From assembly GCA_017646665.1 (NCBI GenBank), contig JAGCMB010000067.1, forward strand, positions 1 through 39,377: a stretch of DNA of 39,377 nucleotides, in the 5' to 3' direction. The position numbers were made by a program, and so were the translations under genes. This DNA is from Bacteroidaceae bacterium (GTDB lineage: Bacteria; Bacteroidota; Bacteroidia; Bacteroidales; Bacteroidaceae). Below are positions 1-39,377 of this stretch, piece after piece. The notes beneath the pieces are model-generated. The model was not told the origin of the DNA. It worked only from the letters and a program-made list of their open reading frames with translations, and did not search any database. Position 1 is the stretch's first letter. Every line of letters begins with the position of its first letter.

Positions 1-42
1 CTTTTACATTGTACGATATCACAAGGTATCTATCCCTTATTA

Positions 43-152
43 AGGCGATTGATATCGTTGGGGATCCACCTCTTCCCATCACGAACAGAGAAGTTAAGCC
101 CAACAGCGCCGATGGTACTGCAAAGATTTGTGGGAGAGTAGGTCATCGCCAC
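43..152 (+). rRNA. rrf: 5S ribosomal RNA
   Basis: The conserved 5S core is plain: GGGATCCACCTCTTCCC, then GAACAGAGAAGTTAAGCCC, and the 3' segment GGTACTGC...TGGGAGAGTAGG. The ends were set by pairing GGCGA near 44 with TCGCC near 146-150, giving about 110 nt, the usual length. It is presumably the last gene of an rRNA operon whose 23S gene lies upstream of the window; bases 1-42 would then be 23S-5S spacer, in which I see nothing else. Confidence 0.92.
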
Positions 153-161
153 TTTTTTTCG

Positions 162-199
162 AGAAGAGTTTTAGTTAATCGCTAAGACTCTTCTTTTTT
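162..199 (+). terminator. Rho-independent terminator of the rRNA operon
   Basis: The arms AGAAGAGT and ACTCTTCT (162-169 and 187-194) are extended by an inner TTAG/CTAA pairing around the loop TTAATCG, and a T run follows. It lies 10 bases after the 5S 3' end. Confidence 0.85.
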
Positions 200-227
200 G
201 TATGCTGTTAATCCCCCTCATCAATTA

Positions 228-275
228 GGGCCGCTGGTACTGCAAAGATTGTGTGGGAGAGTAGCCTATCGCCAC
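228..275 (+). pseudogene. Truncated 5S rRNA 3' fragment
   Basis: About 48 bases repeat the 3' part of the 5S gene upstream: GCCGCTGGTACTGCAAAGAT, then GTGGGAGAGTAG and ATCGCCAC followed by T's. Compared with the intact copy there are substitutions (GCCGATGG to GCCGCTGG; AGGTCATCGCC to GCCTATCGCC) and a one-base insertion. The 5' half, including the GAACAGAGAAG block, is missing, so it cannot be a functional 5S. It is best read as a remnant of a duplicated 5S or rRNA-operon end. Confidence 0.8.
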
Positions 276-283
276 TTTTTTTC

Positions 284-323
284 GAGAGAACTTCAGTTAA
301 CGCTGAGGTTCTCTCTTTTTTTT
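284..323 (+). terminator. Second terminator, after the 5S fragment
   Basis: The arms GAGAGAAC (284-291) and GTTCTCTC (308-315) with an inner CAG/CTG pairing are followed by eight T's. Position and loop (AGTTAACGCT against AGTTAATCGCT) match the terminator after the intact 5S, while the stem bases differ and stay paired. Confidence 0.82.
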
Positions 324-492
324 GTTGTAGGCAACCTTGTTGTATTATTTTCACATATTTGAATTTTAATTGTTGAAAATAATAATTATACTTGCAACGA
401 TAATTATTTCAATCGTTTAGTGCTATAGGATTATTATACATATATTTAAATTCTACAGCTATGAAAAAGATTGCATTTAAAATAAATTACTT

Positions 493-1398
493 ATGAAAAG
501 ACTCTTTTTTATTTTAATGGGCTTTATGTTTGCCTTTGCTGTTCTTTTAACCTCTTGCGAGGGAGAGAAAAATGATGTGGTGACTTATAAGGTAACCGTT
601 GCAACTTCCGGTAATGGTTCTGTTGCTATTCTCAACAATGGAAGGACAACGATTGATATACAGTCGGGGCTTAGCGTTACAGTCATTGCAACTCCTGACG
701 CCGGTTATGAATTTGTCGGTTGGTTTGTTGCTAATACAGATGTTCCTGCAAGTGTAGTGTCCGAATATACGTTCATTGTTGAGGAGAATGTAAACCTGAT
801 TGCAGAATTCAAGCAGATTTTTGTTCCCGAAGCTATTGACCTTGGTCTGCCAAGCGGTACAAAATGGGCTTCTTGTAATGTCGGTGCTTCACGTCCCGAA
901 GAGAGTGGAGATTACTATGCGTGGGGAGATTGTGTTGTAAAGGATGATTATAATTGGGTTACTTATATCTGGGCCGATGGCGCATATAACAGAATTTTGA
1001 AGTATTCTACCAATGGACGTTATGGAACTTTTGATGATAAGTCTGTTCTTGATACTGAAGATGATGTGGCAAGTGTGAAGTGGGGTGGTAATTGGCGTAT
1101 GCCAACATACGAAGAGATTAAAGAACTAAAGGAAGAATGTTCTTGGCAGTGGGTTACTGTTAATGATATGAAAGGTAAATTGGTGACAGGTCCAAACGGT
1201 AATAGTATTTTCTTGCCTGCTGCGGGTCGTCGTAGTGATACATATTTGAATAGTTATGAAAGTTATGGTTACTATTCTACAAAGACGCTAGATAATAATT
1301 GCGATAAATCAATAACTTTAAATTTTTATCACAATTATGAATATATTGGCAGTGAGAATCGTTATTACGGATTGTCTGTACGTCCGGTATGTGACTGA
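493..1398 (+). CDS. Surface lipoprotein with InlB-like repeat and FISUMP-like domain
   Basis: A 301-residue predicted lipoprotein. The N-terminus is a signal peptide ending in a lipobox (LLTSC, Cys22). Residues about 32-107 form a divergent InlB B-repeat-like unit (VTVATSGNGSVAI, TPDAGYEFVGWF, NLIAEF). Residues about 113-301 resemble the Fibrobacter paralogous/Lcl C-terminal type domain (AIDLGLPSGTKWASCNVGA, GDYYAWGD, WRMPTYEE, final GLSVRPVCD). Such proteins are common in gut Bacteroidota, usually with unknown ligand, so an adhesin or glycan-binding role is inference. The ATG at 493 gives the signal peptide directly. An 11-codon ORF (461-496) ends in TTATGA overlapping this start and could couple translation. 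A bidirectional terminator follows. Confidence 0.85.
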   Translation: MKRLFFILMGFMFAFAVLLTSCEGEKNDVVTYKVTVATSGNGSVAILNNGRTTIDIQSGLSVTVIATPDAGYEFVGWFVANTDVPASVVSEYTFIVEENVNLIAEFKQIFVPEAIDLGLPSGTKWASCNVGASRPEESGDYYAWGDCVVKDDYNWVTYIWADGAYNRILKYSTNGRYGTFDDKSVLDTEDDVASVKWGGNWRMPTYEEIKELKEECSWQWVTVNDMKGKLVTGPNGNSIFLPAAGRRSDTYLNSYESYGYYSTKTLDNNCDKSITLNFYHNYEYIGSENRYYGLSVRPVCD

Positions 1399-1409
1399 TG
1401 TTTCAAGTT

Positions 1410-1438
1410 AAAGCGTGGGATAAATCCCACGCTTTTTT
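1410..1438. terminator. Bidirectional terminator between convergent genes
   Basis: The perfect stem AAGCGTGGGA / TCCCACGCTT with loop TAAA is followed by a T run on the plus strand and flanked by A's on the other side. It lies between the lipoprotein gene and the converging tamL stop. Confidence 0.85.
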
Positions 1439-1440
1439 CT

Positions 1441-3759
1441 TTAGAACGGATAACCTATCGCAAAATGCCAGGCAAACCCGTCCTTGAGTGGGTTGAGATT
1501 GAAATATCCTTTGCGCCCTGTATCGTATGGGGCGTGTAGGCCAAGGCCAAAATCCAGGCGCAAAACCAATATGCCCAGGTCGTATCGTGCACCAAAGCCT
1601 GTGTTCAATGCTATCTGTTCGGCGAAGGTGTTGAACTTGAACTCTCCGCCCGGACGCTCTTTATCCTCTTTTAATAGCCAAATGTTTCCGGCATCTATAA
1701 ATAGTGCACCATGAAGGTCTGATATTATCCTGAAACGGTATTCTATGTTCATTTCCAGCTTGAGAGTACCTGTTTCATCAAGATAGGTATAGTTGTTTAT
1801 AACGCCGGGGCGGTAGCTGCCCGGGCCTACGGAGCGTACTGTGAAGGCACGTAGGCTGTTTGAACCTCCAATGTAGAACTGTTCGCTGTAAGGCGAATAT
1901 TCTGAATTGCCGTAGCTGTGTATTGCACCGGCCATAATGCGTGTTGCTATATACTGGCTGCTGTTTATTCTCCATAGTTGGCTCAATTCGGCTGTGGCTT
2001 TTATAAATTGCGCATAAGGGTTGCCGAATATGCTTTTGTTCTTTTGGTCAAATGGCTCGCCAAATGCAGCAAAAAGAAGTGATGTTACATTGCCGGCCGA
2101 TGTTACGGAAATATCCAATTTGCTCTTGTTGCGGTGTTTGGTATTTGCATTGTCATAGGTGTAGCTATACTGCATTGCCGGTATGAATTGGTCGCGGAAA
2201 CTGTTGCGTATGGCCTTGTTGCTCTCGACGATACTGTTGAATTTTTCGGTGGTGCTGAGTAGCATATCGTATGTGAGGCGGAATGGGATGACGGTGTGTG
2301 TGGTGGTTGAGTGGCTTTGTATTTTGTATGTGGCATCGCCACCGGCCTGTATCATCCTAAAGAATCCCGAACGGTTCATTCCATCTATGTATAGGCTGAA
2401 TGATGTTGTTGCGGGTACGCGCATATAACGCCTATGCAGGAATGGGAAATATAGGCGTGGAAAGTTCAGCGACAGGTCGGCGCCAATCTCCCACGAGTTG
2501 ATGACCGAGGCTTTACCCTCTATCTGATTGCCCATCTGCCATTCGTATGAGCCTGAGAGTGTCAGTTTTAGTGTTTCTCCTCCGCGGAACACATTCCTTT
2601 TTGCTAGGCTTATTTTACTGCCTGGGCCAATTTGGTTGTTACTCTTAGCTGTGGCATTCAATTCGAAGGTGAAATCGTATGGCTTGTCGAGTTGGGTGGT
2701 GATGTCCAGGTCCAGCAGGTCTGTTCCTTCTCGTGGAATGAGGTTGAGCTTGAAACTGTTGAAAATGTTCATCTGGCTCAGCTTGTTGATGGCGTTCTGC
2801 TGTTTCTCCTGCGAATATAATTCGCCTTGCTTAATCTGTATGTTACGCATCAATGGTCCAATGCGTACTGGTACTTTTTTATCGTAATAGATGTATGTTA
2901 TGTTACCTCGTTTTAGTGTGTCGGCTTTTTGGCGCAGGGTAGCACTGCCCGTTTCGTTGTTGCGCACTCTGATGGTGATGTTGCCTATTTTTCGTATGTC
3001 GTTGGCTTGCTGTGGCATATCACTTGTTGGCTGTATGCGCAGTCCGACATATCCCGGACGATTTATTGTGTCGGCAAGGAATGTTATGAATCCGGGCTGA
3101 AAATAGTAGTAGCCGTTATTACGGAGAAGGTTGCTTATTCTTGTCCGCTCCTCTTCCATTGCAGCTGCGTCGAATTGCTCACCTGGGTGTATGATGCGTT
3201 CGTTGAGTGTGCTTTGTATAAGGCTATCGGCATTATGTGCGAAATTGCAGTAGGATATGCTGTCGTAATGGTATGGTGTGCCAAGTGTTGCCGTGTAGCT
3301 TACTTTTGCCTTTTTGGGATTTTTCTTTGAAGGGATTATCTCTGCCTCGACATTTCCGTTGAAATAGCCGTAGTATTTGAGTACGTTGGTTGCTACATCG
3401 GCGAGTAGGTCGGGATTGACCTTTGAGAGTAATACCGGCTCATTGGCAAGCTTCTTGAACAGCCATTTTCCAATTTTGCTTTCTGAATCGCGCAGACCAT
3501 TATACCACCACAGGCCTATTGGCAATGCTCGCAGGGTTGAACTGCCTGCAATAGAGCCGTTGGGAGCATAGTCAAGGGCATATCTTGCCTCTTCCAATGC
3601 GGTCTTGCCAACGCTGCCGGTTGCATTCTCCTTGGCGTCGGTGAATTCCACTTTTTTTATTCCTGTGTAGAGTTTGTCGCCTTCGGGAACGTATCGTGTC
3701 GTGGAACAGGCAACTGCAAGCAGGATGATTAATAGATATAATGCTGCACGTTTTATCAT
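1441..3759 (-). CDS. tamL: TamL: lipoprotein-type BamA/TamA family outer-membrane protein
   Basis: A 772-residue Omp85-superfamily protein. Unlike proteobacterial TamA it starts with a lipoprotein signal (LLAVACSTTRYVPEGD, lipobox Cys18), the known trait of the Bacteroidota variant TamL. POTRA-like segments fill roughly residues 30-350, including GTPYHYDSISY and RIGPLMRNIQIKQGELYS. The C-terminal half has beta-barrel character, with YIGGSNSLRAFTVRSVGPGS near residue 630 and a terminal aromatic residue (AIGYPF). TAM helps insert and assemble certain outer-membrane proteins and supports envelope lipid homeostasis. The start overlaps the tamB stop by 4 bases (ATGA), so the two are translationally coupled and their products should act as one complex. 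Confidence 0.92.
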   Translation of the reverse strand: MIKRAALYLLIILLAVACSTTRYVPEGDKLYTGIKKVEFTDAKENATGSVGKTALEEARYALDYAPNGSIAGSSTLRALPIGLWWYNGLRDSESKIGKWLFKKLANEPVLLSKVNPDLLADVATNVLKYYGYFNGNVEAEIIPSKKNPKKAKVSYTATLGTPYHYDSISYCNFAHNADSLIQSTLNERIIHPGEQFDAAAMEEERTRISNLLRNNGYYYFQPGFITFLADTINRPGYVGLRIQPTSDMPQQANDIRKIGNITIRVRNNETGSATLRQKADTLKRGNITYIYYDKKVPVRIGPLMRNIQIKQGELYSQEKQQNAINKLSQMNIFNSFKLNLIPREGTDLLDLDITTQLDKPYDFTFELNATAKSNNQIGPGSKISLAKRNVFRGGETLKLTLSGSYEWQMGNQIEGKASVINSWEIGADLSLNFPRLYFPFLHRRYMRVPATTSFSLYIDGMNRSGFFRMIQAGGDATYKIQSHSTTTHTVIPFRLTYDMLLSTTEKFNSIVESNKAIRNSFRDQFIPAMQYSYTYDNANTKHRNKSKLDISVTSAGNVTSLLFAAFGEPFDQKNKSIFGNPYAQFIKATAELSQLWRINSSQYIATRIMAGAIHSYGNSEYSPYSEQFYIGGSNSLRAFTVRSVGPGSYRPGVINNYTYLDETGTLKLEMNIEYRFRIISDLHGALFIDAGNIWLLKEDKERPGGEFKFNTFAEQIALNTGFGARYDLGILVLRLDFGLGLHAPYDTGRKGYFNLNPLKDGFAWHFAIGYPF

Positions 3760-6700
3760 TGTTTTACTTTTGTCCTATTTGTTTCGTCGGGCTTTTTATC
3801 GCTACCTTTCCTTTTAAACATAAAAAGTTCTTTCAGCTTGTTCAATTTGCGTTTGTAGACATATCCGACACCTGTTTCTGTAATTTCACCCTCAAGCAGT
3901 GACTGGTAATTCCTGTCGTAGAATATTCTGATATATCTGTTTCCCTCTTCGTTCAGTTTCCACTCGAGTGATACATTGTTTATGAAACTGTTGTTGCCGG
4001 CTGTCCTGTCGGGGCGGTCGCCACTGTTTACCTCGCCTCCAATGACAACGGTTATGCGGTCGTTGAAGAAGCGTTTGCTGAAGCTGAACGAGTAGTTCTT
4101 GTATGCATTTCCTGTTTCTGCGTTCATTGCATCGTTTATACCGATATTTACATCGAAGTTCTTGATGGCTGTGCCTGAAATCTCGTTTATCTTGGCATCC
4201 AGGAACGAACTCAATGCACTTGCTGCTGTTACTCCTTGACGTCCTCCAAGGTATGTGCCGGTGATTATCATTGCCACTGCGTAGCGGCTCAATGTTTCGC
4301 GGTCGAGTTCATTGAGCTGGTTTTGTATGACAGCATTCTCAGGCGATGACATAGTGAAGTCTATCGCAAGGTCGTTGATACTGTTGCTCACAACGACGCC
4401 GGTGTTGAAGACAACGGGCTGTATGCTGTTGTCGTCAAATTCCACTGAAACGGTTGTCCTTTCCAAAGCCGTGACATCCAATATCGGGTTGAAAAGGTCA
4501 CCTGTCCAGGTTAGTCGTCCGCCCTCCTGTATGTAGAACGTCTTTAGTGGGATGATGGGCAATGTCAATTTCACCTGTCCACCGTTCAGCTTGTAAACAC
4601 CTGTGACGCCGAAACCGTTCCTGTTGTCGTATGTAGCGTTGAGGTTGCCCTCGCCCTCAATGCTGACGTAGCTCTCGCGCGAACTGTCAAAGTCGAGCGA
4701 CAAGTTTGCTCCTTCCTGAATTGTAATGTTAAGATTGGCGTTGATGTTGCCAAGGTCAATCTTCGGCTGTTCCTGTTGCACAATGGTTGTCGTGTCGTTG
4801 AAATTCACGAATTCCACCAGTCCGTCAAGGTCCTTGTTGCTGTCGAATGCCGTTTCAGGAATGACGTATGCGAAATTACTGCTGTTCAAAACGGTGAGGT
4901 CGCCCATCATTCTAATGTCGTCGAGGGTGCCTCGAATCATACTGCGCAAATCGACAAACATCTTGCCATAGACCATTTTCCCGGCTTCTTGCGGTGTGTT
5001 CAGGATTTCATAGTTCGATGCGTTCAGGCGCAGACTAAGTTTGGGGTTAAGTAGGTTGGTTATATCCAGATTACCATTTATTACAAATGGGGTATTGGCT
5101 TTGTCATATATATGGAACCTTTGTAGGTTGACCTGATTGTTTTCAATCATTATCATCTCTTCCGCCGGATGTAGCACTGCACCCAACATAGGACTATATG
5201 CATACACTGAATCAAAATGCATATATCCATAGCTCTTCATGTCAGAGAGGGTTCCCTTGAAATTTACTTCGCTGTTGAGATAACCGTTCATCAAGACTCC
5301 TTCTTTGTCAATGAATGCCTGTGTTATGTTGAGCGGTAGGCGAGTGAGTGAAAAACTGCCGTCGAAAATGCCTCGCTGATACCCGCTATTGATGTGGGCA
5401 ACCTCCTTATTGTCGTGGCTTATTATACAGCTGATATTGTGTGCCTCGTTGCTTGTGGGTGAATAGACAAGTGATATATTCTCTTTGCCTATTGTATCTC
5501 CATTATACGTGAGCCCATCAACATCTGCATTGCATGAGAATACGTCGCCATTGCTTGTCTGCCTGTAGTTCAACTTTGCAGAGAGATTTCCATTGATATC
5601 GGGCGTGCTTGGCAATGCATTGGCAAGTTCCGACAGATGCACGTTGAAGAAATCGAGGTTGATATTGTATTTGGCTTCTTTGTCGGGGATGGTGTATAGA
5701 TTGAAACCGCTCTCATTGCTGTTGCTGAAGGTTACGTCGGCATCAATTGACATTGCCTTGCCGATGTTTATGTAGTTGTTCTTGCTGAATGTGAATGGTG
5801 CGCCAAGCAATAGAGCCTCGGGATTGAAACGAATGTTCATATATCCGGGACTCAGGACTGTGGTGACTCCTGCTTTGCTGTCAATGTTCTTTACATTGTC
5901 GCGCAGTATGAGATTTGTTGTGACAGTGTCACATAGGATGTTGCCGTACAATAGAGCATTGTAGCTGTTTTCATCGCCAAGTGATTCCATTGTAAGGTTA
6001 CTTGCACCAATGATATAGTTGAGCTTTTCGTCGTTTTGCCTTGTTGCAAACTTTATGCTGTCGAGATTAATGCCGTTACTGCTGAAATTGATGGCGTTGC
6101 CTTTTATGTTAAGCCCTCGGCTTTGTGAAATATCGGCATCAATGGTTATCGCTCCTGTTTCTATTCCGGCAAAAGCAAGGAAATTATGCATAACATTGTT
6201 CTCGCCGCAATTGAACTTCAAAGAGATGCGTGGCAGCACCTTTTCATAGTCATTGAGGTGGTACAAGGAGTTGCTTTTGCTCATGATATTCCTGTGCATT
6301 TCGGCAATCTCTTCCAATGCAGCAAACAGGTTGTTGTAGCCACAATTCATTTCGCCATCAACGTCAAGGTCACCGTTTTTCATTCTGATGCTTGTCTTTT
6401 GTGGGCTTGTGGCAAAGTCCAAAAACAGGCTTTCCGGTGTAAAGTGGTTCTGTCTTGTAATGATGTTTATATCGTCTCCGGAAACTCTTAGGCTGTGGCT
6501 CTCCTTGAAGTCTGTTGTTGCTGTTATGTCAATGTTTGTCGATGTCTTGAGCATGGAATCTACCATACCAATTCCTCTGAGGTCGGCATTTGTCAATTCT
6601 ATTGTGGTGTGGTTTTCTATACCGCCGGGAGCCAGTGTCGTTGTTGCGTCTATACCAAAAAGTAGGCTCTTGTCATTTCCCTCAATGCCTATTGACGAAA

Positions 6701-8366
6701 TGCATTTCTCCTGTGTGGCCTGGGCATTCAGCGAGTGGAACCTGTAATCGGCAAAGTACAGCGTGTCGACGGCGAGGTCGATGTTATATCTGGTGCTGTC
6801 GCTGAATATGTCAATGCCACAACCCTCGGCCTTTATATTCATTGTCAGTCTGTGTAGCGGAATGTCGGGTATAATATCCGAGAGAGCCAGTTGTCCGACA
6901 TTTATCTGTGTCTTGTATGCATTCTCCTTAATGTCGTAGCTTCCTTTGGCATCAACCTGTCCGTTTGCGCTTTGAATGGCAATGTCGGAATCTATTTTCC
7001 CGTTGTTGTAATAGCATTTGCCAAACATTTCAGCTTTGCCGTTTATACTGTCGTTGTGGATGTTGCCGCCGGTAAATCTCCTGATGTCGTCAACTTCTCC
7101 CGAAAAAGCAATCTCTCCGCTTGCGTTTTTCGTATTAAGAATATTTTGGATATTGCCGTTTGCATTTACAGTAGCAACTCCCGGAAAATCTATCGCAACG
7201 GTGTCGATTGCCATATTGTTGATGTTGCCGCTTAATGAGAGTCCAATATTCAACAACTGATTATTGAAGTAGTGAAGCTGTTCATATACCTGTGGCGTGA
7301 CAAATCGCGCGAGGTCGGGTTTGCTTATGCTTGCCGATAGCGTTGTTGAAAAGGATGCTCCTTTTGAATTTAGCAGTGCTTGTTGCGGTACTGTACTTTC
7401 CCCATATATGTATGAACCGTTTTGGCTCTCAATACTCAGCTCGTGCAAAAGCAGTGAGTCTTTGTTGCTCGTAAAATGTGCTTTTGCATCAGTTATGGTA
7501 ATTCCATCGGGTTGAACAAATGTCAATTGTGATATATTTGCACTGATATCGCTTAGTGTGTTATACCTCAAATTGTCGGCGTTGATGTTGATGCTGTTGA
7601 ACTCAATATGTTCAAGCGGAGCCTGTTCGGCCTCTTTCTCCCCTTTGTCATATTTGACAATTGAATTATTCAATGCAAACTCTTTTATGGCAAAGCTGTT
7701 TGTCGGGATGTTCAGATTCCCTTTACTCAACTGCAACCGTTCGACATATATGTCGGTTTTCAGCGAATCCTGCGGCACAGAGATGCCAATGCTGCAATTC
7801 TTTATGTTGCCACTATGCAGGTTTATCATCCACTGCAACGGGCTACTCTCTTTGCTTGTTGCAGTATCGGGCTGAGTGACGATGTTTAGCTCTGTGTCGG
7901 CAATGTGCAACTGTCTTATGTCGGCTATGGAGTTAATGAGGTCGGCGTTTCTTGCTACTAACCTTATATAGCCCACTTTTCCATCCACGCACACACCCGA
8001 TAGCATATTGTGCGTGTCAATGTCAAGGTTTTCCAGTGAAATGTAGTTTACCTCTACCTTTCCGGTAAACAGGGGCTGGAGTGATATGTCGGCTTCTAGA
8101 TTCTTTCCTTGAAAATATAGTGTATCTTCTTTGGACATCTTGAAGTCCGTTGCCTTCAGACTCAGTGGGAACGACAGTGCTATTGAACCAATCTCAATAT
8201 CATATCCGCTCTTTGCCGCAATCTCCTTGCAGGCCTTGTCAACAACAACCCGTTGCACCGATGGAATGTAGAGTAGGAGTATGAGAACAGCAACGATGAT
8301 AACCGGAATTCCGACAATCATCAGTATGCTCCTTGACAATATATGTATCCAACTTCTCTTTTTCAT
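3756..8366 (-). CDS. tamB: TamB: translocation/assembly module inner-membrane protein
   Basis: A 1536-residue AsmA-like/TamB protein. One N-terminal membrane anchor (about residues 12-33, LMIVGIPVIIVAVLILLLYI) is followed by a very long periplasmic region of beta-rich repeats (for example INGNLSAKLNY, FVINGNLDITNLLNPKLSLR). The C-terminal DUF490-type domain covers about residues 1150-1490 (GVYKLNGGQVKLTLPIIPLK, FNPILDVTALERTT, SFSKRFFNDRITVVIGGEV). TamB proteins form a hydrophobic groove spanning the periplasm and partner the outer-membrane TamA/TamL. The length is typical or slightly large for the phylum. The gene is first in the operon and overlaps tamL by 4 bases. A Lys-rich tail (KKPDETNRTKVKQ) ends it. 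Confidence 0.92.
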   Translation of the reverse strand: MKKRSWIHILSRSILMIVGIPVIIVAVLILLLYIPSVQRVVVDKACKEIAAKSGYDIEIGSIALSFPLSLKATDFKMSKEDTLYFQGKNLEADISLQPLFTGKVEVNYISLENLDIDTHNMLSGVCVDGKVGYIRLVARNADLINSIADIRQLHIADTELNIVTQPDTATSKESSPLQWMINLHSGNIKNCSIGISVPQDSLKTDIYVERLQLSKGNLNIPTNSFAIKEFALNNSIVKYDKGEKEAEQAPLEHIEFNSININADNLRYNTLSDISANISQLTFVQPDGITITDAKAHFTSNKDSLLLHELSIESQNGSYIYGESTVPQQALLNSKGASFSTTLSASISKPDLARFVTPQVYEQLHYFNNQLLNIGLSLSGNINNMAIDTVAIDFPGVATVNANGNIQNILNTKNASGEIAFSGEVDDIRRFTGGNIHNDSINGKAEMFGKCYYNNGKIDSDIAIQSANGQVDAKGSYDIKENAYKTQINVGQLALSDIIPDIPLHRLTMNIKAEGCGIDIFSDSTRYNIDLAVDTLYFADYRFHSLNAQATQEKCISSIGIEGNDKSLLFGIDATTTLAPGGIENHTTIELTNADLRGIGMVDSMLKTSTNIDITATTDFKESHSLRVSGDDINIITRQNHFTPESLFLDFATSPQKTSIRMKNGDLDVDGEMNCGYNNLFAALEEIAEMHRNIMSKSNSLYHLNDYEKVLPRISLKFNCGENNVMHNFLAFAGIETGAITIDADISQSRGLNIKGNAINFSSNGINLDSIKFATRQNDEKLNYIIGASNLTMESLGDENSYNALLYGNILCDTVTTNLILRDNVKNIDSKAGVTTVLSPGYMNIRFNPEALLLGAPFTFSKNNYINIGKAMSIDADVTFSNSNESGFNLYTIPDKEAKYNINLDFFNVHLSELANALPSTPDINGNLSAKLNYRQTSNGDVFSCNADVDGLTYNGDTIGKENISLVYSPTSNEAHNISCIISHDNKEVAHINSGYQRGIFDGSFSLTRLPLNITQAFIDKEGVLMNGYLNSEVNFKGTLSDMKSYGYMHFDSVYAYSPMLGAVLHPAEEMIMIENNQVNLQRFHIYDKANTPFVINGNLDITNLLNPKLSLRLNASNYEILNTPQEAGKMVYGKMFVDLRSMIRGTLDDIRMMGDLTVLNSSNFAYVIPETAFDSNKDLDGLVEFVNFNDTTTIVQQEQPKIDLGNINANLNITIQEGANLSLDFDSSRESYVSIEGEGNLNATYDNRNGFGVTGVYKLNGGQVKLTLPIIPLKTFYIQEGGRLTWTGDLFNPILDVTALERTTVSVEFDDNSIQPVVFNTGVVVSNSINDLAIDFTMSSPENAVIQNQLNELDRETLSRYAVAMIITGTYLGGRQGVTAASALSSFLDAKINEISGTAIKNFDVNIGINDAMNAETGNAYKNYSFSFSKRFFNDRITVVIGGEVNSGDRPDRTAGNNSFINNVSLEWKLNEEGNRYIRIFYDRNYQSLLEGEITETGVGYVYKRKLNKLKELFMFKRKGSDKKPDETNRTKVKQ

Positions 8367-8410
8367 ACTCCATAGTGTACTACATCGTAGCCCACATCTT
8401 TTTTATAGTG

Positions 8411-8418
8411 CAAAAATA
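8411..8418 (-). promoter_or_regulatory. Candidate -7 box of the tamB-tamL promoter
   Basis: Read on the minus strand the box is TATTTTTG, a match to the Bacteroidota -7 consensus TAnnTTTG, about 45 bases before the tamB ATG. I found no TTTG at the usual 19-21 base spacing upstream. The rest of the region from 8367 to 8616 is AT-rich and shows nothing else. Confidence 0.45.
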
Positions 8419-8616
8419 ACCAAAAAAGGCCGCATTTTTTATTTTTTAAAGTACTACTTTACGGCTTTTTTGTATAGGCCGTGTGACTTATATTGCTTTT
8501 AACAATTTTGTTGATGCAACTTTTCTTTTTCAGAGCTCTTTTTCTTGAAAAAATACTTAAATTTGTTGGTGGAAGACTAAAACAGTCTGCACCGGCAGTA
8601 AAACATCGAAGCACGC

Positions 8617-8646
8617 TTTGTGTTTCGTCTGTTTGCGCTATCTTTG
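8617..8646 (+). promoter_or_regulatory. Bacteroidota-type promoter for the cyclophilin/M16 operon
   Basis: The -33 element TTTG (8617-8620), 18 bases, and a consensus -7 element TATCTTTG (8639-8646). It lies inside the longest possible reading frame of the following gene and so rules out a start at 8618; transcription should begin near 8652. A second TAAATTTG at 8558-8565 could be an additional -7 box. Confidence 0.7.
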
Positions 8647-8677
8647 TGCCGGGATATATGTAAGAAACATTATGCTT

Positions 8678-9565
8678 ATGAAACGAATAATATTTGCATT
8701 TTCACTGCTTGCCCTTTTGATGTCTTGTAGTGAAACAACCACCAAGCAAGAGAAAAAATCCTCAACAGGTTTCGAAGTAAAGGACTTGAATACCGATAGC
8801 CCCGATTGCGACCAATATGTATTGATGTCGACCTCTCGTGGAGATGTAAAGATAAAGCTCTACCGCGAGGCACCAATGCATCGCAAGAATTTCATCAATC
8901 TTGTAATGAACGGGTACTACGATGGTCAAATCTTTTATAGGGTCGACCCCGGAATGTTGATACAGGCCGGTGACTACACATCGGCGAAGAACCGCAAGTT
9001 CCGTAAGAATATGGGTGCAAGCGATGTCGATTACACTGTTCCGCACGAGATAGATGCTACAAAACGTGTGCACAAACGTGGTGCTTTGGCTGCTCCAAGC
9101 CATTCAAAAGGTATCAGGTCGTCGGGCGGACACTTTTTTATTGTTTCCAACAAAAAGGTGAAAGAAACCGATATAAATGCTGCCGAGAAGGAGTACAACA
9201 AGGAACTTGTAAATAAGATGTTTCTTGAACTGCAGAAGCCTCACCTCAAAGAACTTAATAAGTTGAGTGCTATGGCCGAGGTTGACAAGGATAAAGAGAA
9301 AGAGTACAAGAAAAGAATATCTGAACTTATGGGTGAGGCACGCAAGGCCGCGCGCAGTAATGAATTCCATTATACAAAGGCACAGCGCAATGCCTATTTG
9401 AAAGAGGGTGGAATGCCGGCTCTCGACCCCTATTACACCGTTTTTGGCGAGGTTGTAGAGGGAATGGATATTGTCGATGCAATTTCGTGGGTCAGTGTTT
9501 ACGAAGGTCGTCCACGTGAGGATGTTATCATTAAGAAAATAACTGTAATCAATGATGCTCAATAA
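8678..9565 (+). CDS. Peptidyl-prolyl cis-trans isomerase (cyclophilin), lipoprotein
   Basis: A predicted periplasmic or outer-membrane lipoprotein foldase. The signal peptide MKRIIFAFSLLALLMSC ends at Cys17. The cyclophilin core follows: VLMSTSRGDVKIKLYREAP, FINLVMNGYYDGQIFYRV, GALAAP, SSGGHFFIV. An insertion of about 90 residues rich in Lys and Glu separates FFIV from the last core strand (YTVFGEVVEGMDIVDAIS) and looks helical. The ATG at 8678 (or 8672, two codons earlier) is chosen because the promoter excludes the earlier in-frame start and because it places the signal peptide at the N-terminus. The 3' end overlaps the next gene by 14 bases, so the two should be co-translated. Confidence 0.9.
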   Translation: MKRIIFAFSLLALLMSCSETTTKQEKKSSTGFEVKDLNTDSPDCDQYVLMSTSRGDVKIKLYREAPMHRKNFINLVMNGYYDGQIFYRVDPGMLIQAGDYTSAKNRKFRKNMGASDVDYTVPHEIDATKRVHKRGALAAPSHSKGIRSSGGHFFIVSNKKVKETDINAAEKEYNKELVNKMFLELQKPHLKELNKLSAMAEVDKDKEKEYKKRISELMGEARKAARSNEFHYTKAQRNAYLKEGGMPALDPYYTVFGEVVEGMDIVDAISWVSVYEGRPREDVIIKKITVINDAQ

Positions 9566-10793
9566 AGCCACCCTTTCCAACGGCCTCCGCATACTGCATA
9601 TCCCGGCCGATGATTCGCAGATGGTATATGTTAATCTGCTTTATGGCGTCGGAGCCCGTAACGAGGAGTATGAGCACACCGGTCTGGCGCATCTGCTCGA
9701 ACACCTTATGTTCGAGGGTACAAAAGCTGTTCCATCGTTCGATGAACCACTTGAGAGTGCCGGAGGTGAGAATAATGCCTACACAAATAACGATGTGACG
9801 AACTATTATATCTCCTTGCCCAAGCAGAATGCCGAACTCGCCTTTTGGATGGAGAGCGACCGTATGTGCAATATAACCTTCGAGAAGAGTAAGGTCGATG
9901 TGCAACGACAGGTGGTTATGGAGGAGTTCAAGCAGACGACACTCAATAAACCATACGGCGATGTAAGTATGATACTCCGTGCTATGGCATTCAAGAAACA
10001 TCCCTATCGTTGGTCGACAATCGGTCGCAAGCTATCGCACATATCCGATGTGCCGGTATCTGTGATACGCCGTTTCTATAAAAAATATTACGCTCCCGAC
10101 AATGCTGTTCTTGCGGTTGTGGGCAATGTATCATTTGAGCAGGTGATGGAGTGGAGCAATAAATGGTTCGGTAACATTCCTGCCAAGGGAGTGAAAAAGG
10201 ACGTACTTCCTGTTGAGCCACGCCAGACAAGACAACGTCGTAAGGTCGTGCACCGCAACGTCCCCGAAAATGCATTATATATGGGCTTTCATATGGGTAG
10301 CAGGCTCGATGCCGACTATTATCCCTGCGATGTCATCTCCGATGTTCTCTCAAATGGATATTCCGGTCGTCTTCTTCTGCGTCTTGTACGTGAACAGAAA
10401 CTCTTTTCTAAAATAGATGCCTTTATCTCGGGCAGTGAGGATGCCGGAATGTTCTGGATATACTCACGTGTTGCTCCCGATGTTCGCATAGAGGATGCAG
10501 AGGTTGCTTTATGGCGTGAACTGGATGCGTTGAAACAGGAACTTGTTCCCGAGGAGGAACTTGAAAAGGTTAAAAACCGCTTTGAGTCGGAATACACATT
10601 CCGTAACATCGGTGGCGAACATTTGAGCAACAATATAGCTCTTGCTGAATTACGTGGCGACCTCGATTCTCATCTGCGTGAGCCCGAACGTTACCGTGCT
10701 GTCACAGCAAACGATGTACGTTCAGTAGCAAGGGAGCTTTTCCGTAGAGGAAACAGCTCGGTACTGTACTATCTTAAAGACGAAAAGTGTTGA
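9552..10793 (+). CDS. M16 family zinc metallopeptidase (insulinase/PqqL-like)
   Basis: A 413-residue single-unit M16B-type peptidase. The inverted zinc motif HxxEH is present as HLLEH (His47, Glu50, His51), and the distal Glu ligand is Glu124 or Glu125 in VVMEEFKQTTLNKP. The N-terminal core reads TLSNGLRILHIP...VNLLYGVGARNE; the C-terminal half is the usual second homologous domain. M16B enzymes degrade peptides or process proteins in pairs or dimers. No signal peptide is visible, so it is probably cytoplasmic, unlike its lipoprotein neighbour. The start overlaps the cyclophilin gene by 14 bases; ATG codons at 9552 and 9555 are both possible. The last codons form part of the terminator stem. 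Confidence 0.9.
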   Translation: MMLNKATLSNGLRILHIPADDSQMVYVNLLYGVGARNEEYEHTGLAHLLEHLMFEGTKAVPSFDEPLESAGGENNAYTNNDVTNYYISLPKQNAELAFWMESDRMCNITFEKSKVDVQRQVVMEEFKQTTLNKPYGDVSMILRAMAFKKHPYRWSTIGRKLSHISDVPVSVIRRFYKKYYAPDNAVLAVVGNVSFEQVMEWSNKWFGNIPAKGVKKDVLPVEPRQTRQRRKVVHRNVPENALYMGFHMGSRLDADYYPCDVISDVLSNGYSGRLLLRLVREQKLFSKIDAFISGSEDAGMFWIYSRVAPDVRIEDAEVALWRELDALKQELVPEEELEKVKNRFESEYTFRNIGGEHLSNNIALAELRGDLDSHLREPERYRAVTANDVRSVARELFRRGNSSVLYYLKDEKC

Positions 10794-10820
10794 GTTGCCT
10801 CAACACTTTTCGTCTTTTTT
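10776..10820 (+). terminator. Terminator overlapping the M16 gene 3' end
   Basis: A perfect 19-bp stem (AAAGACGAAAAGTGTTGAG and its complement) with loop TTGC is followed by six T's. The left arm encodes the last codons and stop of the peptidase gene (stop at 10791-10793). Confidence 0.9.
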
Positions 10821-10841
10821 ATCTGTTATGACTGTCAACTT

Positions 10842-11513
10842 TCAGATGTTTTCAAAACTTTGCCATAGTCTGTCGTCGGGTAGTGGAGCAGTTATGGCAA
10901 TGACCTCCTTCGATACGGGGTGTGTGAATTCAATGTAACGGGCGTGGAGCGATATGCTACCGTCAGGGTTTGAACGTTGTGCACCATATTTAAGGTCGCC
11001 TTTTATTGGACAGCCAATGGATGATAGTTGACAACGTATCTGGTGATGTCGTCCTGTCTTTAGCTCTACCTCTATGAGATTGTAATTCTGCGATGCAGCT
11101 GCAAGTCTGTAATGTAACAAGGCACGTTTTGAACCTTTTACCTCTTTGGGGTACGAGAAACTTTTGTTCATCTTCTCATTACGCAGAATCCAACTTTCAA
11201 GCTCGGCTTCAGCTGGTACGGGCACACCTTTTGTCAACGCCCAATAAATCTTTTTTACGCCCCCTTCGCTGAACATCCTGTTCAGTCTTTCAAGTGCTTT
11301 GCTCGTCTTTGCAAATACCACAATGCCACTCACGGGGCGGTCGAGTCGGTGCGGTAGTCCAATGAATACATTTCCGGGTTTTGCATATTTCTCCTTTATG
11401 TATCTTTTCATTGTGTCGCACAACGATTCATCGCCGGTTTTGTCACCCTGTACAATTTCGCCGGCAGCCTTGTTGATGACAATGATGTGATTATCCTCGT
11501 AAAGTACTTTCAT
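10842..11513 (-). CDS. RluA-family RNA pseudouridine synthase
   Basis: A 223-residue cytoplasmic enzyme that isomerises uridine to pseudouridine in rRNA or tRNA. The family motif is clear: LPHRLDRPVSGIVVFAKT, with catalytic Asp58 in HRLD. Other conserved parts are VLYEDNHIIVINKAAGE at the N-terminus and ELKTGRHHQIRCQLS plus GDLKYGA in the C-terminal half. It lacks the N-terminal S4 domain of RluC/RluD, so it is a short form such as TruC- or RluA-like; the target base cannot be told. Only 3 bases separate it from the upstream tetR-family gene, so it should be transcribed from that gene's promoter. Confidence 0.9.
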   Translation of the reverse strand: MKVLYEDNHIIVINKAAGEIVQGDKTGDESLCDTMKRYIKEKYAKPGNVFIGLPHRLDRPVSGIVVFAKTSKALERLNRMFSEGGVKKIYWALTKGVPVPAEAELESWILRNEKMNKSFSYPKEVKGSKRALLHYRLAAASQNYNLIEVELKTGRHHQIRCQLSSIGCPIKGDLKYGAQRSNPDGSISLHARYIEFTHPVSKEVIAITAPLPDDRLWQSFENI

Positions 11514-11516
11514 CGT

Positions 11517-12110
11517 TTATTGGATGTTTTCGGTTGCTTTATGTCCTAACGCATTGAGTATCACTTTTTCTGTGAAGTGGTAAACGAAACTGTCGTCGTT
11601 GTTGCGGTTTATTATGCCGTTCATGAAAGGTGTCTCAATTCCTTTCAGGCAGAAATGTAGAAAACGTGCGGCAAGGTCAGGGCTTTCGCTGTTGAAAATA
11701 CCTTTTTGGTTGCCCTCTGCGATAATGTGTCTGAACAATGCAATTTCCTTTGCGTCAAAGCTTTTGCGTATGTGTTCAACGATAAGTATGTAGTCCGAAT
11801 GTAGACAGCCGTTACGTCGCACGATGTTACGTGTCATCTGCAGATGTACAAATACAAGCTTGATGATTTTTTTGTCGGCAGGCAGGTCGGACATAGCCAC
11901 TTTGGTTACTGCTGCAGAAATCTTCTTAACCTCCATTTCAATGCTTGCCTCAAGCAATTCCTCCTTGCTTTGAAAATAGGTGTACACTGTTCTACGGCTT
12001 TTATTGGCAGCTTTTGCAATGTCATTCATCGTTATATTGCCAATGCCTTGCTTGGAAAAAAGTTTTCTTGCAACCTTAATAAGTAACTCTCTGGTTTCTA
12101 CGGTGGACAT
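11517..12110 (-). CDS. TetR/AcrR family transcriptional regulator
   Basis: A 197-residue regulator. The N-terminal helix-turn-helix domain covers about residues 8-55 (ARKLFSKQGIGNITMNDIAK, then KSRRTVYTYFQSKEELL). The C-terminal ligand-binding part (about 70-190) is divergent, as is usual, and the ligand cannot be predicted. It is the first gene of a pair with the pseudouridine synthase 3 bases downstream. A 28-base imperfect palindrome overlapping its own promoter suggests negative autoregulation (inference), which would place the RNA-modifying gene under the same control. Confidence 0.92.
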   Translation of the reverse strand: MSTVETRELLIKVARKLFSKQGIGNITMNDIAKAANKSRRTVYTYFQSKEELLEASIEMEVKKISAAVTKVAMSDLPADKKIIKLVFVHLQMTRNIVRRNGCLHSDYILIVEHIRKSFDAKEIALFRHIIAEGNQKGIFNSESPDLAARFLHFCLKGIETPFMNGIINRNNDDSFVYHFTEKVILNALGHKATENIQ

Positions 12111-12128
12111 ACTGAATCTGAATTTTCT

Positions 12129-12161
12129 GCAAAATTACACAATTGTGCAATTTTGTGCAAA
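12129..12161 (-). promoter_or_regulatory. Promoter and likely operator of the tetR-rluA pair
   Basis: On the minus strand the sequence has TTTG (12158-12161), 20 bases, then TAATTTTG (12130-12137), a full TTTG-N20-TAnnTTTG promoter. A 28-base imperfect palindrome centred on CACAATTGTG (12138-12147) covers 12129-12156 with two mismatched pairs, so it spans the -7 box and most of the spacer, a typical place for a repressor site. Confidence 0.65.
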
Positions 12162-12249
12162 AAAGCGTGGCGAAATTTGTTCTTAAAAACTATTTTTTGT
12201 TCTTTTTTATCTTTTTTGCTTTTGTAAAGTGCTTTTTTGCCCCGAAAAA

Positions 12250-12280
12250 TTTGCAGATACAAAAAATAGCACTACCTTTG
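12250..12280 (+). promoter_or_regulatory. Promoter of the initiator tRNA gene
   Basis: TTTG (12250-12253), exactly 19 bases, then TACCTTTG (12273-12280), matching the phylum consensus. It ends 21 bases before the tRNA 5' end. Confidence 0.75.
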
Positions 12281-12301
12281 CACAAGAATTAAGAAATGCA
12301 T

Positions 12302-12373
12302 CGCGGGGTGGAGCAGTGGTAGCTCGTTGGGCTCATAACCCAAAGGCCGGAGGTTCGATCCCTTCCCCCGCTA
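12302..12373 (+). tRNA. Initiator tRNA-Met (CAT)
   Basis: A 72-nt cloverleaf with acceptor CGCGGGG/CCCCGCT, D arm GAGC/GCTC, anticodon stem TTGGG/CCCAA around CTCATAA (anticodon CAT at 12334-12336) and T loop TTCGATC. Two initiator traits are visible: an unpaired first base (C1 opposite T72) and three consecutive G-C pairs at the base of the anticodon stem. The CCA end is not encoded. Confidence 0.95.
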
Positions 12374-12377
12374 CTTC

Positions 12378-12405
12378 AAGGAGAGTTTTCACTCTCCTTT
12401 TTTTG
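12378..12405 (+). terminator. Terminator of the initiator tRNA
   Basis: The stem AAGGAGAG (12378-12385) / CTCTCCTT around TTTTCA is followed by a run of T's, beginning 5 bases after the tRNA 3' end. Confidence 0.85.
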
Positions 12406-12477
12406 TGCACTTGTCTTTCCAATTATCTCAATATCAAGCCTGATATTACTCTCTGCGCTTGATTTTTTTTTCGTGGT

Positions 12478-12516
12478 AGGAACGGAATCTTTTTTTTGAA
12501 ACCGTTCCTCTTTTTT
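12478..12516 (+). terminator. Second hairpin with T tract, no obvious gene
   Basis: The arms AGGAACGG (12478-12485) and CCGTTCCT (12502-12509) are separated by an AT-rich loop and followed by seven T's. There is no gene between it and the tRNA terminator. It may back up the tRNA terminator or end a small transcript. Confidence 0.5.
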
Positions 12517-12557
12517 TCATTTCTGTAACTTTTAGAAAAAATCGCAATCATAAATTC

Positions 12558-12586
12558 TTTGTTCCGATATTTAATTTATATCTTCG
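12558..12586 (+). promoter_or_regulatory. Candidate aspA promoter
   Basis: TTTG (12558-12561), 17 bases, then TATCTTCG (12579-12586), the variant -7 box also seen before nadC. It leaves a leader of about 65 bases, which includes a 13-codon ORF at 12596-12637 (MSEPNRGVVRFVK) that I do not treat as a gene. Confidence 0.5.
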
Positions 12587-12658
12587 CATATCGCAATGTC
12601 CGAACCAAACAGGGGCGTTGTGCGTTTTGTAAAATAAGTTCATTAAATACATATAACA

Positions 12659-14074
12659 ATGAAAACACGTCTTGAACACGATTCATTAGGCGAGATTCAG
12701 GTCCCTGCCGATGCTTATTATGGCGCGCAGACCCTGCGTGCAATGGTCAATTTCAAGGATATTTCCGGAATTACCATCAGTGACCACCCCTATTATGTAA
12801 AGGCTCTTGCTATGGTAAAGTGGGCCGCAGCCCACGCCAATGTGTCGCTTGGAACACTTGAGGAAGAGATTGGAAAAGCCATTAAAAAGGCTTGTGAAGA
12901 GATTATGGAAGGTGCTTTGGTAGACCAATTCCCTGTAGACCTTATGCAGGGTGGAGCAGGCACATCAACCAATATGAATATAAACGAGGTGGTGGCAAAC
13001 CGCGCTCTTGAGATTCTTGGACACAAGAAGGGAGAATATCAATACTGTCACCCCAATGACCACGTCAATCTCTCACAATCCACCAACGATGCCTACCCGA
13101 CATCGTTCAAGCTCTGCTTTATTTTGCATAACGAGGATTTGGTGCGCGAATTGAAGCGTCTTATCGACTCTTTCCGTGCAAAGGGCAAGGAGTTCAATCA
13201 GGTAATCAAGATGGGACGTACTCAGTTGCAGGATGCTGTTCCAATGACATTGGGACAGGAATTTGAAGCCTTTGCAGCCACCCTTGACGAGGAGGTCAGC
13301 CGTTTGAATGAGATGGCACGTCTGTTCCTCGAGGTGAATATGGGAGCTACAGCCATTGGAACAGGTATTAATACAGAGCCCGGCTATGCACAGGCCTGTG
13401 TCGATGCTCTGCGTGCAATTTCGGGCAAACCGTTTGTGCTTGCAGGCAACCTTGTCGAGGCTACTCCTGATGCCGGCTCAACAGTTATGTATTCATCGGC
13501 CTTGAAGCGTCTTGCTGTTAAACTGTCGAAAATATGCAACGACCTCCGCCTGTTGTCAAGTGGCCCTCGTTGCGGTCTTAACGAGATAAACCTCCCACCT
13601 ATGCAGCCTGGTTCAAGTATTATGCCGGGCAAGGTAAATCCTGTAATCCCGGAGGTTGTCAACCAGATATGCTTCCGCGTTATTGGTAACGACTTGACGG
13701 TGACATTCGCTGCCGAGGCCGGTCAGTTGCAGCTCAATGTGATGGAGCCTGTAATTGTTCACTCAATCATCTCTTCAATACGTATGTTGTTGCGAGGTAT
13801 GACCCGTCTGCGTGTGCTCTGTGTCGATGGCATTACCGCAAACGAGGGACATTGCAAGGAACTTGTTATGGGCAGCATCGGTATTGTAACGGCACTCAAT
13901 CCTGTACTGGGTTATGAGAACAGTGCTAAGATTGCCAAGCGTGCTTTGAAAGAGAACCGCAGTGTCTATGACCTTGTCCTCGAGGAGGGCTTGCTTTCAA
14001 AGGAAGAGCTCGATGAATTGCTCCGCCCCGAAAATATGATAGCACCACACAAGATGCCGCATAAGAAATATTGA
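12659..14074 (+). CDS. aspA: Aspartate ammonia-lyase
   Basis: A 471-residue member of the fumarase/aspartase superfamily that converts L-aspartate to fumarate and ammonia in the cytoplasm. The superfamily signature GSSIMPGKVNP is present near residue 320, as are GAGTSTNMNINEV, NDHVNLSQSTNDAYPTSFK and GTGINTEPGY. NEINLPPMQPGSSIMPGKVN and VVNQICFRVIGND follow the aspartase rather than the fumarase pattern, and the length fits. In anaerobic Bacteroidales the fumarate produced can feed fumarate respiration to succinate (known for the group). The gene stands alone, with its own promoter and a strong terminator. Confidence 0.93.
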   Translation: MKTRLEHDSLGEIQVPADAYYGAQTLRAMVNFKDISGITISDHPYYVKALAMVKWAAAHANVSLGTLEEEIGKAIKKACEEIMEGALVDQFPVDLMQGGAGTSTNMNINEVVANRALEILGHKKGEYQYCHPNDHVNLSQSTNDAYPTSFKLCFILHNEDLVRELKRLIDSFRAKGKEFNQVIKMGRTQLQDAVPMTLGQEFEAFAATLDEEVSRLNEMARLFLEVNMGATAIGTGINTEPGYAQACVDALRAISGKPFVLAGNLVEATPDAGSTVMYSSALKRLAVKLSKICNDLRLLSSGPRCGLNEINLPPMQPGSSIMPGKVNPVIPEVVNQICFRVIGNDLTVTFAAEAGQLQLNVMEPVIVHSIISSIRMLLRGMTRLRVLCVDGITANEGHCKELVMGSIGIVTALNPVLGYENSAKIAKRALKENRSVYDLVLEEGLLSKEELDELLRPENMIAPHKMPHKKY

Positions 14075-14075
14075 T

Positions 14076-14116
14076 AAAGAAAAGTGCCGAACTCGCGAGT
14101 CCGGCACTTTTCTTTG
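14076..14116. terminator. Bidirectional terminator between aspA and the OmpH-like gene
   Basis: A long stem (AAAGAAAAGTGCCG / CGGCACTTTTCTTT) encloses the palindrome ACTCGCGAGT. A-rich and T-rich flanks make it usable from both sides; it separates two convergent genes. Confidence 0.88.
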
Positions 14117-14140
14117 TATTGATGAATTTGTTTGATAGTC

Positions 14141-14761
14141 TTATTTCTTTTCGCTGTTGTACTTTTCATTAAGTCCTTTTACAACATCCTTTGTTATATC
14201 AAGAGCCTCATTGGCATAGAGCATATTGCCACCCATTTTTGTGAGAATGAAGTCGTACTTGGCATTGATGTTGTACTCCTGAATATGGTCATTGATGCTT
14301 TTTGTCAGTTCGGCATACTTTAGATTCCTTTCATTCTCAAGTTCAGCAATCATAGCCTGTCCGCGCTGCAACAACTCCTGGTCCTTCTTCATAATCTTCT
14401 CGTATTCGGCCTGTGCACGCTCCTGTGTGGCAAATACGTTGTTCTGCACTTTGCGCTCAAAAGCGGCAGCCTCTTCCTGCAGACTCTTTCTCTCCTCCTC
14501 GATGATGTTGTTGATGCTCATCTCTTTGCGGATAATCTCTTTTTGGATTTCCTGAGCAAAATTGTAGTTCACCAATAGTGAGTCATAGTCTACATAAGCA
14601 ATCTTTATACTGCACAATGGAGTTGAGGCTGGTGATGCAACAGCTGTTGTGGCCGCTTCATTTGTAGATGTAGTTTCGCTGTTGTTGGCCGAGCACTGTA
14701 CGAAAAGTATCTGAACGAAAGCCAATACAGCCAACAAAGTGATTGTTTTTGTGGTTCTCAT
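14141..14761 (-). CDS. OmpH/Skp-family periplasmic chaperone-like lipoprotein
   Basis: A 206-residue protein. The signal segment MRTTKTITLLAVLAFVQIL ends in a weak lipobox (FVQC, Cys23), followed by a Ser/Thr/Ala-rich linker. From about residue 55 comes the OmpH core: IKIAYVDYDSLLVNYNFAQE, then a long charged coiled coil (about 75-150, rich in Glu, Lys and Gln) and the closing segment KYDFILTKMGGNMLYANEAL, DITKDVVKGLNEKY. Skp-type proteins hold unfolded outer-membrane proteins in the periplasm with trimeric coiled-coil arms. The start at 14761 is preferred to an in-frame ATG 51 bases upstream because it puts the signal peptide first. Confidence 0.88.
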   Translation of the reverse strand: MRTTKTITLLAVLAFVQILFVQCSANNSETTSTNEAATTAVASPASTPLCSIKIAYVDYDSLLVNYNFAQEIQKEIIRKEMSINNIIEEERKSLQEEAAAFERKVQNNVFATQERAQAEYEKIMKKDQELLQRGQAMIAELENERNLKYAELTKSINDHIQEYNINAKYDFILTKMGGNMLYANEALDITKDVVKGLNEKYNSEKK

Positions 14762-14877
14762 AGTATTTTGAAACTGTTTAAATTTATTATAAAGTATGTT
14801 GGACCGCTGCAAAATCCAGCCTCGCGCTTGAAATGGCTGCGAAACAAGGATAATGGACAGCCTTGTCCATCCGGTTT

Positions 14878-15090
14878 TTATTTTCTTATCTCCTCAACAG
14901 CCATAGGATTCTTTCTGCGTGCATCCCTGTCCTGTGACTGTACACATTTTATGCCTCTTTTGCGCATCGCTTTATTGCCACCTACGTGTGTGTTGGGGAA
15001 GCGTCCGTTCTTTTTTATAATTACCTTTACGGCAAGCAATGCAACACAAATTGCAATAATTAACAGTGTATATAGTAAAGTTTTGAACAT
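14878..15090 (-). CDS. Small single-pass membrane protein, unknown function
   Basis: About 70 residues. An N-terminal transmembrane helix (MFKTLLYTLLIIAICVALLAV) is followed by a basic, conserved-looking tail (RFPNTHVGGNKAMRKRGIKC, then VQSQDRDARRKNP). I recall similar short proteins in other Bacteroidales but cannot assign a function. An in-frame ATG at 15123 would add 11 residues; 15090 is preferred because the helix then begins at the N-terminus. A candidate -7 box lies upstream. A short hairpin (ATGGACA/TGTCCAT, 14853-14870) without a good T run separates it from the OmpH-like gene downstream, so read-through is possible. Confidence 0.7.
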   Translation of the reverse strand: MFKTLLYTLLIIAICVALLAVKVIIKKNGRFPNTHVGGNKAMRKRGIKCVQSQDRDARRKNPMAVEEIRK

Positions 15091-15142
15091 TTCAATTAAC
15101 TTTGTAATGTTGTAGCTGAACAAGTGAATTCTTTCAGCGATG

Positions 15143-15150
15143 CAAAGATA
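15143..15150 (-). promoter_or_regulatory. Candidate -7 box for the small membrane protein gene
   Basis: On the minus strand this reads TATCTTTG, a perfect -7 consensus. The nearest upstream TTTG is 26 bases away, longer than usual, so the -33 element is uncertain. Confidence 0.45.
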
Positions 15151-15275
15151 GTTCTTTTTATTCTCTTGTTAGTCAGCAAAATTCCAAAAAAAGGTAAAAA
15201 AGCGTCAATAAAAAGGATAATTAACAATATTTTACGAAACAAACATCTTGTTTAACGATTTTAAACATTTTGAAT

Positions 15276-16733
15276 ATGGAAAACAATAAATTGCAACCCG
15301 AAGCTCTTTTCGGGTATTTTCTGAAAATAAGTGAAATTCCCCGTGGTTCAAAGAATGAAGCCCAAATCTCGGCCTATCTGCAGTCTTTCGGTAAAGAACT
15401 CGGGTATGAAACCATAGCCGACAGTGTCGGTAACGTATTGATAAAGAAGCCTGCTTCTCCCGGTTTTGAAAACAGAAAGACCATTATCCTGCAAGGACAC
15501 ATGGATATGGTGTGCGACAAGCGTCCCGATGTAGAGCACGATTTTACCAAAGACCCCATTACCACTTGGGTTGATGGCGAATGGCTCAAGGCACAAGGTA
15601 CCACATTGGGTGCCGACAATGGTATTGGCGTGGCTGCAGCGATGGCTGTCCTTGCCGATAAAACCTTGAAGCACGGCCCCATCAACTGCTTGTTTACAAT
15701 TGACGAGGAAACAGGCCTCACCGGTGCCGAGGCTCTCTCGCCTGAACTTTTGCAGGGCGACATACTTGTCAATCTCGACTCCGAGGACGAGGGCGAAATG
15801 TTCATCGGCTGTGCCGGTGGCGTATGCAATTATGCCGACTTCAAACACGAGTGGGTGCCTGTCAGCAGCGATATGTTCTTTATGAAGGTTGATATAAACG
15901 CTCTTACAGGTGGTCACTCCGGTGACGATATAAATAAAGGACGCGCCAACGCAAACAAACTCCTTTGCCGTTTCCTTGCGCGTGTAGCCGACAAATATGA
16001 GTTTTACCTTTGCGACATCACAGGTGGCAGCCTTCATAATGCTATTCCACGCGATGCTTCGGCTGTATTTGCCATTCCATCGGCCGACAAAGAGAATGTA
16101 CGCGTCGACTTCAATCTTTTTGCAGCCGAGGCACAGGACGAATTCAACGTGACAGAACCTGCAATGCGCTTCACCCTGCAGAGCACCGACCCCGTAGCGC
16201 AGGCTATTGACCCTGTTGTTACAGGCAAACTCCTCCGCTGTGTGTGTGCTGTTTTCAACGGCGTTTTTGCAATGAGCCAGGATGTCCCCGGTCTTGTCGA
16301 AACATCGAGCAACCTTGCGTCCATCAAGCGTAAAGCCGATAATGTGATAACCGTCACCACCAGCCAGCGTAGCTCTATTGAGTCGGCTCGTGACTTTGTT
16401 TCATTCTCTGTGCGTGCTGCATTTGAACTTGCCGGTGCCGAGGTTACAACAAAAGGACAGTATCCGGGTTGGAAACCAAATATGAAGTCCGAAATTCTGA
16501 AGGTGGCTTGTGACACCTACAGACAACTGTTTGGTGATGAGGCCAAGATAAAGGCAATCCACGCCGGTCTGGAGTGTGGTCTTTTCCTTGAGAAGGCTCC
16601 CCACCTCGATATGATTTCCTTTGGCCCCACAATGCGTGGCGTGCACTCGCCCGACGAGCGTCTGCACATTGCCTCTACCGAGCGTTGGTGGCGTCATCTG
16701 TTGTCATTGCTCGAGAACGCTCCTGTAAAGTAA
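15276..16733 (+). CDS. pepD: Aminoacyl-histidine dipeptidase (PepD, M20 family)
   Basis: A 485-residue cytosolic non-specific dipeptidase that cleaves Xaa-His and other dipeptides with two metal ions. The M20 metal-binding motifs are visible: GHMDMV (His75, Asp77), GTTLGADNGIGVAAAMAVLA, the catalytic Glu pair in IDEETGLTGAEAL, DLDSEDEG-like NLDSEDEGEMFIGCAGG, and a late His in AIHAGLECGLF plus FGPTMRGVHSPDE. Length and order match PepD. The ATG at 15276 is the first good start; the preceding in-frame codon at 15270 is TTG. The next gene begins 48 bases downstream with no terminator between, suggesting an operon. Confidence 0.93.
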   Translation: MENNKLQPEALFGYFLKISEIPRGSKNEAQISAYLQSFGKELGYETIADSVGNVLIKKPASPGFENRKTIILQGHMDMVCDKRPDVEHDFTKDPITTWVDGEWLKAQGTTLGADNGIGVAAAMAVLADKTLKHGPINCLFTIDEETGLTGAEALSPELLQGDILVNLDSEDEGEMFIGCAGGVCNYADFKHEWVPVSSDMFFMKVDINALTGGHSGDDINKGRANANKLLCRFLARVADKYEFYLCDITGGSLHNAIPRDASAVFAIPSADKENVRVDFNLFAAEAQDEFNVTEPAMRFTLQSTDPVAQAIDPVVTGKLLRCVCAVFNGVFAMSQDVPGLVETSSNLASIKRKADNVITVTTSQRSSIESARDFVSFSVRAAFELAGAEVTTKGQYPGWKPNMKSEILKVACDTYRQLFGDEAKIKAIHAGLECGLFLEKAPHLDMISFGPTMRGVHSPDERLHIASTERWWRHLLSLLENAPVK

Positions 16734-16781
16734 TGCAATAAAACAGGTTTCTCATCGTTAATGAACTAAACTCCTTGAACG

Positions 16782-18233
16782 ATGATAAAGAAATTGGCAT
16801 TATTATATATAAGTATATTGTCGGTACTCCTCGTTTCGTGTAACGAGGAGGCCGGCTTCTCTTCAAACCCGTCGTTGCGCCTTGAATTCTCGTGCGATAC
16901 GGTCTCTTTCGACACGCTTTTTACCCAAGTGATGTCGCCCACGGCCAAATTCATCGTACGCAATCGTAACGACAAATCGTTGCGCGTCAGCAGCGTGCGT
17001 CTTGAGGGCGGAGGAGCATCACCATTTAGCGTGCTTGTCGATGGACAATACGGAACCCTGATGCACGACCTCGAGATTCGTGCAAAAGACAGCATCTATG
17101 TCCTGGCCTCGGTAACCGTTGACCGTAACGGAGTTGATACTCCTCTTATGGTTAAGGACTCGCTGCTTTTTACTCTTGAGAGCGGAGTGCAGCAAAGCGT
17201 GCTTCTCCTTGCCTACGGACGCGATGTCACCTTCCTGCGAGGCGAGAATGTCGTAACTGACACCGTTCTTGAAGCAGGGCATTATGTTGTTTATGATAGC
17301 CTTACAGTGGCGCAAGGCGCGATATTGTCGTTGCAACCCGGAACAACGCTCTATTTTCACGACAAGGCATTTATGAAAGTCGCCGGTTCGCTTGAAGCCG
17401 AGGGAACAGTTTCCGCGCCCATAGTATTTCGTGGTGACCGCACCGACCGTATGTTCTCCTATCTTCCCTATGACCACATTCCCGGGCAGTGGGACGGTAT
17501 TGTCTTCACCTCAACCAGCAACGACAACAAACTAGTGCATTGCGATATCCACAGTGCCAACTATGGTATAAAGGTGGAGCAGGGCGATACCGTGCAGAAC
17601 CGTATAACCATCGAATCGTCCATAGTGCAGAATTTTCACGGTAACGCGCTCGAACTTGTTATGGCGCGTGCCACTGCAATGAATTCTCTTTTTGCCAATG
17701 CGCAGGGAAACTGCGTTAAGGTAGTTGGTGGCGATGTCAATTTCATCCACTGTACTATAGCCAATTTCTATGTATGGCGTCAGCGCGATGTGGCATTGGC
17801 GTTGCATAACAGCGTCGAAGGCACTCCGGCACCGCTACGTGGTGCGCTTTTTGCCAATTGTGTCATTGCCGGCTCAAAGGAAGATGAAGTAATGGGCTAT
17901 CTCACCAATTTGGGCGATAGTGTGCCTAATGCCTTGAACTACCGTTTTGAGAACTCGCTAATAAATACCATTGACACCGGTGACAGTTGCTTTATCAATA
18001 TAAAGTATGACAGTGTGAGTGTTTCTCCGTTTGGAAAGGAGCATTTCCGTCTGATTGACCACGATGTCTTTGAGTATGATTTCCACCTCACAGCCGAATC
18101 CTCGGCACGTGGTATAGCGTCGGATGAATATCTTGAACGTCTGCCCGTTGATGTTGAAGGCAATCCCCGAACAATGGGTGCTGTCGATGCAGGCTGCTTT
18201 CAGTTCGTCGAGGTTGAAGAGGATGAAAAATAA
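16782..18233 (+). CDS. Lipoprotein with right-handed beta-helix
   Basis: A 483-residue predicted lipoprotein (signal MIKKLALLYISILSVLLVSC, Cys20). Residues about 30-145 look like an Ig-like beta domain (LEFSCDTVSFDTLFTQVMSP, FIVRNRNDKSLRVSSVRLEG). Residues about 165-430 carry parallel beta-helix-like repeats (LSLQPGTTLYFHDKAFMKVA, LVHCDIHSANYGIKVEQGD, NFIHCTIANFY). The C-terminus has RGIASDEYLERLPVDVEG and MGAVDAGCFQF, a common ending of such cell-surface proteins. No catalytic residues can be assigned. It follows pepD closely and converges on rlmH. A Bacteroidales-conserved surface protein of unknown function is the safest label. Confidence 0.82.
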   Translation: MIKKLALLYISILSVLLVSCNEEAGFSSNPSLRLEFSCDTVSFDTLFTQVMSPTAKFIVRNRNDKSLRVSSVRLEGGGASPFSVLVDGQYGTLMHDLEIRAKDSIYVLASVTVDRNGVDTPLMVKDSLLFTLESGVQQSVLLLAYGRDVTFLRGENVVTDTVLEAGHYVVYDSLTVAQGAILSLQPGTTLYFHDKAFMKVAGSLEAEGTVSAPIVFRGDRTDRMFSYLPYDHIPGQWDGIVFTSTSNDNKLVHCDIHSANYGIKVEQGDTVQNRITIESSIVQNFHGNALELVMARATAMNSLFANAQGNCVKVVGGDVNFIHCTIANFYVWRQRDVALALHNSVEGTPAPLRGALFANCVIAGSKEDEVMGYLTNLGDSVPNALNYRFENSLINTIDTGDSCFINIKYDSVSVSPFGKEHFRLIDHDVFEYDFHLTAESSARGIASDEYLERLPVDVEGNPRTMGAVDAGCFQFVEVEEDEK

Positions 18234-18240
18234 GAGTAAA

Positions 18241-18275
18241 TTAGCGCGACATTTTCTACTGAAATGTCGCGCTAA
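18241..18275. terminator. Bidirectional terminator between convergent genes
   Basis: A perfect 14-bp stem (TTAGCGCGACATTT / AAATGTCGCGCTAA) with a 7-base loop lies between the beta-helix lipoprotein gene and the converging rlmH. Confidence 0.85.
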
Positions 18276-18282
18276 TTGTCTT

Positions 18283-18756
18283 TTATTCGTGATGATAGGG
18301 TAGATGGTTGATGATTGTGTATGCCCTGTATAGCTGCTCAATGAACAATAGACGAATCATCTGGTGTGAGAATGTCATTTTTGATAACGATAGCTTTTCG
18401 TGCGCAGCCTCATACACTTTGGGCGCAAAACCATAAGGGCCACCAACAATGAACACCAATCTTTTTGTCGAAATGTTCTGCTTGTGCTCAATCCACGCTG
18501 CAAACTCCGTAGAACGGTATTCCTTTCCTCCTTCATCAAGCAGCACTACGCGGTCACCTGGTTGCAGAGCCTTAAGTATAAGTTCGCCCTCGGCCTCTTT
18601 CTGTTGCGCCTCGCTCATCTTTTTGGCGTTTTTCAATTCAGGGATAATCTCAGTGTCGAACTGTGCAAAGTGGCTCAGCCTTTGCGAATAATCCTTTATG
18701 CCTGCAATTATGTTGTTGTCGACCGTGCGTCCCACAACAAGTAGTGTTATTTTCAT
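18283..18756 (-). CDS. rlmH: 23S rRNA (pseudouridine1915-N3)-methyltransferase
   Basis: A 157-residue SPOUT-class methyltransferase that methylates N3 of pseudouridine 1915 in helix 69 of 23S rRNA, using S-adenosylmethionine as a homodimer on the ribosome. The family hallmarks are present: MKITLLVVGRT at the N-terminus, VLLDEGGKEYRSTEFA, the knot motif VFIVGGPYGF, and the end MTFSHQMIRLLFIEQLYRAY with terminal LPYHHE. The length is exactly typical. It is transcribed divergently from nadC. Confidence 0.97.
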   Translation of the reverse strand: MKITLLVVGRTVDNNIIAGIKDYSQRLSHFAQFDTEIIPELKNAKKMSEAQQKEAEGELILKALQPGDRVVLLDEGGKEYRSTEFAAWIEHKQNISTKRLVFIVGGPYGFAPKVYEAAHEKLSLSKMTFSHQMIRLLFIEQLYRAYTIINHLPYHHE

Positions 18757-18777
18757 TCCTTCTTTTGGTTTATGCCA

Positions 18778-18785
18778 CGAAGATA
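18778..18785 (-). promoter_or_regulatory. Candidate rlmH -7 box
   Basis: On the minus strand this reads TATCTTCG, the same -7 variant as in front of nadC, 21 bases before the rlmH ATG. No clear TTTG -33 is seen at normal spacing. The two divergent promoters would lie back to back between rlmH and nadC. Confidence 0.4.
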
Positions 18786-18805
18786 CAATAAAAAACAGTT
18801 ATCCT

Positions 18806-18837
18806 TTTGCTTGGGAAACAATAATTGTATATCTTCG
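18806..18837 (+). promoter_or_regulatory. nadC promoter
   Basis: TTTG (18806-18809), 20 bases, then TATCTTCG (18830-18837). It lies across the in-frame ATG at 18825 and so supports the ATG at 18858 as the real nadC start. Confidence 0.65.
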
Positions 18838-18857
18838 CAAAAATAAAATCAAATATT

Positions 18858-19709
18858 ATGGACGTAAAAGACGAATTGATTGACAGACTTATTGACCTCT
18901 CTTTTGCCGAGGATATTGGCGATGGTGACCATACAACCCTTTCTACAATCCCTGCCGATGCGATGGGAAAGAATATGTTGCTCATAAAGGAAGACGGTAT
19001 TCTTGCCGGTGTCGAAATGGCAAAACGCATTTTCGCTCGCTTTGATGAGGCATTGCAGGTTGAAGTGCTCATTGAAGATGGTGCCGAAGTCAAGAAAGGT
19101 GACATTGCAATGTATGTGACCGGTAGTGTCCGTTCGCTCTTGCAGACAGAGCGCTTGATGCTGAACGTGATGCAGCGAATGAGTGGTATCGCTACAATGA
19201 CACGTCGTTATGTAAAGGAACTTGAGGGTACAGGTACACGCGTGCTCGATACCCGCAAAACAACCCCCGGTATGCGCATAATGGAGAAAGAGGCTGTTCG
19301 CATCGGTGGCGGTGTCAACCACCGCATTGGCCTTTTCGATATGATATTGATTAAGGATAACCACGTCGATTTTGCAGGTGGTATCGAACAGGCCGTTTCG
19401 CGTGCCAAGGAGTATTGCAAGGCGTGTGGCAAGGATTTGAAGATTGAGGTTGAAGTGCGTACACTCGAGGATTTGCAGAAGGTAATTGATATGGGTGGTA
19501 TCCAGCGTATTATGTTCGATAACTTCGATACAGAAAAGACGCGCAAGGCCGTAGAAATGGTTGCAGGACGTTACGAAACTGAATCGTCGGGCGGAATTAC
19601 CTTTGATACCCTCCGTAGCTATGCACTCTGTGGTGTCGATTTCATCTCGGTAGGTGCGCTCACACACTCTGTCAAGGGGCTTGATATGAGTTTCAAGGCT
19701 GTTAAATAA
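18858..19709 (+). CDS. nadC: Quinolinate phosphoribosyltransferase (nicotinate-nucleotide pyrophosphorylase)
   Basis: A 283-residue cytoplasmic enzyme of NAD biosynthesis. It converts quinolinate and PRPP to nicotinate mononucleotide, CO2 and pyrophosphate. Recognisable parts are AEDIGDGDHTT, the active-site segment TRKTTPGMR, GGGVNHRIGLFDMILIKDNH, the barrel segment IEVEVRTLEDL, MFDNF, and ESSGGITFDTLRSYALCGVD with FISVGALTHS at the C-terminus. The order and length match NadC. nadA and nadB are not in the window. The 18858 start is set by the promoter that overlaps an earlier ATG. Confidence 0.96.
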   Translation: MDVKDELIDRLIDLSFAEDIGDGDHTTLSTIPADAMGKNMLLIKEDGILAGVEMAKRIFARFDEALQVEVLIEDGAEVKKGDIAMYVTGSVRSLLQTERLMLNVMQRMSGIATMTRRYVKELEGTGTRVLDTRKTTPGMRIMEKEAVRIGGGVNHRIGLFDMILIKDNHVDFAGGIEQAVSRAKEYCKACGKDLKIEVEVRTLEDLQKVIDMGGIQRIMFDNFDTEKTRKAVEMVAGRYETESSGGITFDTLRSYALCGVDFISVGALTHSVKGLDMSFKAVK

Positions 19710-19802
19710 TGCCTTTGGCTGATGCAATTTTGCTGTCTGCCGAATTTATTGTTTTTGCAAAGAAAAAATATATAACTTGCGCAGTGTAAAGCAAAAAATG
19801 CA

Positions 19803-20930
19803 ATGGCTTGGAGTCTTAAGAAACGAACGGTAGAATATGTCATATACCTCCTGTTCTGGAGTGTATTGCTGTTGTCTCCACTTTTGGGAGCATTCATGAA
19901 GTATGCCATTCAAGGAGAAGATGCCTTTCTGCCTACAACAGAAGAACTGCTGTCGTTCTGGAAATTCCTGTTGCCGGCAATCATATTGTTCTTTATAAAC
20001 AATAACATACTGATGCCTTTCCTTCTCAATAAAGAGAGGGGAAGGCATCTTGTGCTTTACCTGCTATGTGCCATTGTAGTCGGTGTTATTGTTTTTGTGG
20101 CTTTCCCTGTTGACAATCCATCATTGCCCGTCGCATCAAACATAGAACAGTTGCCACAGTCTCTTCCAAAGGGCGAACAGAAGGTGTGGATGTTCTTCTC
20201 GGATTCCAGAAATGTGCGTATCTTGTTATCTCTCTTTGCTCTTGTATTCAATATCTGCGTGCGTCTGTTCTTCTTTACCATACGTCGTGACGAGAGTATT
20301 AAGGAACTCGAGAAGGAGAAACTGCGCTCCGAACTCGAATATCTCAAGTATCAGATAAACCCACATTTCTTCATGAACAGCCTTAACAATATTCATGCTC
20401 TCATTGATATTGACAAGGTGAAGGCGCAGAAAACCGTTGTTGAATTGTCGAACATGATGCGCTATGTTCTCTATGACAAATCTTCGACATTTGTGCCTAT
20501 GGAAAAAGAGGTTAAATTCCTGGGCAGTTATATCGACCTTATGCGCCTGCGCTATACTGACAAAATTGAGATAAAGACTGATTTCTCTACAGAACCGCAA
20601 GGTATCTATGTTCCTTCACTTCTCTTTATGCAGTTCCTTGAGAATGCATTCAAGCATGGCGTTACCTACAAGAAGAAGTCGCTCATCGAGGTGTCATTGG
20701 TGGCCGATGAGGCTGCCGGCAAAGTTCTCTTTACATGCCGTAATACATTGCCCGATGTTTCGAATCCCACTGCCTTGCATGCGAGTGGTGGTATCGGCGT
20801 GGAGAATGCCCGCAAGCGTCTTGAACTGCTCTATGGCGACAAGGCGCAGCTCCATATCTCCAATAACGGAGAATGGTATAATGTTGAACTGAAAATTCCA
20901 ATACAATATGATCAGGTGTATAATAGTTGA
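19803..20930 (+). CDS. LytS-type sensor histidine kinase
   Basis: A 375-residue membrane kinase of the His_kinase/LytS family. Four N-terminal transmembrane segments lie at about residues 13-33, 52-75, 81-100 and 135-158, with no large sensor domain. A short coiled coil (ESIKELEKEKLRSELEYLKY) precedes the phospho-acceptor box INPHFFMNSLNNIHALI (His188). The ATPase domain carries LQFLENAFKHGV-like MQFLENAFKHGVTYKKKS (N box) and SGGIGVENARKRLELLYG (G box). It overlaps the response-regulator gene by 23 bases, so the two form a coupled two-component system. The signal and target genes are not evident from the neighbours. Confidence 0.93.
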   Translation: MAWSLKKRTVEYVIYLLFWSVLLLSPLLGAFMKYAIQGEDAFLPTTEELLSFWKFLLPAIILFFINNNILMPFLLNKERGRHLVLYLLCAIVVGVIVFVAFPVDNPSLPVASNIEQLPQSLPKGEQKVWMFFSDSRNVRILLSLFALVFNICVRLFFFTIRRDESIKELEKEKLRSELEYLKYQINPHFFMNSLNNIHALIDIDKVKAQKTVVELSNMMRYVLYDKSSTFVPMEKEVKFLGSYIDLMRLRYTDKIEIKTDFSTEPQGIYVPSLLFMQFLENAFKHGVTYKKKSLIEVSLVADEAAGKVLFTCRNTLPDVSNPTALHASGGIGVENARKRLELLYGDKAQLHISNNGEWYNVELKIPIQYDQVYNS

Positions 20931-21648
20931 TGACGAGCCGTTGGCGGTTGCACAGCTCGAGAAATATGTTGAACGTGTGCCATTCCTGGTAAATGTGGGG
21001 GCGTGTACGTCTGCCGCCGAAGCAATGGAAATTCTCTCCTCGGGAAATGTCGATGCAATGTTTGTAGACATAAATATGCCCGATATTGACGGTGTGCAGT
21101 TTGTGCGCTCGTTGACACGTCCGCCATTGGTCGTTTTTACAACAGCCTATTCTGAATATGCCATCGAGGGCTTCAAGCTCGATGCTATAGACTATCTGCT
21201 CAAACCAATAGCCTTTGAGGATTTTCTAAAGGCTGCTAACAAGCTCAACCGTTTGCTTGGTATCAATAATGCGGCTCAGCCGGCAGCAGAGCAGGGTGAG
21301 GGTGTTTGTTACGATTGCCTCTATGTGAAGTCCGACTATCGTATGCTCCGTGTACCCATCAATTCAATAAAATATATTGAGAGTATGAGTGAGTATGTCC
21401 GCATCTTCGTCGACGACAGCGCAAAGCCCATCGTGTCGCTTTTGAGTATGAAAAAGATTGAGGAGAGCCTGCCCACAGGTAGTTTTATGCGTGTGCACCG
21501 CTCTTTTCTCGTCAATCTCAACAAGGTCAAGGAAATCTCAAAGATGCGCATCGTCTACGACGGTGGTGTCTATGTGCCCATAGGCGAGATGTACAAGGAG
21601 CAGTTCTTTGAGTATATTGACAAATTCTTTGTAGGAAAAGGAAAATAA
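20908..21648 (+). CDS. LytTR-family response regulator
   Basis: A 246-residue cytoplasmic regulator. The receiver domain (about 1-120) has the acidic pocket IIVDDEP (Asp8, Asp9), phosphoacceptor Asp54 in FVDINMPDIDG, the conserved Thr in VFTTAYSEYA and Lys in IDYLLKP. The LytTR DNA-binding domain covers about residues 140-240 (LYVKSDYRMLRVPINSIKYI, GSFMRVHRSFLVNLNKV, YVPIGEMYKEQF). It overlaps the kinase gene by 23 bases and should receive phosphate from His188 of that kinase. A shared terminator with guaD follows. Confidence 0.95.
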   Translation: MIRCIIVDDEPLAVAQLEKYVERVPFLVNVGACTSAAEAMEILSSGNVDAMFVDINMPDIDGVQFVRSLTRPPLVVFTTAYSEYAIEGFKLDAIDYLLKPIAFEDFLKAANKLNRLLGINNAAQPAAEQGEGVCYDCLYVKSDYRMLRVPINSIKYIESMSEYVRIFVDDSAKPIVSLLSMKKIEESLPTGSFMRVHRSFLVNLNKVKEISKMRIVYDGGVYVPIGEMYKEQFFEYIDKFFVGKGK

Positions 21649-21686
21649 AAAACGATAAGTGAAGGTGTCTTCACTTATCGTTTTTT
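21647..21686. terminator. Bidirectional terminator between convergent genes
   Basis: A perfect 18-bp stem (AAAAAACGATAAGTGAAG and complement) with loop GTGT. The A-run and T-run at its two ends make it symmetric for the regulator gene and the converging guaD. Confidence 0.9.
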
Positions 21687-21687
21687 A

Positions 21688-22155
21688 TTAGTATTCTACT
21701 TTGTCGCCTTTTTCTCTCCAGGCGTTGAAAGGTGCTTGGGCTTCCTTGTGTAAAATATTTTCAATGGGTTTGTGGCGTTCCTCGGGTTTGTGCTCCAGTT
21801 CGCGATATATGAACGAATCGTCAAAGTTCACCGCTGCTGCGTCGTGTTGGTTGGCTCCATAGAAAATTTTGTCTATATGTGCCCAGTATATGGCTCCAAG
21901 GCACATTGGGCAGGGCTCGCACGATGTGTATATGACGCAACCGCTAAGGTCGAAAGTTCCCAGTTTTGTGCACGCTGCGCGTATTGCGCACACCTCGGCG
22001 TGCGCAGTGGGGTCATTGTTCGGTGTCACGCGGTTCACGCCGGTGGCAACAATCTCTCCATTCTTTACAATGACAGCGCCGAAGGGGCCGCCGCCATTCT
22101 CAACATTCTCCACTGCAAGTTCAATTGCCTTGCGCATAAAATCCCGGTGATTCAT
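21688..22155 (-). CDS. guaD: Guanine deaminase (cytidine-deaminase fold)
   Basis: A 155-residue zinc enzyme. Zinc ligand and catalytic Glu are in TAHAEV (His52, Glu54), the two Cys ligands in SCEPCPMCLGAIYWA (Cys82, Cys85). From memory it resembles the Bacillus guanine deaminase GuaD along its whole length: GGPFGAVIVKNGEIVATG, NDPTAHAEV, FDDSFIYRE, and a final FNAWREKGDKVEY. The C-terminal swap segment and FDDSFIY favour guanine deaminase over the tRNA adenosine deaminase TadA. The reaction is guanine to xanthine in purine salvage. The start at 22155 is chosen over an in-frame ATG 60 bases upstream because it matches the family N-terminus. Confidence 0.88.
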   Translation of the reverse strand: MNHRDFMRKAIELAVENVENGGGPFGAVIVKNGEIVATGVNRVTPNNDPTAHAEVCAIRAACTKLGTFDLSGCVIYTSCEPCPMCLGAIYWAHIDKIFYGANQHDAAAVNFDDSFIYRELEHKPEERHKPIENILHKEAQAPFNAWREKGDKVEY

Positions 22156-22310
22156 AATTTTTCTTTTTCTTGCTTTGTAAACAATTTTGCAAAGCAAATG
22201 GTTCGCAGCAGACAAAATTAATAAAGTTTTTTATTTTTCATCTTTTTTTGTGTGGTCATCTAATATGCTGCCTATCCGATTGTTAAATAATGGAAAAAGT
22301 TATTTTTTTT

Positions 22311-22342
22311 ATTGAAAATTATGTAAATAATCCGTATCTTTG
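22311..22342 (+). promoter_or_regulatory. Promoter of the giant secreted-protein operon
   Basis: ATTG (22311-22314, one mismatch to TTTG), 20 bases, then consensus TATCTTTG (22335-22342). Transcription should start near 22349, giving a leader of about 115 bases. The rest of the 22156-22464 gap on the guaD side is AT-rich, with no clear guaD promoter. Confidence 0.7.
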
Positions 22343-22354
22343 CAGACTATGCTA

Positions 22355-22423
22355 ACACGCGGGTGCGTGCACCCGCGTGTAGCGTGCGCGCTTTCGCGTG
22401 CGAGTTGTGGCCGGGAAACCACC
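22355..22423 (+). promoter_or_regulatory. GC-rich, hairpin-rich 5' leader
   Basis: Bases 22355-22380 are a 12-bp perfect inverted repeat (ACACGCGGGTGC / GCACCCGCGTGT) with a 2-base centre. A second imperfect stem follows around CTTT at 22383-22402 (CGTGCGCG / CGCGTGCG), and a small one at 22407-22422 (GTGG / CCAC). The segment is far richer in G+C than its AT-rich flanks. It begins a few bases after the predicted transcription start, ends about 40 bases before the ATG and has no T run, so it is not a terminator. Confidence 0.7.
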
Positions 22424-22464
22424 GCCATTGAAGTGAAAACGAAAAATTAAAACAATAAAACTAA

Positions 22465-25400
22465 ATGAAGACAAAAAGACTCTTTCTTTGTTTGCTGTTC
22501 CTTGTGCTGGGAACAACTGCTTGGGCCGACAAGTACTATCAGCCCGGCTCTTACAAGGGCAACACAACGCCTCGCTTGACACTTGAACAGGCTGTTGGTG
22601 CGAAGTTCATGATTTACAACACTGCCCTCAATGGTAACAATGATGACCGCACCGGTTTCTTGCGTAACAACGGCGTGCAGTTCGAGCTCGACAAGTCGAA
22701 GGAGCGTGACTTCTTTGTGTACAACGAGACTTTCGTATATACATTGGAGGCATACGACGACAATGCCGATGGTGTTAACGATTGGTATGCCATCAAGTCT
22801 GTGAATACAGGCTTGTATGTGAATGCTGCCGGTAAGACCGATATCGGTTCGGCTGCCGATGCCAAGCTCATCATTACCTCTTGGGACAATGCGACAAGTG
22901 GAAAGTCCACTGTCAAATTGGAGAGCTGGAAGTACAACGTTGTTGAAAATGGCCAGATAACAAGTGGCGGCCACGGTAGCACTGTCTTTATCGTAAAGGA
23001 TTATAATGTTGTCGACAGACCCTATTGGAACGGTACATCAAACGGTTTCGATACCTGGGACGATGGTCACCCGTTTGCTTTCTACATTGCAAACGAGTTT
23101 ACCAGTGAAGAGAGCTATTTGCAGGATTTGCACATCTACAGCCGCTGTGACATATACTCGGCACAGGTAATCTATGGTCTTGTGCAGAGCCCATCACAGA
23201 TAACAACAAACCACCCATATGATGAGGGTGAAATTGCAAACCTGCTCGATGGTGATGGCGTTTCGTATCACGTTTCCGATTGGAGGGAGAATAACGCCGA
23301 TGATTATCACTACTACCAGGTTGACTTGGGCAAGGATGTAGAGTCGCTTTATCTTTATATGCAGCGCCGTGCCGATGGCAAGAATGCACCGACAAAGTAT
23401 GAACTGCAGGTGTGTGACACACCCGACGGACAGTTTGTAACCGTTGGTGGTGAGCGTGAAACAAATCTTGCCAACAGCAATGTTTATGCTTCGGACAAGA
23501 TTGAACTTGGCGGTTCTTACCGATATATCCGCATTGTGGCAAAAGAGAGAACGGTAAAAGAGGATGGAAACTTTATGTGTATGGGTCTCTCCGAACTTTA
23601 TGTTCTCCCGGGTACTACTGCTATCAAGGATGCCATAGATTATATTGCAATGGCAACAACCGACCCTGTATACACAAGAGCTACAGCAAAGGTATATAAG
23701 GATCTTGTTGAAAGATACAACACAGAGTGCCCCGATGCCAAACTCCTTTCGGGTGTGCCTATCCCCGGTAACAAGTACCGTATCTATGCCGATGCCTTCG
23801 ATGTTGAAAATGGCGTATATGTGAACCGTGAGATTAAGGCCGACAATGGTCTGCTGATTAAGGGACAGGGTTCATATAACGCAGAATCTGATGATAGTGA
23901 GAAAAATAAGTATGAGTGGTACTGCGAACAGACCTCTGATGGCTATCTTGTGTTCCGCAATGTTGCCGACCCTACAAAATACTTGGCTAACGGTGCTGTT
24001 GCCGATGAACCTTACAAGTGGAGTATGAGCACTTTGGGTACACAGCGTTTTGGTGTGCCATTGAAGAATATTGCGCAGCAGTATCTTGCTGTTGAAAATA
24101 ACGGTGGACTCTGGATGGGAAATGTGAGGGATGTTCAGAACCAGACCGTTGCACCTGCGTATGTTGACCACGACAATAATGCTGACACTGCCCCCGAGGA
24201 GGTTGCATCGGGCCTTTGTACCGACTTCGTGTTTATTCCCGTTCCGCTTGAAGGAGAGGAGAAAAAGATTACAATTATCGGTAACGAGCTTGTCAAGCGC
24301 AATACAAAGTTGCTTTTCGATTCAAACGGCGATGGAACAGCCGAGGTTCACTCGTTGCCATTCTCGCGTATGTTTGTGAATGCTACTAAATTCTCTACAA
24401 TGAGAATGCAGCTCCTTTGCAACGATATACACGTGTATCAGGGTATAAGACTCAACGATGAGGAGGGCTTGAACACTACTATTGCAACACTCAATGGCGA
24501 TGAGCTATCATTTGATTTCAATGCTGTAAATGACGGCGATATCCTTGATATACAGTTGCAGATAGAGCCACCGTTTGAGGTTATGTCATCGGTACTCGAT
24601 GTGACAGAAACGCCCTCTTTATATTTAATAAGGAATAAGCACCAGCAGGGCCTGGCACAGCAGGCACGCCCCAACCGCGCAAGCATAGACATTGGCGGTG
24701 ACGGCCCAATCTCATCACAAACAGGCAAGAGGTTCTATGCAAAGTTCAACCAGCGCGGTGCCGATATGGACTTGGTTGAGGGTTACGAAGATTGGACTGC
24801 AATAGAATTCGATGCAACATCACTCTTCTACTTTACAGAAACCGAGGATAGCAGTGTGGATGAGTATTACAGCGTGAACATCCATAACGCTACAACCGTG
24901 ATGAAGTGTGCCGACCACGCTGAGTGGAACAACAACGGTAACACCTGGTTTGTTCAGCCCAAGAAGATTTCAAATAACTTCGGTTATAACATTGGCCGCC
25001 ACCTCCTTGATGCAACAAACAATCCTACTGACGTATGGGGCTGCAACCACGAGGATGGTAACAAGATTGTGATGTCCAGAATCGATACTAACGGAACAGA
25101 GGTTCGCATCAGAGCGAATGATGACGGAACTGCTTGGGAGTTTATCAAGGTAGATGATGACACTGCCAAGAAAATGCTCAAGGAGTTTATTGACCACGTT
25201 GCCCAGGGACTGAATGATACACTTGATGCGAAAGCAACCCAGGAAGGTATCGATACTACAAAAGTTAAGTACTACCGCTTTATCATCAATACAATGACGG
25301 AGCGTGCAGCGGCTTATTATAAGGGTACAATCTATACCCCGGGTGAAGATGCTACTGCAAAGCTCTTGCAGTTTGCACAGAATATACACATGGTTGAGCA

Positions 25401-27852
25401 CGAGATTCAGTATGCTCTCTACGAACTGCCCGAACTTAGTGATGATGTTGTTGGTGTGTCAAGTACTCTCAAGACCTATGACCAACCTCATTGGTACTAC
25501 ATTCGCAATGTGAACGGTGTTGTGGATGGCAACGACAGCTATGCTGCTTTCAATGGCGGTAGCAACCCAATGGCTTTGCAGCAGTATGCGGCCAGTGCTG
25601 ACAAGAAACTTGCAAATATGTTCTACCTTGTAGGTGAGAAGAACTCATACGCTCCGGTGATGGACAGCGACCCCGACAACAATGGATTGTATCACGACTT
25701 CCCGGGCAATAACCTTATTGTCGATGAGTACCTGAAGGTTCACGTCCACAACTTCCTGGCCAAGGATATAACACTTGTCAGCAAGAACGTGCAGTTGGAC
25801 TCTATCAAGGATTATTTCCCCGGTCAGGGTCAACAGACCGTGATGAGCAACCTGAGCCTGAAGGGCGACGAGGACTGGAGTATTGAACTTGAGTATGACC
25901 TTGCTGGTAACACTTCGTTCAACGCCTACGGTAGCTGTTTGCTCGCATCAAGCGGTGAACCGCTTAGTGATAGCTATGTAGGTGGTTTCCAGGTTTATCT
26001 CAAGGACGACCGTTCTCTTGTAATCAAGTGCAACAATGCCGATGACCGCTACCGTTTTTGGCATACACAGGACTACTTCTCACACATCAAGGTGGTAATC
26101 ACATATTCACAGAAGAAGGTGACACTCGATGTCTATAACTCACTTGGCGAGAAGGAGACAATGACCATTACCAATGTGACATTGAATGATATTGATAAAC
26201 TCTCTTCGGCGCTGCCGTCAACAGGTGCAACAATCTCCAGCCTTAAGACCTATCAGGTCGAGGCGATGACCTGGAAGACACACGAGGAGGTTGATGGTGA
26301 TGCAAACAAGGATGACTGGTATATTCTCCCATCATCAAACGCAAACAAGGTTGGTCTTGCAATTGTGCTTGGCGAGCCCAACGATACCAAGATGGGTTGG
26401 ACAAACGGCGAGGGTGGTAATACATACATCTCAACCGACCTGGGAACTGCCGACAACTCGACCTGGAAGTTCGAGCGCGTGACCGACTTCGATGCTCACA
26501 TTGAAGAACTCATCAAAACATACAATTTTGAGGATTGTGTAATATATGACAAGGAACTAGCAAAGCTGTCTGCCATCATTAACGAGAAGGCTACATTCAT
26601 AACGGCCGGAGAGAATCAAGATGGTGAGGAAGCTGCATTCAACGAGGCTTACTATGCGTTCCTCAACTATACCGGCAGTATGCCCGAGGAACTCAAGGCA
26701 CCAAAGCCCGGCAACCTTTATACAATACGCCCCTTTGACGATATGGAGACCGATAATTCACTGCTTGTTTTCGTTGACAAGAGTGATGCCAACTACTCAA
26801 CAAAGGAGGTTTACAATGCCGACGCTATCCGCGATGATCGGAGCTATGATACCCGTGCTGTATGGAAGTTCGAGGGTACAGCCAATGGCGATTACCTTGA
26901 GCTTACAGGTCTCAAAGCAAAGAATATCCACACACAATGCTACTTGACAGCACTTGGTGCTGATGCTTCGGCAGTGAATGAGACCGACGCTGCTTCAATT
27001 GCTCTTTCACCACTTGGTGGCTGCACCACAATGTTCCAGGTGGGCGACAAGTATATGGCAATGAATGGCGCCAAGGTTACAAACGCCGGTGATGACAAAA
27101 CCAAGTGGATTGTCGAGGAAATCAAGAACCCCGAGGAGAGTGTGTACTACGAAACAAATACAAGCTCTTATGGTCACGCGACCTTGATGCTTGGTTTTGC
27201 CACTACAATTTCAGATGACGTTGTTGCATTCCATGGAGTGGATGATGGTGTTGTCTTGTCGAGCCGTTATATAAAGTTGACTTCTTATGATGGAGTGCTT
27301 CCTGCAATGGCTCCTGTGATATTGAGAAATGCCGATGAGAGCAATGATACAAAGACTGTAAGATTCTATTATACCGCTTCGGATGCCCAAAAAGAAGCAG
27401 ACAATTATATCTACGGTTCTTTGTACTATACAATAGTAGATTGTTCTTCATTTGATGATATTGATGGCGATGGTAATGCCGATAGGGACATTGATGTGTA
27501 TATGCTGAATTCAAGCGGCACTGCGGCAAAGATGTACCGTACATATGAGAACTACAACGCTGAAGGTGAAAAGGAAGTGATAAATGGTTCTACCAATCAT
27601 TTTCAAGGTGGTCACATTCCTTGTAAGGCCAACAAGGCATTTATGATACTCTCGAAAGAGGAATCCGCTAGCAAGAGCTCTTTCTCTCTGCGTTATGAAG
27701 AAGGTGCAACAACCGATATCGAATTTGTCGGAACAGAAGGTGATGTGCTCGAAGTGATAGAGACAATCTATGACCTCCAGGGTCGCAAGTTAGATAATAT
27801 AACATCTCCTGGTATATATATAATAAACGGTAAAAAGGTATTTGTTAAGTAA
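22465..27852 (+). CDS. Giant secreted multidomain protein with F5/8C and LamG-like modules, no recognised catalytic domain
   Basis: 1795 residues. A signal peptide (MKTKRLFLCLLFLVLGTTAW, cleavage after Ala21) is followed by a beta-rich N-terminal module (about 22-210) and an F5/8-type C (discoidin/CBM32-like) domain at about 248-382 (NLLDGDG, YYQVDLGKDV, YRYIRIVAKER). Module A at about 433-590 has KYRIYADAF, VADPTKYLA and CTDFVF. A concanavalin/LamG-like module B lies at about 1127-1262 (DEDWSIELEY, GGFQVYLKDD). The C-terminus is a type IX-like sorting tail (IYDLQGRKL...PGIYIINGKK). I recognise no enzyme active site. Modules A and B recur in the GH89 protein two genes downstream, so a partner role in binding the same surface or glycan is inferred. 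First gene of the operon. Confidence 0.85.
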   Translation: MKTKRLFLCLLFLVLGTTAWADKYYQPGSYKGNTTPRLTLEQAVGAKFMIYNTALNGNNDDRTGFLRNNGVQFELDKSKERDFFVYNETFVYTLEAYDDNADGVNDWYAIKSVNTGLYVNAAGKTDIGSAADAKLIITSWDNATSGKSTVKLESWKYNVVENGQITSGGHGSTVFIVKDYNVVDRPYWNGTSNGFDTWDDGHPFAFYIANEFTSEESYLQDLHIYSRCDIYSAQVIYGLVQSPSQITTNHPYDEGEIANLLDGDGVSYHVSDWRENNADDYHYYQVDLGKDVESLYLYMQRRADGKNAPTKYELQVCDTPDGQFVTVGGERETNLANSNVYASDKIELGGSYRYIRIVAKERTVKEDGNFMCMGLSELYVLPGTTAIKDAIDYIAMATTDPVYTRATAKVYKDLVERYNTECPDAKLLSGVPIPGNKYRIYADAFDVENGVYVNREIKADNGLLIKGQGSYNAESDDSEKNKYEWYCEQTSDGYLVFRNVADPTKYLANGAVADEPYKWSMSTLGTQRFGVPLKNIAQQYLAVENNGGLWMGNVRDVQNQTVAPAYVDHDNNADTAPEEVASGLCTDFVFIPVPLEGEEKKITIIGNELVKRNTKLLFDSNGDGTAEVHSLPFSRMFVNATKFSTMRMQLLCNDIHVYQGIRLNDEEGLNTTIATLNGDELSFDFNAVNDGDILDIQLQIEPPFEVMSSVLDVTETPSLYLIRNKHQQGLAQQARPNRASIDIGGDGPISSQTGKRFYAKFNQRGADMDLVEGYEDWTAIEFDATSLFYFTETEDSSVDEYYSVNIHNATTVMKCADHAEWNNNGNTWFVQPKKISNNFGYNIGRHLLDATNNPTDVWGCNHEDGNKIVMSRIDTNGTEVRIRANDDGTAWEFIKVDDDTAKKMLKEFIDHVAQGLNDTLDAKATQEGIDTTKVKYYRFIINTMTERAAAYYKGTIYTPGEDATAKLLQFAQNIHMVEHEIQYALYELPELSDDVVGVSSTLKTYDQPHWYYIRNVNGVVDGNDSYAAFNGGSNPMALQQYAASADKKLANMFYLVGEKNSYAPVMDSDPDNNGLYHDFPGNNLIVDEYLKVHVHNFLAKDITLVSKNVQLDSIKDYFPGQGQQTVMSNLSLKGDEDWSIELEYDLAGNTSFNAYGSCLLASSGEPLSDSYVGGFQVYLKDDRSLVIKCNNADDRYRFWHTQDYFSHIKVVITYSQKKVTLDVYNSLGEKETMTITNVTLNDIDKLSSALPSTGATISSLKTYQVEAMTWKTHEEVDGDANKDDWYILPSSNANKVGLAIVLGEPNDTKMGWTNGEGGNTYISTDLGTADNSTWKFERVTDFDAHIEELIKTYNFEDCVIYDKELAKLSAIINEKATFITAGENQDGEEAAFNEAYYAFLNYTGSMPEELKAPKPGNLYTIRPFDDMETDNSLLVFVDKSDANYSTKEVYNADAIRDDRSYDTRAVWKFEGTANGDYLELTGLKAKNIHTQCYLTALGADASAVNETDAASIALSPLGGCTTMFQVGDKYMAMNGAKVTNAGDDKTKWIVEEIKNPEESVYYETNTSSYGHATLMLGFATTISDDVVAFHGVDDGVVLSSRYIKLTSYDGVLPAMAPVILRNADESNDTKTVRFYYTASDAQKEADNYIYGSLYYTIVDCSSFDDIDGDGNADRDIDVYMLNSSGTAAKMYRTYENYNAEGEKEVINGSTNHFQGGHIPCKANKAFMILSKEESASKSSFSLRYEEGATTDIEFVGTEGDVLEVIETIYDLQGRKLDNITSPGIYIINGKKVFVK

Positions 27853-27866
27853 TAAGGAAAATGGCT

Positions 27867-28055
27867 ATGAAATACGAGACTATAAAAAAAGTATATGAGG
27901 CTCCGGTCGTTGATTATGTAGAACTGGAGATAAATACGATAATGCTTGATGGCTCAATTGTAGGAGAAGATGATGATGATGTGATTATAGATCCGGATAA
28001 TCAAAATGCCGGTGGTCATCGTGGCGATTGGGAAAATATTTGGGGAAATATGTAA
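27867..28055 (+). CDS. Small acidic protein between the two giant genes
   Basis: 62 residues from ATG 27867 (64 from 27861). The N-terminus reads MKYETIKKVYEAPVVDYVEL, then EINTIMLDGSIV, a run of acidic residues (GEDDDDVIIDPDNQ) and a Gly/Trp-containing end (NAGGHRGDWENIWGNM). No signal peptide or membrane segment. The pattern, Tyr-x-x-Pro-val-val with a following acidic Ser/Gly stretch, is one I recall from many short unannotated Bacteroidales proteins; I know no function. It begins 14 bases after the upstream giant gene and ends 11 bases before the GH89 gene, so it is clearly part of the same transcript. The very tight spacing and clean frame support a real gene. Confidence 0.75.
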   Translation: MKYETIKKVYEAPVVDYVELEINTIMLDGSIVGEDDDDVIIDPDNQNAGGHRGDWENIWGNM

Positions 28056-28066
28056 ATAACTATAAT

Positions 28067-31000
28067 ATGAAAAAGAACTTTTTTCTAACGTTAATGCTTG
28101 CGGTTGTAGCACTCTTTACAGTGCAGACAACAAATGCGCAGGCTCCGGTAGACAGCCCCGAACAGGCAATCACCGGATTGCTTAACCGTATTGGTGGCGA
28201 TGGCGCAGCCGACAAGTTCGAGATTGTGATTGATGCAAACCTCGCTGAGAATGGCAAGGATGTATTCATCATCACATCGCAGAACGGCAAGCCTTGCATC
28301 AAGGGTAACACACAGTTGTCGGTGGCAACAGGTATCAACTGGTACTTGAACCACCATGCACACATCAACCTCACTTGGAACAACCTCACAACCGACCTTG
28401 TGAATGCTACACTGCCTGTTCCTGGAAGCGAGGAAAAGCATGTTTGTAACACAACCTACCGTTACGACTTCAACACCTGTACATTCTCTTACTCAATGGC
28501 GTTCTGGACTTGGGACCGTTGGCAGAAGGAGATTGACTGGATGGCTCTGCACGGTATCAACGCTCCGTTGAACCTTGTGGGTTTGGATGTCGTTACACGT
28601 AAGTTCTTGCGCGAACTTGGCGTGAGCGAGAGTGACATCAACGCCTACATTGCCGGCCCGGGTTTCATCGCTTGGTTTGCAATGAACAACCTCGAGGGTT
28701 GGGGTGGTACAATCAACTCGCCTTCTACTGGCGTTGATATGAGCGGTAACCCCGACTGGTGGTACACCCGTCAGGAGCAGCTCTGCCGCAATATGCTCCA
28801 GCGTATGCGCGAGCTTGGTATGCAGCCTGTAATCCCCGGTTTCAGCGGTCAGGTTCCCAACTGCATAGTTAATTACTCAATCAACGGCTTCAGCAGCGGC
28901 GATGTAGTGAACAACGGTACTTGGGCCGGCGGTTACACACGCCCTGACATCCTGAAGCCAAACACAACAAGCTATCAGACTTTTGCAACTGTTTACTACA
29001 AGCACCTGCACGAGGTGATGGGTGTATCTGAACTCTACAGCATCGACCCATTTCACGAGGGTTCACTCCCCGGCGGCGTGACCAACGAGACTTGCTACCC
29101 CAATATTATGGTGGAGCTTGACAAGCATTTCGGCAATGTTGAGCAGAGTGTAAAGGATACATATAAAGTAACAAAATCTCCAAGCTGGATTATCCAGTAC
29201 TGGCAGGGTGTGCCACAGAGTGGTGCGTTCACAGCAATGAAGAACAAGGGTTACACAAGCCGTTTCATCGGTCTTGACCTCTTTGCCGACAATATCTATG
29301 CCGACAACGCTGCAAAGTGGAGAACAAACTATTATGACACTTGTCCATACATCTACTGTATGCTCCACAACTTCGGTGGCCGTAGCGGTCTACACGGTCG
29401 CTTGGAGACAACAATGGACGGTTACTTCCAGGCTCTTGCAAAGAACAACAACTGCCAGGGTATCGGTGCTACCCCCGAGGGTACAGAAACAAACCCTATC
29501 CTCTATGATATGCTCTTTGAGCTTCCTTGGATGGATGTAAACAACCGCCCCACAGCCGATGCGTGGTTGGCCGAGTATGCTCACTCACGCTACGGTGTTG
29601 ACTCAAAGACTGCCCCTGCAGCACTTGAGGCCTTGAAGAACCTCAAGAAGTCTGTTTGGGACTGTAAGGTGAACCAGCAGGGTACATCAGAGGCTGTTGT
29701 TCTTGCCCGTCCAAACTGGACAATCAACAGCGTTTCATCTTGGAGTACATCGGCTATCTACTGGGATACACAGGATGTGCTCCTTGCTGCCGACCAGTTG
29801 TATTCTGTAAAGGATATTGTAACTGCAAACGGCGGTCAGGACGGTATCGCAAACTATAACTATGACTTCATCGACGTTGTTCGTCAGGCAATGGTGGACT
29901 ATGCAGCACAGTTGCTGCCACTAATCAACGCCGCTCGTGGCAACGATGCAGAATATACTCGCCTCTATCAGCTCTATTTGCAGCTGATGCTCGACCTTGA
30001 CGAGATGCTCTCATACGACGAGAACTTCAAGCTCGAGCGTTGGACAAGCCTTGCACGCAACATTGCCGACGAGGTTGCCGGTACAACAGAGAACGACCGC
30101 AACTGGCTCGAGTGGAACGCGCGTACACAGGTGACAGTGTGGTCAAAGGGTAACACCGACCTTCACGACTACTCAAACCGTTGCTGGGCAGGCCTTATCA
30201 AGGACTTCCACTACAAGCGCTGGAAACAGTTCTTTGAGAACAACGGCAATGCTTTCAGTGGCGGCTGGTACAGCGGTTTCGAGTATCCCTGGACTGTTGA
30301 CTTCAACGAGACATATAACCTTGCGGGCGACTACTCACAGGTGGTTATTCCCAATGATATGACAGCTACCGAAAAGGCTGCTGAGACATTCGGCAACTAC
30401 TTCGGTCGTGTCAAGGGTGCTACCAAGAACTACATCTTCCCAATGGGTGTTGCAACAAACGCAACAAAGAGCGACGTTATCCCCGAGGTCTATCGTGGCC
30501 AGGAGGTAGAGCTTCCTCTCATCATTGGCAAGAACGTAACAATCTCAAGCGTTTGGGTTGACCTCAACAACGACGGCAATGCCGGCAACGGTGAGACACT
30601 CACTGCCAACGGCAACAATGTGACAATCCCTGCCGATGCAGCTATTGGCAAGACAACAGCTAAGGTTACATACAGCGACGGCACTGTCATCACATTCAAC
30701 CTCGCGCTCATTGAGGATATTACAACAGAGCGTACCGTAACGGCTGTTGCAGGTGCGAACGGTTCGGTTGCCATCGAGGGTACAAACGAACTCTCAATCA
30801 CAACAACCGAGGCTGTGAAGATTACTGCAACTGCAAACACCGGTTACAACTTCGAGAACTGGACAAAGGGCGGTGAGGTTGTAAGCAACGACAACCCATT
30901 CATCTACTATGCAAAGGAGGAGGCAACATTCACTGCAAACTTCATCCAGGACAAGTGGGGTGTGCCAACAGAGGACAAGAGCGACTGGGGCGATGCAACA

Positions 31001-34000
31001 GTAAAGACATCGTTTGTGAACGAACTTACTTTTGCTTATTACAACCGTGAGCCCGAGACTATCTACGAGGCATCTGTTGCCCCCGATAATCTCTTCAATA
31101 CCATATCACAGATTATAAATGTACCACAGGGCGCAAGCTTTGATGTTACTTGGAGCGATGACACTAATAACGGTCTAAAATATTGCTATTTGAGTGCATA
31201 CATCGACCTTAATGCCGATGGTGATTTCACCGACGAGGGCGAGCTCTTGAAGGTTGCCGGTACAAAGGGCGCGGAGAGCACTACTGCCTGCGAGGGTAAA
31301 ATCAATGTTATTCTGCCTTACGATGCTCCTTTGGGTCTCACCCATATGCGCTTGCGTTTCGACGGTGCTTGGAAGGACAACGGTTACGATGCAGCAACAA
31401 AATCTTACGATGCAAAGGCACAGCTCAACCGTATGTGCTACGAGATTGTCATCAATGTAACCGAGAAGAGTGATAAGGCCGCAACAATCAATGTTGAGAC
31501 CAACAGCGCAGAGTGGGGTACAGTTGAGGTTTGGACCGATGAAACCCCCGACGGCTCAACAGGCACTGAGTGGGTTGTAAGTGCGAATATCCCAATGTAC
31601 TTGCGTGCTACAAAGGCAAGTGAGGATGTTGAGTTCCTCGGCTGGTACGACCAGTATGGCCGTTTGATCACAGAGAACTTGGAGCACACAATGTACGCCC
31701 GCGAGGATGCTACCTACACAGCCCGTTTCCGCAAGTTCCTTGAAATCGACGGCTGGCAGATTGAGTACCGCACACAGCCCGGCAGTGATGTTGTTACAAC
31801 AAAGCTTGCTAACGGTGTAAAACCTGTGGCTGGCAAGAAATACTATATCTATGCACCTACACGCCCCACAAATGACGGCGAGTATGTGAACCGTTACCTC
31901 TACAACAACAGCGGTACACTTACATTGAGTACAACAGAATCTACTGCTGCAAGTTATTTGTGGCTCTGTAGCATTGAGGACGGAAAATATGTGTTCCAGA
32001 ATGTCGGTGACCCAACAAAGTACCTCATGCATAAAGGCATGACCTCTTCATCATACGGTTTTGAACTTGGTACAGGTACAACATACTATGAGGGTCTCAC
32101 AATGCAGTCTGTTCCCGGTAATGGCGAATCACGTAACCTGTTTTTTGTTATAAATGATGATGGTAGCGGATTCAACCAGTCAACAAGGGCCCACGACCAG
32201 TCAACTGAGGATCATTGTACTGATTTTGTATTTACCGAGGTTTCTGTTCCTGAAGTGGTAATTCTTACCAATATCCGCAAGAGCGGTGACCACGACCTTG
32301 TAATCCCAGAGACTGTTGAGATTCTTGGTGAGCAGTTGAAGATTGTAGGTTTTGAAAATAACCTTTTCAAGAACAACAAGGACCTGTGGTCTATCAGCTT
32401 GCCATCTACCATTGAGCAGTTGAGCGACAACAAGGTGTTCACAGGTGCTGTGAAGGGTAAGGGTGCAAATGCTTCTGCCAACACTTCAAATTATATCACT
32501 ACCGACCTGGGCGTAACCTGTGCAGCCGGCGAGGATTGGTCTATCTCTTTGACAATCACAGACAACGGCAATAACTTTAACCAATGGGGTTCTGCGCTCA
32601 TTGCAACAGGAAATGCGCCAATGAACAGCACATACGCTAAAGGTTTCCAGCTTTATATGCAGGCCGGTGGCGGTTTGGTCGTAAAGACCGATGTCGATGG
32701 TGACGGAAACAAACTCACAAACCTTGCAAAGGGTACAAAGTATAGAATTGATATTGTATATACACACTCAAATACCAAGCTTGTAGTAACTGCAACTCCA
32801 CTTGGAGCTGCATCGGCTGTTGCAGCACGCACAGGCGTAGCACGCGCAGCAGCGGCAAGCCTGGAGATTACACAGGATATGTCCGACTTCAGCGTTGTAT
32901 CTCACGCAATCCCCGAGGGCGTGGACATCACCAGCCTCGAGGTGCGCAAGGGTACAGAGCCCGACCCATTCGAGGGCTGTACAAACTTGCTCGGTATTGA
33001 AGTTGCCGACGGTTGCGAGAACTATTATGTTGACGAAGAAACTCGCACTCTCAAAAGTACAGGCGGTACAACCCTTCACACTCTTGCCGATGAGGAGAAA
33101 GAGGATGAAATCCGCGCTCTTGGCGAGTTGATTGACCTTGCCGAGGCTTTGGTTGCAGAGGTTGCAACTGTCAACCCAACAGGCAAGGCAACAGAGATTG
33201 CGCTCAATGCAACACAGGGCAATGATTACTATATTTGGTGTAATAACCCACACACCAGCGGCGACGATGGCGCGGGTGGTGTAGCTGCTCTGCTCGATGA
33301 GGATGCAGGTTCTTATCTGCACTCAAACTGGAGTTCGCTCTCTTCTACACACGACTACTTGCAGATTGATTTCGGCAATGCAGTTGGTTTGGATAACTTC
33401 AAAATTGCCGGTCAGCAGCGTAACGGCGGTTCTAACGACCGTCCAAAGAATATTGAAATCTATGGTAGCAATGATGGAACGAACTGGACACCAATCACCA
33501 CTGTAGAGGGCTTGCCTAATACTTCCGGTGCTACTTGGGAGTCGGGTGCTATTTCTGCTGCTGAAAGATATTCTCATTTGAAGTTTATCGTAAAGACACA
33601 CGATAACTATAATCAGACCTCTTCAGTGAGCCGTCCTTACTTCCACATGGCGAAGTTTGACCTCTACAAGCTTACATCAACAGCCGAGGTTGCAAATGTT
33701 TACAAGAACCTTGCAGGCGTAACCGCAACAGAGGTTGAGAATGTCTATGACAACTTGGCCGAGGCTTTGTACTACTACAACAACGGCGGCACTGCCGAGC
33801 AGTTGACTGCTGCATACAATGCGCTTGAGCCTTTGTACACTGCTCTCAATGCAAAGAAGGATAAGGTGTTCAATGGTGTGTATAACATCTACTTTAGCGG
33901 TGACCCAGTGTTTGTGGCGTATGCCGAGGCAAATGAGTTGAATGGTCTTACAGGTGGAAATATAGCCGGTTTCAGATTGTTCGATGGTGCTGTAACTCAT

Positions 34001-37000
34001 GAGGGCGCTGCTGATGGCAATACCGGTGCACAAAAGGAATTCCACGAACTTGTCATCACTAATCGTGCAGTAGCTGATGCTCTCTTTACAATTGTCCCCA
34101 ATGCGGATGCTACAGGTTATATCTTGTCGGCTCAGGGACAGTATATGCAGACGACTGCCGTGCACGGTCAGTGGTCGATACAGGCTTTTGATGCCGACGA
34201 GGCAAAAGCCGGTGTCTACCTTTTTGAGGCTGCAGAGTCGGCAGATATATATAAATTGAGGAGTAACAAGGAGGATGGTCTGCAATATGTGAATGACTGG
34301 GGACCTGTGTTCGGTAATAATAGTGCAAGTGATACTTACGCGAGATTCTCGCTCACACAAGTAACCGAGTACACCCTCAATGTTCCTGCAAATGGTGTAA
34401 CAACACTCTGCTTGCCATTCAACGTGGTGTTGCCAGCGGGTGTTACAGCATACGACCTTGCTAAGGCTAACATTATAAAGGGTGAGCACTACAATAAATA
34501 TGAGCTTGTAGAGGTTGCAGGCGAGAATGAGACTCTTGCAAAGAATACTCCTGTAATAATCAAGGCTGATACCAATGATTATATTCTCACAATTACAATG
34601 GATGGTGAGGGTGCAAAGGCTTCGGTTGAGAACTCGGTGTTGCGCAGTGGTATTGTAAAGACAACTGTTGCTGCAGGTAACAACTACACATTCGACGGTG
34701 TGGACTTCAACCTTGTTGCTACTGATACAGAGGTTGCTGCCAACCAGTGCTGGATGGAGCTCGACGAGAACTTGGGTGCTAAAATCTATGGTACAGCACC
34801 CGATTATGTGCTGACAACCGACGAGGAGAATCCTGTTCTCTACAAGATTATCATCAAGCGTGCCAACGACAATTCAAAGGTATTGAGCTATGATGAGCCT
34901 ACAAGCGAAAAGGTGAAGATTGTAGACAACACTGCAAACAGCAGTTACCAGGCTTGGTACTTTGTACAGGGTGAGAACGGTATCATTATCAAACCCTACA
35001 ATGCCGATGGCAGAATGCTTACCATTGAGAGCACCGGTGATGGCGCAGGTAAGGCTATGATTGCAGCTGATGGCGCAAGCAATTTCCAGGAGTGGAGCTT
35101 TACAAAGTCAACACAGAGCGGTTGCACCGATTACTATTATATAAAGGTAGTAGGTGGTGAAGGCAATGCCGGAACATTCTCTCACAATGGTGGCTTTGGT
35201 GTAACTTCTTATATGGGAATCTGGGCAAATGGCTTCAATTCTGACGACGGCGGTTCACTCTTCAAGTTCGTTGACGCTGAGTTTGCCGATGACAACGCAC
35301 GCTTCTATCAGTTGAACGATGTATTGCCAACATTGGACCAAGGTATTTATACAGGTGAAAGTGTAGGTCTTTACTCAGCAGACGGTGTTGCGGCTTTGAA
35401 TACAAAATGTACCGAGGCTCAGGCACTTGTTGATGCCGGTAGCAATGCAAGCGCAAGCGATGCTTGCTATGCGATGTACAAGGCGTTGCGTGCTGCCAAG
35501 GTGGCTGCATACAATGCTCCTGCAGCCGACAAGGTTTACTACATTGTATCGACAGCTACAGGCGATGGCCACGCTTATTGCACAGGCAAGTATGTACACA
35601 CATACAGTAAGCCTCATGAGCACAAGAATGCAACCTGGGGTGACAAGACATACGACCAGCATCACCTGTTGTTCGACGCCGAGGGTGACATTGAACAGTT
35701 GTCACTTGCTGCGTTCCAGTTCGAGGAGACCGGCACAATGGGTGAATACAAGATGAAGAACCTGCACACAGGCCTTTATGTGAAGTCATTTAACAACAAT
35801 GTTGAGCATATGGGCACTGCTGCTGATGCTGCTGTTGTTAAGATTGCCGGTATTGCCGATGGTCAGGTGACACTGAAGATTGGTAACAACAACCCAATGC
35901 ACGCGCAGAACGATTATAGCGTGATTGTTACTTGGGGCGCCGAGGCCAATAATCCATCTACCTGGACTATAAACGAGGTTGAAGATATGTCGGAGCTTTA
36001 TAGCCTTAATGTTCCTGCAAGCGGTGTTACAACTCTTAACCTTGCGTTCAACGTTGTGTTGCCACAGGGTGTTACAGCATACGACTATGTTGAGAGTGAT
36101 ATCAGTGGCAATGAATTTACATTGACACAGGTGGCTGCTGCGGGTGATGTTCTTGCAAAGAACACTCCTGTAATCATCAAGGCTGCTGAGGCTGAATATC
36201 CTTTGACCGTTACAATGAGCGATGAGAATGTAGTGAACGGCACTGCAAATTCTGTTTTGCGCGGTAACTATTGGCAGACAACAGTGGGCACAGCCGAGCT
36301 TAACTATCTGCCGGGTGTCGATGGCGAAAGACTTGCGTTCAACAAGGTTGCAGCCGATGATACAGCTGTTGCAGCAAACACTGTTTGGGCGGTGATGACA
36401 AACGACCAGGGTGAGACAATCTATGAGCTTGAAGTAGCTCCGGAGGTTGAGATTGTTGTCGGTGGTGTTTATCGCATAAGGAACTATACCAGTAGGACTG
36501 CCGATGCCTACAAGACTCACTACATTGCGAATACCAATGCAAGTATAACATTCCCTGTTTCGGTCGAGGCCGATGACAATAGCGCTATGTGGGTTTGTAC
36601 AGGTATCAACGACGGCAAGTACAAGTTCGCGAGTGCGCTTGGTACAGCAGCCTTTGGATGGAGGTGTGCCGACGAGGAGGCTGTGGAGTATGCAATTACA
36701 GACGGTGTTGTCGATGGCGCAAAGACATTGACCTATGTCGATGGTTCTGGTACCAGCATGAACCTTGCACTCACAACCGAAGGACATAACAACAGTGGAG
36801 TTGCAGCTTTCAACCAGGCTTCAAACAATAATGGTATCAACATTGTTCAGGCCGAGAACTGGTCAACAGACTGGTACTTCGAGGAGGTTGAGAACCCAAG
36901 CGTAAGCTTTACAAAGTCTATCAACAAGGGTAATAAGTGGGCTACAATGTACTTGCCATACGCTGTTGCAATACCTGATGGTGTTGATGTTTTCTACGCT

Positions 37001-37519
37001 GTTGAAAATGCAATTAATAATAACGTTATTGATTTGACTTCGATTGCAGGTACAATCCCTGCAAAGACAGCTGTTCTTCTCTATCGTGTTGAGAACACCG
37101 AGAAGACTGCGAGCTTTGAGTTTGCTCTTGCCGAGGATGTTGCGCCTGTTGCATCGAACCTCTTTAAAGGTAAGATTATGCAGACTGCAATTGATGCTAC
37201 CGATGCAAGGGTTTACCTGTTGGTTAACTACAATGCAACGGAGAAATTCTATTGGATGGCTGCAGAGTATGATGCTAATTGCCAGCTCAGCAACGAAGGC
37301 GGTTATGTGAAGTGCGATGCCAACAAGTGTTACTTGAAGATTGAGGACAACGCTTCTCCTGCTTCATCTTTCAGCTTCCGCTACGAGGGCACAACTGGCA
37401 TTGAGGAGGTTGAGACTGAAGAGGTAAAAGCTATTTATGACCTCCAGGGCCGCAAGCTCACCGAGGTTACCAAGCCCGGTTTCTACATCGTAGATGGCGA
37501 GAAAGTGCTGGTTAAGTGA
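28067..37519 (+). CDS. Giant secreted alpha-N-acetylglucosaminidase (GH89) with many accessory modules
   Basis: 3150 residues with signal peptide MKKNFFLTLMLAVVALFTVQ, cleaved after TTNAQA. The NAGLU/GH89 unit spans about 24-760: N-terminal domain, then barrel (FWTWDRWQKEIDWMALHGIN, GFSGQVP, FGGRSGLHGR). Likely acid/base is Glu331 (DPFHEG) and nucleophile Glu471 (GATPEGTETNP), spaced as in human NAGLU. It should remove terminal alpha-GlcNAc from mucin-type or heparan glycans. Then come InlB-like units (about 890-960, 1140-1222) around a GEVED domain (1012-1132), module A (1255-1390), a BspA-like LRR interrupted by LamG-like module B (1398-1675), F5/8C (1705-1870), two or three copies of a repeat beginning NVPAxGVTTL (2101, 2644, degenerate near 2945), and a type IX-like tail. 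The 28067 start places the signal peptide first; an upstream in-frame ATG lies inside the previous gene. Confidence 0.93.
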   Translation: MKKNFFLTLMLAVVALFTVQTTNAQAPVDSPEQAITGLLNRIGGDGAADKFEIVIDANLAENGKDVFIITSQNGKPCIKGNTQLSVATGINWYLNHHAHINLTWNNLTTDLVNATLPVPGSEEKHVCNTTYRYDFNTCTFSYSMAFWTWDRWQKEIDWMALHGINAPLNLVGLDVVTRKFLRELGVSESDINAYIAGPGFIAWFAMNNLEGWGGTINSPSTGVDMSGNPDWWYTRQEQLCRNMLQRMRELGMQPVIPGFSGQVPNCIVNYSINGFSSGDVVNNGTWAGGYTRPDILKPNTTSYQTFATVYYKHLHEVMGVSELYSIDPFHEGSLPGGVTNETCYPNIMVELDKHFGNVEQSVKDTYKVTKSPSWIIQYWQGVPQSGAFTAMKNKGYTSRFIGLDLFADNIYADNAAKWRTNYYDTCPYIYCMLHNFGGRSGLHGRLETTMDGYFQALAKNNNCQGIGATPEGTETNPILYDMLFELPWMDVNNRPTADAWLAEYAHSRYGVDSKTAPAALEALKNLKKSVWDCKVNQQGTSEAVVLARPNWTINSVSSWSTSAIYWDTQDVLLAADQLYSVKDIVTANGGQDGIANYNYDFIDVVRQAMVDYAAQLLPLINAARGNDAEYTRLYQLYLQLMLDLDEMLSYDENFKLERWTSLARNIADEVAGTTENDRNWLEWNARTQVTVWSKGNTDLHDYSNRCWAGLIKDFHYKRWKQFFENNGNAFSGGWYSGFEYPWTVDFNETYNLAGDYSQVVIPNDMTATEKAAETFGNYFGRVKGATKNYIFPMGVATNATKSDVIPEVYRGQEVELPLIIGKNVTISSVWVDLNNDGNAGNGETLTANGNNVTIPADAAIGKTTAKVTYSDGTVITFNLALIEDITTERTVTAVAGANGSVAIEGTNELSITTTEAVKITATANTGYNFENWTKGGEVVSNDNPFIYYAKEEATFTANFIQDKWGVPTEDKSDWGDATVKTSFVNELTFAYYNREPETIYEASVAPDNLFNTISQIINVPQGASFDVTWSDDTNNGLKYCYLSAYIDLNADGDFTDEGELLKVAGTKGAESTTACEGKINVILPYDAPLGLTHMRLRFDGAWKDNGYDAATKSYDAKAQLNRMCYEIVINVTEKSDKAATINVETNSAEWGTVEVWTDETPDGSTGTEWVVSANIPMYLRATKASEDVEFLGWYDQYGRLITENLEHTMYAREDATYTARFRKFLEIDGWQIEYRTQPGSDVVTTKLANGVKPVAGKKYYIYAPTRPTNDGEYVNRYLYNNSGTLTLSTTESTAASYLWLCSIEDGKYVFQNVGDPTKYLMHKGMTSSSYGFELGTGTTYYEGLTMQSVPGNGESRNLFFVINDDGSGFNQSTRAHDQSTEDHCTDFVFTEVSVPEVVILTNIRKSGDHDLVIPETVEILGEQLKIVGFENNLFKNNKDLWSISLPSTIEQLSDNKVFTGAVKGKGANASANTSNYITTDLGVTCAAGEDWSISLTITDNGNNFNQWGSALIATGNAPMNSTYAKGFQLYMQAGGGLVVKTDVDGDGNKLTNLAKGTKYRIDIVYTHSNTKLVVTATPLGAASAVAARTGVARAAAASLEITQDMSDFSVVSHAIPEGVDITSLEVRKGTEPDPFEGCTNLLGIEVADGCENYYVDEETRTLKSTGGTTLHTLADEEKEDEIRALGELIDLAEALVAEVATVNPTGKATEIALNATQGNDYYIWCNNPHTSGDDGAGGVAALLDEDAGSYLHSNWSSLSSTHDYLQIDFGNAVGLDNFKIAGQQRNGGSNDRPKNIEIYGSNDGTNWTPITTVEGLPNTSGATWESGAISAAERYSHLKFIVKTHDNYNQTSSVSRPYFHMAKFDLYKLTSTAEVANVYKNLAGVTATEVENVYDNLAEALYYYNNGGTAEQLTAAYNALEPLYTALNAKKDKVFNGVYNIYFSGDPVFVAYAEANELNGLTGGNIAGFRLFDGAVTHEGAADGNTGAQKEFHELVITNRAVADALFTIVPNADATGYILSAQGQYMQTTAVHGQWSIQAFDADEAKAGVYLFEAAESADIYKLRSNKEDGLQYVNDWGPVFGNNSASDTYARFSLTQVTEYTLNVPANGVTTLCLPFNVVLPAGVTAYDLAKANIIKGEHYNKYELVEVAGENETLAKNTPVIIKADTNDYILTITMDGEGAKASVENSVLRSGIVKTTVAAGNNYTFDGVDFNLVATDTEVAANQCWMELDENLGAKIYGTAPDYVLTTDEENPVLYKIIIKRANDNSKVLSYDEPTSEKVKIVDNTANSSYQAWYFVQGENGIIIKPYNADGRMLTIESTGDGAGKAMIAADGASNFQEWSFTKSTQSGCTDYYYIKVVGGEGNAGTFSHNGGFGVTSYMGIWANGFNSDDGGSLFKFVDAEFADDNARFYQLNDVLPTLDQGIYTGESVGLYSADGVAALNTKCTEAQALVDAGSNASASDACYAMYKALRAAKVAAYNAPAADKVYYIVSTATGDGHAYCTGKYVHTYSKPHEHKNATWGDKTYDQHHLLFDAEGDIEQLSLAAFQFEETGTMGEYKMKNLHTGLYVKSFNNNVEHMGTAADAAVVKIAGIADGQVTLKIGNNNPMHAQNDYSVIVTWGAEANNPSTWTINEVEDMSELYSLNVPASGVTTLNLAFNVVLPQGVTAYDYVESDISGNEFTLTQVAAAGDVLAKNTPVIIKAAEAEYPLTVTMSDENVVNGTANSVLRGNYWQTTVGTAELNYLPGVDGERLAFNKVAADDTAVAANTVWAVMTNDQGETIYELEVAPEVEIVVGGVYRIRNYTSRTADAYKTHYIANTNASITFPVSVEADDNSAMWVCTGINDGKYKFASALGTAAFGWRCADEEAVEYAITDGVVDGAKTLTYVDGSGTSMNLALTTEGHNNSGVAAFNQASNNNGINIVQAENWSTDWYFEEVENPSVSFTKSINKGNKWATMYLPYAVAIPDGVDVFYAVENAINNNVIDLTSIAGTIPAKTAVLLYRVENTEKTASFEFALAEDVAPVASNLFKGKIMQTAIDATDARVYLLVNYNATEKFYWMAAEYDANCQLSNEGGYVKCDANKCYLKIEDNASPASSFSFRYEGTTGIEEVETEEVKAIYDLQGRKLTEVTKPGFYIVDGEKVLVK

Positions 37520-37680
37520 GAGCAATGATTGATAAGCTTGCTTAATCAGGCATTGCCGAGCGCAAAGCAGTTGCGCGAAGCGAAAGTTTAGGTTAAGTGA
37601 GAGCAATGATTGATAAGCTTGCTTAATCAAGCATTGCCGAGCGCGAAGCAGTTGCGCGAAGCGAAAGTTTGGATTAAGTA
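37510..37680 (+). repeat. 81-bp tandem repeat copying the GH89 gene 3' end
   Basis: Two nearly identical units start at 37510 and 37591, and a 10-base partial third starts at 37671. Each begins GGTTAAGTGA, so the last codons and stop of the GH89 gene are part of unit one. Each unit holds an imperfect hairpin pairing GCAATG with CATTGC around GATAAGCTTGCTTAATC, then the direct repeat GCGCGAAGC...GCGCGAAGC (first copy GCGCAAAGC). The units differ at a few positions only. No protein is assigned here. Confidence 0.85.
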
Positions 37681-37704
37681 ATGTAGTTATCCTGAATAAT
37701 TGAA

Positions 37705-37744
37705 CAAGTGGTGGCAAAACGTTTTGCCACCGCTTGTTTTTTTG
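37705..37744 (+). terminator. Terminator of the giant-protein operon
   Basis: The stem CAAGTGGTGGCAAAA / TTTTGCCACCGCTTG with a 2-base centre (CG) and one G-T pair is followed by a long T run. It is about 185 bases after the GH89 stop, beyond the tandem repeat, so the repeat is transcribed. Confidence 0.88.
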
Positions 37745-37771
37745 CTTTTGTGTGTAAAATGAGTATATTCG
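37741..37771 (+). promoter_or_regulatory. Candidate promoter of the YiiX-like lipoprotein gene
   Basis: TTTG (37741-37744, in the preceding terminator's T tract), 19 bases, then TATATTCG (37764-37771). It leaves only 4 bases before the ATG at 37776, so starts at 37788 or 37800 are more likely if the promoter is real. Confidence 0.5.
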
Positions 37772-37787
37772 CGCTATGGGAAAGTCA

Positions 37788-38411
37788 ATGTTTCATATAA
37801 TGCGGTTGCTTGCGGCCTGTGCCGTTGTGGTGGGGGTGTCTCTCTGTTGCCGGCCACAGGGGCGTGGTGTGGAGTTCAAGGATATTCCCGTTGACAGTGT
37901 CCGCAACGGTGATATCGTCTTCAGGCGTGGGCGCAGCTTCTCGAGCGGGATGATACTGGCCCATGACAAGGGGAGCAGCTACAGCCACATTGGCATTGTG
38001 TGCCGCATTGATACGATGCTGTGTGTGGTACACGCAGTGAATGAGGAACCCGATTTTGATGGTGACTTTGACCGTGTGAAGATGGAGCCTCTGGAATGCT
38101 TCTTCTCAAAGGAGAGGGCAAGTGCCGGCGCTATGTACCACAGCTGGATTGGTGACAGCTTATCGGCCATCATTACGGCAAGGGCTATGCAGCTTGCGCG
38201 CGACAGCGTGCGTTTTGATGCATCCTTCAATCACCACGACCGTTCTGAACTCTATTGCACCGAACTGGTGTATCACCTGTATGAAGGTGTAGGCATTGAC
38301 ATCACCCAGGGACGGCGCACAAAGGTTGGAATAATGTCTTTCCCCGATGAGGTGATATTCCCCGATGATATACAGGAGAATAAAAATAACGTCAAATATT
38401 TTGAATTCTAA
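37788..38411 (+). CDS. YiiX/YebB-like permuted papain-fold (NlpC/P60-type) lipoprotein
   Basis: About 207 residues (211 from the ATG at 37776). The signal segment RLLAACAVVVGVSLCC ends in a lipobox-like Cys. The fold is the permuted NlpC/P60 type (DUF830): DSVRNGDIVFRRG near the start, the His motif SSYSHIGIVC, a later HHDRSELYCTELVYHLYEG containing the likely catalytic Cys, and the end VGIMSFPDEVIFPDDI. Relatives are amidases or acylhydrolases acting on peptidoglycan, lipids or proteins; the substrate cannot be told. The start is placed at 37788 because the candidate promoter ends 4 bases before 37776; 37800 is also possible. It stands alone, between the giant operon and a small lipoprotein gene. 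Confidence 0.83.
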   Translation: MFHIMRLLAACAVVVGVSLCCRPQGRGVEFKDIPVDSVRNGDIVFRRGRSFSSGMILAHDKGSSYSHIGIVCRIDTMLCVVHAVNEEPDFDGDFDRVKMEPLECFFSKERASAGAMYHSWIGDSLSAIITARAMQLARDSVRFDASFNHHDRSELYCTELVYHLYEGVGIDITQGRRTKVGIMSFPDEVIFPDDIQENKNNVKYFEF

Positions 38412-38430
38412 AAAAAGCTTTATATCTTGC
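38400..38430 (+). promoter_or_regulatory. Candidate promoter of the DUF4878-like gene
   Basis: TTTG (38400-38403), 19 bases, then TATCTTGC (38423-38430), one or two mismatches from TAnnTTTG. It also excludes the in-frame non-ATG start near 38427. Confidence 0.4.
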
Positions 38431-38468
38431 CCACGATATTGATATTCATTAACTTAAATTTTAATGTT

Positions 38469-38852
38469 ATGAAGAGATTTGCATCTATGATTGTTGCAGC
38501 AATGCTCGTTGCGTGCTGCTTGGTAAGTTGTAAGCAGAATACCCCTTCTGCAATTGCAGCCGATTGTATTGAGTCTGTAAAAGCCGGTGACTACAAGGCT
38601 TTCGTTGATACCTTTGATATGACCGATGAGGACAAGGCTCAGTTGACACAGGTCTTTGAACAGAAGGGCAAGGAGACTATTGAGAATGCCGGCGGCATTC
38701 AGGGCTACGAGATTATTGAGGAGAATATTTCCGAGGATGGTGCAAAGGCTACCGTGAAGGCAAAGATTACCTATGGCAATGGCGATACCGATGACTCTAC
38801 ATTTGCTTTTGCCAAGGTCGACGGTGAATGGAAACAGGTTCTTGAGAAATAA
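38469..38852 (+). CDS. Small DUF4878-like lipoprotein
   Basis: 127 residues. Signal MKRFASMIVAAMLVACCLVS ends at lipobox Cys21. The mature part resembles DUF4878/lumazine-binding-like lipoproteins: SAIAADCIESVKAGDYKAFV near the start, DMTDEDKAQLTQVFEQKGKE in the middle, then the beta strands EENISEDGAKATVKAKITYG and FAFAKVDGEWKQVLEK. These NTF2-like folds have no known activity in Bacteroidota. The ATG at 38469 puts the signal peptide first. A long hairpin lies 34 bases after the stop. Confidence 0.85.
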   Translation: MKRFASMIVAAMLVACCLVSCKQNTPSAIAADCIESVKAGDYKAFVDTFDMTDEDKAQLTQVFEQKGKETIENAGGIQGYEIIEENISEDGAKATVKAKITYGNGDTDDSTFAFAKVDGEWKQVLEK

Positions 38853-38885
38853 GTGATATGGAATGGGCCTATGGCCCGGATACAA

Positions 38886-38922
38886 AGACAGCCTGCTGTT
38901 GCAATGCAACGGCAGGCTGTCT
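38886..38922 (+). terminator. Long hairpin after the DUF4878-like gene
   Basis: A 17-bp stem (AGACAGCCTGCTGTTGC / GCAACGGCAGGCTGTCT, one G-T pair) with a 3-base loop. There is no T run after it (AAGTGTAT), so it may be a 3' stability hairpin or a weak terminator. Confidence 0.5.
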
Positions 38923-39004
38923 AAGTGTATATATGTGTCTTGCCTTATTCCGGATGGGAGTGTGAATCCTTTATGGCGGAAAATGGAACCTGTATAAACG
39001 AAAA

Positions 39005-39026
39005 TTAGAACCTGATAAGGTTCTAA
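39005..39026 (-). terminator. Candidate terminator of the tRNA-Glu array
   Basis: A perfect 8-bp stem (TTAGAACC / GGTTCTAA) with a 6-base loop. On the minus strand it is followed by TTTTCG and lies just past the last repeat unit of the array. Confidence 0.5.
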
Positions 39027-39133
39027 CTGATGTAGCGCCTACGGGAACAACGCGGGGGAGCGTTGTTTGCGACGACTGAAGCTTTAGCTTCACAAAGGAG
39101 TATTCCCGTCATCACCGTAATTGCATTACTTTG

Positions 39134-39205
39134 TAGCGCCTACGGGAATCGAACCCGTGTTCCATGCGTGAGAGGCATGTGTCCTAGCCACTAGACGAAA
39201 GCGCC
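39134..39205 (-). tRNA. tRNA-Glu (CTC)
   Basis: A 72-nt cloverleaf on the minus strand: acceptor GGCGCTT/AGGCGCT (with G-T pairs), D arm GTCT/GGAC with AGTGGCTA loop, anticodon stem CATGC/GCATG around CTCTCAC (anticodon CTC), T arm ACGGG/CCCGT around TTCGATT. GTCTAGTGGCTAGGAC is the usual Glu D-arm pattern. CCA is not encoded. Confidence 0.93.
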
Positions 39206-39353
39206 ATATTTCAATTTTGCTACTTTTATGCTCTTTAGCGTTGAGCTTCTTTGTAGCGCCTACGGGAACAACGCGGGGGAGCGTTGTTTGCGACGACTGA
39301 AGCTTTAGCTTCACAAAGGAGTATTCCCGTCATCACCGTAATTGCATTACTTT

Positions 39354-39377
39354 GTAGCGCCTACGGGAATCGAACCC
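39354..39377 (-). tRNA. Partial second tRNA-Glu, cut by the window end
   Basis: The last 24 bases match the 3' end of the first tRNA-Glu exactly (acceptor 3' strand, T stem and part of the T loop). The rest lies outside the window, so the anticodon is not seen. Confidence 0.75.

Follow-up and report, generated by a model that had tools for sequence, protein, structure and literature searches.

Genes for putative small peptide precursors paired with genes for type IX-like secreted proteins in a Bacteroidaceae genus, with a candidate maturation operon elsewhere in the genome

The window, a 39,377-nucleotide stretch of a Bacteroidaceae genome, contains a small gene between two giant genes. This small gene appears to belong to a dispersed set of genes for modified-peptide precursors that are paired with genes for surface proteins. 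The pairing is the firm result: the real unit is a tailed giant and a small protein. For its function, we lean toward a reading in which the small proteins are a scattered family of precursors in Bacteroidota like those of linear polyphosphorylated peptides (LPPs), made together with type IX cargo and matured in trans; the link between the small proteins and the maturation operon described below is one that we infer.

RESULTS

The locus consists of three head-to-tail genes, and all of its features lie on the forward (+) strand. The ORFs run from 22465 to 27852 (giant 1, 1795 amino acids), from 27861 or 27867 to 28055 (the small protein, 64 or 62 amino acids), and from 28067 to 37519 (giant 2, a 3150-amino-acid GH89 enzyme). 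Giant 1 and the small gene are separated by 14 bases if the ATG at 27867 is used and by 8 if the start is 27861, and 11 bases separate the small gene from giant 2. These coordinates confirm the layout and the 14- and 11-base gaps described in a sequence-only reading of this DNA, which had also assigned the locus one promoter and one terminator. A probable promoter of the Bacteroidota type was found at 22312 to 22342, with TTGAAA at 22312 and TATCTTTG at 22335, as a consensus match only; the box at 22335 fits TAnnTTTG, the Bacteroidota-type promoter consensus. Terminator-like hairpins numbered 12 in the stretch versus 13.5 in shuffles, and a terminator scan gave a single match with more than 8 stem pairs, a 17-pair hairpin at 37702 to 37739 followed by T's. 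Because the gaps are so short and there is a single strong terminator, the genes are probably carried on one transcript. No SusC or SusD domain was present in the 16 other window genes scanned, which agrees with the earlier statement that this is not a standard polysaccharide utilization locus. The claim that no regulator is adjacent holds only if adjacency is read strictly: a LytTR sensor/response-regulator pair (19803 to 21648) is separated from the start of giant 1 by about 0.8 kb and a single deaminase gene.

Both giants are predicted to be secreted. Giant 1 has an F5/8 type C domain at residues 245 to 362 (PF00754, 1.2e-10) and a KxxxK tail; no enzyme domain was found in Pfam or NCBIfam, and back-translated peptides found no named relatives. 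By domain search and alignment, giant 2 carries GEVED, F5/8C, and InlB-like modules and a KxxxK tail. It matched NAGLU_N, NAGLU, and NAGLU_C in Pfam (E values of 7e-19, 9e-93, and 3e-50), and its E331 and E471 (P0003) align with E483 and E601, the catalytic glutamates of CpGH89. The NAGLU domains and both active-site glutamates point to a GH89 enzyme, as had been proposed. The modules and tail that the two giants were said to share were likewise recovered (BLASTP, 4e-29), and F5/8C modules occur in both. The type IX-like tails lie at 27619 to 27849 in giant 1 (IYDLQGRK...GIYIINGKKVFVK; tail alignment A8) and at 37286 to 37516 in giant 2 (tail alignment). All 14 rows of alignment A8 contain the KxxxK signature, and the Pfam and NCBIfam sorting models do not match these tails; a figure legend in PMC9477747 gives this signature for the C-terminal domain of type IX cargo. 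The type IX machine, judged from SprA alone, is present in this genome (SprA_N, 5.9e-197) and in 44 of 44 genomes of the genus, versus 0 of 14 controls.

Giant 1 was found in 12 genomes of the genus, including this one, and the small gene follows it directly in all 12. The GH89 giant comes next in 8 of the 11 testable genomes and is absent from that place in 3; in one further genome the contig ends. The gene order whose conservation the sequence-only reading had named as a check therefore holds fully for the first two genes and partly for the third. That reading had suggested that the three products could form a surface complex for alpha-GlcNAc-capped host glycans, and the frequent triplet order, the F5/8C modules of both giants, and the presence of the active-site glutamates give the idea partial support. 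However, the 3 genomes have giant 1 and the small gene with no adjoining GH89 gene, the distance from the small gene to the GH89 gene ranges between 11 and about 300 bases, and the small family stands behind many other cargos. Since most small genes in the fetched sample follow tailed proteins other than those of the GH89 locus, the small protein is specific neither to this locus nor to GH89, and we consider a dedicated complex of all three very improbable. We propose instead that the GH89 protein is a cargo enzyme whose gene frequently neighbors that of giant 1 and that it does not explain why the small gene is there.

The small protein (27861 to 28055; 64 amino acids, or 62 from the ATG at 27867) is, from its ORF and family comparison, a predicted peptide precursor. 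It matched no Pfam or NCBIfam family, yet it belongs to a large, unnamed one with 11 matches in its own genome, 291 across the 44 genomes of the genus, and matches at an E value of ≤0.01 in 129 of 201 genomes sampled from the taxonomic family; the size of this family rules out a chance ORF. Three features are constant in it: Y-x-x-P, a single serine 18 to 21 residues further along, and a Trp motif at the C terminus. Among 81 relatives collected, Y and P are found in 81, a serine at Y+18 to Y+21 in 79 (versus a 29% background), and a hydrophobic residue at Y+16 in 80, figures that partly reflect selection because the members were collected with a model holding those residues. Here, the YxxP motif is YEAP (27894 to 27905), a predicted RRE-binding site by analogy with the LPP leader (PMC13381572). 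Ser32 (27954 to 27956), the only serine of the protein, is the predicted phosphorylation site (core S3) by analogy with S3 of LppA, and the leader is expected to be cut before D30-G31-S32. Family comparison also identified the conserved C-terminal motif RGDWENIW (28020 to 28043). A triceptide-like reading of the WxNxW end was dropped once the kinase/peptidase/RRE operon appeared.

We then asked what lies upstream of the small genes. In a hand-picked set of 60 hits, 46 are directly downstream of a same-strand gene with a KxxxK tail (46 of the 55 readable hits, that is, those not cut by a contig end), the tails being called with an HMM built from 19 other tail sequences; the same HMM finds such a tail in 8 of 342 control genes. 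Of the nine readable misses, two (L173 and L184) appear tailed on visual inspection, and the remaining seven (L140, L162, L166, L168, L175, L176, and L186) lack a tailed gene immediately upstream. A second, named set of 62 hits, which overlaps the first, gave 39 of 47 readable. Conversely, of the 18 tailed genes inspected in this genome, only 6 are followed by a small gene (5 found by motif and 1 with a broken start). In a control by regular expression, a small gene follows 6 of 109 "non-tailed" genes, 3 of which (L143, L159, and L165) seem to carry a variant tail not captured by the expression. No such pairing appeared in the open-license literature searched.

This pairing could also arise if the small protein were an unmodified accessory of the upstream type IX cargo, such as a chaperone, stabilizer, or folding partner, with no tie to RiPP enzymes. 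The constant partner of the small gene is indeed the upstream tailed gene, the C-terminal RGxWxNxW is retained as a binding motif would be, and the precursors are unlinked to enzymes in their own genome. A chaperone, however, would not be expected to have a common YxxP and a serine at a set position, and both are features of LPP leaders; furthermore, 12 of the 18 tailed genes have no small gene, and some small-gene copies have no tailed gene upstream. We regard the accessory role as possible but rather unlikely.

What favors a modified precursor is an unlinked LPP-like operon in the same genome (at C19) encoding an HprK-like kinase (TIGR04355, 4e-6), a signal-peptidase-like (SpI/SipW-like) protease (TIGR02228, 5e-6), and a discrete PqqD-type RRE (PF05402, 1.7e-13), the start of the second gene overlapping the stop of the first. 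Only PqqD exceeds a curated cutoff (that of Pfam); the peptidase is below the Pfam and NCBIfam cutoffs, as is the kinase (TIGR04352, 1.5e-5), which has an invariant GxSGxGKSTH. No precursor gene is next to this operon. Among 30 kinase loci in the genus, 29 have a peptidase-like gene and 27 have a PqqD-like gene. Ser39, His77, and Asp92 are invariant in 29 of 29 peptidases; the LPP peptidase LppS uses Ser/His/Asp, and the equivalence of the Asp is only presumed. Asn35 and Asp74 are invariant in 30 of 30 RREs and match the positions of N33 and D70 of LppB, which hold the P and Y of YxxP (PMC13381572), so N35 and D74 may do the same; this equivalence rests on position and on alignment to TfuB1, LppB being compared by position only. 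An RRE profile found the lasso RREs TfuB1 (1.9e-7) and TbiB1 (0.043), and no informative match came from searching PDB sequences with the peptidase or the kinase.

Neighborhoods in the genus, read by eye, showed no NTP transferase or exporter beside the operon. A relative from another genus (L263) has the full LPP set of kinase, peptidase, RRE, NTP_transf_5, and ABC genes. At L264, a YxxP small gene is part of one same-strand series of genes that includes the kinase, RRE, and peptidase, and at L181 one adjoins the operon. In 20 kinase neighborhoods from other genera, a credible YxxP small gene was seen in only 2 (L264 and L266); a regular-expression match at L250 was discarded because it overlaps other frames.

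Because L264 contains an Asn-synthase-like gene as well, its cluster could be of the lasso type. That the small proteins as a whole are lasso peptide precursors would fit this gene, the YxxP leader with its B1-like RRE of the PqqD type, and the matches of 2 of 30 family members to the NCBIfam model lasso_cyano (best E value, 0.17). Against it, the C19 operon has no cyclase, and Transglut_core3 (B2) had no match at an E value of ≤1 in this genome (92% complete), compared with matches in 6 of 14 controls, 1 of them over the cutoff. We give the lasso assignment little credence.

Finally, we examined whether small genes and kinase occur together. With orthologs at an E value of <1e-100, the genus has 32 genomes with both, 0 with the kinase only, 5 with small genes only, and 7 with neither (P = 2e-5); with kinases down to an E value of ≤1e-5, the counts are 32, 3, 5, and 4 (P = 0.024). 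In the taxonomic family, at an E value of ≤1e-5, 121 genomes have both, 8 have small genes only, 43 have the kinase only, and 29 have neither (P = 5e-9). Five of the seven "neither" genomes fall in one clade of the genus tree, and among tree-independent pairs 1 to 3 of 5 are concordant and none is discordant (median P of the sign test, 0.5). The co-occurrence is thus not significant after tree correction, and both the tree and the looser kinase cutoff weaken it as proof of a maturation link. In the 5 genomes with small genes only, no kinase ortholog was found; one of them (G011) is 94% complete and has 10 matches. Small genes are not a mere marker of type IX, nor is the co-occurrence a by-product of having it, since all 44 genomes have SprA, including the 7 with no small-gene match.

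DISCUSSION

Given these results, we suggest a general two-gene unit, in which a gene for a surface protein exported by Sec and type IX precedes a gene for a 50- to 71-amino-acid peptide precursor. Its hosts would be an uncultured Bacteroidaceae genus, mostly from ruminant guts, and relatives, and both genes would be read from one transcript. In the cytoplasm, the PqqD-type RRE of C19 would bind the YxxP leader, the HprK-like kinase of that operon would phosphorylate the conserved serine (Ser32 here), and its SipW-like protease would cut before the core start, D-G-S here and A-x-S elsewhere. An acidic phosphopeptide with a Trp-rich end might then be released from the cell, by way of an ABC exporter in relatives that encode it, and might function on the cell surface together with its co-made cargo or the polysaccharide anchor of that cargo. 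With maturation shared in trans, one enzyme set would serve about ten scattered precursors. The complete scheme, in which one trans-acting kinase/peptidase/RRE set yields many phosphopeptides, each a partner or anchor ligand of its co-made type IX protein, is put forward tentatively. If true, it would add a peptide-modification layer to the type IX secretome of Bacteroidota, extend the LPP class beyond Bacillota to another phylum, and give LPPs a first concrete, testable role as the partner of a co-encoded surface protein.

Giant 2 is like the GH89 alpha-N-acetylglucosaminidase CpGH89 (2vc9) in having three NAGLU domains and both glutamates and unlike it in having 3150 amino acids, about 2400 residues of them in other modules. 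Like type IX cargo with a KxxxK C-terminal domain, such as Paraprevotella 00502 (PMC9477747), the giants are modular, predicted to be secreted, and KxxxK tailed in a genome with SprA; unlike that cargo, their tails are missed by the Pfam and NCBIfam sorting models, and a small gene follows giant 1. Paeninodin-like and other phosphorylated lasso peptides share the YxxP/WxxP leader, B1 RRE, and HprK-like kinase, whereas here the motif has Tyr, not Trp, and no B2 transglutaminase-like peptidase was found in the genome.

Another close comparison is with the LPPs of the Paenibacillus type, a class that its 2026 description confines to Bacillota and leaves without an assigned role (PMC13381572, also the source of what follows). 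Their clusters encode a discrete RRE, an HprK-like kinase, an SpI/SipW-like peptidase, an NTP transferase, and an MsbA-like exporter, with the precursor gene inside. The leader motif is YxxPxVLxHQxIxFETxxS, Y-16 to S3 spans 18 residues, the core begins A-Q-S, serine 3 is polyphosphorylated, and the C termini vary. The present system differs in its host phylum, in the location of its many precursors, scattered behind type IX-like cargo genes and away from the enzymes, in lacking the HQxIxFET remainder of the leader, in the conserved RGxWxNxW end, and in the genus operon having no NTP transferase or exporter seen beside it; its activity is a prediction from its genes. What it shares with LPPs is the discrete RRE, HprK-like kinase, and SipW-like peptidase in its own genome, a YxxP leader with a serine 18 to 21 residues on, and, in the relative L263, a complete set that includes the NTP transferase and the ABC exporter.

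The locus and its order in relatives

The sequence-only reading had described three open reading frames, gaps of 14 and 11 bases between them and one strong terminator, and all of these were found. The products are a secreted protein of 1795 residues (giant 1, 22465..27852, + strand), a small protein of 62 or 64 residues that is a predicted peptide precursor (P0002, 27861 or 27867..28055, +) and a secreted GH89 enzyme of 3150 residues (giant 2, 28067..37519, +). A domain search of giant 1 found F5/8C and no enzyme domain. Giant 2 combines GH89, with both active-site glutamates kept, with GEVED, InlB-like and F5/8C modules. Its gene end and 3' region are covered by an 81-base unit present as two tandem copies (37501-37662, 94% identical). 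The tails of both giants end in K-x-x-x-K, but because neither tail matched sorting-domain models, we call them only likely type IX-like. The genome (2.13 Mb, 92% complete, with the window as contig C3) encodes SprA, the type IX channel protein; metagenome-assembled genomes (MAGs) of the same group, labelled Bacteroidaceae bacterium or Bacteroidales bacterium, come mostly from ruminant guts.

Just before giant 1 lie genes for a LytTR-type sensor kinase and response regulator (19803-21648, +), with a deaminase gene in between (21688-22215, -). Genes of like lengths and positions, judged by eye, flank giant 1 in the genus genome G025 (locus L064), and the LytTR pair is a possible regulator of the giant 1 unit. 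Elsewhere in the window, an Omp85/POTRA gene adjoins a TamB-like gene as an outer-membrane assembly pair (1441-8366, -), and a C92-family permuted papain-like amidase is encoded directly past the terminator (37776-38411, +).

Giant 1 was matched at 1e-30 in 13 of the 44 genus genomes. G038 was dropped from the order count, its match being confined to the last 421 residues, and in G043 giant 1 is truncated by the contig. In all 12 remaining genomes a small gene comes next after giant 1. A GH89 gene is third in eight (the genome under study, G005, where it is truncated by the contig end, G007, G009, G019, G021, G024 and G025), and a non-GH89 gene is third in G002, G017 and G043; the contig of G012 stops after the small gene.

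Most sampled small genes follow tailed genes

We hand-picked 60 small-gene matches among the matches listed (39 from genus relatives, 1 from this genome and 20 from other genera), fetched about 4 kb on each side where the contig was long enough and detected tails with an HMM built from 19 tails of other loci. Directly upstream of 46 of the 60 small genes, on the same strand, was a gene for a protein with the type IX-like KxxxK tail (median gap, 79.5 bases; range, 12-478); five were cut by contig ends and nine were not tailed by the HMM. As a control, the tail was found in 8 of 342 further genes from the fetched DNA. In an overlapping set of 62 named loci, 15 had fewer than 700 bases upstream and 39 of the remaining 47 were tailed; in one of the eight misses (L314), the tail is in a separate frame just upstream. 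We judge the GH89 complex suggested from the sequence alone to be a special case of this wider pairing and not its cause.

The small-gene partner is selective: of the 18 tailed genes of this genome that were examined and had 300 bases or more downstream, only 6 are followed by one (five by motif, plus the one on C22). That copy (C22:40846-41016; L009, L076) follows a tailed gene without an in-register start, which is a pseudogene or an assembly slip.

An orphan subclass with a near-constant core (APDSDDSEFGAP) lacks a tailed gene directly upstream (C55:60496-60654 in this genome, which is L168, and L308, L312, L316 and L318) and also occurs in MAGs labelled Rikenellaceae and Alistipes. At L166 and L318, no tailed gene precedes the small gene, and a lipoprotein-like gene, recognized by eye, follows about 14-40 bases after it.

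The small family

Searched against its own genome at E<=10, P0002 matched 10 places. An alignment of 11 small proteins gave 11 matches there at E<=0.01 and 291 matches spread over 37 of the 44 genus genomes. Of 201 family genomes, 129 had matches to it, one of them 28. Small genes often lie no more than a few hundred bases from contig ends (C14:67-228, C47:33913-34074, C33:23922-23969 and several relatives), and some copies hardly differ from one another; the tail and small-gene region may be a repeat at which assemblies break.

The 81 members collected are 50-71 residues long, and the Y and P of a YxxP motif are fixed, owing in part to how members were found. A serine stands at Y+18-21 in 79 of 81, compared with 29% for a random four-residue window in the rest of the core. 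Only the Y, the P, this serine and one C-terminal W are invariant in a 30-member alignment. M-L-A-A-S is the commonest context of this serine; in P0002, where it is the sole serine, the context is M-L-D-G-S.

A kinase, peptidase and RRE operon

Because the small-protein leader resembled lasso leaders, we searched the genome for PqqD-type leader-binding domains (RREs). The one match above the cut-off, on C19, stands third in an operon encoding an HprK-like kinase (P0004), a signal-peptidase-like protein (P0005), whose start overlaps the stop of the first gene, and the RRE (P0006). By a simple motif scan of 30 genus kinase loci, the peptidase is present in 29 and a PqqD-like gene in 27, and the operon was found in other genera too.

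The gene order, the pairing, the small family and the operon with its conserved residues are shown directly by the sequences. We infer that this operon acts on the small proteins; a role of the product outside the cell is speculative. At L181, the operon's neighbours include a small gene together with its tailed cargo. Of the 20 kinase neighbourhoods that we read from other genera, two have a YxxP small gene. At L264 it is the first of a series of genes on one strand that includes TonB receptor, kinase, flippase-like, Asn-synthase-like, RRE and peptidase genes, and at L266, which by eye is like a polysaccharide locus, it has a kinase gene, an RRE-like gene and a nucleotidyltransferase gene nearby.

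Raw co-occurrence of small genes and kinases is strong, and in the genus it is weaker with distant kinases counted (p 0.024). On an SprA tree, most double absences form one clade, and the tree-paired test, with 1-3 of 5 pairs concordant and none discordant, was without power. The clade's only small-positive member, G001, has a single match, and as both its sequence and the gene upstream of it are similar to G041's, the contig may be misplaced. SprA is present in all 44 genus genomes, so type IX alone is not enough for small genes to be present.

Linear polyphosphorylated peptides (LPPs) are described as restricted to Bacillota (PMC13381572). That account lists SpI, RRE, HprK-like kinase, NTP transferase and MsbA-like transporter genes, with YxxP precursors; S3 of a core starting A-Q-S receives several phosphates from the kinase, and the peptidase frees this core (PMC13381572). 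The LPP RRE residues named there are N33 and D70 (PMC13381572); all 30 of our RREs keep N35 and D74. An ABC exporter follows the operon at L261 and L262, and at L263 NTP_transf_5 and an ABC exporter follow it, so that the genes of this locus (kinase, peptidase, RRE, NTP_transf_5 and ABC exporter) match the LPP gene list.
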